NCBI RefSeq assembly: GCF_024171995.1
Contig: NZ_JAMTCT010000013.1
Span: forward strand, 62,001 to 126,000
Reading direction: 5' to 3'
From: Promicromonospora umidemergens
Lineage (GTDB): Bacteria; Actinomycetota; Actinomycetes; Actinomycetales; Cellulomonadaceae
Length of the DNA: 64,000 bases
Part shown: positions 1 through 64,000 of the stretch, one piece after another
Layout of the letters: each line of letters begins with the position of its first letter
Numbering within the stretch: position 1 is the first letter of the stretch
Made by a program: the position numbers and the translations under genes
The notes under the pieces: generated by a model
Database searches by the model: none
What the model saw: the letters and a program-made list of their open reading frames with translations, nothing else
What the model was told of the DNA's origin: nothing

Positions 1-1
1 C

Positions 2-217
2 GCCGGCGAGCAGTTGGCGCGCCTGGTCGCGGCCGAGTTCGGTCACCCGCTGCCCGAGCCCGTCGAGCGCGACGGCGGCCTCACCAACTTCCTCTACGGC
101 CGTCCCATCGTGACGAACCCGAAGACTCCGCTCGGCACGTCGCCCATCGACCACGCGGCCCGCCAGGCGCAGGCCACGGGCGGCCCCATCAAGGGCGCGG
201 AGGCCGACCGTGGCTGA
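2..217 (+). CDS. Hypothetical phage protein, 3-prime part only
   Basis: An open frame enters from the left edge and ends with TGA at 215-217, so only the C-terminal 71 codons are seen. The fragment is polar with several Gly-Pro stretches and shows no recognisable domain. Its stop overlaps the GTG start of the next gene by a few bases, as is usual in this prophage, which supports it being a real translated gene. Function unknown; by position it belongs to the early or replication segment upstream of the packaging genes. Confidence 0.55.
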   Translation, partial: AGEQLARLVAAEFGHPLPEPVERDGGLTNFLYGRPIVTNPKTPLGTSPIDHAARQAQATGGPIKGAEADRG

Positions 218-644
218 CCCCCGCATCAAGGTGCGCCCGCCGTCCGACGACCCCGGGCGCCCGCCCCGCGGCCCCGCCGGCGTGTCCACCCCGAAGCCGC
301 CCGTCATCTTCGTGCAGCCCGAGATCATCGCCGCACTCGACCGCATCGCCACCGCGTTCGAACAGACCGCCGCGGCGCTCGCGGCCCGGCCCGTCGACCC
401 GCCCGACCTTGTTCTGAACCTGCCCATGGGCGTCCCGTGCTGCGCCGGGATCTACCGACGCGGGGACCCGGCCGTCTATCGCTGCAACCGGGAGAACGGT
501 CACCCGGCCGCAGAGCACGACGCCGGCCACGTCGCCGAGGTCGACGGCAAGGTCCTCGCCTGCTCGACGTGCACCGAGTTCAACCGTCGCACCACCGGCA
601 TGGTCTGCGAGACCTGCGGCACCGACTACGCCAAGGAGGTCTGA
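210..644 (+). CDS. Hypothetical Cys-rich phage protein
   Basis: A 144-residue protein starting with GTG. The N-terminal 50 residues are Pro-rich and probably disordered. The C-terminal half carries closely spaced cysteines: a CC pair near residue 76, then CNRENGH, CSTC near 117 and CETC near 134. This is the spacing of a small zinc-binding knuckle with CxxC pairs. No catalytic motif is seen. It overlaps its upstream neighbour and is followed immediately by the GTG at 645, so it is part of the same transcription unit. A nucleic-acid-binding role would fit the zinc motif but is inference. Confidence 0.6.
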   Translation: MADPRIKVRPPSDDPGRPPRGPAGVSTPKPPVIFVQPEIIAALDRIATAFEQTAAALAARPVDPPDLVLNLPMGVPCCAGIYRRGDPAVYRCNRENGHPAAEHDAGHVAEVDGKVLACSTCTEFNRRTTGMVCETCGTDYAKEV

Positions 645-994
645 GTGGGTCCTGTGCACATCCCCGAGCTCGCGATCACGTACGTGGTGGTCTGGGACGA
701 GCTCGGCATCGTGAAGGTGGGCCGCGCCTACAAGGCGTCGCGCCTGGGCAACCTTCACGCCACCGGCGGGCGGGTCGTGATCGCGCAGCGCGACACCCCC
801 CGCGGGTGGGAGCAGTACGCGCTCAAGGAGCTCGCTGCGGCGGGGTTCGAGCGCGCCTTCGCGAACGAGGTGGAGGCCGCCGGCGTGCTCGCGCCGGCGG
901 GGCGTGGGTGGACCGAGTGCTTCCGCGTCACAGCGGGGACGTTCGAGGCAATGTTGAGAACTATTTTCAGGGGGTTCGCCCGTTATGGCCGTGA
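645..994 (+). CDS. GIY-YIG/T5orf172-like small protein, 3-prime end uncertain
   Basis: GTG start directly after the previous stop. The first 110 or so residues look like a real compact protein: a YVVVW strand, then GIVKVGRA with an Arg further on, and a terminal GWTECFRV strand. This arrangement recalls the T5orf172/GIY-YIG-like fold. The frame has no stop before 2534, and the intervening 218 codons are Arg/Gly/Pro-rich out-of-frame sequence over the next gene. A shift of one base into the neighbouring frame would stop at 992-994, overlapping the next start as other genes here do, so that end is given. Either an assembly or natural frameshift or an unusual long fusion must be invoked. The GIY-YIG assignment is weak. 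Confidence 0.45.
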
Positions 995-1644
995 CCAGCA
1001 GGCAGCGAAGCGTGCCGTCGAGCATGTTCGCCGACGAGATTCTGTTGGAGCTGCCGACCGACGTCCGATTGACGGGCCTCGGGTTGAGATTCTTCGCAAA
1101 CGAGTCGGGCAGGCAAACGGCGAACCCGATCTTGCTCAAGGGGTCGCTGTACCCGCTGACGGACGAGGTGACCACGGAGGTGATCGACGGGCACCTGCTC
1201 GCCCTCGAGTACGTCGGGTACATCCAGCTCTACACCGTCAACAAGCGAACGTACTTCCAGGTCGTGGACTGGCCTTCGGTGGACAAGCGCGGGATCGACA
1301 TGTCGCGGGTACCCCCGCCGCCGCCAGACCCGTCAATCACCGGTCAAACCAACCCGGATACCTCTATACAGACCCTCGCGGTAGTGGAGAGAGAGGAAGA
1401 GAGAAGAGAGGAGAGAGGGAGAGAGGGAGAGAGGGAGGAGAGTGCCGAGGGAGCGGGCGAGGCCCCGCAGGGCGCCCGATCAAGTCTCCTGGGTACGCCC
1501 AAGCCATCCCCGTTCTGCACGAAGCACCCCCGGGGGACCAACCGACCGTGCCAGCCGTGCGGCCGTGCCCGCCTGCTCAGTCAGGAGTGGGTAGAAGCAG
1601 AGATAGAAGCCGCGGATCTCGAAGAACTGGGGGAAGCATCATGA
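985..1644 (+). CDS. Phage DnaD-like/replication-associated protein (putative)
   Basis: ATG at 985, preceded by AGGGGG at 970-974 at suitable spacing. The N-terminal 100 residues read as a winged-helix-like domain seen in phage replication-initiator or DnaD-type proteins: a DEILLELPTDVRLTGLGLRF helix-strand segment, then a region ending YFQVVDWPSV. Residues about 130-155 are an almost pure Glu/Arg tract encoded by a 57-base purine run. The C-terminus has CTKHPRG and CQPCG, a possible zinc site. The stop overlaps the next ATG (ATGA). Family assignment rests on overall pattern and position and is not certain; it may instead be a phage regulatory protein. Confidence 0.6.
   Translation: MAVTSRQRSVPSSMFADEILLELPTDVRLTGLGLRFFANESGRQTANPILLKGSLYPLTDEVTTEVIDGHLLALEYVGYIQLYTVNKRTYFQVVDWPSVDKRGIDMSRVPPPPPDPSITGQTNPDTSIQTLAVVEREEERREERGREGEREESAEGAGEAPQGARSSLLGTPKPSPFCTKHPRGTNRPCQPCGRARLLSQEWVEAEIEAADLEELGEAS
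1386..1442 (+). repeat. 57-base uninterrupted purine tract (GAGAGGGA-like repeats)
   Basis: Every base from 1386 to 1442 is A or G, with GAGAGGGAGA units repeated about three times. It lies inside a gene and codes for a charged Arg/Glu linker. Its A+G composition contrasts sharply with the GC-balanced surroundings. Confidence 0.9.
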
Positions 1645-2534
1645 GGCTGTCCAAGTGCCAGGTAGGCGGTGGCCGGTGCAACGCGCTGGTGCCGCCGGGG
1701 ATGGTGGTGTGCGGGTCGCACGCTGATCAGCTCGCGTTGGAGTTGCTCGGTGCGAGCTCGCTCCTCAACGCGCTCGAGGACGCGCACATCAAGGGGCAGC
1801 GGTTCTCGACCGGCTCGACGTCCGCCGGCGTGCTGGACGAGGCCCCGGTGCCGTTCAACCGGCTCGCGAGCGAGGCCCGTACCGAGCTGCTGACCGCGCT
1901 GACGTCGGCCGCCGACCGGATCGCCGAGGAGCGCAAGATGTTCCAGGCGTTCAACAGCGACCGGGCGTTGGGTCCGTGGTTGGCCCGGCAGGTCCCGTGG
2001 CTGCGTGCTCACCCCGAGGGCGCCGAGCGGGTCGAGTACCTGCTCGACGTGCTCTACCGGGCGGCCCGTGTCGTGGACCGTCCGCCGGACCGCGTCTACC
2101 TCGGTCGGTGCGTCGGCAGGGTGGTGCCCGGGGGCGATCCGGTCGAGCCGTGCACCGAGGAGCTGTACGCCGTGCCGACCCGGCCGGAGTTCTCGTGCCC
2201 GCGCTGCGGTTGGATCTACCAGCTGGCCGAGCGGCGTGCGCACCTGCTCGGGATGACGACGGGCCTGCAGCTGGGCGCGACTGACTGTGCTCGTGCGCTG
2301 GCCGGCCTCGGCCTGGACATCACGGCGTCGAGGGTCCGGGTGTGGGCGTCGCGGCATCTGATCAAGCCGGTCGAGGACGGGGACGGCAACCCGGTCCGCC
2401 GCCGTGGCCACGCGGTGTACCTGGTGGCCGACGTGCTCGCCGTCGTCGAGCGGATGGCCCGCGACCGTGGTCGGGACACGTCCGTGGTCGATAGTCTGCG
2501 TCGCATGGTGAGCCCCGACGGAAGGACGGCCTGA
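1641..2534 (+). CDS. Zinc-finger and HTH-containing phage protein
   Basis: ATG at 1641 overlaps the preceding stop (ATGA). The 297-residue protein has an N-terminal C-x6-C-x9-C-x2-H cluster (residues about 5-26), a mainly helical middle, a CPRCGW knuckle near residue 192, and a C-terminal region (about 215-275) with the pattern of a MerR-like or winged HTH: ARALAGLGLDITASRVRVWA, then RGHAVYLVADVLAVVERM. Similar HTH proteins with a zinc knuckle are frequent upstream of the packaging genes in actinophages. The upstream long frame is in phase with it, but the internal ATG and the overlap make this start the sensible one. Role in replication or late-gene control is inferred. Confidence 0.65.
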   Translation: MRLSKCQVGGGRCNALVPPGMVVCGSHADQLALELLGASSLLNALEDAHIKGQRFSTGSTSAGVLDEAPVPFNRLASEARTELLTALTSAADRIAEERKMFQAFNSDRALGPWLARQVPWLRAHPEGAERVEYLLDVLYRAARVVDRPPDRVYLGRCVGRVVPGGDPVEPCTEELYAVPTRPEFSCPRCGWIYQLAERRAHLLGMTTGLQLGATDCARALAGLGLDITASRVRVWASRHLIKPVEDGDGNPVRRRGHAVYLVADVLAVVERMARDRGRDTSVVDSLRRMVSPDGRTA

Positions 2535-2812
2535 TGGTCAACGAGCTCTCGCCCACGGCTATGGGTGCGCTCGTGGCCGCGACCGTTCCGTCGCCGATCG
2601 CGCAGGCGATCTTCGGGCCCGCGCTGGCGTACGAGAAGGACCTCGCCGAGCGGGCCGCGCGTGGCGAGGAGGTCGACCTGATGGAACCAGCGGTCGGGGA
2701 GTGCAACCGGTGCCACCGTCAGACCTGGGATGAGGTGAACATCGGCACCGAGGACCGCATGACGCAACCTGACGGCGGCCCGTGCGGTGGACGATTCGAG
2801 CCCACACACTAG
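2534..2812 (+). CDS. Hypothetical phage protein with C-terminal CxxC
   Basis: 92 residues; its ATG overlaps the previous TGA. An Ala-rich amphipathic N-terminus is followed by an acidic stretch. A CNRC motif (residues 55-58) and a later Cys near residue 84 could form a zinc site. It is the last gene before a terminator hairpin, so it closes this early operon. No function can be assigned. Confidence 0.55.
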   Translation: MVNELSPTAMGALVAATVPSPIAQAIFGPALAYEKDLAERAARGEEVDLMEPAVGECNRCHRQTWDEVNIGTEDRMTQPDGGPCGGRFEPTH

Positions 2813-2817
2813 ACACC

Positions 2818-2841
2818 CGCTTCAATGAAGCGGGTGCGCAG
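2818..2841 (+). terminator. Hairpin terminator after early phage genes
   Basis: CACCCGCTT, five-base loop CAATG, AAGCGGGTG: a perfect 9-bp stem a few bases after the stop at 2812. There is no strong T-run, so it is a weak factor-independent terminator or a processing site. Confidence 0.55.
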
Positions 2842-3003
2842 GCCATGGAATAGCGCCTTGACCTGCACTTATGCCCTATGGAAGGGCGCTCCTGTAGGCG
2901 GGCAGTGAGCACATGGTGAGCCGGACGCGCCGAAACCGCAGGTAGATCCGTGCATGCGTGGGCCGTGTGCGCTAAGTTATGCCACGGTAAGAAGTACTGA
3001 CGA
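2842..3003 (+). other. Non-coding gap before the HNH gene
   Basis: The gap between 2812 and 3062 has no convincing gene on either strand. It is framed by two hairpins (2818-2841 and 3004-3037). A cos site would be expected near the HNH/terminase genes in cos-type phages, but no cos sequence can be recognised by eye. Confidence 0.4.
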
Positions 3004-3037
3004 AAGGCCCGGACATCCCCCAGGGTGGCCGGGCCTT
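3004..3037 (+). terminator. Hairpin upstream of HNH endonuclease gene
   Basis: AAGGCCCGG at 3004-3012 pairs perfectly with CCGGGCCTT at 3029-3037 across a 16-base loop. It sits 25 bases before the HNH start and separates the early unit from the packaging unit. Confidence 0.55.
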
Positions 3038-3061
3038 CGTGCTGCCCGCCGGAGGTGCACC

Positions 3062-3421
3062 GTGGGTCAGGTGCACAACGGGCACCGCTGGCGGAAGCTG
3101 GTCACCGAGCTGTGCCCGCCCGGATCGTGGTGCGAGATCGAGGAGTGCTGGGCCCCGAGCAGGGAGATCCAGTACGGCCTGCGCCCTCGCCATCCACTGG
3201 GCCCGAGCCTCGACCACATCGTCGAGGTATGGCAGGGCGGCGCCGAGTACGACCCGCGCAACCTGCGCCCCTCGCACCTGCGATGCAACGTCATCAAGTC
3301 GAACCAGCTGCGCGCCGCGGCACGAGCTGACGCTGTGCAGCCTCGCCGGCAAGGCAGGGCACGGGCGGCCGCGATGGGCACCTCGGGACGTCGACGACGG
3401 TCCTCCGTGGCCCTCGACTGA
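3062..3421 (+). CDS. HNH endonuclease (terminase-associated)
   Basis: GTG at 3062 with GGAGG at 3051-3055; the frame is open further upstream but over the hairpin. The 119-residue protein has the HNH signature: LDHIVEVWQGG near residue 49, NLRPSHLRCN near 65-74, and a following Lys-Ser-Asn. The Cys pairs around residues 20-28 (CPPGSWCEIEEC) give zinc binding. Small HNH proteins next to terminase genes are needed for specific terminase cleavage in several cos-type siphoviruses. The position here, just before the small terminase, fits that role and suggests a cohesive-end packaging type (inference). Confidence 0.85.
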   Translation: MGQVHNGHRWRKLVTELCPPGSWCEIEECWAPSREIQYGLRPRHPLGPSLDHIVEVWQGGAEYDPRNLRPSHLRCNVIKSNQLRAAARADAVQPRRQGRARAAAMGTSGRRRRSSVALD

Positions 3422-3549
3422 CCCCCGATCCGTGCATCTTCCCAGGTCAGCGCACATTTTTAGGTTTTGCCCACTGCAGAGACCCGCGCATGTCCATTTT
3501 TCTAAACACGCACGGGGCTAGACGTGTAACAGGTTCGGGGGTGTAACAC

Positions 3550-4065
3550 GTGGCCAAAGCCCGCAAGTTCCTCGAAGGCGTGAAGCATGGCCGCTCCTGC
3601 TACGTCGCGGGCTGCGACTGTGCGGTCGGCCGGCAGGCCAACTCCGAGTACCTCAAGGACTACCGGGCACGGAAGCGCGCCGAGCAGCTCGAGGCCGCCG
3701 GCGTGCAGCTGCTCGACGTCGAGCCACCCGAGCCCGAGCCGGAAACGACGCCGGCAGATCCGCCCGTCGTCGGCCCGATCGAGCAGGCGCTCGCGGACGA
3801 CCTCGCGCGCAACGACGGCACGGCGACGTACCTCGAGCAGGTCGCCGTCACGGTCGCTCGCTCGCTGGACATGGCGGTCCGCACCTACCGGCTCGACCTG
3901 ATCTCGCCGCTCGCGCAGCGCCTGGTCGACGTCGGTGTCCGGCTGTGGCCGCCGGCGCCCGCCGAGCCCGCCGGCGACGACAAAGACAAGCGCGCTGAGC
4001 TCCTGCTGCTGATGGGCGGCGAGGGGCAGACCACTGCCGAGCCGGAGGCTGCCGGTGGCGCGTGA
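3550..4065 (+). CDS. terS: Terminase small subunit
   Basis: 171 residues from a GTG directly before the large subunit, overlapping it by 11 bases. The N-terminal 50 residues have GVKHGRSCYVAGCDC and a YLKDYRARKRAEQLE helix, a pattern common in actinophage small terminases with basic DNA-binding N-termini. A Pro/Glu-rich linker and a helical C-terminal half (oligomerisation) follow. The acidic C-terminal tail may contact the large subunit. The call rests mainly on position and general architecture. Confidence 0.7.
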   Translation: MAKARKFLEGVKHGRSCYVAGCDCAVGRQANSEYLKDYRARKRAEQLEAAGVQLLDVEPPEPEPETTPADPPVVGPIEQALADDLARNDGTATYLEQVAVTVARSLDMAVRTYRLDLISPLAQRLVDVGVRLWPPAPAEPAGDDKDKRAELLLLMGGEGQTTAEPEAAGGA

Positions 4066-5548
4066 CCGCGCCGAGGCCGTCCCGCTGTTCCACACCCCGC
4101 GACACCCGACCCGGGACACGACCGGCAACCGCAAGGCCGGCGTCGCCCGCGCACTGGGTATGCCGTTCATCCCGTGGCAGCGCGAGATGGCCGACGTGTG
4201 GGGCGAGCTTGACGGAGCCACGGGCACCTACTGGTACGACACGCTCGTCCTGCTGGGCCTGAGGCAGACCGGCAAGACGACGTTCACGCTCACCGACCAG
4301 CTGGAGACCGCGCTCTACTTCCCCGGCTCGGTGATCCGGTACACGGCCCAGACCCAGACCATGGGGCTGGCCCGGCTGGAGAACGACTTCTACGTCCCGA
4401 TCTCTGACTCGCCGCTGTCTCTGTTCCTCGACAAGCGGTACGGCCGGCGGACACAGAAGCTCGGATGGGACGGGCGCACGGGCTCCGAGCAGATCCGGTT
4501 CCTGAACCGGTCGCGCTGGGAGACCGAAGCTGTCAAGGAGGAGAGCGGCCACGGCCCGGCGCTGACCAAGGGCGTCGTCGACGAGGCCTTCGCGCACGAG
4601 ACAGGCGCCGTCGAACAGGCCATGCGGCCGGCCATGCAGACGATCGACCACGCACAGATCATCATCGCGTCGGCCGCCGGCACCGCGAAGTCGAAGTACC
4701 TCGCCGGCAAACGCGAGCAGGAAGAGACAAGATTCCAGTCGCTGGTCGAGCAGTACGGGCCGCTCGGCCCGACCAGGTCCCGCACCATGTTCGTGCAGTA
4801 CGCGGCACCGCTCGACGCTGACCCCGCTGACCCCGCCACCTGGTGGGGGTGTCACCCCGGCCTCGGCTGGCTGACCACCGAGGCGAAGATCTCTGCCGCG
4901 CTCGAGGCGACCGAGAACGACCCGTGGGAGTTCTACCGCCCCTACCTCGGGTGGTGGAAGCCGACCGGCGCGGACGAATGGGTCATCCCGCAGGCGTCCG
5001 TCAAGGCCTGCATCGTGGGCGCCGACGACCCCAACGACTGGACTGGCGACCCGGTCTGGGCCGTCGACGTATCCCCCGACCGGTCCCTGACCACCGTGGC
5101 GCTCGCGGGCGTCACGCCCGGTGCCCGCTGCTGGGTGGAGATCGCCGAGCAGGACGCCGGAACGGCATGGGTTGTGAGCCTGCTCAAGCGGCTGCGCGGC
5201 GAGCTGGGCGGCAACACCGTGGCGATCGACGGTGCGGGCGGCGCCGGCGCCCTGGAGCAGGACCTGATCGATGCCGGATTCGACGTCGTGCGGCTGTCGC
5301 ACCAGCAGAAGGTCGACGGATGCGGCGGCTTGTTCGACGACTTCGCCCAGCAGAACGTTCGGTTCGGCGGCGACTCCGAGATCGTCTCCGCGATCAAGGC
5401 GGCCGCGAAGAAGAAGACCGGCACGGACGCGTTCATCTGGGCCAAGGGCAAGAGCCTCGGCGACATCACCGCGCTGTACGGCGTGACCCTCGCCAGGCAG
5501 GCCCTGGTCATGAAGGGCGTCTACGACCCGATGGAACATCTTCGATGA
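4055..5548 (+). CDS. terL: Terminase large subunit
   Basis: 497 residues, a normal length. The ATPase domain has the Walker A-like GLRQTGKTT (68-76) and Walker B GVVDEAF (about 173-179). The RNase H-like nuclease domain shows AVDVSPD (336-342) and AIDGAG (390-395) as the expected acidic strands. This is the packaging motor that translocates DNA into the prohead and cuts genome ends. GTG start inside the end of terS; its TGA overlaps the ATG at 5545. Translational coupling with neighbours is likely. Confidence 0.95.
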   Translation: MARDRAEAVPLFHTPRHPTRDTTGNRKAGVARALGMPFIPWQREMADVWGELDGATGTYWYDTLVLLGLRQTGKTTFTLTDQLETALYFPGSVIRYTAQTQTMGLARLENDFYVPISDSPLSLFLDKRYGRRTQKLGWDGRTGSEQIRFLNRSRWETEAVKEESGHGPALTKGVVDEAFAHETGAVEQAMRPAMQTIDHAQIIIASAAGTAKSKYLAGKREQEETRFQSLVEQYGPLGPTRSRTMFVQYAAPLDADPADPATWWGCHPGLGWLTTEAKISAALEATENDPWEFYRPYLGWWKPTGADEWVIPQASVKACIVGADDPNDWTGDPVWAVDVSPDRSLTTVALAGVTPGARCWVEIAEQDAGTAWVVSLLKRLRGELGGNTVAIDGAGGAGALEQDLIDAGFDVVRLSHQQKVDGCGGLFDDFAQQNVRFGGDSEIVSAIKAAAKKKTGTDAFIWAKGKSLGDITALYGVTLARQALVMKGVYDPMEHLR

Positions 5549-5559
5549 GAGGAGCCACC

Positions 5560-5691
5560 TTGCGACTCGTCCGCTATCTACCGGGCGTGCTCGGCGCCCT
5601 CCTGGTCGTCACCGGCGCCGCCCTCGTGTACATCCCGGCCGGCCTCCTGGTCGCCGGCGTCCTGCTGCTGCTGCTCGATCGGAGGATCTGA
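5560..5691 (+). CDS. Small two-segment membrane protein between terminase and portal
   Basis: 43 residues from TTG 5560, which has GAGAGGAG five to eight bases upstream; an ATG at 5545 would give 48 residues but lacks that spacing. The sequence is almost all hydrophobic: YLPGVLGALLVVTGAALVYI, a Pro-Ala-Gly turn, then GLLVAGVLLLLLDRR. This predicts two short membrane helices with a basic end. Its TGA overlaps the portal ATG. Small membrane proteins at this place are seen in some actinophages; function unknown. Confidence 0.6.
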   Translation: MRLVRYLPGVLGALLVVTGAALVYIPAGLLVAGVLLLLLDRRI

Positions 5692-7043
5692 TGGGGCTGT
5701 TCAGTGGGGAGTCTCTCCGTGGTGCGCCAGCTGCGCAGCACGAGGACCGCAGCCGGTCCTACCAGGCGGTCAAGTCGCCGGTCGATATCGGCTCCTACTC
5801 CGACGTCGTGGTCACCGCGGACACCGCGGTGCAGTCGGTCGCGGTACGTACGACGGTCGACCTGATCGCGTCCCTGGTCTCCGAGCTGCCGACCACGGTC
5901 TCCACCATGCGCGCCGGGACCAAGCGCGCGGTGGCCGCGCCCGACAACATCCTCGACCCGGGCGGCGACGGCAAGGGCTATGAGGACTGGGTCTACCGGG
6001 TGCTGAGCTCGTGGCTCCTGTCGGGCAACACGTACGGCATGGGGATGGTCTCGGGTCGCGACCTGTTCGTCGACCTGTGGAATCCCAACGAGGTGACGTG
6101 CTCTCTCGTCGAGGGCCAGGAGCAGTGGTACTTGCGGGGTGAGCACGTCACGGAAGCCGCGCTGTTCGCGCACTGGCGGGTCAACCCGCAGGCCGGCCGG
6201 GTGCTGGGCCTGTCCCCGATCGAGCAGCACGCGTCCACGCTCGGGGTGTCGCTGGCCACCACCCGGTTCGGTCGCTCCTGGTTCGCTGACGGAGCCCACC
6301 CGTCGGGCATGCTGACCAACTCTGACGCGGTGCTGGACGACGCCCAGGCGGACACGGCCAAGGGCCGGCTGAACGCGTCGCTACAGGGCACACGCGACCC
6401 CCTGGTGCTGGGCCGCGGCTGGGGTTTCAAGGAGATTCAGATCTCCCCGGAGGAGTCGCAGTTCCTGCAGACCTCGAAGATGTCCGAGGCGCAGTGCGCG
6501 CGGATCTTCGGGCCGGGCTGGGCCGAGCTGCTGGGGTACGAATCCGGTGGCTCGATGACGTACTCCAACGTCGTCGACCGCCGCCTGGACGCGCTCGTCC
6601 TCTCGGCGAACCGGTGGATCCGTCGCATCGAGCGGGTGCTGCGCGAGCTCGCGCCCGGCATGCACATCGAGATCAACCGCGAGGGTCTGCTCGAGGCCTC
6701 GACGCTGCAGCGCTATCAGTCGCACGCGTCCGCGCTGACCAACAAGTGGCGCACCATCAACGAGGTGCGGGACATCGAAGGCCTCGCCCCGGTGGCGTGG
6801 GGCAACGACCCTGACGGGGTCGCACCGGCCACCGGCACCGCGCCGGCCCCTGGCACCGAGCCGGCCGACGATGCCACGCCGACGGAAGCCGAGCAGGCGC
6901 GTGCTGCGGCCGAGCTCATCCAGAAGATCTACCTCGGAGTGGGCGTCGTGCTCACCGCCGAAGAGGCCCGGAACATCGCTAACCGTGCAGGCGCCGGCCT
7001 GCCTACTGGAGGAATGCCAGATGGAAACGCTGCCGGGCTTTGA
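5691..7043 (+). CDS. Portal protein
   Basis: 450 residues. It follows the terminase and precedes the prohead protease, the invariable portal position. Typical features are the N-terminal VRTTVDLIASLVSELP segment, the stem-like YRVLSSWLLSGNTYG, the SPIEQHASTLG region, and the C-terminal NEVRDIEGLAPV seen in HK97-family (lambda-like) portals. It would form the dodecameric DNA channel at one capsid vertex. The C-terminal 70 residues are Ala/Pro-rich and probably flexible. Its end overlaps the protease start by 23 bases. Confidence 0.92.
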   Translation: MGLFSGESLRGAPAAQHEDRSRSYQAVKSPVDIGSYSDVVVTADTAVQSVAVRTTVDLIASLVSELPTTVSTMRAGTKRAVAAPDNILDPGGDGKGYEDWVYRVLSSWLLSGNTYGMGMVSGRDLFVDLWNPNEVTCSLVEGQEQWYLRGEHVTEAALFAHWRVNPQAGRVLGLSPIEQHASTLGVSLATTRFGRSWFADGAHPSGMLTNSDAVLDDAQADTAKGRLNASLQGTRDPLVLGRGWGFKEIQISPEESQFLQTSKMSEAQCARIFGPGWAELLGYESGGSMTYSNVVDRRLDALVLSANRWIRRIERVLRELAPGMHIEINREGLLEASTLQRYQSHASALTNKWRTINEVRDIEGLAPVAWGNDPDGVAPATGTAPAPGTEPADDATPTEAEQARAAAELIQKIYLGVGVVLTAEEARNIANRAGAGLPTGGMPDGNAAGL

Positions 7044-7803
7044 GGTGGTGCGCGCGCACTCGGCGCGCTCGCTGCTCCGTGCGGAAGATGACGAAGGCCT
7101 CGGCATGCTCGAGGTCCGGTTCTCCGTGTTCGACGAGTGGTACCGGATCCGCTCGTGGTGGGAGGGCGACTTCCTCGAGCGCATCCAGCGTGGTGCGTTC
7201 GCGAAGACGATCACCGAGAACAGGGACCGGATCCGTGTGCAGTTCCAGCACGGCATGGACTGGCAGATCGGCGACAAGTTCCTCGGCACGATCGACGACC
7301 TCCGGGAGGACCAGGACGCCGGCGTCGCCGACGTCGGCCTGTTCGACACCTCGTACAACCGCGACCTGCTGCCCGGCCTGCGCGCCGGCCAGTACGGCGC
7401 CTCGATGCGGATGACCGTCATCAAGGACGAGTGGAACGAGGAGCCGGGCCGCACGGAGCACAACCCCGACGGCGTGCCGGAGCGGTCGATCACCGAGGTC
7501 CGCCTGCACGAGCTGGGTCCCGTCCCCTTCGGTGCGAACCCCACGGCCTCGGCCGGGATGCGTTCGGGCACCGACGACTTCTACGAGTGGCTTGCGCGCC
7601 GTGACCCCGAGCGGGTCGACGCGCTGCGCTCCACCCGAAACACACTTCGCACTCCACCTGACGATGCAGCCGGTTCGACCACTGCGCCGTCCGACGGAGC
7701 CGCAACCAGCACGACCCACGACGAGCCGGGTTCGCCCCACTCGGGTGGTCTGTCGGCCGCGCAGCGCGACCGGCTTATCACTCTCAAGATGAAGGGAGCG
7801 TGA
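7021..7803 (+). CDS. HK97-family prohead protease
   Basis: ATG 7021 preceded by TGGAGGAATG, a good ribosome-binding site; longer upstream frame is portal shadow. 260 residues. The core has the S78/U35 prohead protease pattern: LEVRFSVFDEWYRI, IQRGAFAKTI, VQFQHGMDW with the catalytic His near residue 77, and YGASMRMTV with the likely Ser near 124. The last 60 residues are low-complexity Thr/Ser/Pro. It should cut the N-terminal scaffold domain from the capsid protein encoded next; its stop overlaps that gene's start. Confidence 0.9.
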   Translation: METLPGFEVVRAHSARSLLRAEDDEGLGMLEVRFSVFDEWYRIRSWWEGDFLERIQRGAFAKTITENRDRIRVQFQHGMDWQIGDKFLGTIDDLREDQDAGVADVGLFDTSYNRDLLPGLRAGQYGASMRMTVIKDEWNEEPGRTEHNPDGVPERSITEVRLHELGPVPFGANPTASAGMRSGTDDFYEWLARRDPERVDALRSTRNTLRTPPDDAAGSTTAPSDGAATSTTHDEPGSPHSGGLSAAQRDRLITLKMKGA

Positions 7804-9233
7804 CGGTCATGGACCCGATCGCCGTTCTCCGGGCACGCCTGGAGGCAGTCACCACCGAGTTCCGTTCCATCCACGACACCGCGGGGGAGGCGAAGCTCGA
7901 CGAGGCACAGGAGGCCCGCTGGGCCGAGCTCGACGCGGAGGAGACCGAGGTCCGCGCGGAGATCGAGAAGCTCGAGGTCGCCGAGGTCCGCGCGGCCAAG
8001 ATCGCCGAGCAGCGCGCGAAGTTCCAGTCGGTGCAGATCGGGGCCCCGGTCCCGTCCGACGACGTCGACGTGCGGAGCCTGTCCCGGCCCGACGCCCAGT
8101 CCCGCGCGCTCAAGCGCTCGGAGGAGACCTCCAAGATGCTCGGCCTGCGCGCCGACCAGGAGTCCAAGATCGAGCGTCTGCTGCGCGCCTCGAGCGGCAA
8201 CATCAGCGGCGACTTCCTCGCCCGCCGGCTGCTGCTCACCGAGACCGACGCGTACCGCTCGGCCTACATGAAGGGCATGACGTCGGCTTCCCCGGCGTTC
8301 ACCCCGGAAGAGGCCCGTGCGCTCGCGGCGTTCCGTGCGCTCGAGGAGCGTGCGATGAACGAGGGCACCGGTTCCGCCGGCGGCTTCGGCGTCCCGGTCC
8401 TGATCGACCCGACGATCATCCTCACGGCGCAGGGTTCGCTGAACCCGTTCCGTGCGATCGCCCGGGTCGAGACGATCACCAACAACGAGTGGAAGGGCGT
8501 CAGCTCGGCGGGCGTGTCGTGGTCCTACGACGCCGAGGCCACCGCGGTCTCGGACGACAGCCCGACGCTCACGAACCCGTCGGTGCCCGTGCACATGGCG
8601 CGCGGCTTCGTGCCGTACTCCATCGAGCTCGGACAGGACTACCCCGGGTTCGCGCTGGAGATCTCGCCGCTCCTGGCCATGGGGTACGACGAGCTGCAGG
8701 CGGAGTCGTTCGCGACGGGTACCGGTGTCGGCCAGCCGACCGGAATCCTCACGGCGCTGGACGCCAACCCGGCATCCGAGGTCGCCGTGATCACCAACGA
8801 CGCGCTCGTCGCTGCTGACATCTCCAAGGTCTGGAACGCACTGCCGGACCGCTGGAAGCAGGCCGCTACCTGGGTGATGTCCCAGGCCGTGGGCACCGAC
8901 ATCGCAGGCTGGGGCGACGCATACGGCACCCGCACCGTCGACGCCACGGGGACGCTCGAGAAGCTGCGCGAGCGGCCGATCGCGTACTCGTCCTACTTCC
9001 CGCAGTTCGCGGGCACCGCCTCGCAGAACATCCTGGCAGTGGGCGACTTCCGCAACTTCCTGATCGCCGAGCGGGCGGGCATGACGACCGAGTTCGTCCC
9101 CCACCTGTTCGACACGACGACCGGTCGCCCGACCGGTGAGCGCGGCTGGTTCGCGTTCGCCCGCCACGGGTCGGACTCGATCAACGACGCCGGCTTCCGC
9201 CTGCTCAAGAACCAGGCCACCGCGGACGTCTGA
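7800..9233 (+). CDS. Major capsid protein, HK97 fold
   Basis: 477 residues from GTG 7800 (ATG 7809 is an alternative). Residues 1-75 are a charged coiled coil rich in Glu, Ala and Lys, the delta/scaffolding domain. After a linker, the mature capsid begins around residue 130-185, with GTGSAGGFGVPVLIDPTII as the typical entry to the HK97 fold. Later segments such as FGTGVG-like ATGTGVGQPTGIL and the final GFRLLKNQ match the family. The upstream protease supports maturation cleavage. A long hairpin follows, in line with very high expression of this gene. Confidence 0.95.
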   Translation: MTVMDPIAVLRARLEAVTTEFRSIHDTAGEAKLDEAQEARWAELDAEETEVRAEIEKLEVAEVRAAKIAEQRAKFQSVQIGAPVPSDDVDVRSLSRPDAQSRALKRSEETSKMLGLRADQESKIERLLRASSGNISGDFLARRLLLTETDAYRSAYMKGMTSASPAFTPEEARALAAFRALEERAMNEGTGSAGGFGVPVLIDPTIILTAQGSLNPFRAIARVETITNNEWKGVSSAGVSWSYDAEATAVSDDSPTLTNPSVPVHMARGFVPYSIELGQDYPGFALEISPLLAMGYDELQAESFATGTGVGQPTGILTALDANPASEVAVITNDALVAADISKVWNALPDRWKQAATWVMSQAVGTDIAGWGDAYGTRTVDATGTLEKLRERPIAYSSYFPQFAGTASQNILAVGDFRNFLIAERAGMTTEFVPHLFDTTTGRPTGERGWFAFARHGSDSINDAGFRLLKNQATADV

Positions 9234-9242
9234 TCCGCTCCC

Positions 9243-9286
9243 ATGCCCGCGGCCCCGACAGCTCCGGCTGCCGGGGCCGCGGGCAT
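9243..9286 (+). terminator. 15-bp perfect hairpin after the capsid gene
   Basis: ATGCCCGCGGCCCCG at 9243-9257 is perfectly complementary to 9272-9286, with a 14-base loop. It starts 10 bases after the capsid stop. There is no T-run, so it may act as an RNA stabiliser or partial terminator that sets capsid mRNA above downstream genes. Confidence 0.75.
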
Positions 9287-9321
9287 ACCCCGCAAGCCCA
9301 CAAACTTCCACGAGGTGAATC

Positions 9322-9699
9322 GTGAGCAACATCGTCATGGCCCTGCAGTCGGCGACCATCGTCGGCCGCCAGGGCGAGAAGATCTCCGTGCGCCGCGGCG
9401 AGGCGTGGTCCTCGGACGCAGTAGTGGTGCACTCGCACCCGGACCTGTTCACGTCCGACCCGGGCGACGCGCTCGGCGTGCACATGGAGGGGCTCCCGGC
9501 CGAGCTCGTCGAGCGCACAGAGCCAGCCCCCGACCCGACGCCCGTCACGCCCGAGCCCGAGCCCGAGCCGGAGCCGGAGCCGGAGCCCGAGCCGGAGCCG
9601 GAGCCCGTCGCCGACGACGACGACGCGGACGCGAAGCCGCGCCGCCGGCGCTCACGTGCGGTCGCCGAGGCCGACGCCGAGAAGCCGGCCGAGGCCTGA
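9322..9699 (+). CDS. Small head-region protein with Glu-Pro repeat
   Basis: 125 residues. The N-terminal half (VMALQSATIVGRQGEKISVRRG, then SHPDLF) is a beta-rich domain found after capsid genes in actinophages. It continues into about ten consecutive Glu-Pro repeats and a DDDDAD segment, then a basic RRRRSR and a final acidic stretch. The tail is clearly disordered. By position it could be a head decoration or completion protein. The repeat tract is coded by alternating GAGCCC/GAGCCG units and could vary in length between relatives. Confidence 0.6.
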   Translation: MSNIVMALQSATIVGRQGEKISVRRGEAWSSDAVVVHSHPDLFTSDPGDALGVHMEGLPAELVERTEPAPDPTPVTPEPEPEPEPEPEPEPEPEPVADDDDADAKPRRRRSRAVAEADAEKPAEA

Positions 9700-9702
9700 C
9701 CG

Positions 9703-10236
9703 GTGGCGCTGTCGTGGCCCATCACGGGCGAGGACGTGTGCACCGCCTTGAAGTGGGACACGGCGCGCGCATCCGAGGTGACCGACTATGCCGAGGCCGC
9801 CGTCGCACGCGTCGAGCGGGAGTGTGGCCCGTGGCAGGGGCAGCCGATCACGCACCGCCTGACGACGCGGGCCACGCGCGCAGCTCTGCGCCTGCCCTGG
9901 CCGATCGCGCACGACAGTGTGCCGACGGTCACCGTCGACGGCAGGGCCGTCTCTCCGGTCACTCCTGACCCCGACGCCGGCCTGATCTACGGCCGGTTCC
10001 CCGTCGGCCAGGTCGTGGTCACTGCGACCGCCAGAGCGGCCGACACCGTGCCCGACGACGTGATCCTCGCCGCCCGATACCTCGGCGCTTTCTGGGCCAA
10101 GCAGGAGAAGGTCGGCAACCCGTCGCGCAGCTCGCGCGGCACCGAGCCCGACACTGACGTGCAGCAGGGATTTGCGATGCCGCGCCGCGTCTCCGAGATG
10201 CTCCGCCCCTACATCCTGGTCGGTGGTTTCGCATGA
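9703..10236 (+). CDS. Head-tail connector (adaptor) protein
   Basis: 177 residues from GTG 9703. The N-terminus (WPITGEDVCTALKW, then AAVARVERECGPW) has the helical pattern of phage gp6-like head-tail connector proteins, and the C-terminus has DVILAARYLGAFWAKQEK followed by a Gly/Ser/Arg loop and an LRPYILVGGF end. Such proteins form a ring below the portal. Position directly after capsid genes supports the call. Overlaps the next gene by four bases. Confidence 0.75.
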   Translation: MALSWPITGEDVCTALKWDTARASEVTDYAEAAVARVERECGPWQGQPITHRLTTRATRAALRLPWPIAHDSVPTVTVDGRAVSPVTPDPDAGLIYGRFPVGQVVVTATARAADTVPDDVILAARYLGAFWAKQEKVGNPSRSSRGTEPDTDVQQGFAMPRRVSEMLRPYILVGGFA

Positions 10237-10709
10237 GCACCGGCATCCACCGCTCGCTCGGCGAGGCAGCGACCGCCGTGAAGACTGGCCTGCACAACGT
10301 CTCTGTCTCGGCGCTCGCAGCTGCGGCCCGGACCGACGTGCAAGCCGCGTTCGGGTACCCGTGGCCGATCGAGCACGACGACACCATCGCGGTGACGGCG
10401 GTCCGTGCCGCACCGCAGGACGGGACCGTGTCGTCGACGCGGCAGCGGCAGCAGGACATCTACGTCGACGTCGAGATCGACAGCTACCGGCAGACCGCGT
10501 CGGACCGCGAGGTGCACGACATCGCGTACGGCGTGCTCGACATCTTCGACCGGGCAGTGCGCGCCGACCCCACCCTCGGCGGCGCTGCGCTGTGGTGCTT
10601 CTCCGACGACCTGGTGTCTGACGGAGCGACCGAGGACGAAGAGACCGGCGAGGGCCGCATATGTGCGATCCGCGCCACGTACAAGGCCCGCGTGATGGTG
10701 AGGAGCTGA
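10233..10709 (+). CDS. Tail terminator/head-tail joining protein (putative)
   Basis: 158 residues; ATG overlaps the previous stop. The sequence alternates strands and helices (SVSALAAAARTDVQAAFGYPWP, then QQDIYVDVEIDSY and DIAYGVLDIFDRAVRADP), a pattern often seen in minor tail or tail terminator proteins between connectors and tail tube. No catalytic residues. The assignment depends on position between the connector and the tail tube; a tail-completion role is equally possible. Confidence 0.55.
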   Translation: MSTGIHRSLGEAATAVKTGLHNVSVSALAAAARTDVQAAFGYPWPIEHDDTIAVTAVRAAPQDGTVSSTRQRQQDIYVDVEIDSYRQTASDREVHDIAYGVLDIFDRAVRADPTLGGAALWCFSDDLVSDGATEDEETGEGRICAIRATYKARVMVRS

Positions 10710-10711
10710 GC

Positions 10712-10939
10712 ATGCCCAAGTTCAAGAACGTGTCCCCGCTGGGGGCACTCGACCTGCCGCTGATCCGCCGGGTCGTCGACCGCGGCGAAGTCATCACGGT
10801 CACCGCCGCCCAGGCGAAGCACCTGCACGGCCAGACCGCCACATGGAAGCCGGTCGCCAGCAGCAACCGGACCGGCGGCCAGACGCCGCCCGACCCCGAC
10901 GCCGGCGCCGCCGGCGACGACAACCAGAGCGAGGAGTAA
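10712..10939 (+). CDS. Hypothetical phage protein
   Basis: 75 residues from ATG 10712, preceded by GAGGAG. The first 45 residues form a small domain resembling part of the tail/head small proteins (LGALDLPLIRRVVDRGEVITVTAAQAKHL is the most ordered part); the rest is Pro/Asp/Gly-rich. It sits between tail terminator and tail tube genes. Function unknown. Confidence 0.6.
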   Translation: MPKFKNVSPLGALDLPLIRRVVDRGEVITVTAAQAKHLHGQTATWKPVASSNRTGGQTPPDPDAGAAGDDNQSEE

Positions 10940-10943
10940 CCCC

Positions 10944-11981
10944 GTGGGCATCCAGAGCGACTACACCCTTGGCATGGCCCAGGAGGCCGAGTACGGCACC
11001 GCCGTGGCGCCGACCCGGTTCTTCGAGCCGGAGACGTTCTCTCTCAAGGAGACCGTCGCCACCGCGCAGGGCACGGGCATGCGCCCCGGCCAGCGCGTGG
11101 CACGGTCCGCACGCCGCGCGATCGTCAAGCGCGAGGCCGCCGGCGACATCCAGCTCGACGCGACCACGGTCGGCCTCGGCTACCTCCTGTCTGCGTTCTT
11201 CGGCGTCACCACCAACACCGAGACCGCCGTCGCGTCGGGTGTGTTCCAGCAGGTACACACCCTCAAGACCGAGGACTGGGCCGACTCCTACACGATCCAG
11301 CAGGGCATCCCGCGCCTCGGCTCGGCAGTCACCGACGCGTACACGTACACGGGCGCACAGTGCACCACCCTGTCGCTCGAGGCGCCGGCCGACGACATCG
11401 TGTCCCTGTCCACGTCGTGGGTCGCCCGCGCCCTGTCCCTCACCGAGGCGTACGCCGCACCGTCCTACCCGGCCGAGCTCGACCTGTTCACGTTCGTCGG
11501 CGGCTCGATCTACATCGGCGCCGCCGCGTTCGTCGCACCCACGGCCACCGCCCTCGCGTCCGCCGGCGCCGAGCTCGCGACCGTGCGCACCGCACAGGTC
11601 AACCTCGACAACGGCCTCGACAGCAACGGATTCAACCTCGGCGGCGCAGGCCGGCGCTCGCGGCCCGCGGCGTACACGGGCGGCAAGAACGACGCCGTGG
11701 CCGGGTCGTTCGAGCTGGAGTACACGAACCGGGATCTCGTCGACGCCTACCTCGACCAGGCCGAGCTGTGCATGCTCCTGACGTTCGAGGGCCCGACAGA
11801 GATCGCAGCCGGGGAGAAGCCGACCCTGCAGATCGCGGTGCCGAGCGTGTTCCTGGACGGTGACCTGCCCGAGCCGAACGGCGGCGACGTGATCACGACG
11901 TCGCACGACTGGACGGGTCTGCAGGGCACGGACCCGCAGCCGGTGTACGCGGTCTACCGCTCGGCCGACCTGGTCCCCTGA
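10944..11981 (+). CDS. Major tail (tube) protein
   Basis: 345 residues from GTG 10944. Begins MGIQSDYTLGMAQEAEYGTAVAPTRFFE-like, a signature of actinophage tail tube proteins, and contains repeated beta-strand blocks (AGDIQLDATTVGLGYLL, FTFVGGSIYIGAA, GSFELEYTNRDLVDAY). It would polymerise as rings around the tape measure to form the non-contractile tail tube. It is the largest gene before the chaperones, and its TGA overlaps the next ATG. Confidence 0.85.
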   Translation: MGIQSDYTLGMAQEAEYGTAVAPTRFFEPETFSLKETVATAQGTGMRPGQRVARSARRAIVKREAAGDIQLDATTVGLGYLLSAFFGVTTNTETAVASGVFQQVHTLKTEDWADSYTIQQGIPRLGSAVTDAYTYTGAQCTTLSLEAPADDIVSLSTSWVARALSLTEAYAAPSYPAELDLFTFVGGSIYIGAAAFVAPTATALASAGAELATVRTAQVNLDNGLDSNGFNLGGAGRRSRPAAYTGGKNDAVAGSFELEYTNRDLVDAYLDQAELCMLLTFEGPTEIAAGEKPTLQIAVPSVFLDGDLPEPNGGDVITTSHDWTGLQGTDPQPVYAVYRSADLVP

Positions 11982-12589
11982 TGGCCAAGAAGCGGCCGTC
12001 GGCCTCGACGGCCGCGGCGTCCGGCTTGGACTTCGAGCTGGACGTGTCGAACCTGCGCGAGGTCCTCGGGGCGGTGAAGGAGTTCTCGCCGGCCCTGGCG
12101 CGCAAGCTCCGCAAGGAGCTGCGCGGCACGGGCGACGAGATCATCGCCGACCAGCACAAGGAGCTCGACGGTCCGCTGCCGCCGGGTGTGGCGGTGACCG
12201 GGAAGCGCACACGGCTGATCGTGCCGAACGACGGCAGCAAGCCGTACTTCCGTCGCGTGAACGTGTACGAGGAGCGGGAGCGGGCGGCCAACAACCGCCC
12301 GAGCCGCGGCATGCGGCAGGGCATCAAGCGATCGCTGAAGACCCGGGTCGTGGCGGGCAAGACGAGGCAGGGCGTGCAGGTGCGCGCCAACTCGAAGGTC
12401 TCGGACATGACGCACGCGTGGCAGGCCAAGATCTTCCGCCACCCCGTCTTCTCCCACACCGGGAAGTTCGTGCACCAGCGCGGGCAGCAATATTTCTGGG
12501 GCCCCGCGGTCAGGGGCCGCGACCGGGCCGCGATCAAAGTGGACCAGGTCATCGCCCAGGCGTTGACCGAGATGAGCAAGGGGAGCTAG
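11981..12589 (+). CDS. Minor tail/gp10-like structural protein (putative)
   Basis: 202 residues, strongly basic with many Arg/Lys. The segment FELDVSNLREVLGAVKEFSPALARKLRKELRGTGDEII matches the start of HK97 gp10-like tail completion proteins; AWQAKIFRHPVFSHTGKFVHQRGQQYF further supports it. In most siphoviruses this gene lies before the tail tube; here it lies after it, a small order change. Ends with TAG overlapping the GTG of the tail chaperone. Confidence 0.6.
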   Translation: MAKKRPSASTAAASGLDFELDVSNLREVLGAVKEFSPALARKLRKELRGTGDEIIADQHKELDGPLPPGVAVTGKRTRLIVPNDGSKPYFRRVNVYEERERAANNRPSRGMRQGIKRSLKTRVVAGKTRQGVQVRANSKVSDMTHAWQAKIFRHPVFSHTGKFVHQRGQQYFWGPAVRGRDRAAIKVDQVIAQALTEMSKGS

Positions 12590-13053
12590 TGCGTATCACG
12601 ATTGAGGGCCAGACGATCCGAGCGGTCAACCTGACCACCGCGCCGGGGCGGGCCGTGATGGCCCTGCAGCAGCAGACCGGCTACGGCCTCGAAGAGATCG
12701 CGGCGATGGGCGAGGACACGGCCCGGCAGACCGAGTGCAACAAGATGATCGAGTTCCTGTCCGAGCACAACCGCGGCCGGTTCGTGACGTGGGACGAGGT
12801 CCTCGACCGGCCGCTGCCCGCGATGATCCCTGACAAGGACGAGATCGCCCGTGCCGAGGCGGCCGAGGCGGAGGCCGAGGGCGGGGCCGACGGTGAGGGC
12901 CCTACGCCAGCGTCGACGGATTCCCCCTCCGTCGACGCCGACCTCGCCGACGAGCCGGCGCCGGCAAAGCCCGCACGGACCCGGAAATCCTCAAGCTCTA
13001 CCAAGACGAGCCGTGGCTCGACCAGCAAATCACGAGCCGCATCGTCACAGTGA
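12589..13053 (+). CDS. Tail assembly chaperone (gpG-like)
   Basis: 154 residues from GTG 12589 overlapping the upstream stop. The N-terminus (ITIEGQTIRAVNL, then LMALQQQTGYGLEEIAAMG-like helix) is the conserved chaperone part. Residues about 95-154 are Ala/Glu/Ser-rich. A second product can be made if ribosomes slip back one base near 12923-12990 into the open -1 frame that ends at 13226. It assists tape measure folding and tail tube assembly and is not part of the virion. Confidence 0.8.
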   Translation: MRITIEGQTIRAVNLTTAPGRAVMALQQQTGYGLEEIAAMGEDTARQTECNKMIEFLSEHNRGRFVTWDEVLDRPLPAMIPDKDEIARAEAAEAEAEGGADGEGPTPASTDSPSVDADLADEPAPAKPARTRKSSSSTKTSRGSTSKSRAASSQ

Positions 13054-13226
13054 TGCGGCTTTTCCCGGGCCTGGTCCCGGGAGTCGTCTACGACCTCGAG
13101 TGGCGGGTGTGGACGGCGGTAGCGCTGTCGGTGGACAGGCACGTCGAGCAGGCCAAGAGGGACCGCGAAGAGGCCGACAGGGCTTCCCGTCACCGGCGCC
13201 CGCGCACAGCTGGCCGTCGTCGCTGA
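12928..13226 (+). CDS. Tail assembly chaperone extension (gpT-like, -1 frame)
   Basis: The -1 frame relative to the gpG-like gene encodes DPEILKLYQDEPWLDQQ, then VMRLFPGLVPGVVYDLEW and a basic C-terminus, a clearly protein-like sequence ending TGA 13224-13226. It lacks a plausible start of its own before ATG 13053, so it is best read as the T part of a gpGT fusion made by programmed -1 frameshifting. The exact slip site is not canonical; a run of five C at 12923-12927 (TCC CCC TCC in the zero frame) is the best candidate, since proline tRNA on CCC can re-pair after slipping. The start given is therefore approximate. Confidence 0.7.
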
Positions 13227-13258
13227 CCCAGAGCTGAGACCGTGAGGGGGGTGCAGTC

Positions 13259-15424
13259 GTGGGTGCTGTGAGGGATTTCGTCGTCAACATCTTGGGCGAC
13301 ACGGGCGGGATCGACAAGGCGTTTCAGGCGCTGCAGGACAACGCCGGCAAGGCGGCCGTCGGCGCGGCCGCGGCGTTCGCGGGCGCGCAGCTGGGGCAGG
13401 CGATCCTCGGGGACCTGGACGCCGAGGTCGCCACCGACACGATGAACGCCGCCTTGGGTGGCACGCCGGCCGAGGCGGAGAAGTGGGCCAACGCCGCGGG
13501 CGACCTGTACGAGGGCGCGTGGGGCGAGTCGATGGACGAGGCCGCCGGTGCGGTCGACTCGGTGATCTCGTCGATCGCGGGCATGCGGGACGCCTCGGAG
13601 GAGGACATCCAGCAGGCGGCCGGCTACGCGCTCGACTTCGCGAAGGTGTTCAAGACCGACGTCGCGCAGGCCACGGGCGCGGTCGGCGTGCTGATCAAGG
13701 AGGGCCTGGCCGGCGACGCCACCGAGGGCTTCGACCTGATCACGGCCGCCATGCAGAAGGTCCCCGAGTCGATGCGCGGCGAGACCCTCGACGCCGTCAG
13801 CGAGTACAGCCGGAACTTCGCGGCGCTCGGGATCGACGGCGAGAAGTCGATCGGGATCCTGGCGTCGGCCGCGAGCTCGGGCATCACGTCGGTGGACAAG
13901 ATCGGTGACTCCCTCAAGGAGCTCACGATCCGGGGCACCGACATGTCCGCGTCGACGGGCGCGGCGTACGACACGCTCGGTCTGGACTCGCAGGAGATGG
14001 CCAACGCGCTCCTGGCCGGCGGCGACCAGGCGTCCGGTGCGCTCGACAAGATCGTCGGTGGGCTGCAGGGCATCGAGGACCCGGCCGAGCAGGCCGAGGC
14101 GTCGATCGCCCTGTTCGGCACGCCGCTCGAGGATCTCGGCACCGACGAGATCCCCGCGTTCCTCGACGCGCTGTCCGGCACGAAGTCCGGTCTCGGCGAC
14201 GTCGAGGGCGCCGCCGGCCGCATGTCCGACGAGCTCAACGACAACGCGAAGACCCGCGTCGAGGAGCTGACCCGCGGCTTCGAGGGCTGGAAGCAGGACC
14301 TGATCGAGACCGAGGGCCCCCTCGGTGACGTCGCGGTCGGTGTGCAGGCGTTCGGCGCCGACGCTGCGGCGGCGGCGACGTCGGTGGGCCTCGGGGTGAT
14401 CGCCCTGTCACAGCTCAAGCTGGGCACGCTGGCGGCCCGTGGAGCGTCCATGCTGGGCGCGGCCGCTACCGGTATCGCTACGGCCGCTCAGTGGGCGTAC
14501 AACGCTGCCTTGACCGCGAACCCGATAGGCGTCGTGATCCTCCTCGTGGCTGCCCTGGTGGCCGGCATTATCTGGTTCGCGACGCAGACCACCGTCGGGC
14601 GTGCCATCGTGGGCAAGGCGTGGGCCGGGATCAAGAACGCAGCCAAGGCCGTCGCGGACTGGTTCACCGGCACCCTGGTGCCCGGCTTCAAGAAGGTCAT
14701 GGGCAACGTGACCGGATTCTTCAAGGACGCCGGCCGGAACATCAAGGCCGCGTGGAACGCCACGGTCACCTGGTTCAAGCTGATTCCTGCTCGGGTGGCG
14801 CTCGCCGTCGGGACCGTGGCGAGCAAGATCTCGGCGAAGTTCGACGACGCCCGCTCCGGCGCGCAGAACATCTTCAACCGGGCCGTCGACTGGTTCCGGA
14901 ACGTCCCGAGCCGGATCGCCTCCGGACTCGGGTCGATCGCCGGGAAGATCGCCGTCAAGTTCCTCAGCGCGCGCGACCGCGTGTACGGGATCTTCAACGG
15001 CCTGGTCGGCTGGGTCGGCGGCCTGCCGTCCAAGATCGCCCGTGCCGCGTCCAACCTGTGGGACCCGATCTGGTCCGGAGCTCGCGCCGCGATCAACAAC
15101 GTCATCGGTGCGTGGAACGGGTTCTCTCTCACGATCGGCGGCGGCACGATCGCCGGCGTCACCCTGCCCAGCGCCACCCTGAACACACCGAACATCCCGT
15201 TCCTCGCCGACGGCGGCATCGTCACCGCACCCACCCTCGCCATGATCGGCGAGGGCCGCGGCCCCGAGGCCGTCGTCCCCCTCGACCGGCTCGGCGACTT
15301 CATGGACAACGTCAACGCATCCGCCAAGGGCGGCAACGCCGGCGTGCACATCGAGAAGTTCTACGCCGGCACCCAGAGCCCCGGACAGATCGCGTCCGAG
15401 CTCGCCTGGCAGATGCGGAGCTGA
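13259..15424 (+). CDS. Tape measure protein
   Basis: 721 residues from GTG 13259 with AGGGGGG upstream. Long helical protein with an Ala/Gly-rich N-terminus (AAVGAAAAFAGAQLG), a TP901-type tape-measure core (residues about 50-330), two hydrophobic membrane-like segments (about 370-440, including VVILLVAALVAGIIWFA), and repeats containing Trp-Phe (AVADWFTG, ATVTWFKL, RAVDWFRN). The end, FLADGGIVTAPTLAMIGEGRGPEAVVPL, is the well-known C-terminal phage tape-measure motif. At about 0.15 nm per residue it would give a tail near 108 nm (rule of thumb). Confidence 0.95.
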   Translation: MGAVRDFVVNILGDTGGIDKAFQALQDNAGKAAVGAAAAFAGAQLGQAILGDLDAEVATDTMNAALGGTPAEAEKWANAAGDLYEGAWGESMDEAAGAVDSVISSIAGMRDASEEDIQQAAGYALDFAKVFKTDVAQATGAVGVLIKEGLAGDATEGFDLITAAMQKVPESMRGETLDAVSEYSRNFAALGIDGEKSIGILASAASSGITSVDKIGDSLKELTIRGTDMSASTGAAYDTLGLDSQEMANALLAGGDQASGALDKIVGGLQGIEDPAEQAEASIALFGTPLEDLGTDEIPAFLDALSGTKSGLGDVEGAAGRMSDELNDNAKTRVEELTRGFEGWKQDLIETEGPLGDVAVGVQAFGADAAAAATSVGLGVIALSQLKLGTLAARGASMLGAAATGIATAAQWAYNAALTANPIGVVILLVAALVAGIIWFATQTTVGRAIVGKAWAGIKNAAKAVADWFTGTLVPGFKKVMGNVTGFFKDAGRNIKAAWNATVTWFKLIPARVALAVGTVASKISAKFDDARSGAQNIFNRAVDWFRNVPSRIASGLGSIAGKIAVKFLSARDRVYGIFNGLVGWVGGLPSKIARAASNLWDPIWSGARAAINNVIGAWNGFSLTIGGGTIAGVTLPSATLNTPNIPFLADGGIVTAPTLAMIGEGRGPEAVVPLDRLGDFMDNVNASAKGGNAGVHIEKFYAGTQSPGQIASELAWQMRS

Positions 15425-15428
15425 CCCC

Positions 15429-16958
15429 ATGTCCTCACCTGCTGAGCAGATCCTCACGCCCCCGCCCGCCCTGACCGACTGGCAGGCATCCCTCAAGGGC
15501 CTCATCCTCGGCCCCGGCACCCCGTACGAGATCGCCGCGCTCGACGGCGTCGACGAGCTCCCCGCCATCCGGACCGAGGACGAGGCCCGCCCCTGGGCAC
15601 ACGGCGACTGGACCGCACCCGACTGGGCCGAGGCCCGGAGCATCACCGCGACCATCGAGATCGCCGAGGAACCCGGCCTCGGCATCACCTACCACGAGGC
15701 GCTCGCGGCGCTGCGTCGGGTGATGGTCCCGACCAGTGACGAGGACCTGGCGCAGATGTGGGTCAAGCTGCCGGGTCGTGACCTGATGCGGTGGGCGATC
15801 AAGATCCGCCGGCACCGGCTGCCGACAGACCAGCAGTACGAGCTGGGCCTGGCGGTGGGCGAGTGGATGGCGTACGCGCCGGACCCAGTCGGGTACGGCG
15901 TCGGGCTGTCCACCTCGACGGGGTTCCGGGAGCAGGCCGGAGGCCTCGAGTTCCCGCTGTTCTCGGACGGTGGGACGCAGCTCGGGTTGGAGAACAGGTT
16001 CACCAACCCGAGCATGGAGACGGACGAGGCCTGGTTCGAGAGCGGGTCGGTCTCCGCCGTGAACCGGTCGACTACCGGCGTCATCCAGCCCGACTACAGC
16101 GCGTTCATCATCGTCGACAGCGCACCCACGAGCACCGGCACCGGGGTTGGCCAGTCCGGCGGCGCGGTCGTTGAGGGTGACTGGTTCGCCGCTCGCATCC
16201 CCGTGCGCCCGTCAGGAGCATCACCGGCACCTCGTGCACGTGTCCGTATCCAGTGGTTCGCCGCTGCTGGTGGCGTCATCTCGGCTACCGACACGGCGAT
16301 CCAGGACCTGCCCGCATTCAGCTTCACCAGGATCGTGCACGTCGCGCAGGCCCCGGCCGGCGCCGCGTCGGTGCGCGCGTACCTGTTCCTCTCAGGTGCC
16401 AGCACGACCGTGCCCGACCCGGACACGACAGCATCGACGGACACGTGGATCGGTGCGGTAGCGGACACCGAGAGCGCAGCGCTGGCCGCCGTCGACACCT
16501 ACTTCGACGGTGGCACACCCGGCGCGCAATGGACCGGCACACCGAACGCCTCGACGTCCACCATGTTCACGACGGCCGGCGCGCTCGACGTCGGGCACCT
16601 GGACTTCGGCGCGCCCGGCGACGCGGGCGAGCTCACACTCACCAACCCCGGCACGGCCGAGTCGTGGCAGGTGTACCGCATCGACGGCCCCACACCCGCC
16701 GAAGGGTTCGACATCCTCGACGTGTCCACAGGACGGCGCCTGCGGTACACGCAGGAGATCCCGGCGGGTTCCACCGTGGAGATCGACGCAGCGACCGCTG
16801 ACGTCACCCTGAACGGGGTAGCCGACCGGTCCCGGTTCCTCACGATCCGGGAGTGGACGCCGGTCCCGGCCGGCGGATCGACGACAGTCGCGTTCCTGCC
16901 GCTCGGCGCCTGGGCTGCCGGCATGCTCACCGCGGTGCACGCCCCGGCCTGGTGGTGA
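15429..16958 (+). CDS. Distal tail/minor tail protein
   Basis: 509 residues immediately after the tape measure, the Dit position. Residues 1-175 match the phage tail-family N-terminal fold (LTDWQASLKGLILGPGTPYEI, later WAIKIRRHRLPTDQQYELGLAVG). The middle part (about 190-370) is beta-rich with a carbohydrate-binding look (SVSAVNRSTTGVIQPDYSAF, AARIPVRPSGASPAPRARV). The C-terminal part GELTLTNPGTAESWQVYRI is a typical closing strand set. It likely forms the hub at the tail tip. Only two bases separate it from the next gene. Confidence 0.8.
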   Translation: MSSPAEQILTPPPALTDWQASLKGLILGPGTPYEIAALDGVDELPAIRTEDEARPWAHGDWTAPDWAEARSITATIEIAEEPGLGITYHEALAALRRVMVPTSDEDLAQMWVKLPGRDLMRWAIKIRRHRLPTDQQYELGLAVGEWMAYAPDPVGYGVGLSTSTGFREQAGGLEFPLFSDGGTQLGLENRFTNPSMETDEAWFESGSVSAVNRSTTGVIQPDYSAFIIVDSAPTSTGTGVGQSGGAVVEGDWFAARIPVRPSGASPAPRARVRIQWFAAAGGVISATDTAIQDLPAFSFTRIVHVAQAPAGAASVRAYLFLSGASTTVPDPDTTASTDTWIGAVADTESAALAAVDTYFDGGTPGAQWTGTPNASTSTMFTTAGALDVGHLDFGAPGDAGELTLTNPGTAESWQVYRIDGPTPAEGFDILDVSTGRRLRYTQEIPAGSTVEIDAATADVTLNGVADRSRFLTIREWTPVPAGGSTTVAFLPLGAWAAGMLTAVHAPAWW

Positions 16959-16959
16959 C

Positions 16960-18069
16960 ATGACCATCCGCATCATGGCCGGGCTGCTACGCACCGGCGA
17001 GTTCCTCACACAGGTCCCGACCACGAAGACCGGCGCCAGCTGGGCGATGTCCCTCAACCAGGCCGGCACCGTCGAGGCCACCGTGCCGCTGCGCTCGCTG
17101 CCTGACCGGGCGAGGGACGGGCTGCTCGCGAACCTCGAGCCGTGGCGGTGTTTCCTCGCTGCGGTGACGGACGCGGGCCGGGTGCTCGAGGCGGGACCGA
17201 TCCAGCCGCACGACTACGACGACAAGTCCGGGCACCTCAAGGTCGGGGCGGACGGGCTGTGGTCGCTGTGGGATCACCGGTACGTCCTGGACCCGACGCT
17301 CGCGCACGTCGACCTGTCGTGGTCGGGCCTGTCGCTCGGCACGATCGGCAAGCGGATCGTCGAGACGGCGACCGCGCACGACGGCGGGTCTCTGCCGCTC
17401 GTGCTGCCCGACGACATCGCCGGCACGCACGAGCGGGTGTACCCGTGGTGGGAGTACGGCAAGGTGGCCGAGCGGCTCAAGCAGCTCGTCGAGGTGCAGC
17501 GTGGCCCGGACATCGCGTTCCAGCCGCGGCTGACGCCTGACGGGCTGGGCCTCGAGTGGGTGATGCGCACCGGCACGGACAACGACCCGCTGCTGCACCA
17601 GGTCGGCGCCGACTGGCAGTGGGACCGCGGCGCCGTACGTAGCCCGCTCCGGCTGCTGTCGGTCAAGCGCGACCCGTCCAAGATGGCGTTCCGGCAGATC
17701 ATCACGGGCGACGGCATGGAGGACGACCGGCCGATCTCGCTCGCGCAGGACCTGACCCCGACGACCGACGGCATGCCGCTGCTGGAGAGCGTGGAGTCCA
17801 CGAACGCGACCGACCAGGCCACCCTCGATGGGTACTCGTCCGCGTACCTGCAGGCGGCGCGGCGACCGTGGCAGACCTGGGCTCTCGCGACCGACCAGTC
17901 CTCCCCCGAGGTCGGCCTGTACCGGCCGGGCGATTGGGCCACGGTCCACATCCCGCAGGGCCACATCTACCTCACGGCGGGGGAGTACCGGACCCGGATC
18001 CTCGAGGTCTCTGGCGGCCTGGACAGCAAGGTCAATCTCCAGCTCGCACCCACATTGGAGAACCGATGA
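16960..18069 (+). CDS. Minor tail protein (Gp37-like/baseplate hub)
   Basis: 369 residues. The sequence pattern (WAMSLNQAGTVEATVPL, FLAAVTDAGRVLEAGPI, GLWSLWDHRYVLDP, then DIAFQPRLTPDGLGLEWVMRTG) matches siphovirus ReqiPepy6 Gp37-like tail proteins, which occupy the tail-hub position in actinophages. A late segment, YLQAARRPWQTWALAT, precedes an OB-like C-terminus (PGDWATVHIPQGHIYL). It overlaps the downstream gene by four bases. Confidence 0.75.
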   Translation: MTIRIMAGLLRTGEFLTQVPTTKTGASWAMSLNQAGTVEATVPLRSLPDRARDGLLANLEPWRCFLAAVTDAGRVLEAGPIQPHDYDDKSGHLKVGADGLWSLWDHRYVLDPTLAHVDLSWSGLSLGTIGKRIVETATAHDGGSLPLVLPDDIAGTHERVYPWWEYGKVAERLKQLVEVQRGPDIAFQPRLTPDGLGLEWVMRTGTDNDPLLHQVGADWQWDRGAVRSPLRLLSVKRDPSKMAFRQIITGDGMEDDRPISLAQDLTPTTDGMPLLESVESTNATDQATLDGYSSAYLQAARRPWQTWALATDQSSPEVGLYRPGDWATVHIPQGHIYLTAGEYRTRILEVSGGLDSKVNLQLAPTLENR

Positions 18070-19040
18070 GCGACACCGACGGGTGGAAGGGCCGGCAGCA
18101 CCCACCGCCGGGGAGCATGGGCTGGCTCGCCGCCCAGCTCCGCACCCTGCAGGCCAGGATCCGGGCACTGGAGAACTCGGCGCCGCTGCGGTCGGCGTCG
18201 ATCAGCGCGGGCGACCTGACCATCAAGGACGGCGGCAACGTCGTCGTCCAGGACGGCGGCAACCTGCACATCCAGGACGGCGGCGACGTCGTCGTCGAGG
18301 GCGGCACGTTCCGTGCGGAACATGCCGACGGCACCCCGGGCGCCGCGTTCGGCCCGCTGTGGCTTGACTCCGATCCCGACGTCATCGAGTCCGTCGGCCT
18401 GCTCGTCCAGGCCGACCTCGCCGACGCGAACCGCGATGTGTTCCGCGCCAAGACCGTGCTCGCCTCAGGGTCGAAAGAGGTGTACATCGGGCAGGCCGAC
18501 AACGACGGCGAGGTGGACTGGTTCGGCGTCTGGTCCAAGGACGTCGACATCCGCAGCACCGGGCAGGTCGAGATCGGCAGCGCCATCGGCGAGGTGTTCA
18601 TCCACACCGGGCAGACCAGCGAGTCCGCGAACGCGTACATCTCCAACACGACCGGCTACACCGCGCGCATCGGATCCTCACTGCGGTACAAGCAGGACGT
18701 CGAGCCCCTCGACCTGGGCGCCCTCACGGCCGACGAGATCGTCGACGCCCTGCAGGGCTACACCTGGCGCGACAAGGCCCAGGTCGAGGCCGACCCCGAC
18801 ACCACCCGCCGCATCCCCGGCCACATCGCCGAATACCTGCACGAAGCCGGCCTCGGGATCTTCGTCGGGTACGACGACCAGGACCGCCCCGACAGCGTCA
18901 CCTACGACCGCGTCACCGGCGCGCTCGCCCAGGCACTGCGCACCACCCGCGACGAGGCCGCCCAGCTGCGCGACACCGTCACCGCACAGGGCAAGGCGAT
19001 CGCCACCCTGACCGACCGACTCGACGCCCTGGAGGCATGA
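18066..19040 (+). CDS. Tail fibre/spike protein with C-terminal S74 chaperone domain
   Basis: 324 residues from ATG 18066 overlapping the previous stop. Residues 20-40 are an LAAQLRTLQARIRALE coiled coil. Residues 45-85 contain three DGG-x-(V/L)-x-(V/I)-(Q/E) beta-helix-like repeats (KDGGNVVVQDGGNLHIQ). The C-terminal third has SSLRYKQDVEPL, DEIVDALQGYTW and a final long coiled coil, the hallmark of the intramolecular chaperone auto-processing (peptidase S74) domain. The Ser and Lys spaced five residues apart in SSLRYK fit the self-cleavage dyad. This domain trimerises and then removes itself from tail spikes. Confidence 0.85.
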   Translation: MSDTDGWKGRQHPPPGSMGWLAAQLRTLQARIRALENSAPLRSASISAGDLTIKDGGNVVVQDGGNLHIQDGGDVVVEGGTFRAEHADGTPGAAFGPLWLDSDPDVIESVGLLVQADLADANRDVFRAKTVLASGSKEVYIGQADNDGEVDWFGVWSKDVDIRSTGQVEIGSAIGEVFIHTGQTSESANAYISNTTGYTARIGSSLRYKQDVEPLDLGALTADEIVDALQGYTWRDKAQVEADPDTTRRIPGHIAEYLHEAGLGIFVGYDDQDRPDSVTYDRVTGALAQALRTTRDEAAQLRDTVTAQGKAIATLTDRLDALEA

Positions 19041-19041
19041 G

Positions 19042-20055
19042 ATGGCACAGTCCCGCTCGATCGTCCGGCCCGCCGGCGACCCCCTGATCGGCACATCCCC
19101 GACCGAGCTGCGCCAGGCGCTCGCTGCCGGATTCGCTCGAGCTGACGCCAGCGCGTTCGGTGTCCGCCCGGGGGTTCTGTGGGGTGGCGCTGTCTCCGGC
19201 ACCGCAGGCTGGTCCTACAACGTCGCGCCCGCCGGTCTGGTCATGTCCCGCGGCGCGGTGCAGGGCGCCTACCCGGCCGCGATCACTGGAGTGCAGGCCG
19301 TGCCCACCGACCCCGCACCCGGCTCGGGAAGCCGGATCGACATCGTGTACGGCCTGCAGCCCGACGTCGACCTCGGCGACACCGGCAACACGCCGGTGAT
19401 CGACGTCGCGATCGGCGTCGCTGCCGGATCTCCGGCCGCACCAGCACTTCCCCCCGGCGCCCTCGAGCTCGGACGCGCAACCATCAGCTCGGCCATGGCA
19501 CAGACCCTCGACGCGACGGTCGCGTCCACCGCACCGATCACGACCGCCGCCGGCGGCATGTACGAGGTGCCATCCTTCTCGGCACTGTCCCGGGTCGTCG
19601 CACCGCAGAACCTCGACGTCGCACGCGTCGGGACCAATGCCCTCTACGTCTACCAGAGCGGCGCCTGGCGGACGATCTGGCAGGCACCCGGCGGTGTCGC
19701 CCGCCGCCAGACTTTCACCGGGGCCTCGGCGTTCGTCGGCGCCACGGGCGTCACGTTCAGCAAGCGGCTCGCGATCGTCGACCACGGCACCGACGGCAGC
19801 CGCACCGTGCACCTGGCCCTCGAGGCCAGCGCAGCCCCCTACGTCACCGGCGTGTCCACCGCGGTCTGGGGGAGCGTCGCCGCCGGGGTCCCGGCTCCCG
19901 ACTCAGACGCCGGGGCGATGTTCATCCACAACTCGAACATGGGCTTGGGCATCGTGGCACCCTCCCGCGTCCTGCAGATGCAGTGGGGGACCTTCAACTC
20001 GTCCGGCACCACCAACCTCCGCGCGACCGCCAGCTACCCGGTCGCCGCCCCCTGA
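19042..20055 (+). CDS. Minor tail/receptor-binding protein (putative)
   Basis: 337 residues, ATG with GGAGG upstream. Almost entirely beta-forming and Gly/Ala/Thr-rich (GVLWGGAVSGTAGWSYNV, SRIDIVYGLQPDVDLGDT). The latter segment is typical of actinophage receptor-binding proteins at the end of the tail gene set. Two copies of an ALYVYQSGAWRTIW-like strand motif are consistent with a jelly-roll head. Host receptor unknown. Confidence 0.65.
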   Translation: MAQSRSIVRPAGDPLIGTSPTELRQALAAGFARADASAFGVRPGVLWGGAVSGTAGWSYNVAPAGLVMSRGAVQGAYPAAITGVQAVPTDPAPGSGSRIDIVYGLQPDVDLGDTGNTPVIDVAIGVAAGSPAAPALPPGALELGRATISSAMAQTLDATVASTAPITTAAGGMYEVPSFSALSRVVAPQNLDVARVGTNALYVYQSGAWRTIWQAPGGVARRQTFTGASAFVGATGVTFSKRLAIVDHGTDGSRTVHLALEASAAPYVTGVSTAVWGSVAAGVPAPDSDAGAMFIHNSNMGLGIVAPSRVLQMQWGTFNSSGTTNLRATASYPVAAP

Positions 20056-20089
20056 CCCCCGCCCGCACCCGAAGGGAAAACCCGCACCC

Positions 20090-20488
20090 ATGCTTGACAC
20101 CACACCCGAGCACCCGTACGCCGCCGGCGTCATCCGCTTCCCCGCCACCGGCCCGGAGTGGTACGCCAACTCCAGCCACATCACGCGGGGGTTCGACACG
20201 AGCATCCCGCCGGAGATCGTCAGCAGCGGGCGCCTGTACGTCAGGCTCCTCACGTCGATGCCCGTCTCGTTCGCGACCGCATCGCCCGACGAGACGTTCG
20301 CTGAGCGCGGCATCACCGTCGGGATCTCCGGTGCCGTCAGCGGCTGCAACATCGGCCTGTCTGTGCCCGGCCACCGTGACGGCCCCGTGCGCCGCCGCCT
20401 GCAGCTGGACGACCCCGACGAGTACGCCCTGGTGGCCAGCGACCTCGCCAACCTCTGGCTCTACCTCGCCCGCGTCCCGACCGCCTGA
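20090..20488 (+). CDS. Hypothetical phage protein
   Basis: 132 residues from ATG 20090; GAAGGG lies 15-20 bases upstream. Mixed alpha/beta with PEWYANSSHITRGFDTSIPPEI and SGAVSGCNIGLSVPGH. No known motif. Located between the receptor-binding gene and lysis genes and followed by a hairpin, so it ends the tail operon. Could be a minor tail component or a tail fibre assembly factor. Confidence 0.6.
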   Translation: MLDTTPEHPYAAGVIRFPATGPEWYANSSHITRGFDTSIPPEIVSSGRLYVRLLTSMPVSFATASPDETFAERGITVGISGAVSGCNIGLSVPGHRDGPVRRRLQLDDPDEYALVASDLANLWLYLARVPTA

Positions 20489-20499
20489 CCCACCCGCCG

Positions 20500-20527
20500 A
20501 GGCCCGGATCCTGACAGGTTCGGGCCT
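20500..20527 (+). terminator. Hairpin before lysis genes
   Basis: AGGCCCG at 20500-20506 pairs with CGGGCCT at 20521-20527 around a 14-base loop, followed by TTCG. It lies shortly after the stop at 20488 and separates tail and lysis genes; stem only 7 bp. Confidence 0.45.
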
Positions 20528-20556
20528 TCGCCATACCCGCACCCGAAAGAGGCGCC

Positions 20557-20889
20557 ATGCCCGACCTCACCCTCGCCGCGGCCGCCGTGCCCGACGCCGC
20601 CACCATCAACTCCTGGCCGGCGCTCGCTGCCTACGCCGTCGGTGCGCTGGCGCTCGGGTACAGCCAGTGGCGTCAGAGCCGCGCGACGAAGGACGTGAAG
20701 CACCAGGTGACCAATAACGGCGGCGGATCGATGAAGGACGCGGTCGACCGCACAGAGGAGCTCATCACCAAGCACATCGACGGCGAACCCGCCCGCCGCT
20801 GGCGCGCCCGGGGCGAGGCTGCCGGCTTCGCAGCACTGGCCGCCGTCGTGTCGGTAGCCGTGACCCTGTCCAAGATCCGGAGGCATTGA
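20557..20889 (+). CDS. Small membrane protein of lysis cassette
   Basis: 110 residues. Two hydrophobic segments: PALAAYAVGALALGYSQW (about residues 22-40) and AAGFAALAAVVSVAVTL (about 88-104), with a polar helix between them containing DRTEELITKHI. It resembles DUF2746-type actinophage proteins near the endolysin. It may be a second holin or holin regulator. The endolysin ATG follows three bases after its stop. Confidence 0.6.
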   Translation: MPDLTLAAAAVPDAATINSWPALAAYAVGALALGYSQWRQSRATKDVKHQVTNNGGGSMKDAVDRTEELITKHIDGEPARRWRARGEAAGFAALAAVVSVAVTLSKIRRH

Positions 20890-20892
20890 CCC

Positions 20893-21792
20893 ATGACCGA
20901 AGACATCCGTTCCCGCCACAGCTGGGGCGCCCGCTACCCCGACGGTGACCTGACCCTGTCCGGCCTCGCCCTCGAGGTGTTCGTGCACCACTCGGTGACG
21001 ACGCAGCTCTCCCCGGGCGCGAGCGTCGCGGCCGAGGAACAGGAGATGCGCCAGCTCGAGGCAGTCGGGCAGTCCCGGTTCAGTTCCGGGATCTCGTACA
21101 ACGTGGTGATCTTCCCGTCCGGCCGCGCGTACCAGGGTGTGAGCTTCCACCGCCGCGGCACCCACACGGGCGGTCGCAACAGCAAGGCGCGGTCGATCTG
21201 CCTCGCCGGCAACTACGAGACGCACAAGCCCACCGACGCACAGATCGCGACGGCGCACGCGATCTACGACGACGGCCAGGGCAAGTGGTGGCGCACCCGT
21301 GCACCGCTGCGTGGCCACCGTGACGTGTCGCAGACCGCGTGCCCCGGCCGGCACCTGTACTCCCGGATCGACGACATCCGCGACGGCGGCAAGCTGGTGA
21401 GCAACCCGAAGCCGACCGCACCCAAGCCCGGCCCGAAGCCCGGCGGCGGCGGCCTGGTCGTCGACGGCCGGTGGGGCAGCTCCACCACGTGGGCCCTGCA
21501 GGACGAGCTCGGCACACCGGCCGACGGCCGCGTGTCCTCGCAGGCCCTGCGCTGGCGTGACGACAACCCCGGCCTGACCACGGGCTGGGACTGGACACGC
21601 GACCCCCGCGGCTCGCAGGTCATCACCGCACTGCAGGCCCGCATCGGCGCCGAGCGTGACGGCGTCCTCGGGCCCGACAGCATCCGCCGCCTGCAGCGCC
21701 ACCTCGGCGTGATCGCCGTCGACGGCGAGATCTGGAACCCGTCCGCCACCGTCAAGGCGCTCCAGCGCCGCCTGAACGCCGGGCGCATCTGA
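20893..21792 (+). CDS. Endolysin: N-acetylmuramoyl-L-alanine amidase
   Basis: 299 residues. Residues 5-155 are an Amidase_2/PGRP domain: VHHSV (first zinc His near 32-33), FRRGTHTGG-like RRGTHTGG, and GHRDVSQTACPG (141-152) giving the second His and the Cys ligand. A Pro/Gly/Lys linker (170-186) leads to two peptidoglycan-binding-like repeats (VDGRWGSSTTWALQDELG and ERDGVLGPDSIRRLQRHLG). It cuts the amide bond between muramic acid and the stem peptide. No signal peptide, so it depends on the holin downstream. Confidence 0.93.
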   Translation: MTEDIRSRHSWGARYPDGDLTLSGLALEVFVHHSVTTQLSPGASVAAEEQEMRQLEAVGQSRFSSGISYNVVIFPSGRAYQGVSFHRRGTHTGGRNSKARSICLAGNYETHKPTDAQIATAHAIYDDGQGKWWRTRAPLRGHRDVSQTACPGRHLYSRIDDIRDGGKLVSNPKPTAPKPGPKPGGGGLVVDGRWGSSTTWALQDELGTPADGRVSSQALRWRDDNPGLTTGWDWTRDPRGSQVITALQARIGAERDGVLGPDSIRRLQRHLGVIAVDGEIWNPSATVKALQRRLNAGRI

Positions 21793-21805
21793 CCCGCCCG
21801 CATCG

Positions 21806-21841
21806 GTAGTAGCGGGAGTCGCGCGCGACTACCGCTACTAC
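21806..21841. repeat. Nested palindrome between endolysin and holin
   Basis: GTAGTAGCGG at 21806-21815 pairs with CCGCTACTAC at 21832-21841, and the loop itself contains AGTCGCG/CGCGACT. It can form a cruciform or very stable RNA hairpin just after the amidase stop; a terminator or an mRNA processing site is possible. Confidence 0.7.
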
Positions 21842-21882
21842 TAGCCCGCGCGCCCCGCGCCACACCTGACAAAAGGAGCACC

Positions 21883-22188
21883 ATGACCACCACCCAGCAG
21901 GCGCACCCTGCCCGCGCCGCCGCCCGTACGTTCGTGCAGTCCTGGCTTCCGCAGATCGCGGTCGGCCTGGTCCTTGTACCGCTCGTCGTGGGCGCGGTCA
22001 CCGACACGGCCGCCGAGTACGGCATCCTCCTGCCCGACTGGCTGGGCCTCGCGCTGGCCGGCGTCGTCACCGGGTGCGCCGCGCTGTCTGCGCTCCTGGC
22101 CCGCCTCATGGCGATCCCCGGCGTAGACGCGTTCCTCGAGCGCTTCCGCCTCGGGTCCGCGCCGCGGCGTGTCAGTCGCTCGGAGTAG
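21883..22188 (+). CDS. Holin
   Basis: 101 residues, ATG with AAAGGAG upstream. Two transmembrane segments, IAVGLVLVPLVVGAVTD (about 24-41) and LALAGVVTGCAALSALLARLMAI (about 53-75), with a positively charged C-terminal tail (FRLGSAPRRVSR). This size and topology next to the amidase identify a holin that opens the membrane for endolysin. It is the last rightward late gene, followed by a strong terminator. Confidence 0.8.
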   Translation: MTTTQQAHPARAAARTFVQSWLPQIAVGLVLVPLVVGAVTDTAAEYGILLPDWLGLALAGVVTGCAALSALLARLMAIPGVDAFLERFRLGSAPRRVSRSE

Positions 22189-22220
22189 CCTGACCCCGAC
22201 ACTCGCCCAAGAGGTCGAAA

Positions 22221-22257
22221 AAGAGCCCCCCACCGCCTCGAGCGGTGGGGGGCTCTT
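22221..22257. terminator. Strong bidirectional terminator at end of late genes
   Basis: AAGAGCCCCCCACCGC at 22221-22236, five-base loop, and a perfect 16-bp complement at 22242-22257. An A-run just left of it (GAAAAAG) gives a U-run on the minus strand, so it can stop both the late operon and the converging repressor gene. Confidence 0.9.
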
Positions 22258-22270
22258 GCCTTGCCTGGGG

Positions 22271-23038
22271 TCAGTCGCGGTCGGTGACGTCGCGCCAGAG
22301 CACGGTGACGCGGAGGGCCATCTCGCCGGCGGGTCCGCCGTCCCAGGTGTCCTCGCCAGCGACGATCCGGCGGGCGAGCTCGCGGGCGGCGTCCGGGTCG
22401 CCGTCCGGGTCGTCGTCCGGGTCGTCGTCGGCGAGTCCCTCCAGCCACTCCGCGAGGTTTGCGGCCTGGACGACATCGCCGAGCGGCCCTTCCCAGCTAC
22501 CCCCCTCGACCTCGCCGTCCTGGGCGATCCACACGCGCGTGCAGGGCACGCCCAGGTGGCGGTGTAGCTCGATGACGGCCGGCAGGTCAGTGCCCGACCT
22601 GAAGTCCTCGCGCGCCTGATCGAGCGTCGTCCCCTTCAGGCCGCGCGTATCGTCCGGCAGGCCCTCGACCTCGTCGGGATAGCAGACGACGACACCGGGC
22701 ACGTCGTGGACGGCGCGTGCGACGACGTGGCGCCACCACGGCGCGCCGAAGCGGGCGACGTCGGGCCGGTCGGCCGGCATGTCCTCCGTGTCGCGGTAGA
22801 CGACCACGACTGCGTCTCGCGCGGACTCCAGCTCGGTGATCAGCTGCCCGACGGCGTCAGTTGTCACGGCCTCGATGGACTCGATCTCCTGGCGGACGCG
22901 CTCCGGGACACGCTCGCGACCGGTCTCCCAGCGGCGCACGGAGTCTGGGCGCACCTCGAGCAGGCGCGCGAGGGTGACGGTGGACAGGCCGAGCCACTCG
23001 CGGATCACGCGCAGCTCACCAGCGGGCATGTGGGACAT
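22271..23038 (-). CDS. HTH transcriptional regulator, candidate immunity repressor
   Basis: 255 residues from ATG at 23038, preceded on the minus strand by GAAGGAG. Residues 6-50 form an XRE-like HTH: LRVIREWLGLSTVTLARLL, then VRRWETGRERVPERV. The HTH resembles the DUF1870/Aca2-type pattern. The C-terminal 200 residues are an unknown alpha/beta domain (RDAVVVVYRDTEDMPADRPD, PGVVVCYPDEVEGLPDD) ending with an Asp/Pro-rich stretch (DDDPDDDPDGDPD). It is the first leftward gene after the late operon. A 16-bp site, repeated inverted 520 bp away, lies 14 bases before its start codon, so autoregulation and immunity functions are likely (inference). Confidence 0.65.
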   Translation of the reverse strand: MSHMPAGELRVIREWLGLSTVTLARLLEVRPDSVRRWETGRERVPERVRQEIESIEAVTTDAVGQLITELESARDAVVVVYRDTEDMPADRPDVARFGAPWWRHVVARAVHDVPGVVVCYPDEVEGLPDDTRGLKGTTLDQAREDFRSGTDLPAVIELHRHLGVPCTRVWIAQDGEVEGGSWEGPLGDVVQAANLAEWLEGLADDDPDDDPDGDPDAARELARRIVAGEDTWDGGPAGEMALRVTVLWRDVTDRD

Positions 23039-23051
23039 GAAACTCCTTCGG

Positions 23052-23067
23052 GGATTGAATCCATTCA
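23052..23067. promoter_or_regulatory. Putative phage operator, copy 1
   Basis: GGATTGAATCCATTCA, containing the dyad TTGAAT-CC-ATTCAA at 23056-23068. The identical 16 bases occur in inverted orientation at 23571-23586. It lies just upstream of the HTH gene start. Confidence 0.75.
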
Positions 23068-23115
23068 ACGGACCGACCGGACTAGCCCCCGCCTCCGGAG
23101 AGGCAGGGGCGGTCC

Positions 23116-23445
23116 TCACCGGCGCCCGAGCCTGACCGCCAGCAGGTGGACGTTCTCGCCGCCCATGCGGAGCGCGGCGGCCCGGTCGGCCGGCGTCAGG
23201 GTCTTCTGGTTGAACTCCGGGATGATCATCACGGCCGGCTCGCGGGCCATCTCCAGGAGGGCCGCGTCCAGGTTGGCGCGGGGCACGTCGGCCAGTGCAG
23301 CGCGCAGCCGGGCCAGGCCGACCCAGGCGCCCGGCTCGCAGGCGAGGCTCTCGTAGGTGGCGCGGATGTCTCCGACCAGCTCGGCACGGCGCTCGGCGCG
23401 GTACTGCTCGATCTCCTGGGCCTCAGTGCGGGCGATGTCGGTCAT
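23116..23445 (-). CDS. Hypothetical prophage protein, winged-helix-like
   Basis: 109 residues from ATG 23445 with GGAGG at good spacing. The first 35 residues are a charged helix (TEAQEIEQYRAERRAELVG). The rest, ARLRAALADVPRANLDAALLEM, then AVMIIPEFNQKTLT and a final AALRMGGENVHLLAVR, reads as a small winged-helix-type domain often found in actinobacterial phages and plasmids without assigned role. It precedes the repressor on the same strand; both may be transcribed from the region around 23500-23600. Confidence 0.6.
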   Translation of the reverse strand: MTDIARTEAQEIEQYRAERRAELVGDIRATYESLACEPGAWVGLARLRAALADVPRANLDAALLEMAREPAVMIIPEFNQKTLTPADRAAALRMGGENVHLLAVRLGRR

Positions 23446-23501
23446 GGTGGCCTCCTGGCCTCATGGTCCGGGGCTGTTCCCCTTGACCTGATGCCTCAAC
23501 C

Positions 23502-23524
23502 CTACCCCACGCGACGTGGGGTAG
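23502..23524. promoter_or_regulatory. Inverted repeat in the control region
   Basis: CTACCCCACG at 23502-23511, loop CGA, CGTGGGGTAG at 23515-23524: a perfect 10-bp stem located 57 bases upstream of the start at 23445. It may be an operator or a 5-prime leader hairpin of the minus-strand unit. Confidence 0.6.
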
Positions 23525-23570
23525 CAAGGCCGGAACGAGATTGACCGGGTGAATACAGGTGTTCGATTAA

Positions 23571-23586
23571 TGAATGGATTCAATCC
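23571..23586. promoter_or_regulatory. Putative phage operator, copy 2
   Basis: TGAATGGATTCAATCC, the exact reverse complement of the 16 bases at 23052-23067, again with the TGAAT-GG-ATTCA dyad. It is 125 bases before the start at 23445 and 41 bases past the end of the small gene at 23627, so it can control the promoter of the leftward unit. Confidence 0.75.
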
Positions 23587-23626
23587 GTCGCCCGATCAGT
23601 GAGCCCGGCGCAAAACGCGCGTTCGC

Positions 23627-23782
23627 TCAGACCCGCTCGCTCCGCGCCCGCGCGAGCTCCTCAGCGAGGCTGTCGGCCTGGACCGCCAGGCGCTCGGCGT
23701 GGGCGCGGAGAGTGGCCGGGACGACGCGGGCGTAGGCGCGCATCTCGTCGCCGAGGTGGCTGGCTGCAGGGTTGTCGCTCAT
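23627..23782 (-). CDS. Small hypothetical prophage protein (51 aa)
   Basis: ATG at 23782 (minus), TGA at 23627. The encoded protein begins MSDNPAASHLGDEMRAYARV and continues as one long amphipathic helix ending in an EELARARSERV coiled coil. Size and composition suggest a small regulatory or dimerising protein. It is shorter than usual annotation cut-offs. No clear ribosome-binding site, so moderate confidence only. Confidence 0.45.
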   Translation of the reverse strand: MSDNPAASHLGDEMRAYARVVPATLRAHAERLAVQADSLAEELARARSERV

Positions 23783-23851
23783 GGCCTGATGATGCCGCGC
23801 CCGATGTACTAATTGACAGGGTGCGGCGGGGTGAACAACGCGCGCCCGGAG

Positions 23852-24649
23852 TCAGCCCAGCAGCGACAGCAGGGCGCGCGCGGCGCCGTCGTCGTCGATG
23901 GTGCCGGTGACGTGGTCGGCGGCCGCGATCACGAACGCCGGGGCGTGTGCCATCGCCCAGCCGTGAGCGGCCCAGCGCAGCATCTCGACGTCGTTCTCGG
24001 AGTCGCCGACCGCGCTCGTGTCGCCCGGCTCGACGCCGAGCTCGGTGCGCACCTTCTCCAGTGCGCTCGCCTTGGAGATCCCGCCGGCGGTGACGTCGAC
24101 CCAGTCGCTGCGCGTGCGGATCGCCGTCAGCCCGAGCGCCTGCAGCGGCCACACGAGCCGGTACGCGTCGGGCCCGTAGAAGGCCAGCCGCGGCGTGGGG
24201 CGCGCCCACAGCTGCTCGAGGCCGGTGACGCTGTGCTGCTGGCCGTTCAGCTGCCCGTCGGGGAACGGGATGTTGACGCGGTAGCCGGCGCCGACGACCT
24301 CGGCCGCGATCCGCACGCCGGGCGTGGCCGCGACGGCAACTCTGATCGCCGCCTCGGCGTCGACGTCGTGCTGCTCGGTGACCTGGTAGCGATAGCCGAC
24401 CAGGTGCGCGGTGACCGCACCGTTGGACGAGGCGATCCACACGTCGTCGAGGCCGAGCTGCAGGGCGACGGGCAGCGCGCCGACCAGGCCGCGCCCGGTC
24501 GCGAGCACGATATGGTGCCCGGCGGCGCGGACGGCGGCGCTCGCGGCGACTACGGCGTCGGTGGCGGGGCACCCGGTGCGCACGAGGGTGCCGTCGATGT
24601 CGCAGGCGATGAGACGGGGCGCCGTTGAAAACGAAGCGTGGGTTGTCAT
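23852..24649 (-). CDS. HAD-superfamily (Cof-type, IIB) phosphatase
   Basis: 265 residues. Motif I is CDIDGTLV (D17, D19), motif II is LATGRG near residue 50, the cap domain spans about 85-185, motif III Lys is in GISKASALEKV, and motif IV is VGDSENDVEML near 215. This matches Cof-type HAD-IIB hydrolases that act on sugar phosphates or similar small substrates. It starts with ATG 24649 and is divergent from the HTH/TPR-like regulator; only 113 bases with a perfect palindrome separate them. In the prophage it would be a cargo (lysogenic conversion) gene, or the pair could be an accessory metabolic switch. Confidence 0.85.
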   Translation of the reverse strand: MTTHASFSTAPRLIACDIDGTLVRTGCPATDAVVAASAAVRAAGHHIVLATGRGLVGALPVALQLGLDDVWIASSNGAVTAHLVGYRYQVTEQHDVDAEAAIRVAVAATPGVRIAAEVVGAGYRVNIPFPDGQLNGQQHSVTGLEQLWARPTPRLAFYGPDAYRLVWPLQALGLTAIRTRSDWVDVTAGGISKASALEKVRTELGVEPGDTSAVGDSENDVEMLRWAAHGWAMAHAPAFVIAAADHVTGTIDDDGAARALLSLLG

Positions 24650-24681
24650 GTCAGGACGGTAAAGACTTTCACTGTCGGCAA

Positions 24682-24700
24682 GGGGGACAGGTTGTCCCCC
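24682..24700. promoter_or_regulatory. Palindromic operator between HAD gene and regulator
   Basis: GGGGGACA at 24682-24689, three-base centre GGT, TGTCCCCC at 24693-24700. It lies midway between two divergent start codons (24649 and 24763), the natural place for a regulator binding both promoters. Confidence 0.75.
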
Positions 24701-24762
24701 CTAGGCTCACGCCGAGGTTCGGACGTACGCTGGAAATGTCGCCCCTACACCAGGGAGTACCC

Positions 24763-25992
24763 ATGACGGACCTACCCGAAGGAATGACAACCGGCGAGCG
24801 GATCCGAGTATTGCGAGAGCGGCGAGGGTTGTCGCGCGCTGTGCTTGCGGGTCTCGTCGGCCGGTCGCCGGACTGGCTCAAGAAGATCGAGACCGGGACT
24901 CGCGACCTGACGTCCATCACGCACCTTGTGAGGCTCGCGAATGCCTTGCGTGTACCCGACGTCGCCATGCTGACCGGCGGGGATCTGAGCATTCCCGCTC
25001 GCGACGTCGGCAAGTTCTCGCACGGCGCTGTGCCGGACATCCGGGCCGCGATGCACTCCGTCTCATTCGTCGGCCCGGTAGCGCTCGGGGCTGTGGGCCC
25101 TGACGTGCTCCGAGGGCGCGTCGATGGCGCCTGGCGGCTCTGGCATACCAGTGCCCACCAGCGAACCGAGGTCGGGACGCAGCTGCCCGCCCTCATCCGG
25201 GACGCGCACGGGTGCATCAAGGCCCACCACGGCAAGGAGCGGCGGGCCGCCCACGCTGCTACGGCCGACCTGTACCGGCTCGTTCAGCGGCTCCTGGCCC
25301 ACATCAGCGAGCCCGAGCTGTACTGGCTGGCCCTCGATCGCGGACGCAGCCACAGCGAAGAGGCGGACGACCCCGTAGCGCTCGCGCTGGCAGCGTGGTC
25401 CACGGCCATCGGGCAGCGCGCCGGAGGATTCACCGACGAGGCCGTCCTGACCGACGAGGCCGGCATGGCACTCCTGCGTGACCGGCTGGAGGGTGGGTCC
25501 GCCGAGGTTCTGGGCGTCTACGGTGCCCTGCAGCTACAGGCGGCCATCTCTACCGGCTTGGACGGGCGCTCGGGCGATGCCGAGCGTTACCTGGCCGAGG
25601 CCGACCGCACGGCGCAGCGACTTCCGGCCGGCTACACCCACATGGCCTCGGCGTTCGACGCGTCCAACGTCGCGATCCATGGTGTCGGGGTCGGCGTCGG
25701 ATTGCTGACGCCCAGCGAGGCACTGCGCCGATCCGAGTCCATAGACCTCGAGCGGATCGGCTCCCTTGAGCGCCGGTCGCGCCTGCTGCTGGACATCGCG
25801 TCTGGGCACCAGCAGAAGCGCGAGACGGCAGCCGCCGTGCAGTACCTCGGGCAGGCATACCGCGTGAGCCCCGAGGGAGTCCGCTACGTGCCGACGGCGA
25901 GGTCACTCGCCGTGCAGCTCGCGAGGTCGGCCACTGGACCGCTGAGGCGTGAAGCGGTCGAGCTCGCGGAGGCCATCGGCGTAGCGGCATAG
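24763..25992 (+). CDS. XRE-family regulator with TPR-like C-terminal domain
   Basis: 409 residues from ATG 24763 (GGGAG upstream); longer frame would run over the operator. Residues 10-66 form an HTH: GERIRVLRERRGLSRAVLAG, then SPDWLKKIETGTRDLTSI. The remaining 340 residues are helical repeats (AATADLYRLVQRLLAHI, AALSWSTA-like LALAAWSTAIGQRAGG, RYLAEADRTAQRLP, AVQYLGQAYRVSPEGV), the layout of many actinobacterial XRE-TPR regulators that sense peptides or small ligands. Divergent from the HAD phosphatase with a shared operator. It is followed by a strong terminator. It is probably a cargo regulator rather than the lysogeny repressor. Confidence 0.8.
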   Translation: MTDLPEGMTTGERIRVLRERRGLSRAVLAGLVGRSPDWLKKIETGTRDLTSITHLVRLANALRVPDVAMLTGGDLSIPARDVGKFSHGAVPDIRAAMHSVSFVGPVALGAVGPDVLRGRVDGAWRLWHTSAHQRTEVGTQLPALIRDAHGCIKAHHGKERRAAHAATADLYRLVQRLLAHISEPELYWLALDRGRSHSEEADDPVALALAAWSTAIGQRAGGFTDEAVLTDEAGMALLRDRLEGGSAEVLGVYGALQLQAAISTGLDGRSGDAERYLAEADRTAQRLPAGYTHMASAFDASNVAIHGVGVGVGLLTPSEALRRSESIDLERIGSLERRSRLLLDIASGHQQKRETAAAVQYLGQAYRVSPEGVRYVPTARSLAVQLARSATGPLRREAVELAEAIGVAA

Positions 25993-26007
25993 CCCCGACA
26001 CGTCCGA

Positions 26008-26047
26008 CAGGGCGCCCCCACCCAGCTGGGTGGGGGCGCCCTGTTTT
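26008..26047 (+). terminator. Factor-independent terminator
   Basis: An 18-bp perfect inverted repeat, starting CAGGGCGCCCCCACCCAG at 26008 and ending 26043, followed directly by TTTT. It ends the regulator gene at 25992. Confidence 0.93.
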
Positions 26048-26100
26048 GCGTCTGCCTGGCCTACGCGCTGACCGGATCGAGGCCGTGTCGTGGTTGCTCG

Positions 26101-26128
26101 CTGCGCCATTTCTGCGCCATCTGCGCCG
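26101..26128. repeat. CTGCGCCAT direct repeats next to tRNA-Lys
   Basis: CTGCGCCAT at 26101-26109 and 26112-26120, followed by a partial third CTGCGCC at 26121. They lie 50-70 bases from the tRNA 3-prime end on the phage side, where arm-type integrase or Xis sites would be expected. Confidence 0.5.
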
Positions 26129-26170
26129 CGCACTAGGTAAAGCGTTGATCAAACATGCAGGTCATAAGGG

Positions 26171-26243
26171 TGGGCCCCCCGGGGATCGAACCCGGAACCC
26201 GCGGATTAAAAGTCCGCTGCTCTGCCAGTTGAGCTAGAGGCCC
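26171..26243 (-). tRNA. tRNA-Lys (anticodon TTT)
   Basis: On the minus strand the 73-base gene starts GGGCCTC at 26243-26237 and its acceptor pairs with GGGGCCC, followed by discriminator A at 26171. The anticodon stem-loop CGGACTTTTAATCCG places TTT in the anticodon, and the T-arm GGGTTCGATCC-type sequence is present. No CCA is encoded. Phage genes lie on its 3-prime side, so it most likely serves as the prophage attachment site (attR overlapping the 3-prime half). Confidence 0.95.
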
Positions 26244-26464
26244 GCGCGCCCGGCATCCAGGCGGCGCGAGAGGAAAGCCTACCGGTCCGGTCGCCGACGC
26301 CGTGGATCTCGATCAGCGGGGCACGGTACGGCTAATGCGGTCGGCTGTCATGCGCTGTCTCACCCACCGGGAGATATCGGGCTAAATGCGTCTCACGCTT
26401 GCGGTGAGCCGATGGGCTTGGTTCGGTGGACGGGACCGCGGAGAACCAATGTGAGGAGCTCAAC

Positions 26465-26749
26465 GTGCTCACCGTGACCGACAATGCCCGCACGGCCGTC
26501 CAGGACCTCGCCCAGCAGGCAGGCGTGCCGGTCGAGGGTGGCCTGCGCATCGCGCAGGCGTCCGGCCAGCCGGGCAACTTCGAGCTCGCGCTGGTTCCGG
26601 CCCCGCAGCCCGACGACCAGGTCGTCGACGCCTCGGGTGCCACCAACGTGTTCGTCGAGGCGCAGGCTGCCCCTGCTCTGGAGACGCTGACTCTTGACAC
26701 CGACCCCGGTGCCGAGGGCCCAGGTTTCGTGCTCACGCCCAAGGCGTGA
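26465..26749 (+). CDS. HesB/IscA-like protein lacking cysteines
   Basis: 94 residues from GTG 26465, preceded by GAGGAG. The fold pattern is that of the HesB/IscA family: DNARTAVQDLAQQAGVPVEGGLRIA, then ELALVPAPQPDDQVV and a FVEAQAAPALETLTL strand-helix. However the three family cysteines that bind Fe-S or iron are absent; the whole protein has no Cys. Such Cys-less relatives are known from actinobacteria as uncharacterised proteins. It probably does not carry Fe-S clusters. First chromosomal gene beyond the tRNA, followed by a terminator. Confidence 0.75.
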   Translation: MLTVTDNARTAVQDLAQQAGVPVEGGLRIAQASGQPGNFELALVPAPQPDDQVVDASGATNVFVEAQAAPALETLTLDTDPGAEGPGFVLTPKA

Positions 26750-26785
26750 CTCCTGGCGTCCTTGACCGGGCGCCGACATCGTCGA

Positions 26786-26829
26786 AGAGCCCCCGGGGCG
26801 CTGCCGATCAGGCAGCCCCCGGGGGCTCT
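26786..26829 (+). terminator. Hairpin terminator after HesB-like gene
   Basis: AGAGCCCCCGGGG and CTGCC pair with GGCAG and CCCCGGGGGCTCT around a short GATCA loop, with a small internal mismatch. It begins 37 bases after the stop. Confidence 0.8.
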
Positions 26830-26842
26830 CCGTCGTTGGTGC

Positions 26843-26905
26843 GCGTCTACCCAGCGATCGGGCCCGGAAATCACGTGGATCCGGGCCCGATCGCTGAGTA
26901 GACGC
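26843..26905. terminator. 25-bp hairpin between converging genes
   Basis: Arms 26843-26867 and 26881-26905 are complementary with one mismatch, around a 13-base loop. Core arm sequence CAGCGATCGGGCCCGG. It ends two bases before the stop of the leftward membrane protease gene. Confidence 0.85.
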
Positions 26906-26906
26906 G

Positions 26907-27674
26907 TTAGAGCGCGACGCCGAGGATCCATGCGCCGCCGAGCGCCAGCGCACCCAGCGTGACCAGCAGGAACATCGCCACCCAGAACAGGCCGGGGACA
27001 CCTGTCAGCCGGGCGAGCATGTCGGCGTCGGACGTCCGGGCGCGGCCACGGGAACGCTGCACCTGCAGCTCGAACACGGGCCGCACGGCGCCGAGCAGGA
27101 GGAACCACGTGACGGCGTAGGCGACGGCGCTCTGCACGGCGGGTTCGAGGAACCACGTGACGAACACGAGCGCGGTGCCGCTGACGAGGATCGACCAGAG
27201 CCCGAACCAGTTGCGGATCTGCAGGAGCAGCAGGGCGAGGAGGACGACGAGCAGCCACAGCAGCCCGACGGCGTAGCCGAGCTTGAGGAGCCACGCGGCG
27301 CCGAGACCGATGAGGCCCGGCCCCACGTAGCCGACGAACGCCGTGATGACCATGCCGGGGCCGCGCGGCTTGCCACGCGACACCGTGAGGCCGGAGGTGT
27401 CGGAGTGCAGCCGAATGCCCTCGAGCTTGCGGCCCGTGAACAGCGCGCCGAGGCCGTGCGACGCCTCGTGGGCGATGGTGATGACGTGCCGCGTCACGTG
27501 CCACAGGGGCCGGAACAGCACGACGACCAGGGCGACCGCGCACATGCCGAGCACCATGAGCTGCGGCGGAGCCTCGACAGGGGTGACCGCGTTGGTCCAG
27601 ATGGTGCCGACCACGTCGCCGATGGCGGCAAACGGTCCGGCGGAGCTGGTCGCTGCGGGAATCATGCGCCACAT
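26907..27674 (-). CDS. M50-type (site-2-like) membrane metallopeptidase
   Basis: 255 residues from ATG 27674. The zinc motif AHEASHGLGAL (HExxH) lies near residue 69 next to FTGRKLEGI, the usual M50B context. There are about five hydrophobic segments: LMVLGMCAVALVVVLF before the motif, and VGYVGPGLIGLGAAWLL, LLWLLVVLLALLLLQI, ILVSGTALVFVTWF and FWVAMFLLVTLGALAL after it. It belongs to the actinobacterial M50 family proteins that are related to site-2 proteases. No dedicated partner is visible. Convergent with the HesB-like gene. Confidence 0.85.
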   Translation of the reverse strand: MWRMIPAATSSAGPFAAIGDVVGTIWTNAVTPVEAPPQLMVLGMCAVALVVVLFRPLWHVTRHVITIAHEASHGLGALFTGRKLEGIRLHSDTSGLTVSRGKPRGPGMVITAFVGYVGPGLIGLGAAWLLKLGYAVGLLWLLVVLLALLLLQIRNWFGLWSILVSGTALVFVTWFLEPAVQSAVAYAVTWFLLLGAVRPVFELQVQRSRGRARTSDADMLARLTGVPGLFWVAMFLLVTLGALALGGAWILGVAL

Positions 27675-27827
27675 AGAACCACACCGAACGTGACGTGCGC
27701 CGCAGCCCACTGCCCGGCGGACGTGAGAGACTGGGCGGTCGTGGGCGGTTTCAGCTGCCCGACGTCGTGGCCCCGGCCCGGGTTAGCATCCCAGCCGCCG
27801 GTGTGAGCACGGCGGACCACCGGCGCG

Positions 27828-29363
27828 ATGCGCGCCGCCACCGAGCCCGAGAGGCCCATCCCCTTGACTACCTTTGCCGACCTCGGTCTGCCCGCGCCCG
27901 TTCTGCGCGTTTTGACAGACCGCGGCATCACCTCGCCGTTCCCTATCCAGACGGCGTCCCTGCCGGACTCCCTCGCCGGGCGTGACGTGCTCGGCCGCGG
28001 ACGCACCGGCTCCGGCAAGACGCTCGCGTTCGCCCTGCCGGTCGTGACGCGCCTCGCGACGTCCGGCGCTCGCTCGGCCGCTGCGGGACAGACACGCCGT
28101 GGGGCGGGCCGCCCCCGCGCACTGATCCTGGCCCCCACGCGTGAGCTCGCGAACCAGATCGACGAGTCGATCGCACCGCTGGCCCAGGCCCTCGGCCTGA
28201 AGACCACCACGATCTTCGGCGGCGTGGCGCAGTCGCGCCAGGTCACCGCGCTCAACGCGGGCGTCGACATCGTCATCGCCTGCCCCGGCCGGCTCGAGGA
28301 CCTCCTCGGCCAGCGCCACCTCGCGCTCGACGACATCGAGATCACCGTGCTCGACGAGGCCGACCACATGGCCGACCTCGGGTTCCTGCCCGGCGTGAAG
28401 CGCATCCTCGACCGCACGCCCTCGCGGACCCAGCGCCTGCTGTTCTCGGCGACGCTGGACAACGGCGTGGACGTGATCGTCAAGCGCTACCTGCACCAGC
28501 CGGTCACCCACTCGGTGGACGACGCCGCCGCGCCGCCCCCCCTGATGACCCACCACATCCTCGCCGTGGCCGACAAGGACGTGAAGAAGAACGTGGTGCA
28601 CCAGCTCGCGCAGGGCACCGGCCGGCGAGTGCTGTTCATGCGGACGAAGCACCAGGCCAAGAAGCTCGCCAAGCAGCTAACCGCCGCGGGCGTGCCCGCC
28701 GTCGACCTGCACGGCAACCTCGGCCAGGGGGCGCGCGAGCGTAACCTCGCAGCGTTCTCGTCGGGTGACGTCCGGGTGCTGGTGGCGACGGACATCGCCG
28801 CGCGCGGCATCCACGTGGACGACATCGAGCTCGTCGTGCACGTGGACCCGCCCGCCGAGCACAAGGCGTACCTCCACCGCTCCGGGCGGACGGCGCGAGC
28901 TGGTTCCGGCGGCGACGTCGTGACCATCATGCTGCCCGAGGAGCGCGGGGACGTGCGTGACCTGACCCGCAAGGCGAAGATCAGCGCCCGACCCCAGGAC
29001 GTCCGTCCCGGCGACGCGACCGTGACCAGCCTGGTCGGGGAGGTCGCACCGTACGTGGAGTACGTGCCGCCGGCCCCGCAGCCGCAGGGCCGTCAGGGCC
29101 AGTCAGGGAAGCAGGGTGGGCGCTCGCGCTCCGGCGGCCAGGGCACAGGCCAGGCGAGCCAGGGTGGCGGCCGTCAGGGCCAGCCGCGCAGCCAGGGTGC
29201 CGGTCAGTCGACCGGTCAGCGCAGCGCCGGCCGGCCGGCCTCGGGCGGCGGGCGCACCGCTGCCGACCACTTCCCGAGGACGGATGGCGCGGGTGCTCCC
29301 CGTCGTCGGCGTGGCGGCCGTGGTCGCGGCGCGGGCAACGCGAACGCGTCCGCAGCGCGCTAG
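27828..29363 (+). CDS. DEAD-box ATP-dependent RNA helicase
   Basis: 511 residues. The Q-motif region PFPIQT (37-42), motif I GRTGSGKT (58-65), Ia APTRELA, motif II DEAD (176-179), motif III SAT (207-209), and C-terminal HRSGRTAR near 350 are all present. The last 110 residues are Gly/Gln/Arg-rich (QPQGRQGQSGKQGG, GRSRSGGQ) and likely bind RNA. It probably remodels structured RNA during ribosome assembly or cold adaptation. The start could also be at a later in-frame codon (for example TTG 27864) since the first residues are not conserved. Confidence 0.93.
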   Translation: MRAATEPERPIPLTTFADLGLPAPVLRVLTDRGITSPFPIQTASLPDSLAGRDVLGRGRTGSGKTLAFALPVVTRLATSGARSAAAGQTRRGAGRPRALILAPTRELANQIDESIAPLAQALGLKTTTIFGGVAQSRQVTALNAGVDIVIACPGRLEDLLGQRHLALDDIEITVLDEADHMADLGFLPGVKRILDRTPSRTQRLLFSATLDNGVDVIVKRYLHQPVTHSVDDAAAPPPLMTHHILAVADKDVKKNVVHQLAQGTGRRVLFMRTKHQAKKLAKQLTAAGVPAVDLHGNLGQGARERNLAAFSSGDVRVLVATDIAARGIHVDDIELVVHVDPPAEHKAYLHRSGRTARAGSGGDVVTIMLPEERGDVRDLTRKAKISARPQDVRPGDATVTSLVGEVAPYVEYVPPAPQPQGRQGQSGKQGGRSRSGGQGTGQASQGGGRQGQPRSQGAGQSTGQRSAGRPASGGGRTAADHFPRTDGAGAPRRRRGGRGRGAGNANASAAR

Positions 29364-29380
29364 CCGCCAGTACCTCCTGA

Positions 29381-29428
29381 ACGCGTCAGGCCTACCGGTC
29401 ACCTCGGTGATCTGTAGGCCTGACGTGT
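29381..29428 (+). terminator. Terminator after helicase gene
   Basis: CGTCAGGCCTAC at 29384-29395 pairs perfectly with GTAGGCCTGACG at 29414-29425; the stem extends by four more pairs including one G-U. The loop contains a second small hairpin (GGTCACC/GGTGATC). Confidence 0.8.
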
Positions 29429-29485
29429 TCGTCAGGTGGGAACAGCGTGCCCCGACCGGGAGTTGCACCGCACGGAGGTGTCGAC

Positions 29486-29884
29486 ATGACCTACAAGATC
29501 TCGAAGTCCGACCAGGAGTGGCGTGAGCAGCTCTCGTCCCAGGAATATGCCGTGCTGCGGCAGGCTGGCACGGAGCGGGCGTGGACCGGCGAGCTGCTCG
29601 ACGAGAAGCGCGCCGGCGTCTACCGGTGTCGTGCGTGTTCCGCCGAGCTGTTCCGGTCGGACACCAAGTTCGACTCGCACTGCGGCTGGCCGTCGTTCTA
29701 CAGCCCGCTCGCGGGTGACACCGTCGAGCTGATCGAGGACCGTTCGCTCGGTATGGCGCGCACCGAGGTGCGCTGCGCCGCCTGCGGCTCCCACCTGGGG
29801 CACGTCTTCGACGACGCGCCCCAGACGCCGACCGGTGACCGGTTCTGCATGAACTCGGTGAGCCTCACGTTCGAGGAGAGCTGA
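29486..29884 (+). CDS. msrB: Peptide-methionine (R)-S-oxide reductase
   Basis: 132 residues from ATG 29486 with GGAGGTG upstream. It has both zinc CxxC pairs (C48-C51 in YRCRACS and C97-C100 in CAACG), the substrate motif GWPSF (67-71), and the catalytic Cys121 in RFCMNSVSL. It reduces methionine-R-sulfoxide in proteins with thioredoxin as donor and protects against oxidative damage in the cytoplasm. Normal length for the family. Confidence 0.95.
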   Translation: MTYKISKSDQEWREQLSSQEYAVLRQAGTERAWTGELLDEKRAGVYRCRACSAELFRSDTKFDSHCGWPSFYSPLAGDTVELIEDRSLGMARTEVRCAACGSHLGHVFDDAPQTPTGDRFCMNSVSLTFEES

Positions 29885-29900
29885 CGACCGGCAGACCGGT

Positions 29901-30446
29901 TCAGCGACCGCTCTGCTTCCACGCCACGATGTCCGTCGAGTAGCGGTTGAGGAGTCTGGCCAGCTGGGCGACGTCCTCCGTCTCCCAGGTGGCGAGGGCT
30001 CTCTCCAGCATGGCGACCCGGCTGGTGCGTGCCTGGTCGAACCGGGCGGCGCCGTCGGGCGTCAGAGTGATGCGCTGGCCGCGGCTGTCCTCCGGGTCGA
30101 CGGTGCGCTCGACCAGGCCGAGCTCGGCCAGGCGGCTGAGCTGTCGCGACACGGTGGCGCGCCCGACGCCGAAGAACGTCGCGAGGTCCGAGCCGCGTGC
30201 ACCGGGCCGTTCGGCGATGTGCGCCAGGAGCGGGTAGGCGCTGGCGTCGAGCTCGGGATGGACACGCCGGGCGATCGACGCTCCGGACGACTGCGCCCGG
30301 CGGATGAGCAGCCGGATCTCACGTTCCAGGCCCTCGAACGGGCCTGGGCCGGCCTCGTCGTCACTGGCCACCAGGTCTCCGGCACCAGTGCCGGGGACCT
30401 GGCCTTCGGACGCGTCCGTGCTGGATCTGCCTGTACTCGGGAGCAT
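29901..30446 (-). CDS. MarR-family transcriptional regulator
   Basis: 181 residues from ATG 30446. N-terminal 45 residues are polar and variable. The winged helix is clear: SAYPLLAHIAERPGARGSDLA, then GVGRATVSRQLSRLAELGLV (recognition helix) and EDSRGQRITLTPDG (wing). It is downstream of the efflux gene on the same strand, 83 bases away. With the other MarR gene upstream it brackets the DHA2 transporter. It likely responds to toxic aromatic or cationic compounds. Confidence 0.88.
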   Translation of the reverse strand: MLPSTGRSSTDASEGQVPGTGAGDLVASDDEAGPGPFEGLEREIRLLIRRAQSSGASIARRVHPELDASAYPLLAHIAERPGARGSDLATFFGVGRATVSRQLSRLAELGLVERTVDPEDSRGQRITLTPDGAARFDQARTSRVAMLERALATWETEDVAQLARLLNRYSTDIVAWKQSGR

Positions 30447-30529
30447 GGGCCCATGATGACGGGTCGAGCGCCCCGAACACAGCCCGGGGCCGCGAAATCC
30501 TCCGGGTGCCGCGCGCAGGCCCCGCCCGG

Positions 30530-32146
30530 TTACGCCCCGGTGGGTTCCAGGTCCTTGAGCTGGTCGATTCCCGAGCGGTGGTCCAGCGGGACCTCCTTGA
30601 TGAGGGACACGCAGATCAGCGCGATGACGGCGAGCGGGACGGCGGCGAGGAAGATCTCCGCGATCCCGTTCGCGTAGGCCTTCTCGATCACCTCGACCAG
30701 GATGGGCGGGAGCACCGACAGGTCCGGCAGCGCACCGCTCCCCGACTGCAGCGCGGACGGGTCGACGCCCTGCTTCGCCAGCTGCGGTGCGATCTCGGTG
30801 ATGCCCTCCTTCAGGCTGCCCTGCACGCTGTGCCCGAGGATGGCGCCGAGCGCCGAGACGCCGAGGGCACCGCCGAGCGACCGGAAGAACGTCACCGTGG
30901 ACGTACCGCTGCCCGAGTCCTTGATGTGCAAGGTGTTCTGCGTGGCCAGCACCATGTTCTGCATCAGCAGGCCCACACCGGCACCCAGGATGAACAGGTA
31001 GATCGACACCAGCACGAACGAGGTGCGGTAGTCGAGCGTCGACAGGAGCAGCAGGCCGGCCGTCAGGGACACCGCACCGCCGACCATGTAGGGCTTGTAC
31101 CTGCCGGTCTTGGAGATCAGCTGCCCACCGACCGTGGACGACAGGAACAGGCCGACGACCATCGGGATGGTGTACAGGCCGGACTCTGTGGGCGTCTTGC
31201 CGCGCGAGAGCTGCATGTACTGGCTGAGGAACACCGACGAGCCGAACATCGCGACACCCACCGCGACCGAGCCGATGACGGCGAGCACCAGGGTCCGGTT
31301 CTTGAACAGGGACATCGGGATGAGCGGGGTCTTGACCCGCAGCTCGACGAGAACGGCGGTCGCGAGGACCACCAGGGCACCGCCGGCCAGCGCCGCCGTC
31401 TGCCAGGAGATCCAGTCGAACTCGGTGCCGGCGAACGTGATCCAGAGCAGCAGGGCGGCGATGCCCACGGAGATCAGCGTGGCACCGGCGATGTCGAGCT
31501 TCTCGGTACCGCGCGGCCGCTTGGGCAGCCGGAGCGTCATCTGCAGCACGATGATCGAGGCCACGGCGAACGGCAGGCCCACGAAGAAGTTCCAGCGCCA
31601 GTTGATGGCGTCGGTGAGGAACCCACCGAGGACCGGGCCACCGACCATGCCGATACCCATGATCGAGCCCATGAGGCCCATGTACCGGCCACGCTGCCGC
31701 GGGCTGATGATGTCGGCGATCAGGATCGCGGACAGGGACTGCAGGCCGCCCGCACCGATGCCCTGGAAGGCGCGGAACGTGATGAGCTGGCCGGCGTCCT
31801 GCGCGAACCCGGCGGCAGCGGCGGACAGCACCGAGATGATCAGCGCGATCTGGATCAGCGTCTTGCGGTTGGTGAGGTCGGCGAGCTTGCCCCAGATCGG
31901 GGTGGAGATCGTCGAGGTCAGCAGGGTGGCGGTCACGACCCAGGTGAAGGCGGACTGGCCACCGCCGAGGTCGGTGATGATCTTCGGCAGCGACGACGAG
32001 ACGACCGACATCGCCAGGACCGAGACGAACATGCCGAGGAGGATCCCGGACAGGGCCCGGAGGACCTCGGGGTGGGTCATGGCGGGGGGTTCGCCCTGGA
32101 GGTGTTCGGGATCCGCCACGAGCGCTTGGGGATTGGGGCTGGTCAT
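30530..32146 (-). CDS. DHA2-family MFS multidrug efflux transporter
   Basis: 538 residues from ATG 32146, which overlaps the upstream marR stop. About 14 membrane segments are predicted, typical of the DHA2 (drug:H+ antiporter-2) class. The conserved motif LADLTNRKTLI follows TM2-3, the TM4 region has ITFRAFQGIGAGGLQ, and motif C is seen as GIGMVGGPVLGGFLTD in TM5. The C-terminal FFRSLGGALGVSALGAILG is also typical. It exports toxic compounds with proton exchange. Gene order marR-efflux-marR suggests substrate-induced control. Confidence 0.92.
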   Translation of the reverse strand: MTSPNPQALVADPEHLQGEPPAMTHPEVLRALSGILLGMFVSVLAMSVVSSSLPKIITDLGGGQSAFTWVVTATLLTSTISTPIWGKLADLTNRKTLIQIALIISVLSAAAAGFAQDAGQLITFRAFQGIGAGGLQSLSAILIADIISPRQRGRYMGLMGSIMGIGMVGGPVLGGFLTDAINWRWNFFVGLPFAVASIIVLQMTLRLPKRPRGTEKLDIAGATLISVGIAALLLWITFAGTEFDWISWQTAALAGGALVVLATAVLVELRVKTPLIPMSLFKNRTLVLAVIGSVAVGVAMFGSSVFLSQYMQLSRGKTPTESGLYTIPMVVGLFLSSTVGGQLISKTGRYKPYMVGGAVSLTAGLLLLSTLDYRTSFVLVSIYLFILGAGVGLLMQNMVLATQNTLHIKDSGSGTSTVTFFRSLGGALGVSALGAILGHSVQGSLKEGITEIAPQLAKQGVDPSALQSGSGALPDLSVLPPILVEVIEKAYANGIAEIFLAAVPLAVIALICVSLIKEVPLDHRSGIDQLKDLEPTGA

Positions 32147-32649
32147 GCAAACTCCTGCTGGTTCTGGGGCGATCTGCGGTGCGTGGTGTCCGCACCGATG
32201 GTGTCGACGAGGCGGTTGAGCGTGCGCGTCGCTGCGGCGAGGTCTTCGGGCGACCAGGCGCTGAACGCCTGGTCGATCAGGTTCGTGTACGCCTCGGAGG
32301 CTTCGGCCGCGAGCGTGTGCCCCGCCGCTGTCAGCTCCACCGTGCGGACCCGGCGGTCCTCGGCGTCGACGGTGCGGACGACATATCCGGCGTCGGCCAA
32401 GGTGCTCACCTGACGGCTCGCGACGGAGAGGTCGACGCGCAGACGCGCGGCGACGTCCGTGAGGGAGACCGGGCCGCACCTGGCGAGCAGGTGCAGCACG
32501 GGCACGCCGGACCGGGGCCAGTCGAGCTCCTGGGCGATATGTGCTGCCGCCTCCCGCTGGGCGCGCGAAAGGCTCTGGAGCGCGGAGACCAGGGCGACGG
32601 CGGGAGCCTCGGTGCCGGACGGGGTCCGGCTCAGGTGGGATGTCATCAT
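32143..32649 (-). CDS. MarR-family transcriptional regulator
   Basis: 168 residues from ATG 32649 (a second ATG is at 32646). The winged helix is PRSGVPVLHLLARCGPVSLT, then RVDLSVASRQVSTLADAGYV and AEDRRVRTVELTAAG. It overlaps and is translationally coupled to the efflux gene. Two dyads (GTTGCTT-A-AAGCAAC and TTGCA-GGA-TGCAA) lie 13-53 bases upstream of its start, so it probably represses its own operon and is released by efflux substrates. Confidence 0.9.
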   Translation of the reverse strand: MMTSHLSRTPSGTEAPAVALVSALQSLSRAQREAAAHIAQELDWPRSGVPVLHLLARCGPVSLTDVAARLRVDLSVASRQVSTLADAGYVVRTVDAEDRRVRTVELTAAGHTLAAEASEAYTNLIDQAFSAWSPEDLAAATRTLNRLVDTIGADTTHRRSPQNQQEFA

Positions 32650-32661
32650 GCCTCGCGATTG

Positions 32662-32676
32662 GTTGCTTAAAGCAAC
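32662..32676. promoter_or_regulatory. MarR-type operator 1
   Basis: GTTGCTT-A-AAGCAAC, a perfect 7-1-7 palindrome. It sits 13 bases upstream of the marR start on the minus strand, where it would overlap the promoter or leader. Confidence 0.8.
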
Positions 32677-32689
32677 TATATCTCGATGG

Positions 32690-32702
32690 TTGCAGGATGC
32701 AA
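32690..32702. promoter_or_regulatory. MarR-type operator 2
   Basis: TTGCA-GGA-TGCAA, sharing the TTGC/GCAA half-sites of operator 1, 14 bases further upstream. The paired sites suggest cooperative binding by dimers. Confidence 0.65.
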
Positions 32703-33126
32703 GCGTTTCCGGGGTGGTGATCCGGATAGTGCGGTGTGACCTGCACGACACGGTTCCGGGAGCCGCGCCGGGCGCACGAGAACGGTGTCGCGTCCTCTGG
32801 TGGGGGTCGGCGGGGGCTGGTGGGGGCCGGGGCTCGTGGGGCTGGCGGGGCTGGCGGGGCTGGCGTGAGTCGGCGTGAGTCGGCGACGGGCGTGTGCGTC
32901 TGAGCTTGTGCTTGCCGTCAGCGGCCGAGTCGGTCCGGGAGGCTGGTGCTCCTCGGGTGTCGAGCCGCAAGTTGGTCGTCGCACGTGGCGTCGAGCCGAA
33001 GGCTGCGCGTCGATACGGACGTCCAGCGACGTGCTTGTTGCGGTTCGGCACTCAAGCCCACGAGCAGCTTGCGGTTCGGCGCCGGTGATCAGCCCGATCA
33101 ACTCGTATCTTGCGGTTCGGCGCCGG
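32703..33126. repeat. Non-coding gap with direct repeats
   Basis: No convincing gene in this 424-base gap. It contains the 12-base sequence TTGCGGTTCGGC three times (33038-33049, 33069-33080, 33110-33121), the last two extended by GCCGG, and an imperfect inverse copy (GAGCCGCAAG) near 32963. A GGGGCTGGC tandem tract lies at about 32836-32866. It separates the marR promoter from the 3-prime end of the sugar transporter gene. Confidence 0.7.
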
Positions 33127-33128
33127 CG

Positions 33129-34571
33129 TCAAGCCTTGGTGTGGCCCTTCTCGCCCATGTCCTCGAGCTCCATGCCCTTGGTCTCCGGCACCTTGGTGAG
33201 CACGAAGAAGAAGCTCAGTGCCGCGAAGGCCGCGTACATGAGGTACGGCACGCTGGCACCGAAGGCGGCCAGCATGGGCGGGAACGTCATGGTGATGGCG
33301 AAGTTGGCGATCCACTGCATCGCCGCGGCGACACCGAGGGCGGCTGCCCGGATGCGGTTGGGGAACATCTCACCGAGCAGCACCCACACGAGCGGCCCCC
33401 ACGAGGCGCCGAAGAAGACCACGAACGCGTTGGCACAGATCAGCGCGATCACGCCCCAGGGCCCGCTGAGCGAGATGTCGTTGCCGGTGCCGGTGGCCTG
33501 CGTGAAGGCGACGGCCATGAGGCCCAGCGACACGGTCATGCCGGCGGAGCCGATGAGCAGCAGCGGGCGGCGACCCACCTTGTCGATGAGGGCGATGGCG
33601 ATGAAGGTGACCGCGACGTTCGTGACCGCCGTGAACGTGGAGACCAGGAACGCCCTGCTCTCGTCGAACCCGACGGCCTGCCACAGGGTCGTCGAGTAGT
33701 AGAAGATCACGTTGATGCCGACGAACTGCTGGAAGACCGACAGGAGGATGCCCACCCAGACGATCGGCTTGAGGCCAAGGGTGCTGCCGCGGAGGGAGGC
33801 CTGGGACGCGTTGGCCTCGTCGACCGCGATGCTGCGGTGGATCTGGACGAGCCGGTCGTCGACGTCCTCGTCGGGACCGAGCACGCTGGTCAGGACAGCG
33901 CGGGCCTCATCATCGCGCCCGTTGGCGGCGAGGTAGCGGGGCGATTCCGGGATACGCAGCGCGAGAATGCCGTAGACGGCGGCTGGGACGACCGCCACCA
34001 GGAACATCCAGCGCCACGCCTCCCACCCGAGCCACAGCACGTTGGCGGCGCCGCCGGCCGACTCGGCGAGGATCTGGTCCGAGAGCAGCGCCGCGAAGAT
34101 ACCGACCGTGATCGCGAGCTGCTGCAGCGAGCCGAGCCGGCCCCGCATCGCTGCGGGCGCGATCTCCGCGATGTACGCCGGTGCGATGACGGACGCGATG
34201 CCGATGCCGATGCCGGCCATGAAGCGCCAGAGGCCGAGGTCCCAGGCGGAGAACGCGATGGCCGACAGGATGGACGACACGAAGAACAGGACGGCGCCGA
34301 GCACCATGACGCGCGTGCGGCCCCAGCGGTCGGCCAGCCGCCCGCCGGACCACGCGCCGAGCGCACAGCCGAGCAGCGCGATGGCGACCACGATGCCGGT
34401 GACCGAGGGGTCCAGAGCGAACTGGCCCTCGATGGCGTTGACGGCTCCGTTGATCACGGAGCTGTCGAAGCCGAACAGAAAGCCGCCCACCGCTGCGGCG
34501 ATGGCGAGGGCCGTTGCTTTGCGATGGGCTGTTCTGGCGCCGGCGTGCGGCGCCGATGGGGCGTTGCTCAT
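33129..34571 (-). CDS. MFS sugar porter
   Basis: 480 residues, 12 predicted membrane helices. Sugar-porter family signatures are present: GGFLFGFDSSVINGA in TM1, GGRLADRWGRTRVM after TM2, ALRIPESPRYLA (PESPR motif) before the central loop, FQQFVGINVIFYYS in TM7, DKVGRRPLLL, and PETKG near the C-terminus. The QQ-x-x-G-I-N segment is typical of XylE/GalP-type proton-coupled sugar uptake. Substrate (glucose, xylose or similar) cannot be set from sequence. It stands alone, minus strand, with 96 bases to the phosphate genes. Confidence 0.93.
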   Translation of the reverse strand: MSNAPSAPHAGARTAHRKATALAIAAAVGGFLFGFDSSVINGAVNAIEGQFALDPSVTGIVVAIALLGCALGAWSGGRLADRWGRTRVMVLGAVLFFVSSILSAIAFSAWDLGLWRFMAGIGIGIASVIAPAYIAEIAPAAMRGRLGSLQQLAITVGIFAALLSDQILAESAGGAANVLWLGWEAWRWMFLVAVVPAAVYGILALRIPESPRYLAANGRDDEARAVLTSVLGPDEDVDDRLVQIHRSIAVDEANASQASLRGSTLGLKPIVWVGILLSVFQQFVGINVIFYYSTTLWQAVGFDESRAFLVSTFTAVTNVAVTFIAIALIDKVGRRPLLLIGSAGMTVSLGLMAVAFTQATGTGNDISLSGPWGVIALICANAFVVFFGASWGPLVWVLLGEMFPNRIRAAALGVAAAMQWIANFAITMTFPPMLAAFGASVPYLMYAAFAALSFFFVLTKVPETKGMELEDMGEKGHTKA

Positions 34572-34667
34572 AGCCGATGCTAAGCAGCGTCCGGCGTCAG
34601 TCGCGCGCCGAGCAATCTGCTGTGAGAGCGTCTCCGCTCCGGCTCGCCCTGGTCAGAGCGGTCGGGG

Positions 34668-35672
34668 TCAGGCCAGGACCGGCCAGAGTGCCCACGTCGC
34701 GAGCGCTGCCACGAGGGCTGCCGCCGGGATGGTGAGAACCCACGCGACGGCGATGTTCTTGGCTACGCCCCAGCGCACGGCGGACAGCCTGCGGGTGGCG
34801 CCGACGCCCATGATCGCCGAGGTGATCGTGTGCGTCGTGGACACCGGTGCGTGCAGCGCGAACGCGTTGACGTACAGCACGAGGGCCGAGACGGACTCGG
34901 CCACGAAGCCGCGTGCGGGGTCGAGCTCGATGATCTTGCGGCCGAGCGTGCGCATGATGCGCCAGCCGCCCGAGTAGGTGCCCGCGGAGATGGCCGCAGC
35001 GGCGGAGAGCTTGACCCAGAGCGGGATGCCCTGGTCGGGATCGGCCCAACCGACGGTCAGCAGCGCCAGGTAGATGACGCCCATCGTCTTCTGCGCGTCC
35101 TGGAGGCCGTGGCCCAGCGCCATGGCGGCGGCCGAGGCGGTCTGCGCGATCCGGAAGCGCCGATTCGTCTTGGCGGGGGCCGCGTTGCGGAAGATCCACA
35201 TGACGCCGACCATCACCGCGAAGGCGAGCCCGAAGCCCACCAGCGGCGAGACGATCATGGGCAGCACCACCTTGTCCACGATCGCCGACCAGTACACGGT
35301 CATGCCGCCGGCGATCCCCGCCCCGACCAGCCCGCCGATGAGGGCGTGCGTGGACGACGACGGGAGACCGAACCACCAGGTGATCAGGTTCCACGCGATC
35401 GCACCGAGCAGGGCGCACAGCACGACGGTGAGCTCGGCGTGGGTGCCCGCGCCCCCGAGGTTGACGATCGACGTCGCGATCGTCTCCGCGACCTCGGTCC
35501 CCAGCAGGGCTCCGGCGAAGTTCATGGTGGCGGCCATGAAAAGCGCGACGCGCGGCGTCAGCGCCCGGGTCGAGACCGAGGTCGCGATCGCGTTGGCGGC
35601 GTCGTGAAACCCGTTGGTGAAGTCGAAGGTCAGGGCGAGCGCCACCACGAGGACGACAAGGGCGACCTCCAA
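34668..35672 (-). CDS. pitA: Low-affinity inorganic phosphate transporter (PiT)
   Basis: 334 residues from TTG 35672. The N-terminal repeat has DFTNGFHDAANAIATSVSTRAL, the PiT signature, and the second repeat has NAFALHAPVSTTHTITSAIMG. The inner SSSTHALIGGL in the middle is the matching half. About ten membrane helices. It takes up phosphate as a metal-phosphate complex with protons. It is immediately downstream (one base gap) of the DUF47 gene, which usually regulates it. Possibly linked to ppk further right. Confidence 0.95.
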   Translation of the reverse strand: MEVALVVLVVALALTFDFTNGFHDAANAIATSVSTRALTPRVALFMAATMNFAGALLGTEVAETIATSIVNLGGAGTHAELTVVLCALLGAIAWNLITWWFGLPSSSTHALIGGLVGAGIAGGMTVYWSAIVDKVVLPMIVSPLVGFGLAFAVMVGVMWIFRNAAPAKTNRRFRIAQTASAAAMALGHGLQDAQKTMGVIYLALLTVGWADPDQGIPLWVKLSAAAAISAGTYSGGWRIMRTLGRKIIELDPARGFVAESVSALVLYVNAFALHAPVSTTHTITSAIMGVGATRRLSAVRWGVAKNIAVAWVLTIPAAALVAALATWALWPVLA

Positions 35673-35673
35673 C

Positions 35674-36291
35674 TCAGGACTCCTTGAGGGCGATGGTCTC
35701 GACCATGTTGGCGACCTTCTCGAAGCTGTCCGCCGCGTTCTCGAGGACCTCCACGATCTCCTTCAGCTTCATGAGCTGGACCGGGTCGCTCGCCAGGTCG
35801 TCGAAGAGCTGGGCGATGAGCTTGCGGTGCAGCTTGTCCGCCTGGTTCTCCAGACGGTTCACCTCGACCCAGTAGTCGGTGAGCTTGTCCATCGAGCGTA
35901 GGCGGGGCATGGCCTCGGCGGTCAGCTCAGCGCACCGCTGCAGCACCTGGACCTGCTCGGACACGCGGTCCGGCAGACCTTCGACCTTGTACAGGACGAT
36001 GAGGTCGGCGGCCTCGTCCATGTCGTCCATGCAGTCGTCCAGCGCCGAGGCCAGGCCGGAGATGTCCTCGCGGTCGAACGGCGTGACGAAGGTCTGGTTG
36101 AGGCGGCGCATGATCGAGTGCGTTGCGTCGTCCGCCAGGTGCTCGACCTCGTGCATCTCTTCAGCGAGCTTCTCTCGTCCCGCCTTGTCCGCGCCGAGCA
36201 GCTCCGCCAACAGGGACGAGCCCCGGACGAGGTGCTGGGCCAGGGCGGCGAGAAGATCGAAGTACTTGGTGTCGCGCGGAGTAAGGCGCAC
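35674..36291 (-). CDS. DUF47/PhoU-like PiT accessory protein
   Basis: 205 residues from GTG 36291 with AAGGGGAG upstream. All-helical: FFDLLAALAQHLVRGSSLLAELL, then EEMHEVEHLADDATHSIMRRL and DREDISGLASALDDCMDDMDEAADLIVLY, the metal-binding E/DxxxD pattern of PhoU-like proteins. It pairs with PiT transporters and controls their activity. Operon with the transporter (stop/start almost touch). Confidence 0.92.
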   Translation of the reverse strand: MRLTPRDTKYFDLLAALAQHLVRGSSLLAELLGADKAGREKLAEEMHEVEHLADDATHSIMRRLNQTFVTPFDREDISGLASALDDCMDDMDEAADLIVLYKVEGLPDRVSEQVQVLQRCAELTAEAMPRLRSMDKLTDYWVEVNRLENQADKLHRKLIAQLFDDLASDPVQLMKLKEIVEVLENAADSFEKVANMVETIALKES

Positions 36292-36629
36292 GAGTGCTCC
36301 CCTTCTGAGGGCTCTGGAACAGGCTCAGCGTAGAGCTGTTGCCGACTATCGCCAATTTGCAAGGTTGCGCTTTGGTAACCCGTGACAAACGGCACAGGTG
36401 CCGGAGCAGAACTCGGCCGCCGGCCCATGCCGGTCAGGAGAGGGGAAGTTAGAGCGACGCCGAACCGGGAGCGCCTCTCGGCGCGGGGCCGCTCGTAGCG
36501 GCTTGAGGTGGAGCCCGGGGCTACCGCAGCCCGGCGTCGCCTGCACCATCCTAGTGGCGTGTGCGGATCTGCCAAGGGGGTCGGACGTCACAACGCTCCT
36601 GCGAGCCGTCTGCTTGACACGGCACAGGG
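36292..36629. other. Non-coding gap upstream of the PiT operon
   Basis: This 338-base gap holds the promoter of the DUF47-pitA operon (minus strand) and the 3-prime end of the next gene. It includes an AT-richer segment near 36335-36375 which could hold the promoter. I see no RNA gene, no strong terminator and no clear PHO box. Confidence 0.4.
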
Positions 36630-37265
36630 CTACTCGAGGGAACCGGTTCGCCACAGGCCACCGGCGTGTTCCAGCTCTTCCGCGGTGCGCAGCAGGGAGC
36701 TCGCGCTACGGGTCATCCGGGTGGCGCCGGTGGGATCGGCGACCTCACGGGAGTCGGCGTCGAACGCTGCGCCGGTCGACAGGATGCGGCAGAACGCGCC
36801 TGCCCGTTCGAGAGCGACGGCGAGGTCGCCCGTGAAGACGCCGGACAGCACGGCGTCGGCCAGGATCTGCAGGTCACCGGGTTCCGGGGGGCTCGGGACA
36901 CCCGCGACGGCCTCCTGGACGGGCGCGGCTTCCACACCCAGCCGATACCTGAGCATGACGGTAGCCATGTCGCGGCGCACCCACTCGCGCAGCACGTACA
37001 AGCGCCAGAGCGCGCCGGGCAGCGAGACGGGGGCGGCGTCCGCCCACAGCCCGGCCACCGTGTCGAGGCCCTCGTTCTCGACCAGGTGGATGAGCCGTTC
37101 CACGACCGTCGGGTCCTCGGTGGTGCGCGCTCGGTCCACGAGGGCACGCGCCGTCGCGTGCGCGACCTCGTCACGCAGGGCAGGGTCGACCTCACCCGGG
37201 AGCGCCTCGGCGTCCCGGGGGTCCAGCATGGCCGGCCGTCTCGGCGGTCGTTTGTCGCTGCTCAT
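36630..37265 (-). CDS. Conserved hypothetical actinobacterial protein
   Basis: 211 residues from ATG 37265 (the frame extends 17 codons further). Mostly helical. The segment APVSLPGALWRLYVLREWVRRDMATV with a later RYRLGVEAAP is a recognisable conserved block of an uncharacterised actinobacterial family often found near phosphate or tRNA-modification genes. The region LQILADAVLSGVFTGDLAVALERAGAFCRI follows. No catalytic motif. Placed between the PiT operon and the mutT1-like gene, same strand. Confidence 0.7.
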   Translation of the reverse strand: MSSDKRPPRRPAMLDPRDAEALPGEVDPALRDEVAHATARALVDRARTTEDPTVVERLIHLVENEGLDTVAGLWADAAPVSLPGALWRLYVLREWVRRDMATVMLRYRLGVEAAPVQEAVAGVPSPPEPGDLQILADAVLSGVFTGDLAVALERAGAFCRILSTGAAFDADSREVADPTGATRMTRSASSLLRTAEELEHAGGLWRTGSLE

Positions 37266-37312
37266 GGTGACCGATAGTGCGCCCGAAGTCGGGCGTGTGT
37301 CTACCACGACGC

Positions 37313-38347
37313 TCACCAGACCGGCGGGTTCACCTTCTCGATGGCCACGACGCGCGGCCCGGTCGCCGTGTCCGCGACATGCGCCACCAGCACCTCGCCC
37401 GGTTCGAGGAACGGGTCGCTCGTCGGCAGGCTGTCCGCCACCGCCCGTGGTGCATGCTGGCCCAGCACGTCCAGCACCGTCGGCAGGACCGGGCGGTGGG
37501 TGCAGATCACCGATGACTCGGTGGTCTCCTCCAGGAGGTCACGCACGGTGGCGGCGACGCGCGACGGCGACCGCTCGTGCTGCGCCTCGGTGAGGTACTC
37601 GCTGTAGCTCGGCCGCAGTCCGGCGGCCCGCACGTACGGATCGATGGTGGTGGCGCACCGCTCCCACCGGGAGCTGATCACGTGCTCGACGCCGTAGGCC
37701 GCCAGCACCGGGACCAGAGCGGCCGCCTGCCCGTGCCCGAGCGGGGTGAGGGGGCGGTCCCGCTCCGAGCCGTGCCACGCGGTGCGCGGTACAGCCCGGC
37801 CGTGCCGCGCGATGACGAGGGTCCGGGTGTCGAGCAGACCCTCCGACTCGGCGGCCACCAGGGCGTTCAGGGGGCCACGGTCCGACGGCCGGGTGAGTCG
37901 CCGCTCTGCCTCGGCCACGTCGATCCACTCCGTCCGGTCGACCTCCGCGCGATCGACCGGCGCGACCGGCGCCCGCGCCGTGAGGGCCGCGGAGTCGCGC
38001 CCTTTGCGGGCACGCCGCGACGCCCAGTAGTGCACGCGCTTCACGCGGCCGTCAGGCGTGAGGTACTGCAGCCCGGGCAACGGCCGGCCGAGCACTATCT
38101 GCTTTCCCGTCTCCTCGCCGACCTCGCGGATCGCGGCGCCCTGGAACGACTCCCCGGTCTCGAGCTTGCCCTTGGGCCAGGACCAGTCGTCGTAACGGGG
38201 GCGGTGGACCAGCTGCACCTGGAGTCCGCCATGACGACGGCGCCACGCGACCCCACCCGCCGTCATGACGACCGGGGTGTGCAGCTCCGCGGTGGGGGAG
38301 GGAGCCGCCGCCGGGCCTGTGCCCACCACCGACCGGCGCCCGGTCAC
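37313..38347 (-). CDS. mutT1: MutT1-like Nudix hydrolase/histidine phosphatase fusion
   Basis: 344 residues. N-terminal Nudix domain (about 25-165) with the full Nudix box [23 protein letters not shown]-terminal histidine phosphatase domain (about 175-335) with LVIARHGRA, the later RWERCATT and the catalytic His in ICTHRPVL. This fusion is the mycobacterial MutT1 type, which hydrolyses 8-oxo-dGTP and diadenosine polyphosphates. Its GTG overlaps the ppk stop (GTGA), as in other actinobacteria where ppk and mutT1 form an operon. Confidence 0.92.
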
Positions 38348-40836
38348 CGGGCAGGCTCGAGCCGACGTCGCTGCCGCTGGATCAGGACCGCCTGCAGGTC
38401 GCGAAGGCCGATGCCCTCAGGGCCAGAGGACGGGCGCTCCCACCGGCCGTCGGGCAGGAGGTGCCATGCCGCCGTAGTGTCGGCCATGGAGTCGTCCAGC
38501 AGGCCGAGCAGCTCGCTCACGTGGTTCGGGTCGGAGATCCGGATCAGCGTCTCGACACGGCGGTCGAGGTTGCGGTGCATCAGGTCGGCCGAGCCGATGA
38601 AGACCTCCGGACCGGACGCGGGCCCTTCGGCGAGAGCAGGGCCCACCGAGTTGGCGAACGCGAAGAGGCGGGAGTGCTCCAGGAAGCGTCCCAGGATGGA
38701 TCGCACCCGGATGTTCTCGCTCAGTCCCGGGACGCCCACCCGGATCGCGCAGATGCCGCGCACCACCAGGTCGACCTGCACACCGGCCTGGGAGGCACGG
38801 TAGAGGGCGTCGATCACCGTCTCGTCGACCACCGAGTTGATCTTCATCTTGACCCACGCCTCGTGGCCGGCGCGGGCGGCCGTCGCCTCGCGCTCGATAC
38901 GTTCCACCAGGCCCGAGCGCACAGCCCGGGGTGCCACGAGCAGGCGATGGAACGTCGACTTCGGGGCGTACCCCGAGAGCTGGTTGAACAGGCGGGTCAG
39001 GTCCTGGCCGACGTCCGAGTCGCAGGTCAGCAGACCGTGGTCGGTGTAGATGCGTGCGGTCTTCGGATGGTAGTTGCCCGTGCCGACGTGGCAGTAGCGC
39101 AGGAGCGAGCCGTCGGGCTCCTGGCGCACCACGAGCGACAGCTTGCAGTGCGTCTTGAGACCGACGATCCCGTACACCACGTGCACGCCCGCCTCCTCGA
39201 GCTTGCGCGCCCAGGAGATGTTGGCCTCCTCGTCGAACCGGGCCTTGATCTCGACCAGGGCGAGGACCTGCTTGCCCGCCTCCGCGGCATCGATGAGCGC
39301 GTCCACGATGGGGGAGTCGCCCGACGTCCGGTAGAGCGTCTGCTTGATCGCCAGCACGTGCGGGTCCGCGGCGGCCTGCTCGAGGAACGTCTGAACGCTC
39401 GTCGAGAAGCTGTCGTAGGGGTGGTGCAGGAGGATGTCCCGGCGCCGGATCGCCGCGAACACGTCGGTCGGCTTGGAGCTCTCCACCTCGGCGAGGTGAC
39501 GGTGCGTGGACGGCACGAACGGCGGGTAGTGCAGCGACGTCAGGTCGAGGTCGGCGATGAGGGTGAGGCCCGTGAGGTCCAGCAGCGCGGGCAGCTCGTA
39601 GACCTCCTCCTCCTTCACGCCCAGCTCGCGGACGATCAGGTCCCGGATGCGCGGGCTGATGTCCTTCTCGATCTCCAGGCGCACCGGCGGCCCGAACCGG
39701 CGCCGGAGCAGCTCCTTCTCCATGGCCTGGAGCAGGTTCTCCGCGTCGTCCTCCTCGACGTCCACGTCCTCGTTGCGGGTGACCCGGAACGTGTGGTTCT
39801 CCCGCACCTCCATCCCGGGGAACAGGTAGTCGAGGTGCTGTGCGATGACCTCCTCGAGCGGCACGAACGAGAGCGGCCCGCGCTGCGGGTCGGCCTTCTT
39901 GGTACCGGGGCGCCGCGGCTTGCCCGACGCGTCCACCGCGATGAAGCGCGGCAGCAGCGGGGGCACCTTGACCCGGGCGAAGTGCTCCTTGCCCGTGGTC
40001 GGGTTGGCGACCACCACCGCGAGATTGAGCGAGAGGCCCGAGATGTACGGGAACGGGTGGGCCGGGTCCACGGCGAGCGGCGTGAGCACCGGGAAGATCT
40101 GCTTGCGGAAGAACTTGTGCAGGCGCTCCTGCTCCTTGGTGTCCAGCTCGTTCCAGTGCACCAGGGTGATGCCCTCACCGGCCAGCGCGGGCTGCACGTC
40201 GTCCTCGAACACGCGCGCATGCCGCTCCATGAGCGAGTGCGCCTCCTCCGAGATGCGCGACAGCGCCTGGCGCGGGCTGAGGCCAGAGGCGCTCGTGACC
40301 GCGATGCCGGTCGCGATGCGTCGCTTCAGGCCGGCCACGCGGACCATGAAGAACTCGTCCAGGTTCGACGCGAAGATGGCCAGGAAGCGCACGCGCTCCA
40401 GCAGCGGGATGCGCGGGTCCTCCGCGAGCTCCAGCACGCGCCGGTTGAACGCGAGCCAGCTCAGCTCCCGGTCCGCGAACCGGTCGACGGGCAGCGGCTC
40501 TCCGAGATGGGGCTCCAGCAGCGTGGTCCCGCCAGGGCTCTCCGCGATGTGCTCGGCGATGTGCGCGGCCAGGCTCTGGTCCAGGGAGTGCGGGTCCAGG
40601 ATCTCCTCGGCCGAGGCCTCGCCAGGCTTGATCGCCGTGGTCTTCGGGGCTTTCGTGGTGACGCCGGTCGCGGTTCCGTCGCCGTTGCCGGACCTCTCTG
40701 CCGGGTCGCGGTGGCCGTCGGGCGCGCCGTTCACGGTCTCTGCGCTTGCCGTGCGGGGAGTCTGCTTCATGAATCGGCCGTTCTGGTCCCGGGTCCTTGC
40801 GGAGGTGTGCCCAGCGCTGTCCTTCATATGGTTCAT
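38344..40836 (-). CDS. ppk: Polyphosphate kinase 1
   Basis: 830 residues; the enzyme core starts near residue 115 ([24 protein letters not shown]), so about 110 extra N-terminal residues are polar and probably disordered, or the start lies later (for example ATG at residue 23). Key segments: [48 protein letters not shown] with the phosphorylated His, and [19 protein letters not shown]. It makes polyphosphate from ATP reversibly. Coupled to mutT1, and close to PiT, so phosphate storage and uptake genes cluster here. Confidence 0.96.
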
Positions 40837-40884
40837 CGTGTCACCGTTCGGTACACAGTGGGTGACGCTCTCGGAGAGCGTGCG

Positions 40885-41850
40885 TCACGGGCGGGCATAC
40901 TGAACATGTACGGCCGCACGCGTGAAACCGGCCCGCTCGTAGGTGGCCAGAGCCGGTGCGTTGTCGCCCTCCACGTACAGCACGGCGCGCGTCGCTCCGG
41001 TGCGTGCGAGGTGCGCCAGCCCGACCTCGGTCATCAGCCGGCCCAGGCCCTCGCCCTGATGGCCCGGCTCCACGCCGAGCACATAGATCTCACCGTCGCG
41101 GGCACCGTCCGGCTGGCCCGGCTCCGTCTTGGTCCAGAGGAACGCCGCCGGGTCGGCGTCGTCCGGGCCACCCTCGGCGTCCTCGGGAACGAGCAGGAAG
41201 AACCCCTCCGGGTCGAACCACGGCTCGCTCAGCCGTGCCCGCAGGTCGTCGCGAGTCATGCGGCCCTGCTCCGGATGAGTCGCGAACGCGCGAGCGTTGA
41301 CGCGGAGCCAGCCGGCGTCGTCGGCCACGGGGCGGAACGCGCGAAGGCGGTAGCCGGCCGGTGCCGCGGGAATCCGGGGCGCCCCCGCCGCGTCGAGCGG
41401 ACGCGCAAGGAAGCGGAGCTCGCGCACCGCTCGCAGACCCGCCGCCCGGGCGAACCCACGGGCCGGCTCGAGATCACCGTGCGCCCAGACGCGCAGGGGC
41501 TTGCCGTGCTGGCCGGGCTCACCCGAACGGGACGGGAGCGTCGCGTCACGCTCAGCGGTCTTCAGGAGCATGCGGCCGTGCCCGTTGCGGCGGTGCTCCG
41601 GGTGGATCACCAGCTCGGCGCTCGCGGTCTCGCCGGAGCGGTCGACCTGCACGTAGCCGATGGTGCTGCCCGCCTTGGTGTGCGCGACGACGTGGGTGAT
41701 CCACTCCGCGTCGGTGCCCAGGTTGAGCAGTGGTTGTTCGGAGAGCGGCGCGACGCCGTCGCGCGACTCGGTGGCCGCGGCCAGGGCTCGGACGGCCTGC
41801 TGGGCGTCGGCGTCGAGCGGGCCGATCTCGATAGGAGCAGCGATACGCAT
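40885..41850 (-). CDS. mshD: Mycothiol synthase
   Basis: 321 residues from ATG 41850 (GGAGG with proper spacing; the upstream ATG 41859 touches the RBS). Two GNAT acetyltransferase domains. The C-terminal one has [21 protein letters not shown] (CoA-binding loop Q-G-E-G-L-G) and [24 protein letters not shown], the typical MshD ending. The N-terminal one has [20 protein letters not shown]. It acetylates the cysteine of Cys-GlcN-Ins in the last step of mycothiol synthesis. This marks the host as an actinobacterium. Confidence 0.96.
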
Positions 41851-41872
41851 ACCCCCCATCCTCCTGCACGCC

Positions 41873-41937
41873 GCGTTGAGTGCCGGCTATCCGTGGGCTC
41901 GCGGGCGGATCAGCCACAGCCAGCCGGCACTCAACGC
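41873..41937. terminator. 16-bp hairpin between acs and mshD
   Basis: GCGTTGAGTGCCGGCT at 41873-41888 pairs perfectly with 41922-41937. An inner ATCCG/CGGAT stem lies in the loop. It fits a terminator after acs, whose stop is at 41943. Confidence 0.85.
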
Positions 41938-41942
41938 AGAGG

Positions 41943-43973
41943 TCAGTCTTCCGACGCGGCCGACGGCACCGCCAGGCCCGCGGTGATCAGGTCCATCACC
42001 GAGGAGTCGGCGAGAGTCGTCGCATCGCCGACGGTCCGGTCCTCGGCGACGTCGCGCAGCAGGCGGCGCATGATCTTGCCGGACCGGGTCTTGGGCAGCT
42101 CCGGCACCACCAGGATCTTCTTGGGCTTCGCGATCGGGCCGATCTCCTTGCCCACGTGGTCGCGCAGCTCCTTCTGCACCTCGGCGGCGCCCTCCGGCGT
42201 CGAGGCCCGGTTCGCGTGCTCACCGCGCAGGATCACGAACGCGACGACGGCCTGGCCGGTCGTCTCGTCGTTCGCGCCGACGACGGCGGCCTCGGCCACT
42301 ATCGGGTTCGACACGAGGGCCGACTCGATCTCCGTGGTCGACAGGCGGTGGCCGGACACGTTCATGACGTCGTCCACGCGTCCGAGCAGCCAGATGTCGC
42401 CGTCGTCGTCCTTCTTGGCGCCGTCGCCGGCGAAGTACAGCCCCTCGAACCTCGACCAGTACGTGTCCTTGTAGCGCTCCAGGTCGCCCCAGATCCCGCG
42501 GAGCATGGACGGCCACGGCTCGGACAGGACGAGGTAGCCGCCACCGCCGTCGGGCACGGGCTTGGCCTCGTCGTCGACGACGGTCGCCGCGATGCCGGGC
42601 AGCGGAACCTGCGCCGAGCCGGGCTTCGCAGCGGTGACGCCAGGGAGCGGGCTGATCATGATGGCGCCGGTCTCCGTCTGCCACCACGTGTCGACGACCG
42701 GGGCCCGGTCGCCGCCGATGACGCGGCGGTACCACATCCACGCCTCGGGGTTGATGGGCTCGCCCACCGAGCCGAGGACACGCAGTGAGGACAGGTCGAA
42801 CTCGCCCGGGATGTCGTCGCCCCACTTCATGCAGGTGCGGATCGCCGTCGGCGCCGTGTACAGGATGGAGACCTTGTACTTCTGGATGAGCTCCCACCAG
42901 CGGCCGCGGTGCGGCGTGTCGGGCGTGCCCTCGTACAGGACCTGCGTGGCGCCGTTCACGAGCGGCCCGTAGACCACGTAGGAGTGCCCGGTGACCCAGC
43001 CGACGTCCGCCGTGCACCAGTAGACGTCGGTCTCCGGCTTCAGGTCGAACACGTACTTGTGGGTGTAGGCGGTCTGCGTGAGGTAGCCGCCGGTGGTGTG
43101 CAGGATGCCCTTCGGCTTCCCGGTGGTGCCGCTCGTGTACAGGATGAACAGCGGGTGCTCCGCCTCGACGGCCACGGGCTCGTGCACCGGGTCCGCGGCG
43201 GCCAGCGCCTCGTGCCACCACACGTCACGGCCCTCTACCCAGTCGACCTCCTGCTCGGTGCGCCGGACGACGAGCACCTTCTGCACCGAGGTCTCGGGCG
43301 CGCCCTCCTTGGGGGCGAGTGCCTCGTCGACGGCGGGCTTGAGGGCCGACGGTGCTCCACGGCGGTATCCGCCGTCGGCCGTGACGACCAGGGTGGCCTC
43401 GGCGTCGGCGATCCGGCTGCGCAGGGCGTCGGCGGAGAAGCCGCCGAAGACGACGGAGTGCGGGGCGCCGATGCGGGCGCACGCCAGCATGGCGACTACC
43501 GACTCCACGAGCATCGGCAGGTAGATGACCACGCGGTCACCGGTCCGGACGCCCAGCGTGGTGAGGGCGTTCGCCGCGCGGGACACCTCCTGCTGCAGGT
43601 CGGCGTACGTGACCGTGCGGGTGTCGCCCGGCTCGCCCTCGAAGTGGATGGCTACCCGGTCGCCGTGACCGGCCTCGACGTGCCGGTCCACCGCGTTGTA
43701 CGCGGCGTTCAGCGTTCCGTCGCCGAACCACCGCGCGACCGGGGCACCGCTCCAGTCGAGCGTCTCGGTGAACGGGGTCTGCCAGGTCACGAGCTCCCTG
43801 GCCTGCTCGGCCCAGAACTCCTCGCCGGCTGCCGACGCCCTCTCGTACAGACCGGCCTTCGCGTTGGCCTGTGCCGCGAACTCCTCGCTCGGGGGGAAGC
43901 TGCGGGTCTCGTGCAGCAGATTTTCGAGGCTGGGGCCGGATGCCGGATCCGACGTCGGGTTGGTGTCTGTCAC
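41943..43973 (-). CDS. acs: Acetyl-CoA synthetase
   Basis: 676 residues from GTG 43973, preceded by GGAGGTCACC; the upstream extension (40 residues) has no family match. Signature AMP-binding loop LFILYTSGTTGKPKG, ADVGWVTGHSYVVYGPL, WWQTETGAIMISPLPG, and PKTRSGKIMRR with the catalytic Lys that can be acetylated. It converts acetate, ATP and CoA to acetyl-CoA via acetyl-AMP. A palindrome lies about 120 bases upstream. Confidence 0.97.
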   Translation of the reverse strand: MTDTNPTSDPASGPSLENLLHETRSFPPSEEFAAQANAKAGLYERASAAGEEFWAEQARELVTWQTPFTETLDWSGAPVARWFGDGTLNAAYNAVDRHVEAGHGDRVAIHFEGEPGDTRTVTYADLQQEVSRAANALTTLGVRTGDRVVIYLPMLVESVVAMLACARIGAPHSVVFGGFSADALRSRIADAEATLVVTADGGYRRGAPSALKPAVDEALAPKEGAPETSVQKVLVVRRTEQEVDWVEGRDVWWHEALAAADPVHEPVAVEAEHPLFILYTSGTTGKPKGILHTTGGYLTQTAYTHKYVFDLKPETDVYWCTADVGWVTGHSYVVYGPLVNGATQVLYEGTPDTPHRGRWWELIQKYKVSILYTAPTAIRTCMKWGDDIPGEFDLSSLRVLGSVGEPINPEAWMWYRRVIGGDRAPVVDTWWQTETGAIMISPLPGVTAAKPGSAQVPLPGIAATVVDDEAKPVPDGGGGYLVLSEPWPSMLRGIWGDLERYKDTYWSRFEGLYFAGDGAKKDDDGDIWLLGRVDDVMNVSGHRLSTTEIESALVSNPIVAEAAVVGANDETTGQAVVAFVILRGEHANRASTPEGAAEVQKELRDHVGKEIGPIAKPKKILVVPELPKTRSGKIMRRLLRDVAEDRTVGDATTLADSSVMDLITAGLAVPSAASED

Positions 43974-44092
43974 GGTGACCTCCGGTGCGCGTCTTCGCGT
44001 GTCGTTCGGGCAGGCGCTTGGCGCTGCCTTGACGTTCTCTCTGCCCGGTGAGTGTAGTCCCGGACGGTGACAGTCCTCACACCCCGGTGTCA

Positions 44093-44111
44093 CGTGCTGA
44101 GATTCAGCACG
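44093..44111. promoter_or_regulatory. Palindrome upstream of acs
   Basis: CGTGCTGA-GAT-TCAGCACG, a perfect 8-bp inverted repeat 120 bases upstream of the acs start. A regulator site is more likely than a terminator because no gene ends next to it. Confidence 0.5.
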
Positions 44112-44159
44112 GCTGCCTCGGAATGGCCCGGTGACCGGCCGTGTTGGTGGGTCTCGTGA

Positions 44160-44469
44160 GCCTCCTCTTCGACCCGCCCCAGGACACCGGGATCTGGAAC
44201 GGCCGGGCTACCAGGTGCCGCACGCACGCCGCGTCCGGGAGGTGTCCGGGCTGCCGGTGAGCGCGGTCGGGCTCATCAGCGAGCCGGCCCAGGCCGAGCA
44301 GATCCTGGTGGAGGGTTCGGCGGACGCCGTCCTGCTCGGTCGTGAGGCGCTGCGCGATCCGTACTGGCCGCTGCGCGCCGCACACGCGCTTCGTGCGCAG
44401 ATCGGTGTGCTGCCGGTGGAATCAGGGGTGGGAATGCAGCCGCAGTACGCGCGTGCTCAGTGGCGGTGA
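44160..44469 (+). pseudogene. Old Yellow Enzyme (NADH:flavin oxidoreductase) C-terminal remnant
   Basis: The frame encodes [34 protein letters not shown], and [20 protein letters not shown], with an end resembling PQYARA. These are the last about 95 residues of YqjM-type flavin oxidoreductases (FMN-binding [11 protein letters not shown] block). Upstream, the N-terminal 260 residues (including the substrate-binding HAAHGYL region) are missing; only 60 bases separate it from acs leader DNA. It has a poor start and no domain integrity, so it is a decayed gene fragment. Confidence 0.75.
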
Positions 44470-44972
44470 CCGGTGGCGGGGGGTGTGACGAGCGCGATTC
44501 CCGTGCCTGCGGCGTCTCGACGCCGGGAGGAATGTCGAGCGCGGTGATTCTTTTCCAGGTGCGGCGCATTCCGCGAAACGATTCGCCGTGCGGCCGGGCT
44601 CCTCGCATTTTCCGTTCGCGATCCGGAAGTGCAAGGGCCCGGCCACTGCGGTGGCGAGATCTCGGTCTACGAGTACGGCGCCCGGGAGCATCCTCAAGCC
44701 GGGTGCCGCTCTCACCAGCTGGGTGGGGTGACCGTGCACTTCGCTTGCTGCCCGATCAGGTCAACACCCTTTCGGCCCCCAGGGCACGGTCCCTTCCGCC
44801 CTGAATGCTTGCTGTGAACACAATCACACTGCCTTCTGCTAATAAAAGCAACTGGAGCCGACTCATCTTCACAATTGCCAATTCCTGTCATGTCAGCAAT
44901 TGGTTGGGAAAATCTTCGGCCTTGCCTTGGCTTGACCTGATGCGGTAGATCGGTCGACCGTGAGGTGCGCGT
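44470..44972. other. Non-coding gap with AT-rich island
   Basis: 503 bases with no convincing gene on either strand. From about 44815 to 44935 the sequence is markedly AT-richer than any other part of the host region (for example TGCTAATAAAAGCAACTGG and the repeat CAATTGCCAATT). CCAATT near 44876 and AATTGG near 44895 can pair. This may be a promoter-rich or foreign remnant segment. No tRNA or known riboswitch is visible. Confidence 0.5.
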
Positions 44973-45815
44973 TCAGCCGTGCCGGAGCTGGCGTCGGGAC
45001 CGGCGTCGGGCAGCGCGCCAGATCAGCCAGACCGCGACTCCGAGCGCAGCCGCGCCGACCACCGCGATGACCGGGGCGGGCTCGATGCGTGGGCGCAGCG
45101 CGATCGGACGGGTGAACGCTAGGACGCCCCAGCCGTGCTGCGCCGCCCGCCGCCTCAGACCTCGGTCCGGATTGACCACGTACGAGTGGCCGACGGCGGC
45201 CAGCATCGGGGCGTCGGTGATGGAGTCGGAGTAGGCGAAGCTCCGCGCGAGGTCGTACTGCTCGCGCGCGGCGAGCCGGTTGATACCTACCGCCTTGTTG
45301 TCGCCGTAGTTGTAGAAGTCGATCTCGCCGGTGAAGCGGCCGTCCTCGACGGTCATCTGCGTCGAGAGGACGTGGTCCGCACCCAGCACCGCGGCGATGG
45401 GCTCGACCAGCACTGCCGCCGACGCCGACACGACCACCACGTCCCGCCCCGCCGCGTGGTGGTCGGCGATGAGCTCGACCGCCTCCGCGTAGACGTACGG
45501 GTCGATGAGCTCGTGCACCGTCTGGGTGACGATCTGCCGGACCTTCTCCACGTCCCAGCCGGTGACCAGCGACGACAGGTGGGCACGCATCCGTTCCGTC
45601 TGGTCGGCGTCGGCATTGCCGATCATGAAGACGAAGTGGGCGTACGCGCTGCGCAGCACATCGGCGTGCGAAAGGAGCCCGCCCGCGAGGAACGGCTTGG
45701 AGAACGCCGCCGACGAGCTGGTAGCGATGATCGTCTTGTCGAGATCGAAGAACGCGGCCGTACGCGGGGCGTGCGACAGCGGTCGAGTGGCGATCTGGGG
45801 AGACTGCTCGGTCAC
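44973..45815 (-). CDS. HAD-superfamily IB phosphatase with C-terminal membrane anchor
   Basis: 280 residues from GTG 45815. HAD motif I FFDLDKTII (about residues 22-30), motif II VVVSASAAVLVEP with the SAS segment, and motif III/IV in YGDNKAVGINRL and YSDSITDAPML. The end has a membrane helix (PVIAVVGAAALGVAVWLIW) and a basic tail. This TIGR01490-like HAD-IB type commonly precedes ssd/tad genes in actinobacteria. Substrate unknown; phosphoserine-like or lysophospholipid substrates are possible. Confidence 0.9.
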   Translation of the reverse strand: MTEQSPQIATRPLSHAPRTAAFFDLDKTIIATSSSAAFSKPFLAGGLLSHADVLRSAYAHFVFMIGNADADQTERMRAHLSSLVTGWDVEKVRQIVTQTVHELIDPYVYAEAVELIADHHAAGRDVVVVSASAAVLVEPIAAVLGADHVLSTQMTVEDGRFTGEIDFYNYGDNKAVGINRLAAREQYDLARSFAYSDSITDAPMLAAVGHSYVVNPDRGLRRRAAQHGWGVLAFTRPIALRPRIEPAPVIAVVGAAALGVAVWLIWRAARRRSRRQLRHG

Positions 45816-46106
45816 GCGACGAGCCTAACGGGGCAACCCCCGTCGGAGGCTGTCTCCCGCGGGGTGTTCCGCCGTCGGGATGAAAACTCGTCCGCTCGAC
45901 CCGCAGACCCTGGTGACGGCGGCAGGGGCGTACGAGCCCGACCACAGGCACCACTTTCCCCCGCCTGTGCACAGCCGGGCCGGAGGGGCGCGCCGGCGTG
46001 GAGCCGATCGCCCAACCTGATTCCGGAGCCCGGGCAGTCCGCCCGGGATGGATCCCGGGCAGCGTGCCCGGCGTAGGCCCGGGACAGCCGGGCGGGGGAG
46101 GCAGCG

Positions 46107-46895
46107 ATGGTCCGCACAGTGGGCGGCGTGGTGCCGGAGCCGGGACGGGTGATCGGCGTGGTCGGGGCGTGCGGTGGGGCAGGCGCGTCAGTGGTGGCCG
46201 CGTGCGTGGCCCACGGTCTGCGCCGGGGCGGTGAGCGCGCCACGCTCGTGGACCTCGACGCGCACGCACCGGGCACCGACCTGCTGCTGGGGGCCGACGG
46301 CGGGCCTGGCGCACGATGGCCGGACCTGATCGGGGCACGCGGCGAGGTCGAGGGCACGGGGGTGGTAGCGGCGCTGCCGCGCTGGGGCCTGGTGCCGGTC
46401 CTGAGCGGCACGGCATCGGGTCCACCGCCGGACGACGAGGTGGTGCTCGATGTCTGCCGCGGACTGGTCCGGGCGGGCGAGACCCTGGTGCTCGACCTGC
46501 CCCGGCCGGGCGCCTGGGGCACTGCCACGCGCCGCGGCGTCGGTGCAGCGGCCGAGGCGCCGGGCAGCGCCGGCCAGGCGGTGCGCACCCTGCTGGCTCG
46601 CTGCGAGAAGGCGCTGCTCGTGGTGCCGCTGACGTTGCCGGCGACCGTCGGCGCCCAACGGGTGCGTGACGCCCTACGTGGGACCGGTGTGCCGGACGTG
46701 CGGCTAGTGGTGCGCGGCCCGGCGCCGGGATCGGTCGACGAGGACGACGTGTCCGCAGCCCTTGGGCTGCCGGTCATCGCGGTGATGGGCAGGGACGCAG
46801 GGCTCGCCCGGGCGATCGAGCGCGGCGAGGGGCCTGCGATGTCTCACCGGGGCACACTCGGCCGGTTCGCGGCCGACGCGGCAGGTGCGCTGTGA
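46107..46895 (+). CDS. ssd: Ssd/CpaE-like (MinD-type) ATPase
   Basis: 262 residues from ATG 46107 with GGGGGAGG upstream. N-terminal deviant Walker-type GVVGACGGAGASVVA (about residues 16-30), then ATLVDLDAHAPGTDLLLG with the switch aspartates, and DEVVLDVCRGLVRAGETLVLDLP. It is the septum-site/CpaE family protein next to Tad genes and is shorter than usual because it lacks the N-terminal receiver-like domain. It overlaps tadA by four bases. It should help localise the Tad pilus machine. Confidence 0.85.
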   Translation: MVRTVGGVVPEPGRVIGVVGACGGAGASVVAACVAHGLRRGGERATLVDLDAHAPGTDLLLGADGGPGARWPDLIGARGEVEGTGVVAALPRWGLVPVLSGTASGPPPDDEVVLDVCRGLVRAGETLVLDLPRPGAWGTATRRGVGAAAEAPGSAGQAVRTLLARCEKALLVVPLTLPATVGAQRVRDALRGTGVPDVRLVVRGPAPGSVDEDDVSAALGLPVIAVMGRDAGLARAIERGEGPAMSHRGTLGRFAADAAGAL

Positions 46896-47503
46896 ACGGG
46901 CCGTCCGGTGCGGCCACACTGCTCGACGACGTCCGCGCCCGCCTCGCGACCGGTCGCACCGGCGCTGGTGCCGCCGTCCGCGACGCGGTACGGGACTCCG
47001 GCCGGGTGCTCGGGTCCGACGCGCTCCGGGACCTGGAACGCGCGGCCCGGGCAGAGCTCACGGGCGCCGGCCCGCTGCAGACCCTGCTCGACGCACCGGA
47101 CGTGACCGACGTGCTGGTGAACGGACCCGACGACGTGTGGGTCGATCGCGGCGCCGGGCTCGAGCAGGTACCGGTGCACCTCGGCACGGCCGCCGGCGTG
47201 CGTGCGCTCGCGGTCCGGCTCGCCGCGCTCGGCGGCCAGCGGCTCGACGACGCCTGCCCGACCGTGGACGCCCGCCTGCCCGACGGCACCCGGTTGCACG
47301 CGGTGCTGGAACCGCTCGCCGAGACGGGCGCGGTGATCTCCCTGCGGGTGCTCCGCAACCGCGTGTTCACGCTCGACGAGCTGGTTGCCGGTGGCGCCCT
47401 GCCGGGCCAGTGGGTGGGCCTGCTGCGCTCGCTCGTGCTGCGCCGGGCGAACGTGCTGGTCAGTGGCGGCACCGGCACCGGGAAGTCCACTTGGTGTTTC
47501 TGA
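46892..47503 (+). pseudogene. tadA: tadA/cpaF secretion ATPase, truncated in Walker A by element insertion
   Basis: Residues 1-200 match the N-terminal half of TadA/CpaF: LQTLLDAPDVTDVLVNGPDDVWVDR, QRLDDACPTVDARLPDGTRLHAV, LRVLRNRVFTLDELVAGG and SGGTGTGKST (192-200). Full-length proteins have about 380-420 residues, continuing with TTLLxALL, Walker B and the arginine/His boxes. Here the frame runs only WCF and stops at 47501-47503, and a serine recombinase follows. The insertion therefore splits the gene in the ATP-binding loop. The stump cannot be an active ATPase; the 3-prime half should lie at the right end of the element. Confidence 0.92.
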
Positions 47504-47505
47504 CA
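47475..47505. other. Left junction of integrative element (attL) in tadA
   Basis: The sequence switches from tadA to foreign DNA at about 47488-47495, directly after the AAG-TCC-ACT codons of the Walker A Lys-Ser-Thr. A highly conserved codon stretch is a typical attB for large serine recombinases, which exchange at a short 2-bp core; the exact core cannot be fixed without the right junction. Confidence 0.7.
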
Positions 47506-47655
47506 CCCCTAATCAGTGGAGGTGGTGACCAGGTGAGCAGAAGGTCCGAACGACTCTCCCCTACCGGATCAGCAGCCGTGCCATGCGCTTGGGTTCGTCC
47601 TTGTATTCATGGGAGGAAGCCCAGATCCGAGAGCGCGGTGTCCATCGCAGGACAG

Positions 47656-47673
47656 CGAGCGACTCGTCGCTCG
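47656..47673. promoter_or_regulatory. Palindrome upstream of recombinase gene
   Basis: CGAGCGAC-TC-GTCGCTCG, a perfect 8-bp inverted repeat 48 bases before the recombinase start. It could be part of the attachment half-site or an operator. Confidence 0.5.
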
Positions 47674-47720
47674 TGGGTTGGGCAGCACGCTGCCGTAGCG
47701 ACTGAAGCGGGTGAGTTCAG

Positions 47721-49220
47721 TTGATCGAGAGTATTGGCCTGCGCTCCAAGCATGGGCTGTCGGTCGAGGTGGCTGAGCAGGTTCTGGTCTATCTGCGGAT
47801 CAGTGAGGACCGCACGGGTGAGGCTGCTGGCGTCGAGCGTCAGAGAGACGATTGCCTCGATCTGTGCGCACGGCTCGGCTTGGTCGTGTCGGACGACGAC
47901 GTCTATATGGACAACGACACGTCGGCGTATCTGAACAAGAAGCGAAAGAGCTTCGACAGGATGCTCGCCCGCATCAAGTTGGGGCCTTCGCGTGTTGTCG
48001 TCTGGCATGTCGATCGCCTCTATCGCAAGCCTCGTGAACTTGAGGACCTGATCGAGCTCGTCGAGTCCCATCCGATCCGCATTGAGGCTGTGATGGGCGG
48101 TGCGTTCGATCTCAACACTCATGAGGGGCGGCTCATGGCGCGCCAGCTCGTCGCGATGGCTGCGTATGAGTCGGGGCACAAGGCTGATCGGATCCGGCGT
48201 GCGAACAAGCAGAAGGCGGAGCGCGGTGACTGGCACGGAGCCCCAAAGTTCGGCTATGGCATCGGTGGGGTCCTCATCCCGGAAGAGGCCATTGTCGTTC
48301 GCGAGATGGCGGACAGGTTCTTGGCGGGACAGTCCCTCGGGGCGATAACCAAGTGGCTGAACGAAGAGTCTGGCGTGCCGTCGCCGCGTGCGGGAAAGGG
48401 CACACTCGGGGTGTGGCACGCGACCACGGTGAAGTCGATCCTTGTCTCTGCACGCATCTCTGGGCAGCGTGCCTACGATCCGTCGCTGGGGACCACAGAT
48501 GGCCCCAATGGTCGGCAGATCTTGGGGCCGGGCAACTGGGAAGCGATCATCACCCCCGAGGAGACTGTCCGCATCCGAGCGATGCTCGGGAGCATGGACC
48601 GCAGGGTCGGCGCGTCGTCGGTCACTTTGCTCTCGACGATTGCCCGGTGCGGCAAGTGCGGTGCGGGTCTCGTGTCCGGGCAGCGTGGTCGCGGCAGCAG
48701 GAGAAGGGCGAGGCGGGACTACAGGTGCAAGCCGCACCCGGGCTACCCGGAACGGGGCGGCCTGAATGTCGCGGCACCGGCACTGGAAGAGCTTGTAAGC
48801 GAGGCAGTGATCGCACGTCTCGCGGTGACAAAACTGCCCGATACGGCATCTGACTCCTCTGGGATCGTGGCAGATGCTGTGGCGCAGATCGTCGCCGCCA
48901 GGGCACGACTTGAAGACATCGCCCGTGACTACGGGGCGGGGCTGGTGAGCCGATCCGAGGTATCTGCCGGTCGGGCTGCGGCGCAGAACGTGATCCACCA
49001 AGCCGAACTCATGCTTGGCAAGGTCAACCGCACCAGCGCTCTGAAGGGCCTCCCAATTGGCGACGAAGTGGCCCTGCGACGCGCCTGGGCGGAGGAGTGG
49101 TCGATTCCCCAGAAGCGGGCAATCATGTCCGCACTCATCGACACTCTTGTCGTCAACCCCGATCCGAATTGTGGGTCCCGCTTCCGGCCCGCAAGAGTCG
49201 AATTGACCTTCAAGGCGTAG
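47721..49220 (+). CDS. Large serine recombinase (integrase)
   Basis: 499 residues from TTG 47721. Catalytic domain at about 20-160 with VLVYLRISED (Ser28), GVERQRDDCLDLC, HVDRLYRKPRELEDLIELVE and QLVAMAAYESGHKADRIRRA. Recombinase domain at about 180-290 (FGYGIGG, WHATTVKSILVSARISGQRAY). A zinc ribbon CGKCGAGL at about 310-345 is followed by a second CKPHPGYP, and a coiled coil lies at 400-440. This is the typical phage/ICE large serine integrase that joins attP and attB. It lies immediately inside the junction with tadA. Excision would need a directionality factor, not recognised here. Confidence 0.95.
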   Translation: MIESIGLRSKHGLSVEVAEQVLVYLRISEDRTGEAAGVERQRDDCLDLCARLGLVVSDDDVYMDNDTSAYLNKKRKSFDRMLARIKLGPSRVVVWHVDRLYRKPRELEDLIELVESHPIRIEAVMGGAFDLNTHEGRLMARQLVAMAAYESGHKADRIRRANKQKAERGDWHGAPKFGYGIGGVLIPEEAIVVREMADRFLAGQSLGAITKWLNEESGVPSPRAGKGTLGVWHATTVKSILVSARISGQRAYDPSLGTTDGPNGRQILGPGNWEAIITPEETVRIRAMLGSMDRRVGASSVTLLSTIARCGKCGAGLVSGQRGRGSRRRARRDYRCKPHPGYPERGGLNVAAPALEELVSEAVIARLAVTKLPDTASDSSGIVADAVAQIVAARARLEDIARDYGAGLVSRSEVSAGRAAAQNVIHQAELMLGKVNRTSALKGLPIGDEVALRRAWAEEWSIPQKRAIMSALIDTLVVNPDPNCGSRFRPARVELTFKA

Positions 49221-49291
49221 GCGCCGCATGAACCGGTGATCTGGACTGTCAGCGACGGGCGGGAGGGTCCTGCCTGACAGCACACTCGCCG

Positions 49292-49501
49292 TTATGCCGG
49301 GTGCTTGGCCAGGTCTCGGAGCTTGAGCAGCGCCAGCGGGTCCTCCACTGCGAATGGCACCCCGGACGCGTCACAAGCTGCTCGTGTCCAGGCCTCGACG
49401 TCGAAGCCGTCTGGCAGTGCAGAGGGCCGGCGTGTGGTGTCGGCTGACGCGGGCGTCCTTGTCGGTGCTGCATCGTGCGTTGTCCGCCTCGGGGTCCTCA
49501 T
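49292..49501 (-). CDS. Small hypothetical ICE protein
   Basis: 69 residues from ATG 49501, with GGAGGAGAGGAG as a strong ribosome-binding site. First 30 residues are Thr/Arg/Ala-rich and basic; the second half, DGFDVEAWTRAACDASGVPF and LALLKLRDLAKHPA, forms two helices. It is convergent to the recombinase. It could be a small DNA-binding or excision factor, but nothing in the sequence proves this. Confidence 0.5.
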   Translation of the reverse strand: MRTPRRTTHDAAPTRTPASADTTRRPSALPDGFDVEAWTRAACDASGVPFAVEDPLALLKLRDLAKHPA

Positions 49502-49706
49502 AACCACTCCTCTCCTCCGCCTGTGTCGGTCGTGACGGACGGGATCGGTGCTGACCGGCGACGCCCTCAACACCTGCACTCTCGATGGACAGGTGAACTG
49601 CGGGGTCCGAAGCGGTGTGCGACTCGCGCTGTGAGCTTCACGGTCGAGTCAGTAACCCGGCCGCAAAGGCGTCCATCCGATGTGCTCGGGACCTGATTCT
49701 CGGTGG
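49502..49706. other. Short non-coding stretch
   Basis: 205 bases with no plausible gene; GC slightly lower than average. It holds the promoter of the small gene to its left and the end of the gene at 49707. No recognisable repeat. Confidence 0.4.
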
Positions 49707-50150
49707 TCAGCGACAAGTTAACCTGGACCGAACCTTTGATGGCGGAGACAGAGGTACTGCGCCCCCGGTGTTTGCCGTGTGTCGATTGGGCGCGGGTGGC
49801 ACCGTGTCGTACCAGGCGATGCATCCCGAGTGCTTCGCCGCCAGGTCCAGGCTCGTGTGCGCCTGCCGCAGCAGGTCGGCCACTCGACGCAGGTGGGCCG
49901 CTGCGGTCAGTGCCTTGACTTCGCCGACGGCGGTCGAGCCGTTGTAGTCATGTGCCAGGTGCAGCTTCTCGCGGTGCGCGGAGGCGACTTGGATCGCGAC
50001 CTGCTCCATGCGGCGGGTTGTGGCGGCCAGGTCGGACACCACCCAGTACGTGTCGCATGGGTCGACGAAGCTGCGGGTCGCGAAGACCAGGTTTCGCATG
50101 GCCTCGGCAGCATCCTCTGCGGCGTGCTGCGGGTTAGTGAGGGTCGGCAT
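49707..50150 (-). CDS. Hypothetical helical ICE protein
   Basis: 147 residues from ATG 50150, GGAGCTGGAC upstream. All-helical: HAAEDAAEAMRNLVFATRSF, VVSDLAATTRRMEQVAIQVA, and AHLRRVADLLRQAHTSLDLA. Such four-helix proteins are frequent in actinobacterial conjugative elements but have no assigned role. Several Asp/His residues are present without motif. A C-terminal Pro/Ser/Arg tail is likely unstructured. Confidence 0.55.
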   Translation of the reverse strand: MPTLTNPQHAAEDAAEAMRNLVFATRSFVDPCDTYWVVSDLAATTRRMEQVAIQVASAHREKLHLAHDYNGSTAVGEVKALTAAAHLRRVADLLRQAHTSLDLAAKHSGCIAWYDTVPPAPNRHTANTGGAVPLSPPSKVRSRLTCR

Positions 50151-50295
50151 GTCCAGCTCCTGGGGATCGGCGAGAACGTGACACTCACAGGTGTCGGACC
50201 AGCACCGAGACGAGCCACATTTCGGCATCGCACGCAGCCGGCGGCGCTACGAACCGGGCACGATTGTGCGTGGCGCGCGCGAGGCGTCCGGGGTA

Positions 50296-50967
50296 TCAAC
50301 GCAGAGCTGGGTCTGCTCCTGACTGCCTTCCCGGCAACAGCAGCACCTCGGTTCGCACCCCGGTGACTCGCTCACGGACGCCGACCCGCCGCGTGATGCT
50401 GTGCCGGTCCAAGCCCAGCGTTTCAGCAACGGCGTCGAAGTCCTCGGCGTACAGTCGCGCGAGCGCGGGAACCCGGGTCGTAACTCGCACGGTGACGTGG
50501 GGATTGGTTCGGAGGATCGTGGTGATCAGGGTTCGCCGCATTGTCCGGACGGTGTCCGAGGAGGTCCCGGGAAGCTTGGCGTGATTGGACAGCTCGACGA
50601 CGTCTCGGCCTGTGCCGGTGGCCCGCGCCTCGATGACCGCCGTCCCGTCCTGCAGCACGTAGGTCGCGCGCCGTGTGCGGGGCCGCGGGCACCGCGCCGG
50701 GACAGCGGTCTGTACGACGTGTGCGACAACGACAGTGACCAGCACGGCGTAGACGGCCCCGGCGACGATCGCCGCCGGCCAGCCCTGGGAGTACGCGGAC
50801 GTCGCGACGATCAGCACGAACATCGACAGCACCAGTGGCCCGGTAGCCGAGGATATGGTTCGCAGCACCGGCCGCCGAAGGAGCCGGACGTGAGCTGGCG
50901 TGCAATGGTCGGTCAGACCGTCGAACGACGACGGGTCCGGAAGGACGACCCTCTCTGACGCGCTCAT
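50296..50967 (-). CDS. Hypothetical two-helix membrane protein
   Basis: 223 residues. Two membrane segments, GPLVLSMFVLIVATSAYS (about 43-60) and AAIVAGAVYAVLVTVVVAHVV (about 64-85), then a soluble C-terminal domain with DGTAVIEARATGTGRDVVEL and TRVPALARLYAEDFDAVAETLGLDR. The soluble part looks like a small alpha/beta domain. Position in the ICE and topology suggest a component of the conjugation apparatus or entry exclusion, without proof. Confidence 0.55.
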   Translation of the reverse strand: MSASERVVLPDPSSFDGLTDHCTPAHVRLLRRPVLRTISSATGPLVLSMFVLIVATSAYSQGWPAAIVAGAVYAVLVTVVVAHVVQTAVPARCPRPRTRRATYVLQDGTAVIEARATGTGRDVVELSNHAKLPGTSSDTVRTMRRTLITTILRTNPHVTVRVTTRVPALARLYAEDFDAVAETLGLDRHSITRRVGVRERVTGVRTEVLLLPGRQSGADPALR

Positions 50968-51121
50968 GGGGACAAGTCTCCAAGGCTCGGCGGCGAGCCT
51001 CCACCGCTGAGCTCTGCCGCCCCGACGCCTTGTTGCTGCTAGCCGGGGGCGCGGCAGAGCTGCGACAGGTGGAGCGCAGCGACCGGTTTGGGCCTGAGCT
51101 GCGTGTTCGCCCGTTCAGCGG

Positions 51122-52255
51122 TCACATGCCCGGACTGGGCTTCGTCCCGCCCGGCCGTGAGGGACCGTTCTCGGAGTCCGGGGCTTGCTGGGCTGAGCGG
51201 AGCTGGTTGATCCTGTCCCGGGCCACATCCAGGTCGACCCTGTGGGTATCTCCGGGCAGGTCCAGAGAGACGTACCTCTTCGGGGCGTCCAGGTTGGTCT
51301 CGTATGCCTCCAGTGGTGACGCGAGCGTGTCGGCGGTGAGCCCGGCCTGGCGTGCGTAGGTGACGATGGCGGACATGCCCACTGCGAGGTCGTGCTCGAG
51401 TCCTACGCTGTAGGGCCGGACGGTGAGTTCGGCGGGTGACCAAATGGTCTGCTGGATCGTTGGGTCGCCGAGGATTTGCTCGGGGTGTTTGAGGTAGTAC
51501 TCGTTGAGATGAGCCTGGAGCCCGTTGCGTTCGTAGGCCAGGGATCGCAAGAAGGTGTGCGGGTTGCGGGGTGCTCCGAAGTGGCGGCGCAGGACGAGAA
51601 TGTCGACGCAGCTGTCGTTGCCCGGATCGGTGCGCAGAGCGCCGGCAGGGAGACGCACCGCGCCGGCGAGCTCGCCCAGGTGGGCGATGTACTGGCGAAA
51701 CTGCGGGTCGGGGTCGTCGAGCAGTTCCTGGGAAACCAACGCGACGGTGAACCCGCCCGGTTCCGTGGTTTCCAGCATCGTGAGCACTCCGATGGTCTGG
51801 GTGAGCTGGCGCTGGTCGGCGATGCCGGGGCGGCGCAGGGCGACATCGACGTACGGGGCGACGCCGATCACGGCGTCGTGCTCGTCGTGGAAGGTATCCC
51901 CGTCCATCACCCGCAGGATCGTTCCGTGATGGGGCCAGGACGTCGCCGGGTCGTGCCCGGCGGGGATCTGCCCCGTGAAGCCGTTCGCCTGTCCCGGCTC
52001 GAGGCGGCGTTCGGAGGGCGGCAGTCCTGCCAGCACCTCCGGGTCCGGGCCGTGGGCCAGGAATCTGCCTTCGTAGATGCCCAGTTCACGCAGCGTCTTC
52101 CACACGTGGCGGGCGATCAGGTCGTGGGCAGCTGTGGCGTCCGCGGCGTCGTGATCGTGCATCGCGGCGATGTCCGCGCGTGCGGCGGCCTTGGCGTGCT
52201 CGTCATCGTCGTAAGCGTCGTCGAGGAAGCGCTCGACTTCGTCGTTGAACATCAT
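51122..52255 (-). CDS. Degenerate N6-methyltransferase-like protein, paralogue A
   Basis: 377 residues from ATG 52255, overlapping the DUF4913-like gene. The sequence follows the N-terminal methylase-like half of large ICE helicase/methylase proteins: HDLIARHVWKTLRELGIYEG, AVIGVAPYVDVALRRP (motif IV position with A-P-Y in place of N-P-P-Y), FTVALVSQELLDDP and CVDILVLRRHFGAP. The SAM-binding motif I (F-x-G-x-G) is not seen where RFLAHGPDP stands. Related to the genes at 59382 and 61462. The helicase part is absent, and the key residues look partly lost, so enzymatic activity is doubtful; it may be a DNA-binding or mimic protein. Confidence 0.6.
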   Translation of the reverse strand: MMFNDEVERFLDDAYDDDEHAKAAARADIAAMHDHDAADATAAHDLIARHVWKTLRELGIYEGRFLAHGPDPEVLAGLPPSERRLEPGQANGFTGQIPAGHDPATSWPHHGTILRVMDGDTFHDEHDAVIGVAPYVDVALRRPGIADQRQLTQTIGVLTMLETTEPGGFTVALVSQELLDDPDPQFRQYIAHLGELAGAVRLPAGALRTDPGNDSCVDILVLRRHFGAPRNPHTFLRSLAYERNGLQAHLNEYYLKHPEQILGDPTIQQTIWSPAELTVRPYSVGLEHDLAVGMSAIVTYARQAGLTADTLASPLEAYETNLDAPKRYVSLDLPGDTHRVDLDVARDRINQLRSAQQAPDSENGPSRPGGTKPSPGM

Positions 52256-53082
52256 GACCTTCCCGAACCGGCCCGCTGCTGCGGCATGACGCTGGGCGCT
52301 CGGCGTCGCGTCTCGGACCGGACCCGGCCTTCGACCGCGCGTCGGGCGGCGATGTCCTGGGCGACCCAAGCCTCGAAGTCCGCAGCCCTGTCAGTGAACG
52401 GGCGGGGTCGGACAGCGTCGGAGTCCCAGGTCTCCTGGGAACCGAACCCGGTCTCGCCGGGCCACAGGGTGACCGGGGTCGGGCGGTCCTCGGTCAGCCC
52501 GGTGCCACTGTGAGAGACCCACTCGGCCAGTCGGACCTGTGCCTCGACCAGCTCGCGATGCCACGTGATGGGGGCGGAGGCCGATGTCTTGGGGTCGTAC
52601 GCGGCCAGCCATGCGGTGTGCAGGGCTGACAGCTCCCACCGCAGCTCGGCGTGCCGGTGCCACAGCGGCGGGATCACCGTGATTCCGAGCCCGTAGTCGC
52701 GGCGCAGCCATGTCACCCACGCGTCCAGGTCCCGCCAGTACAGGCTGGCCTCCAGCGAGGACAGGAGGTTCAGGTTCATCGGCCGCAGCGGCAAGCTCGG
52801 TACAGCCGGCCGTCCCGGGCGATATGCGGACGCACCGCCAAAGCCTGTTGGTAGTGCGAAGGGGTCCTCATCGTCGGTGGGGTCGTCGTCCCCGTTGTGG
52901 TCGGTGCTCTCGTCGGGGCTGTCGAAGTCCTCATCCAGGGCCTCGACGTCGCTGGGCAGCATGAACGCGTTGTTCACGAAGTCGTCGAGCATCGTCTCGT
53001 CCGCCACGGAGCGCTCGGCCGAGTCGTGCGTGGGCCGATCGTTCTGGGCGTCGTCCGGAGTTGTGGTGTGGTTCTCATCCAT
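52252..53082 (-). CDS. DUF4913-like ICE protein
   Basis: 276 residues from ATG 53082 (AAGGAG at proper distance; GTG 53100 possible). Residues 1-80 are acidic and disordered (DEDFDSPDESTDHNGDDDPTDDEDP). The C-terminal domain (about 105-200) has LYWRDLDAWVTWLRRDYGLG, PPLWHRHAELRWELSALHTAWLAAYD and RLAEWVSH, the W-rich layout of DUF4913 found in actinobacterial conjugative elements. Function unknown; it is coupled to SSB upstream and methylase-like paralogue A downstream. Confidence 0.65.
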   Translation of the reverse strand: MDENHTTTPDDAQNDRPTHDSAERSVADETMLDDFVNNAFMLPSDVEALDEDFDSPDESTDHNGDDDPTDDEDPFALPTGFGGASAYRPGRPAVPSLPLRPMNLNLLSSLEASLYWRDLDAWVTWLRRDYGLGITVIPPLWHRHAELRWELSALHTAWLAAYDPKTSASAPITWHRELVEAQVRLAEWVSHSGTGLTEDRPTPVTLWPGETGFGSQETWDSDAVRPRPFTDRAADFEAWVAQDIAARRAVEGRVRSETRRRAPSVMPQQRAGSGRS

Positions 53083-53096
53083 GGCTGCGGGCTCCT

Positions 53097-53567
53097 TCAC
53101 GCGGTCCAGGAATCGGGCAGGATTCGGCCGGCGACGATCAGCTGGTCCAGATCGGCAGGCTGCCCCGGGCGGTGGTTGTCACTGGCCTTGAGCGCGTTCG
53201 TCCCTCTGCGAGCGATGCGACGAGCCCGGGTGACGCGGTAGGTGGTGCGGGCGGCGTCGTGCCCGATCCGGCGGGCCACGAACCAGGCCTCGCCGTCGCT
53301 GGTGGTCTTCACCCGCCCGGAGGCGACGAACCGGTCGCCGAACCGGAACCGACTGGTCATCCGGTCGGCGGCCTTGCCGAACACGACCAGATCGCACGGC
53401 ACCGCTGGGAAGTCCGCGAACTGACCGTCCCCCAGCGAAACCGGGACGGCCTCGGCCTCAACCCGCACCCGGACGAACGACCGACCGGCCCTGGTGTGCT
53501 GGAGCACGGGGTCTGCAGCCAGCCGACCCTCCAGGCTGACGGACGTGGGAATCGTCGAAGAAGACAT
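53097..53567 (-). CDS. ssb: Single-stranded DNA-binding protein family (OB fold)
   Basis: 156 residues from ATG 53567 (CAGGGAG upstream). The N-terminus IPTSVSLEGRLAADPVLQHT, then RSFVRVRVEAEAV, CDLVVFGKAADRMTSRFRFG and GRVKTTSDGEAWFVARRIG matches the SSB OB-fold strand order (G-x-L-x-x-D-P and V-x-x-F-G-x-x-A). The acidic C-terminal tip typical of housekeeping SSB is replaced by a basic, then neutral end. It would coat single-stranded ICE DNA during transfer or replication. Operon with the next two genes. Confidence 0.8.
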   Translation of the reverse strand: MSSSTIPTSVSLEGRLAADPVLQHTRAGRSFVRVRVEAEAVPVSLGDGQFADFPAVPCDLVVFGKAADRMTSRFRFGDRFVASGRVKTTSDGEAWFVARRIGHDAARTTYRVTRARRIARRGTNALKASDNHRPGQPADLDQLIVAGRILPDSWTA

Positions 53568-53757
53568 CGCAAGCTCCCTGTCGTTCAACCCCCACCGGCG
53601 TAGCGGGGTGCTGAGTGACAGGTGCGTTCCCGGACCCGCCGAAGCCGTCCTCACGCCCCCCGTATGCACTTCCCGCCGGTCAATGGGGAGCGATTCGGGC
53701 GTGCGCCGACCAGCTGGTGCCGAACCTGTGCACCTGCACACCGCACCAGGAAGGGCT

Positions 53758-54828
53758 TCAGCAGCCAGGGCCGGGCGAGTCGTGCGAGAGCCGCTGCGGC
53801 GCGATGCGGAACCGATCGCGGTGGGGGAATGGTGCGGATGTGATGCGGCGATGGTTCTGCTCGTCGACGATGTCCCGGATGTGCTCCGTGGTGGTGATCA
53901 GGTTCACGACGACGCCACGTGACGCGGGCGTGCGTCCGGCGTGCCACTGATAGCGGTCTAGGTCGACGGCGAGCTCGTTGAGCTCGTCCTGCAGGTGCTG
54001 ATGGCCGTCGGGGACGTTCTGGTCGGGGCGGTCGGCCACCAGGCGCAGCATCGCGCCGATCATGCTCCGCTCGATACTCACGCCTTGCGTCATGTCGCTA
54101 CCGGAGGGCAAGTTGCGGGCGCAGTCCGCGAGATCACGAGCGATCAGGTACTGATCCAAGGCGCTCACAGGGAGCGAGCTGTCCAGGAACTCGTTGGGCA
54201 GCTCGGCGAGCAGGACGTCGGCCTCGACGGCCCACTCGGTGCGCAGCACGGGCACGTTGTCCGGGTCGGACCCGCTGTCGAAGTTCCACTGGTCGTACGC
54301 CTCACGGTCCTCAGACCATGCCGCGTCCATGCGCTCGATGAGCTCGTCGGCCATCGCGTGGAAGCGTTCGATTCGCTGGGCTGGCGTCATCGCGGTGACT
54401 TCGGCGGGGTGGGCTGCCAGCGTGGCTTGAAAGGCGAGCCAGGCGTACATGCCGCGTCGCCCGCCGACCACGGACGACGCGTCCAGCACAGGCCGGTAAC
54501 TGGCCAGATGATCGCGCACCTTGTCCCATTGCTGGATGATCGGCGTGCGCAGCTCGGCAACGGTATGCAGACGGCTATCAGCGAGCGCGAGATGGGCGAC
54601 GACGTCGCCCCATCGGGGCGCACCAGTCGCCTCCCAGTCCTCCACCAGGCGCAGATCGCGGACCGCATTCTCGGAGGCTTCGACGTAGTCGCGGTAGTCC
54701 GTGTCGGCCCAGTCCCTCAGATGCTGGTACGCGTCCAGGGACTCGGCGAGACTCCTGCTCGCCTGCACGGCCTGAGCGAAGGCGTTCTCCACCAGGGCCT
54801 CAGGCGGCAGCATCGTCTGCTCGCTCAT
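53758..54828 (-). CDS. Hypothetical helical ICE protein
   Basis: 356 residues from ATG 54828. Nearly all helical, with acidic patches (RDWADTDYRDYVEASENAVRDL, LIERMDAAWSEDREAYDQW). It overlaps the coupling-protein gene by 29 bases, so translation is coupled. No domain recognised; similar-sized helical proteins sit after TraG-like genes in several actinobacterial elements. It may be an accessory of the coupling protein or relaxosome. No signal peptide. Confidence 0.6.
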   Translation of the reverse strand: MSEQTMLPPEALVENAFAQAVQASRSLAESLDAYQHLRDWADTDYRDYVEASENAVRDLRLVEDWEATGAPRWGDVVAHLALADSRLHTVAELRTPIIQQWDKVRDHLASYRPVLDASSVVGGRRGMYAWLAFQATLAAHPAEVTAMTPAQRIERFHAMADELIERMDAAWSEDREAYDQWNFDSGSDPDNVPVLRTEWAVEADVLLAELPNEFLDSSLPVSALDQYLIARDLADCARNLPSGSDMTQGVSIERSMIGAMLRLVADRPDQNVPDGHQHLQDELNELAVDLDRYQWHAGRTPASRGVVVNLITTTEHIRDIVDEQNHRRITSAPFPHRDRFRIAPQRLSHDSPGPGC

Positions 54829-56644
54829 CGACGTGGTCGCCTACTTCGTCAGGAACGGCGTCCCCGCTCGCGGCGGCCGTGCTGGCGCCGCTGCGGACGG
54901 TGGCTTCGAATGCCTCACGCCCGGCCGCCAGCTGCGCGGCGTCGGCGCGCTTGGTCCAAGGGCGCAGGGTGGCGATGATCGGCGGGGCCGAGCGCAGCAG
55001 GACCAGGTCGGTACCGAACGGCAAGGTCCGGATCGCCTCTGGCGGCATCACGGGCACCCGACGCAGGGAGCGCTGGATGCTGCGTGCTCCGGTCTCGTTG
55101 ATCGTCACCGAGTCGGTGACCTCGTCCTTCTCGCCGATCAGGGTGGACAGGTCGCGTAGGTCCCCGGTGGTGGAGATCCCGCCCAGGACGATCTTGACGA
55201 TCGCTGAGTCCCACATCGCTGCCGCGGTCTCGGCACCCCATTGGTCACGGGCCTGTGCCAGGGACTGGAACACCGGGATCGTGGTCATCCCGCTGCCACC
55301 GCCGTCGGCCATCAGGAACCGCAGCGAGGGCAGGGCAGCGATATTGCCGATCTCGTCCAGGGCAAGGAGCAGCGGCGGGTCCAGCCGCTGCCGCGGCGAG
55401 ACTGCGGCCAGGCGGCGTGCGGTCTCGGTGATGTCCTCGATCAGCGCCGCGATCAGGGCGCCGGACGCGGAGGCCCCGGAACCGGTGGCAAGCAGGTACA
55501 GCGTGCCGCGCTCGCGCAGGAACGCCTCGGGATCGAACACCTCGTCCGGGCCCGGGCTGACGGCATCGAGCACATCCGGGTCGGCCAGACACGACAGGGC
55601 CTGGCCAACCCCCATCCAGATGTTGTCCCGGGTGCGGGAGTCACCGTTGAGCATGCCGTCCAGCCCTTCGCCCCACCCGTGCGCGGCACGCGGGTGAGCG
55701 CGCAGGATCGCGACGGCGTCCGCAGCAGCGGCCGGCGACAACGACCACACGTACAGATCCTTGGGAGTACGGCCAGCCAAGGCCGCGGCATGCAGCAGGG
55801 CCTGCAGGGCGCCGCGGGTCGTGTTCTCCCAGAAGCTGCCGTTGTCCACGCCCTTGCCACCCAGCCCGGTCTCCTTGGCCAGCCCGGCTGCTCGCACCAT
55901 GGCGCGGCGCGGGGTCTCGCACCCACGGATCGGTGACCATCGCAGCCCGGCGGGCAGGTTCCCGGCCAGGCGCTGCGGATTGAACACCGCCACCGGTCCG
56001 ACAGCCTGTCGGGCGGCCATGGTCACGGCGAGCGTGTCCGGCCGGGTCGCGGTGGTGATGACAGCGCCGGGTGCGTCCAAGACCGCCGAGATGACCAGGT
56101 GCAAGCCTTTGCCGGAGCGGGGCGGACCGAGCACGAGCATGGAGTCCTCCACCGACGCCCACAGCTCGTGCCCGTGGGCGTAGCCCAGCAGGTACCCGAC
56201 GTCGGTCGGCTCGGCCCTGGGGACCGACGGGCGCAGCGTCCCCGACCGCTTCAGCAACGCCCGCCGGGACGCGGAGCGGGCCAGGTCGCGGGAGGTCGCA
56301 AGGCCCGCCTTGCTGGTGTGTGCCGACGGTGTGCGCAGGCTGGCCGCCGTGCGCCACACGACCCAGGCCAGCACCCCGCACCCGCCCAGAAGGACAGCGA
56401 CGGCGAGCCAGTACACGAACGGGTTCAGGCCGGCGGCGCCCACCACCCGGCCGGGGTCAGTCGGACTGGCCAGTACGCCAAGGCCGGAGGCCGGACCGCC
56501 GTCGGGCACGGTGTGGCCGGTCACGAGCGCTGCCAGGTTCGCGGAGAACCGCAGCACCGCCGACAACGTCAACAGCGCGACGAGCGCGCCCAGGGCCAGG
56601 TTGGTCAGCTCGTCGCCCATCGGGCGACCTGCCGCGGGAGTCAT
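54800..56644 (-). CDS. VirD4/TraG-family type IV coupling protein
   Basis: 614 residues. Two N-terminal membrane segments (about 13-38 and 76-99). Walker A GPPRSGKG at 173-180, Walker B LLLALDE at 425-431 with the DEIGN box, and the TraG-type segment MTTIPVFQSLAQARDQWG following. Residues 470-560 hold the remaining conserved blocks (IVKIVLGGISTTGDLRDLSTLIGE, RALQRVPVMPPEAIRTLP-like). It brings the relaxase-DNA complex to the secretion channel using ATP. The gene is in an operon with the ArdC-like gene and two unknown ones. Confidence 0.93.
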   Translation of the reverse strand: MTPAAGRPMGDELTNLALGALVALLTLSAVLRFSANLAALVTGHTVPDGGPASGLGVLASPTDPGRVVGAAGLNPFVYWLAVAVLLGGCGVLAWVVWRTAASLRTPSAHTSKAGLATSRDLARSASRRALLKRSGTLRPSVPRAEPTDVGYLLGYAHGHELWASVEDSMLVLGPPRSGKGLHLVISAVLDAPGAVITTATRPDTLAVTMAARQAVGPVAVFNPQRLAGNLPAGLRWSPIRGCETPRRAMVRAAGLAKETGLGGKGVDNGSFWENTTRGALQALLHAAALAGRTPKDLYVWSLSPAAAADAVAILRAHPRAAHGWGEGLDGMLNGDSRTRDNIWMGVGQALSCLADPDVLDAVSPGPDEVFDPEAFLRERGTLYLLATGSGASASGALIAALIEDITETARRLAAVSPRQRLDPPLLLALDEIGNIAALPSLRFLMADGGGSGMTTIPVFQSLAQARDQWGAETAAAMWDSAIVKIVLGGISTTGDLRDLSTLIGEKDEVTDSVTINETGARSIQRSLRRVPVMPPEAIRTLPFGTDLVLLRSAPPIIATLRPWTKRADAAQLAAGREAFEATVRSGASTAAASGDAVPDEVGDHVDERADDAAA

Positions 56645-56982
56645 GATGCACCCAGCCCGATACCACGCCCGCTCGGTGCCGGTCGGCGTGGTGGCTCAGG
56701 CGGACCGGTCGGGAACGTCAGGTCGGAGTGCTTCAGGTGTTCGGGAACGACCAAGCCCTTGAACGTGCGTCCTGCGCTCCTGGCGATGACCCACAGCGGC
56801 ATGTCCTGCTCGGTCACGAGCTCTCGAAGGATCCACGGGACATCCGTGCGGCCCAGTGAGACGTCGGCATCGTTCGAGAGGGGTGGCCAGGGCTGGCCGT
56901 GGAGGGTGACCGTGATGTGGCCGTCCTGGTCGATGTCGAGGACGACGTCGGCGCGATCTTCGTCGCGCAGTTGGCGGGTCAT
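56641..56982 (-). CDS. Small hypothetical ICE protein
   Basis: 113 residues; ATG overlaps the previous stop and its end overlaps the coupling-protein start. Compact alpha/beta domain with ADVVLDIDQDGHITVTLHGQPWP and PWILRELVTEQDMPLWVIARSAG; the tail is Pro/Gly/Arg-rich. No motif. Tight coupling with the coupling protein suggests a structural or regulatory role in transfer. Confidence 0.55.
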   Translation of the reverse strand: MTRQLRDEDRADVVLDIDQDGHITVTLHGQPWPPLSNDADVSLGRTDVPWILRELVTEQDMPLWVIARSAGRTFKGLVVPEHLKHSDLTFPTGPPEPPRRPAPSGRGIGLGAS

Positions 56983-58136
56983 CGCCCGATCCCCGTCGTT
57001 GACACCGGACGGGCACGGTCGGGTACCCCGAGTTCAGATCCGACGGAGTCGCCACCAGGGAGCGCCGTCGCTTCAGTCACGCCGGTTGACAGGGCGGCAG
57101 CGCGACGCCGTGTCCCGCTTCGGGCGGCCCGTTCCGGCTTCGCACTTTGGTCCAGGCCCGGCGGGTCGCTGTCGGGGACCAGGACCGTGTCCAGCGCGCC
57201 CAGGATCTCCAGGGCAGCTCGACGCACGCGGACTGCGGTCTGGGCAACCAGGGCGGACGGGTCCTGGCCCTCGACTCTGGACGCCCACGTCGTGACGTAG
57301 GGGATGGAGTAGTCGTCGGTCTGCATCCCGTGGGCGGCGGCGACCATCAGCGCGACCGATTCGGCCTCGACCTCCTTGATGCCACGGTGCTGCGCGGCAT
57401 CTTGGTCCGTGCGGTCGTGCAGGAGGATGTGCCCGGCTTCGTGGATGAGCGTCTTGCAACGCTGCACGTCGTCCCGGTCGGCCCGGAGCTGGACGCTCTT
57501 CGTGTCGTAGTCGGTGAGCCCGTTACGGCTGCTCGGCCAGCCAGTGGCGGGTGCGTCACCGACGGTGAAGCCCTTGGCCTCGATGACCTTCTTGACTCCG
57601 TCGAACAGACCGGCCGGCGCCTGGCCCTGCAAGAGCTGCGGGCTGGGCGCGACGGGTTTGGTCGGGACCGGGTCACCGTCGGTCAGTGCCAGCGGCCACA
57701 CGTACGCGGGCGCCCATCCGACCACCCGCGTGTCGATCGTCTCGTGCGGCTCAGGCGTTTCGCCGCGCGCCAGTCGGCGGTAGGAACCGTCCTCGGAGAC
57801 GGCGACGCGTCCTTCGACGGGCGCCAGGATCTGAAAGCCCGCCATGTCCTTGATGACGTGGCGGCCCAGCTTCTTCCACTGCTTGTACCCGGCGACGTAC
57901 TCCGGAGGGCCAGCGGGCACGAGTCCGGCCTCATGAGCCTGGGCGTTCTGGACCCAGATCAGCATCGTGTTCCCGAACGAGTACCTGCGGAACTTCGCCG
58001 CGAACTCGAGCGCACGCCGCCAGTCCTCCGGCGTGATCAGCTCGGCGACCGCGACGGTCAGCTTCTCGTGTAGCGCGTCGACCTTGGCCTTACGATCGGC
58101 GATCTTCTGATCCAGGGTCCGGCTGTCTTTGCGCAT
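56979..58136 (-). CDS. ArdC-like antirestriction protein with zinc-metalloprotease motif
   Basis: 385 residues from ATG 58136. N-terminal domain (about 10-150) is ArdC N-terminal type: KVDALHEKLTVAVAELITPEDWRRALE, FRRYSFGNTMLIWVQNAQA and YVAGYKQWKKLGRHVIKDMAG, which bind single-stranded DNA in ArdC. C-terminal domain has HEAGH at 232-236 and VEAESVA near 256, the zinc peptidase core. Such proteins protect transferred single-stranded DNA from restriction. The last 80 residues are variable. A hairpin covering the ribosome-binding site precedes the start. Confidence 0.88.
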   Translation of the reverse strand: MRKDSRTLDQKIADRKAKVDALHEKLTVAVAELITPEDWRRALEFAAKFRRYSFGNTMLIWVQNAQAHEAGLVPAGPPEYVAGYKQWKKLGRHVIKDMAGFQILAPVEGRVAVSEDGSYRRLARGETPEPHETIDTRVVGWAPAYVWPLALTDGDPVPTKPVAPSPQLLQGQAPAGLFDGVKKVIEAKGFTVGDAPATGWPSSRNGLTDYDTKSVQLRADRDDVQRCKTLIHEAGHILLHDRTDQDAAQHRGIKEVEAESVALMVAAAHGMQTDDYSIPYVTTWASRVEGQDPSALVAQTAVRVRRAALEILGALDTVLVPDSDPPGLDQSAKPERAARSGTRRRAAALSTGVTEATALPGGDSVGSELGVPDRARPVSTTGIGR

Positions 58137-58139
58137 TGT

Positions 58140-58165
58140 TGCCTCCCAGACGTGTCTGGAAGGCA
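58140..58165. promoter_or_regulatory. Hairpin covering the ribosome-binding site of ardC-like gene
   Basis: TGCCTCCCAGAC at 58140-58151, two-base centre, GTCTGGAAGGCA at 58154-58165, one mismatch. On the minus strand the second arm contains GGGAGGC just 4 bases before the ATG at 58136, so the stem would hide the ribosome-binding site; a repressor operator is the alternative. Confidence 0.65.
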
Positions 58166-58355
58166 GGGGGAAAGACGGCCCCGCTGACCGAGCAGCGTCC
58201 GGCAGCTACGTCACTGGCGGCCAGCCGCGACGCTGCGGGAGGTTGGCGCTGGTCGCAGGATCGACTGTCGGGTCGTTCTCGTGCGCGGCGTAGTCGGCCT
58301 CGCTGACCGGTGCTGGGCTTGGTGCCACACCGTCCGCACGACAGACGTGCCGGTG

Positions 58356-59360
58356 TCACCTCAGCCGGCCGTGAGGAGGTGCCGGGCGCTGCGACGGCGC
58401 CGGACCCTCGAGGGGCACCGCGCCACGGCTGGCGCGGCGGAGCATCCGGGCGACGTCGTCGGCGTTCGTGACCAAGACCGCCTCCCCGCTGCTGATCAAC
58501 TCGTGCGAAGCCACTGAGGTCAGGCTCGTGACAGGGCCCGGGAAGGCACCAAGGGGGCGACCCAGAGCGAGGGCTTCCTCGCACACGCCTGGGGTCTTGG
58601 AGCGGTTACGAGCCTCGATCGCGACCATCCCGCCGGACAGTGCGGCGGTGATTCGGTGCCGGGCTCGCGCAGCGGCATGGGAGGGGAGGATCCCGGGAGG
58701 TGTCTCGGTGAGCAGGACACCCCCGTTGTCACGGATCCGGTGAAACAGGCTCATGTTCGCTGGCGGGAGGGGGTTGTCCAGGCTGCCGGCCAGGACGACG
58801 ATCGTCGCTCCGCCGGATACGTAGGCTCCGCGGTGGGCTTCGAGGTCGATGCCGTGCGCGCCGCCGGAGACCACCTGGAGGCCCCGGCCGGCCAGGTCGT
58901 GTGCGAGCTTCTGAGCCGTGACCAGTCCGTATTCGGTCGCTGCCTGACGACCGACGACGGCGACGCGGTCGGTATGGGGCGTGGCGAGCAGGCTGGTATT
59001 TCCTTCGGCCCACAGCGCCAGGGGCGCCCAGTGGCCCAGGTCTTCCAATCCGGTCGGCCAGTGCGGGTCTGACGGGATCAGGACCCGGGGATCAGGGGCG
59101 AGGGCGGTGAAGAACGCGCCCGCGATGTCGGGCTCAGCGAGGCGTTCCCGGATCGTGGTGCGCCACTCATCCACCTCCCAGAGCGTGTGCATGTCGACTG
59201 GCTCGCTTCCGAGCGCGAGGCGCAGGGTCTCGATGGCGCCGCGGGCAGAGACCCAGCCACCCATGACCGCGGCGGTGCCCGGCGGGCTGATCACTGCGAG
59301 CAACGCGCGGGCAGTGCGCTCGTCGACGTCGTCGAGGTTCAGGTCGAACGGGCTCATCAT
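58356..59360 (-). CDS. dprA: DprA/Smf-family DNA-processing protein
   Basis: 334 residues from ATG 59360 (TTG 59369 gives a slightly longer form). A Rossmann-like fold: VAVVGRQAATEYGLVTAQKLAH, LQVVSGGAHGIDLEAHRGA, ATIVVLAGSLDNPLPPAN and GGVLLTETPPGILPSHAAAR, then RNRSKTPGVCEEALALGRPL. The core is that of DprA/Smf, which binds single-stranded DNA and loads RecA. The N-terminal 100 residues are not the usual SAM-like domain, and the winged helix at the end is missing or degenerate. It lies between ArdC and a methylase-like gene, so it probably serves incoming element DNA rather than natural transformation. Confidence 0.85.
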   Translation of the reverse strand: MMSPFDLNLDDVDERTARALLAVISPPGTAAVMGGWVSARGAIETLRLALGSEPVDMHTLWEVDEWRTTIRERLAEPDIAGAFFTALAPDPRVLIPSDPHWPTGLEDLGHWAPLALWAEGNTSLLATPHTDRVAVVGRQAATEYGLVTAQKLAHDLAGRGLQVVSGGAHGIDLEAHRGAYVSGGATIVVLAGSLDNPLPPANMSLFHRIRDNGGVLLTETPPGILPSHAAARARHRITAALSGGMVAIEARNRSKTPGVCEEALALGRPLGAFPGPVTSLTSVASHELISSGEAVLVTNADDVARMLRRASRGAVPLEGPAPSQRPAPPHGRLR

Positions 59361-59381
59361 CGACTCCAATCAGTACGAGGC

Positions 59382-60401
59382 TCACATACCCGGGGCGCTG
59401 CCAGGGCATGGCGCAGTGCCGTCGGGGCGTCCTGGAAATGTGCTCCGCGTGGTGGCCCGGGCGGACCAGTCGGCCTGCGGGGCGAGTCTGGAATCGGGCG
59501 GGTTCCACGACGCGGAGACCGCCGTGAGCCCGCGGTCTCGGGCATCCCTGGTGATCTGGGCCAGGGCGGTCTCCAGTGCGCTGTCCCACGGGACCTCTCC
59601 GTGGTCCACGGTGTACTGGGTGCCGTCCCGGTCCGGGTCCGTGACCGCCCGGGGCTGGCCGATGACGTGATCAGGGTGGTGCACGGCGTACCACTCGTTG
59701 ACGTGTGCGGTGCCACCAGGAAGGTCGACCGGGTCGACGCGCAGGCAGTCGGCCGGCTCGGGTGTCTCGTGGGGAAGTGGGCGTCGCAGAACCAGCACGT
59801 CGACTGGCGATGCCTCGTCGGGGCCATGGTGATGCAGCACCGTTCCAGGCAGACGGACCGCACCCAGCAGCTGGGCCTTCTGGGTGAACAGGAAGCGCCG
59901 GGTGGTGGTGGCCGGGTGGTCCAGGATCTGACGGGCCGTGATGGCCACGAGCACCCCGCCAGGGAACGTGCGCGCCAGTGCCTGGGCCAACAGGTCCCGG
60001 TGAACCTGCCCGATCCGGCGCGTGCCGTGCACGGACCGGGGATGCAGGCCGGCCAGCGGGACATTCGCGATCACGACGTCGTGCTGCGCCGGGTCGTACA
60101 TGGTGAGCTCGGCCAGGCGCAGGGCCTGGTGCGGCCACCACACGGGCGGGATCGCAGCGGTCAGCTCCCGGTAGCGGGCATCGGTGCGTGCACCAGGAGC
60201 GCGCGGAGCAGGAGCCGGGACACCGGCAAGCGTCGCCGCATAGGGACCGGTCACCAGCATTCGACCCCGCGCGACCCCGAGGTCGCGCAGCGCACCCCAG
60301 ATCTTCTCGGCCAGGATCGTGTGAGCTGTTCGAGAGGCGTACCGGTCGTGGCGGTGGATCGCCGCGGCGTCCAGGACGTTCAAGACCTCTTCTGTCGGCA
60401 C
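59382..60401 (-). CDS. Degenerate N6-methyltransferase-like protein, paralogue B
   Basis: 339 residues from GTG 60401. It shares the block order of the genes at 51122 and 61462: HTILAEKIWGALRDLGVARG, DVVIANVPLAGLHPRSVHGTR (motif IV position N-V-P-L), QVHRDLLAQALARTFPGGVL, LLGAVRLPGTVLHH and PVDVLVLRRPLPHE. The C-terminus has ALETALAQITRDARDRGLT. Motif IV is altered and the G-rich SAM motif is not evident. It stands just upstream of dprA (21 bases) on the same strand, so they are co-transcribed. Confidence 0.65.
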   Translation of the reverse strand: MPTEEVLNVLDAAAIHRHDRYASRTAHTILAEKIWGALRDLGVARGRMLVTGPYAATLAGVPAPAPRAPGARTDARYRELTAAIPPVWWPHQALRLAELTMYDPAQHDVVIANVPLAGLHPRSVHGTRRIGQVHRDLLAQALARTFPGGVLVAITARQILDHPATTTRRFLFTQKAQLLGAVRLPGTVLHHHGPDEASPVDVLVLRRPLPHETPEPADCLRVDPVDLPGGTAHVNEWYAVHHPDHVIGQPRAVTDPDRDGTQYTVDHGEVPWDSALETALAQITRDARDRGLTAVSASWNPPDSRLAPQADWSARATTRSTFPGRPDGTAPCPGSAPGM

Positions 60402-60700
60402 GACGTCACCGTCCTCTCGTTGCCGCCTGCCGGACGAGGCGGTCGAGGATCAGGTACGGGCGCACGTCCGGGGCGCCAGCGTTTCGACCGGGCGGACGGT
60501 GTGCTTCGCACAGTGACTCTCGGAACGAGGGGGCTTCGGACGGCGGTGGCGCAGAACGCCGAATGACGCACCACACGCTCGATGGCGACGGCGATGGCGA
60601 TGGCGGCAAGGCACGAGTCGTTGAGAGCGCCGCGGACGCGAGTAGGCTCGCTGCGCCCGCGTGGTCAGATCGGGTGGCGGGCTGCTGAGGAGGTCAGATC
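60402..60700. other. Intergenic stretch with short tandem repeats
   Basis: 299 bases without a convincing gene. It contains four close copies of GATGGCGAC/GATGGC between about 60580 and 60606. It includes the promoter of the minus-strand operon starting at 60401 and of the small plus-strand gene. Confidence 0.45.
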
Positions 60701-60847
60701 GTGCCGCGAGATCGCCGCGAGCGTTCCTGGGGATGGCCGGAGGTGGCGATCGTCGTGCTCTTGTCGATGACCGTGTTGGCTGGCCTCGCGATAGCTGCCG
60801 CCGTGTGGTTCGTGTCGAACGTCAACTGGGCCGGTTGGGACTTCTGA
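60701..60847 (+). CDS. Small single-pass membrane protein (48 aa)
   Basis: GTG 60701 with GAGGAGG at 60687-60693 upstream; TGA at 60845-60847. The protein starts MPRDRRERSWGWPEVAIVV, continues with a hydrophobic helix (VVLLSMTVLAGLAIAAAVWF) and ends SNVNWAGWDF. A charged N-terminus and single helix with an aromatic tail resemble conjugation or surface small membrane peptides. It is the only plus-strand gene in this segment and is below usual size limits. Function unknown. Confidence 0.6.
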   Translation: MPRDRRERSWGWPEVAIVVLLSMTVLAGLAIAAAVWFVSNVNWAGWDF

Positions 60848-60966
60848 CTCGACCGCGAATCTGATCCGCATGCCGGGCTCGCCTGGCGTACCGGCGGTGG
60901 ACACATCCTCGGCACCTCAGCGGGATAACGCGTCCTCGTAAGAGGCTGAGATCGTCGTGAGCTGTC

Positions 60967-61422
60967 CTACAGTTTTGGCCCGAGTGGCCGGTGGGACCGG
61001 TGCGGCATGCGGTGGGGAGCCTCCTGGTGCGCTAGGGCGTTGCTCTCCCGGCGGGCCCAGGTCTGAGCTCGCACGAGCAGTTCCACGACATCTGGTGACG
61101 CCACCTGGCCCTCCTCCTCGACCACCAACTTGTAGGCGCCGTCTTGGTGGACGACTCGCCGGGTGTGCCAGGTCCACGAGGTCGGGAGACGGTCCTCCGG
61201 GTAGGGCCAGTCGATGCCCGTGTACTGCTCTTCGATCGCGAACAGCGCTTGGTCCTGTCCTTCGGAGTACAGGATGAAGTGCCCCGGCGAGAACCGTTCA
61301 GGATCGCCTTCGTCGTTCAGGTAGACATGCTGCTCATACGTGCGCGCGATGCGCGCGAGCCCGTCGGTGAGCACATACATGCTCAACACCAGTCGCTCCG
61401 TATCGGGTATCTCCTGTGTCAT
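60967..61422 (-). CDS. Hypothetical ICE protein
   Basis: 151 residues from ATG 61422 (GAAGGGG about 8 bases upstream). Alpha/beta with RLVLSMYVLTDGLARIARTY, FSPGHFILYSEGQDQALFAIEEQY and SWTWHTRRVVHQDGAYKLVVE. It reads as a compact domain with a final basic tail. No relationship recognised. It follows the methylase-like paralogue C by 40 bases on the same strand and is likely in its operon. Confidence 0.55.
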   Translation of the reverse strand: MTQEIPDTERLVLSMYVLTDGLARIARTYEQHVYLNDEGDPERFSPGHFILYSEGQDQALFAIEEQYTGIDWPYPEDRLPTSWTWHTRRVVHQDGAYKLVVEEEGQVASPDVVELLVRAQTWARRESNALAHQEAPHRMPHRSHRPLGPKL

Positions 61423-61461
61423 CTCCTGCACCCCTTCCCGCACGACGTAGCGGCCCGGTCT

Positions 61462-62421
61462 TCAGACGCCCGGGGTGTTGCTCGTGGGGAAAGCGCGGTC
61501 GCGACGACTTGGCGCCGAGGTGCGAGCGGACCGCCCAGCCTCAGCAGAAGGTGACAGCGACGCTGCGGTGAGTCCGTTGGCGCGGCCTTCCTGCGCGATC
61601 TGCCGCAGGCTGAGTCGCAAGGCAGGTTCCAGCTCGCGGTCCGGAGCTACAACGGTCATTCGCGGCGTTCGGTGGTCGCAGTCCTCGACGAAGTCGATCC
61701 GCCCGACGACGTGGTGCGGGTAGTTCGTAAAGTAGGTGTTGATGCTGGCCTGGCCGCTGGGGAAGACGCCCCGGCCGCTGTCGACCCAGGGAACCGACCG
61801 GTTCGGCTCTCCGTCGAGGCGACGGCGCAGCACGAGCAGATCGGTGGGCGAGGTCTGCTCGTGGGTGAGCGTGGGGTGGTAGATGGTCCCGGGCAGCCGT
61901 ACGGCGCCCAGCAGGTCCAGTTCCTGGTCGATGGCCCGGCGGAACATTGGATTCTCGTGGTCCATGAGGTGCCGGGTGGCCAGGGCGACGAGGAACCCAC
62001 CTGCGGCAGTACGCTCCGCGGCGGCGAACAGCAGCTCCTGGTGGACCTGGAGGACGCGTCTGGCGTGCGAGCTGCGGAAGTGCAGGTCGGCATAGGGCAG
62101 GTTGGCGATGATGACGTCCAGGGGCGGGTCGGTGTCGAACTGCGGCGTCAGCACGGCGTCGTAGATGTCGCCGGCGGGGCGGATGGGACCTGTCCACTCC
62201 GCGTAGGACCCGGCCTCGCCGTACTCCTCAGGCGTGGCGTGGCCGGTGAACGTCGCGGCGTCCATCCCGATACAGGTCACCGAGCCGTGCGTGAGGCCCA
62301 GTCCGCGCAAGGCGGTCCAGATCTGCCTGGTCAGCATCTGGTGCGCTGGACGGGTATCGAGCGCGTCGTGAGACTCCATGGCCGCGGCGTCGATCAGGTC
62401 CAGCTCATGTTCAGTGGGCAT
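61462..62421 (-). CDS. Degenerate N6-methyltransferase-like protein, paralogue C
   Basis: 319 residues from ATG 62421. Same architecture as the two relatives: HQMLTRQIWTALRGLGLTHG, DVIIANLPYADLHFRSSHAR (motif IV I-A-N-L-P-Y, the best kept of the three), HQELLFAAAERTAAGGFLVALAT, LLGAVRLPGTIYHP and PTDLLVLRRRLDG. The C-terminal repeat ALRLSLRQIAQEGRANGL is conserved. The N-x-P-Y sequence could still be functional for base handling, but the SAM motif I is not clear. Its own upstream region lies within the 180 bases to 62601. Confidence 0.7.
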   Translation of the reverse strand: MPTEHELDLIDAAAMESHDALDTRPAHQMLTRQIWTALRGLGLTHGSVTCIGMDAATFTGHATPEEYGEAGSYAEWTGPIRPAGDIYDAVLTPQFDTDPPLDVIIANLPYADLHFRSSHARRVLQVHQELLFAAAERTAAGGFLVALATRHLMDHENPMFRRAIDQELDLLGAVRLPGTIYHPTLTHEQTSPTDLLVLRRRLDGEPNRSVPWVDSGRGVFPSGQASINTYFTNYPHHVVGRIDFVEDCDHRTPRMTVVAPDRELEPALRLSLRQIAQEGRANGLTAASLSPSAEAGRSARTSAPSRRDRAFPTSNTPGV

Positions 62422-62601
62422 CCGACTCGTCCTTCTCGAACCTGGCGCGCACCTGGTGTGCGGCCGACTGCCAGGGAGGTGGTCTGTCAGGCCCGAGATG
62501 ACCGCCGAACACGCGACACCCGGGCGGCCTAGTCACCGTCAACGTCAGTGGCCCGGTGTACGCCCCGACGTTCCTGGCTCTGGCGTCGCAGGGGGTGATC
62601 C

Positions 62602-62988
62602 ATGAGCGCAGTTTCGAGCGTGCCGTCGCCCGGGCAGGTGGATGTGGCCGACACCTCGGGTACCTCGATCTGGGATCTTGACCTGGACACCACCAGCGGT
62701 GGCTTCTCGTCCGGTGTGGTGGACCCGCTCGCGTCCACCGCGTGGGAGGCCTACCGGGCTCTGGTGGCGCTGACTGTGTGGACGCTGGACCAGGCCATCG
62801 CGTTGACCTGGGCGCCGTATGTCCTGGCCCCGCTCGCCGGTGTGGCACGCGCTACCCGATATGCGGTGGAGGCCGTCAACCCCTTGGCCCTCATGTTGAT
62901 CGTCCAGCCCTCTGACCGGCGTCGATGTGACCGTCCGGTCGGTTCTGACACGCGCCGACCTCGACGACGCATCCGGTCTCGCAGATGA
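62602..62988 (+). CDS. Truncated or frameshifted conjugation membrane protein (putative)
   Basis: 128 residues from ATG 62602. Residues 1-100 read as a real protein: SIWDLDLDTTSGGFSSGVVDP, then a hydrophobic helix (AYRALVALTVWTLDQAIALTWA) and PYVLAPLAGVARATRYAVEAVNP, the pattern of the N-terminus of VirB6/TrbL-like ICE proteins. After residue 100 the frame becomes Arg-rich. Another frame from about 62905 continues LTGVDVTVRSVLTRADLDDASGL before a stop at 63024. A frameshift or truncated copy is therefore likely. Confidence 0.5.
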   Translation: MSAVSSVPSPGQVDVADTSGTSIWDLDLDTTSGGFSSGVVDPLASTAWEAYRALVALTVWTLDQAIALTWAPYVLAPLAGVARATRYAVEAVNPLALMLIVQPSDRRRCDRPVGSDTRRPRRRIRSRR

Positions 62989-63047
62989 GCATCAGGATGT
63001 TCCCGGAACATCTGCCCCCAGGTAATCTGAAAAGCAGGTGGATCTTG

Positions 63048-63085
63048 AAGTTCCCGCGAAACCTTCAAAATCAGCGCGAACTTCT
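63048..63085. terminator. Hairpin between converging ICE genes
   Basis: GAAGTTC at 63048-63054 pairs with GAACTTC at 63079-63085, with CGCG bases extending the pairing. It lies at the 3-prime end of the minus-strand VirB4-like gene (63084) and after the plus-strand gene. Confidence 0.5.
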
Positions 63086-64000
63086 AGGTTTTGGCGCGCA
63101 TTCGCTGAGTGCTGTCGTAGAGCCGTGCTTCGACGTCGTGCAGTTGATGTTGCACGAGGACAGCGCGTTCGCGGATGCGCCACAGGGCCTGGCCGAGGCC
63201 GAGCATCGGGAGCCGGGCGCGCTCGGTTGCGGTCAGGCCGAGGGCCGCCGCGGTCGCGCCGAGCTGGTCGGTTTCCTGCCGGTAGATGATCCGAGTCTCG
63301 GCCAAAGCGAGCAAGGAGGTCGCGATGGCACGGGCTGCGGAACCCGAGTCGCCGACGTTGTCCAGGTCGGAGAGCTTGTGGACGACGAAAAGGTTCGCGA
63401 TGCCGTAGTAGCGCGCCAACCGCCACTGAGCATCCATCCGACGCAGCAGGGCAGGTTGGCTCATGAGCCTCCACGCCTCGTCGTACACGACCCATCGCTG
63501 TCCACCGTCGGGGTCGGACAGCGCGGCTTCCATCCACGCGGAGCTGCACGTCATCAGGACGCTCATGGCGGTGGAGCTCTCGCCGACACGGGACAGGTCC
63601 AAGGAGAGCATCGGCAGCGACGGGTCGAACCTCACGGTGCTGGGGCCGTCAAACATCCCGCTCAAATCGCCGGCGACCAGACGTCGCACAGCGTGGGCGA
63701 CCGACCGGCCGTCTTCGACCAGCCTGCCGTCCGGGTCGTCGTCGCGGTGCGGGGCCAGCAGGTGATCGACGACCTGAGGCAGGACCGGGGCGCCACCCGC
63801 GACGCGGTCGGCCGCGGCCAGAGCGACGTCGATCGCGGTGTGCTCCACGGGCGACAGCGGCCGGTCGAGCACGGTCTCTGCCAGCGCCCCGAGCAAGGTA
63901 CGGCGCCGGGTCTGAACCTGGCCCGCCCAGACGTCGTCGGGCACAGACGCGGGGCGGTATCCCTCGTCCAACGGGTTGAGCCGGGCAGACATACCAGGAC
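63084..64000 (-). CDS. VirB4/TraC-family conjugation ATPase, C-terminal part
   Basis: The frame enters from the right edge on the minus strand and stops at 63084, giving about 305 residues. It starts within DPGMSARLNPLDEG-like sequence, the segment after Walker A in VirB4 proteins. Walker B is QRWVVYDEAWRLMSQPALLRRMDAQW, with RYYGIANLFVVHKLSDL next, and ALLALAETRIIYRQETDQL is the arm region of the family. VirB4 energises the type IV secretion channel. It belongs with the coupling protein at 54800-56644; the N-terminal half lies right of the window. Confidence 0.92.
   Translation of the reverse strand, partial: PGMSARLNPLDEGYRPASVPDDVWAGQVQTRRRTLLGALAETVLDRPLSPVEHTAIDVALAAADRVAGGAPVLPQVVDHLLAPHRDDDPDGRLVEDGRSVAHAVRRLVAGDLSGMFDGPSTVRFDPSLPMLSLDLSRVGESSTAMSVLMTCSSAWMEAALSDPDGGQRWVVYDEAWRLMSQPALLRRMDAQWRLARYYGIANLFVVHKLSDLDNVGDSGSAARAIATSLLALAETRIIYRQETDQLGATAAALGLTATERARLPMLGLGQALWRIRERAVLVQHQLHDVEARLYDSTQRMRAKT

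Follow-up and report, generated by a model that had tools for sequence, protein, structure and literature searches.

The stretch of DNA analysed here (the window, 64,000 nt of a Promicromonospora umidemergens contig, NZ_JAMTCT010000013.1) holds an integrated conjugative element that has a large serine recombinase gene at its left end and carries genes for a VirD4/TraG-type coupling protein and, close by, a SCO6880 family protein, in agreement with the conjugative character proposed in an earlier note (Table 1). Three open reading frames on the minus strand, designated MT-A, MT-B and MT-C, are all present where that note had placed them; none of their products had a match above cut-off in Pfam or NCBIfam. 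They lie among genes for other accessory proteins, and no HsdS or HsdR genes were noticed in the element. The terminal residues of the ArdC-like protein, STTGIGR, also occur in several relaxases.

Table 1. Genes of the conjugative element within the window; tail percentiles rank the C-terminus against chromosomal proteins
Feature	Position	Strand	Basis and remarks
Large serine recombinase (integrase), left end of element	47721..49220	+	XisF-type match E 3.7e-27, below cut-off
MT-A, stand-alone putative pseudo-methyltransferase, 377 aa, tail ..PSPGM	51122..52255	-	phrog_10089; paralogy with MT-B and MT-C; tail percentile
282-aa protein directly upstream of MT-A	52252..53100	-	Family of 10 in element regions; DUF4913 only at E 0.044
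SSB-like protein	53097..53741	-	PF00436 E 1.1e-5, just under cut-off
356-aa protein, candidate cargo, tail ..SPGPGC	53758..54828	-	No family above cut-off; tail percentile 0.979
VirD4/TraG-type coupling protein, without tail	54800..56644	-	PF02534 7.5e-25, PF12696 4e-24; tail percentile 0.216
113-aa protein, small DVDxDGH family	56641..56982	-	Weak tail here; hydrophobic in 4/9 relatives
ArdC-N / M78 peptidase protein, tail ..STTGIGR	56979..58136	-	PF08401 2.5e-8, PF06114 2.2e-7; tail percentile 1.000
DprA-like protein, candidate cargo	58356..59369	-	PF02481 1.4e-44; tail percentile 0.993
MT-B, stand-alone putative pseudo-methyltransferase, 339 aa, tail ..SAPGM	59382..60401	-	phrog_10089; structure model; tail percentile
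158-aa protein, possible cargo, tail ..LGPKL	60967..61443	-	Tail percentile 0.907
MT-C, stand-alone putative pseudo-methyltransferase, 319 aa, tail ..NTPGV	61462..62421	-	phrog_10089
VirB4-like ATPase, cut by window end	63084..64000	-	Named by position and by eye; cluster of 7 in elements; no Pfam match for the window-cut piece

The ordered blocks that had been read by eye in the three proteins were all recovered when the three were aligned. BLASTP gave 32% identity between MT-A and MT-B (E 3e-26), 36% between MT-B and MT-C (E 2e-50) and 30% between MT-A and MT-C (E 3e-27). Alignment through low-complexity sequence alone had been named beforehand as a possible refutation; as the alignments span about 300 residues, and these are not of low complexity, the common blocks reflect homology, and MT-A, MT-B and MT-C are true paralogues. 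The suggested likeness to the methylase half of giant helicase/methylases was borne out by matches to a DarB-like profile, phrog_10089 (MT-A, E 9e-16; MT-B, 3e-19; MT-C, 2e-19), and by a tree in which the stand-alone family forms a separate branch (support 100/100). The tree further resolved two subfamilies, MT-A on the one hand and MT-B with MT-C on the other, both with close kin in other elements; this fits the proposal of the earlier note that the copies may have distinct roles.

The catalytic motifs are largely lost in this family. Motif I (ExGxG) was found in 9/9 full-length relatives versus 0/53 stand-alone rows of the alignment, and the N-x-P-[FYW] form of motif IV in 9/9 versus 5/53. 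At the position of the SAM loop, where full-length relatives have LEPGxGxGxF, the three proteins read LAHGPDPEVL, LVTGPYAATL and TCIGMDAATF; the loop, described earlier as not visible, is thus present in degenerate form, and that description holds in so far as no working loop is seen. Single residues have fared unequally: the motif I acid is retained in none of the 53 stand-alone rows and the E of the ELD motif in one, the motif IV Asn in 16 and the motif I glycine in 52. Judged by sequence, the stand-alone proteins are catalytically degenerate derivatives of the DarB-type methylase half. Values of dN/dS between 0.25 and 0.52 in 24/25 close pairs indicate that purifying selection acts on close relatives of these proteins.

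Three copies lie in this element, as had been claimed, but the genome as a whole yielded 15 matches to the family (all 88 candidates scored), some of them fragments: three here, nine on contig C4, two on C1 and one on C15, the nine on C4 being packed into 21 kb of a second element. Neither this larger expansion nor the common C-terminal tail described below figured in the earlier note. Copy number differs widely between elements. The reported absence of a helicase stands, the three proteins being 319-377 aa long and all matches in their own genome lying in open frames of 173-595 aa; a search for a complete homologue with an 833-aa DarB query led to two methylase-sized places in this genome (2/32 candidates scored). 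Viral contigs held 76 relatives; 27 were examined, and every one of these lies in a frame of 1615 aa or more, with no stand-alone copy among them. A search for related loci in a genome-contig collection, made with a single query, gave no relative.

A structure model was obtained for MT-B (pLDDT 74.6, with residues 306-339 below 50); the MT-A model, built from a 3-row alignment, reached pLDDT 53 and was left out of the fold comparison. With Foldseek, the best PDB match of the MT-B model was EcoKI M (HsdM, 2ar0; E 1.8e-5, 13% identity, probability 1.00), and the predicted fold thus resembles that of HsdM, a gamma N6-adenine methyltransferase, at a low TM-score of 0.25. M complexes bound to Ocr and ArdA also occur among the PDB matches of this model. 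Sequence searches of the PDB gave nothing for MT-C, chance-level matches with a 3-row MT profile, and weak matches to lmo1582 and EcoKI M (E 0.14-0.43) with a 14-row profile.

A Pro-rich C-terminal linker followed by a short terminal tail is a new feature of the MT proteins; in the MT-B model the tail is disordered. The motif is loose and short, roughly G-x-[G/D/E]-[L/M/R]-COOH, in tails rich in Pro, Gly and Asp, and its final residue is mostly L in MT tails and R in those of relaxases. No description of it was found in a limited literature search. The motif is common to relaxases and accessory proteins: a model trained on relaxase tails passed 15/24 DarB, 16/42 MT and 2/27 plasmid machine proteins, and one trained on DarB tails passed 34/45 relaxases, 23/42 MT and 6/27 plasmid machine proteins, while an MT-trained model recovered only 11/45 relaxases. 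ArdC tails were also recognised by relaxase-trained models, secretion-machine and chromosomal proteins seldom. Within elements, relaxase and DarB tails were alike (13 pairs, p 0.006-0.02, values that are optimistic because the sequences inside each set are related).

In the window, the tail percentiles rank as expected if these proteins are exported cargo. The relaxase-like signal is clear by percentile in MT-A and MT-B (both 1.000) and weak in MT-C (0.777 with the relaxase and DarB model, 0.959 with the MT and DarB model), and the tail is missing from the families of the coupling protein, VirB4 and SCO6880. Against a cargo reading stand the short, loose motif with its differing final residue, the weak signal of MT-C, the machine proteins that pass the DarB-trained model and the low relaxase recall of the MT-trained model. 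In addition, the SSB-like protein reached a percentile of 0.952 with the MT and DarB model, 3/4 VirB6-like proteins passed the relaxase-trained model, and no PF03432 relaxase was found in this genome, the tail comparison drawing on relaxases from elsewhere. Also on this side, no obvious common tail was seen in the related plasmids NZ_CP133844 (Citricoccus) and NZ_CP015735 (Arthrobacter).

The explanation that we favour, tentatively and with slightly less than balanced confidence, is that the MT proteins are pseudo-HsdM proteins, derived from DarB, and form an anti-restriction cargo that the type IV secretion system exports. MT-A, MT-B and MT-C would have arisen from DarB-type helicase/methylases, of which they represent the methylase half, keeping the HsdM fold without catalysis. 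Their disordered Pro/Arg-rich linker would present the short tail to the coupling protein, and the secretion system would carry them, like the relaxase, into the recipient alongside the DNA. There, the inactive HsdM mimics may occupy partner subunits or DNA sites and so block restriction or a related methylase-based defence, an anti-restriction mimic being the likeliest role; the divergence of the copies would widen the range of host systems covered.

It is unlikely, if worth serious consideration, that the tail is instead a docking or stability element, either a C-terminal peptide to which another partner binds or a degron, and that the MT proteins work within the host that makes them, perhaps fending off phages or rival elements. 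Short terminal motifs have many uses, a weak PADLOC match (E 3.7e-4) links MT-C to the defence-system component mad2 and the DprA-like neighbour matches ShosA (E 1.8e-34), but the presence of the motif in relaxases and the likeness within elements would be left unexplained. Rather unlikely, too, is a role in the donor, in which the tail docks the proteins at the coupling protein as relaxosome or substrate-sorting subunits, perhaps in place of a classical relaxase complex, with no entry into the recipient. The tails of relaxases, the lack of a PF03432 relaxase and the position of the MT genes beside the coupling-protein gene agree with such a role; the widely varying copy number and the tail-less coupling protein, VirB4 and SCO6880 families argue against it, as do the full-length kin, described as anti-restriction proteins travelling with DNA (PMC5512222). 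We consider it improbable that the likeness is mostly one of composition among high-GC, disordered tails with abundant G, P, D, E and R: the Pro/Gly/Asp content fits, and the pass rate is slightly higher for disorder-like chromosomal tails (14/153) than for chromosomal ORFs as a whole (35/610), but 27/42 MT tails pass, unlike the machine proteins encoded on the same elements, and in the MT, DarB and cargo sets the terminal window outscores both its own upstream windows and its own shuffled last six residues, so that order and terminal position count. That the MT proteins still methylate, through an unusual SAM site, is most improbable in view of the lost motif I acid, ELD glutamate and, mostly, motif IV Asn, despite the retained fold, the motif I glycine and the few N-x-P-[FYW] rows.

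Extending the favoured explanation of exported HsdM mimics, actinobacterial SCO6880-type systems possibly export their payload by means of a short C-terminal address tag on the relaxase and on cargo such as pseudo-HsdM arrays, DarB, ArdC, DprA, Fic and zeta toxins and other proteins, and elements in the bacterial family of this host may carry counter-defence decoys, inactivated and HsdM-like, in numbers up to about nine; we hold this general proposal to be plausible, if somewhat short of probable. Conjugative protein co-transfer has been studied in Gram-negative plasmids (PMC11288057), and a limited literature search gave no description of an export signal for actinobacterial conjugation systems. 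With a readable end-tag, probable cargo could be listed from sequence alone across many actinobacterial elements.

Among known systems, the DarB-type methylase-SNF2 proteins, such as DarB of phage P1, represent the methylase-helicase dyad of polyvalent proteins, with an N-terminal LPD36 domain as a feature of the DarB-type helicase/methylases (PMC5512222). The MT proteins share their methylase domain, by profile and tree, and a location on conjugative elements, and a similar tail ends 15/24 full-length DarB relatives; they differ in having neither an SNF2-type helicase nor catalytic motifs, in occurring as several divergent copies per element and in their separate branch. HsdM (EcoKI M) is the best structural match of the MT-B model, but the TM-score is low, SAM motif I is gone and HsdS/HsdR partners were not noticed. 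Proteins co-transferred by conjugative type IV systems include ArdC of pSa, TraC1 of RP4 and F plasmid substrates (PMC5512222, PMC11288057). Like these, the MT proteins are candidate cargo, with a C-terminal signal of the kind also borne by the adjoining ArdC-like protein; unlike them, they belong to an actinobacterial SCO6880-type system, and their cargo status is a prediction from sequence. A last comparison concerns inhibitors of restriction. Ocr and ArdA inhibit type I restriction by mimicking DNA. The MT proteins would likewise be non-enzymatic blockers of type I enzymes, but as delivered counter-defence made of inactivated methylases they would, if the proposal is true, mimic the methylase subunit instead of DNA.

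All three genes, MT-A, MT-B and MT-C (A, B and C below), are on the minus strand; their products are 377, 339 and 319 aa long, respectively. The earlier note had taken them for diverged copies of one methyltransferase-like domain, and pairwise BLASTP alignment bore this out, with 30–36% identity over about 300 residues. No Pfam or NCBIfam family was matched above cut-off by A, B or C, and all three matched the methylase part of phrog_10089, a DarB-like antirestriction profile. C also showed a weak match (E 3.7e-4) to mad2 of the MADS defence system. The genes are carried by an integrated conjugative element together with a coupling protein, an SSB-like protein, an ArdC-N/M78 protein, a DprA-like protein and a serine recombinase; a SCO6880 family protein of the same element is encoded just outside the window. 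The DprA-like protein gave a match (E 1.8e-34) to the defence-system protein ShosA, and tail-bearing DprA-like genes recur in these elements. For the 356-aa protein, which had no family match above cut-off, no relative was found in the other element regions. The insertion point of the element lies in the Walker A codons of a cpaF/TadA-type ATPase gene, which is thereby split: the left part ends in GTGKST and is followed by the integrase, and the right part, on contig C14, is 91% identical to that of a relative (G097). Since the gene is broken at these codons, a conserved GK[ST] site seems to be the target of the serine integrase.

The count of three copies was correct for the window, but the family is larger, with 15 profile matches genome-wide (3 in the window, 9 on contig C4, 2 on C1 and 1 on C15), some of which are fragments. 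The nine copies on C4 occupy 21 kb of a second element with its own machine genes, and they have close kin, in similar order, in G097 and in G123, a genome of the same genus with at least nine matches on one contig, within 18 kb (scoring covered up to ten candidates per genome). Matches (E <= 1e-3) were present in 30 of 200 genomes of the bacterial family, own genome counted; in seven of the 30 the listed match lay in a frame of at least 1599 aa, and these genomes therefore possess full-length DarB-like genes. On contig C13, three genes that by eye resemble those for TniQ, a TniB-type ATPase and a transposase adjoin the T4SS genes, as might result from insertion of a transposon into that element.

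Joint alignment of nine full-length and 53 stand-alone rows (the latter including four repeats of another row and two fragments) revealed the loss of catalytic motifs from the stand-alone family. Motif I, E-x-G-x-G, was present in 9/9 full-length rows versus 0/53 stand-alone ones, the E of the ELD motif in 9/9 versus 1/53, and N-x-P-[FYW] in 9/9 versus 5/53; the first glycine of motif I was kept in 52 of the 53. In a maximum-likelihood tree of 56 rows, a branch with 100/100 support parted the nine full-length proteins from 47 stand-alone ones. A clustered with copies from G002, G014 and G027, and B and C with a single copy from each of three sources, the C4 element, G123 and G002; as both clusters contain kin from other elements, at least two subfamilies are, judging from this tree, older than the window element. 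Of 25 close pairs, none of which includes a window copy, 24 had dN/dS values of 0.25–0.52 and the remaining one a value of 0.91. An AlphaFold2 model of B (24-row alignment; mean pLDDT 74.6, residues 306–339 below 50) had as its best PDB matches type I M subunits, EcoKI M first (E 1.8e-5), and other N6-adenine methylases, with TM-scores of about 0.25.

At the C-terminus of most stand-alone copies, a linker rich in Pro and Arg is followed by a short tail (for example PGPSL, EPGIDL, APGM or PDLGL), and similar ends were found on accessory proteins that are unrelated to them but belong to the same elements. The final seven residues were modelled from 42 MT tails only, and the model was applied to 160 non-MT ORFs (some spurious) from 16 element regions: 58 scored above the chromosomal 95th percentile, against 8 expected, and 17 above the 99th, against 1.6 expected, with a Mann-Whitney p of 3.7e-14 in comparison with 291 chromosomal ORFs. 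A simple tail rule, which 17/291 chromosomal ORFs satisfy, gave the family counts in the Table; candidate cargo families were chosen after their tails had been seen, and machine families were named by annotation or position.

Table. Coordinates, window tail scores (chromosomal percentile under a model from relaxase and DarB tails of other elements) and family counts under the simple tail rule
Feature	Location	Percentile	Tail rule
MT-A	51122-52255	1.000	
MT-B	59382-60401	1.000	
MT-C	61462-62421	0.777	
ArdC	56979-58136	1.000	7/12
DprA-like	58356-59369	0.993	4/7
356-aa protein	53758-54828	0.979	
158-aa protein		0.907	
Two small proteins		0.63, 0.61	
SSB		0.60	0/8
282-aa protein		0.52	0/10
Coupling protein	54800-56644	0.22	1/13
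113-aa protein		0.22	
Serine integrase	47721-49220	0.19	
VirB4		0.18	0/7
SCO6880			0/5
VirB6-like			0/4
M23			0/3
ParB-like			0/3
Small family			4/9
363-aa family			3/6
291-310-aa family			4/5
151-173-aa family			2/5
IEPPF family			5/5
160-aa family			3/3
cpaF/TadA-type ATPase, left part	46892-47503		
cpaF/TadA-type ATPase, right part	G000:C14:14996-15559 (L317)		
Second element, nine copies	G000:C4:72992-93583 (L040-L042)		
Transposon-like genes	L044 7261-13795 (G000:C13, about 133-140 kb)		
NZ_CP049254.1 (L102) DarB-like	2602-7782		
NZ_CP049254.1 zeta toxin	18850-19881		
NZ_CP049254.1 Fic protein	21898-22482		
NZ_CP049254.1 hypothetical protein	12621-13583		

The substrate of a conjugative T4SS is the relaxase. 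After removal of repeated tails, a set of 45 PF03432-type relaxases, some few of them weak matches, showed ends such as SGPGMDR, PDQGIGR, DDGIGR, DHGMEL and RGPER, and the window ArdC protein ends in STTGIGR; a PF03432 search of the own genome gave no match. With a pass defined as a last-six-residue score above the chromosomal 95th percentile, the relaxase-trained model was passed by 15/24 full-length DarB, 16/42 MT, 4/12 ArdC and 2/27 plasmid machine proteins, and the DarB-trained model by 34/45 relaxases and 23/42 MT. Against this link, VirB6-like (3/4) and VirB4 (2/7) proteins passed the relaxase-trained model, 6/27 plasmid machine proteins the DarB-trained one, and just 11/45 relaxases the MT-trained one. 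Disorder-like chromosomal tails passed the combined relaxase and DarB model in 14/153 cases, MT in 27/42. In four sets (MT, DarB, relaxase, cargo) the terminal six residues outscored upstream windows and their own shuffles (p 1e-3 to 3e-14), the motif being short and loose and the members of each set mutually related; p was 0.016–0.64 for 74 machine proteins, and for 291 chromosomal proteins five of six values were at least 0.1 and one was 0.003. Scored by a second model, built on other tails of MT and DarB proteins, window protein C reached 0.959, yet SSB reached 0.952 too.

Relaxase and DarB tails of the same element were more alike than mismatched pairs across 13 elements (permutation p 0.006–0.02 for four tail lengths). 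Nine pairs came from 14 plasmid records, chosen non-randomly from match lists (the remaining five were without a pair), and four from contigs matched by both searches of 347 genomes; in two of the 13 pairs the DarB gene is split, and its last piece was taken, and in one the relaxase was MobF. Plasmid NZ_CP049254 of Microbacterium amylolyticum encodes a zeta toxin, a Fic protein and a DarB-like protein that have a longer pattern, TGPVT...GPxL, in common at their C-termini, and a hypothetical protein has it in part. Comparison of tails on plasmids NZ_CP133844 and NZ_CP015735 revealed no obvious common tail.

In word searches of the open-licence literature, neither a tail of this kind nor stand-alone arrays were found described. 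The best reading of our analysis is that the MT proteins may be delivered counter-defence: as an inactive, HsdM-like protein, each could conceivably spoil the complexes of type I enzymes or, alternatively, compete for their sites. Precedents exist for several parts of this proposal. DarB is carried in the P1 head and shields DNA in cis against EcoK-type enzymes, and conjugation transfers ArdC and TraC1 (PMC5512222). Many proteins pass through the T4SS of the F plasmid, some by means of C-terminal signals (PMC11288057), and the C-terminus is the site of many T4SS effector signals (PMC10025392); in Bartonella, links between Fic toxin and T4SS effectors are known (PMC5675462).
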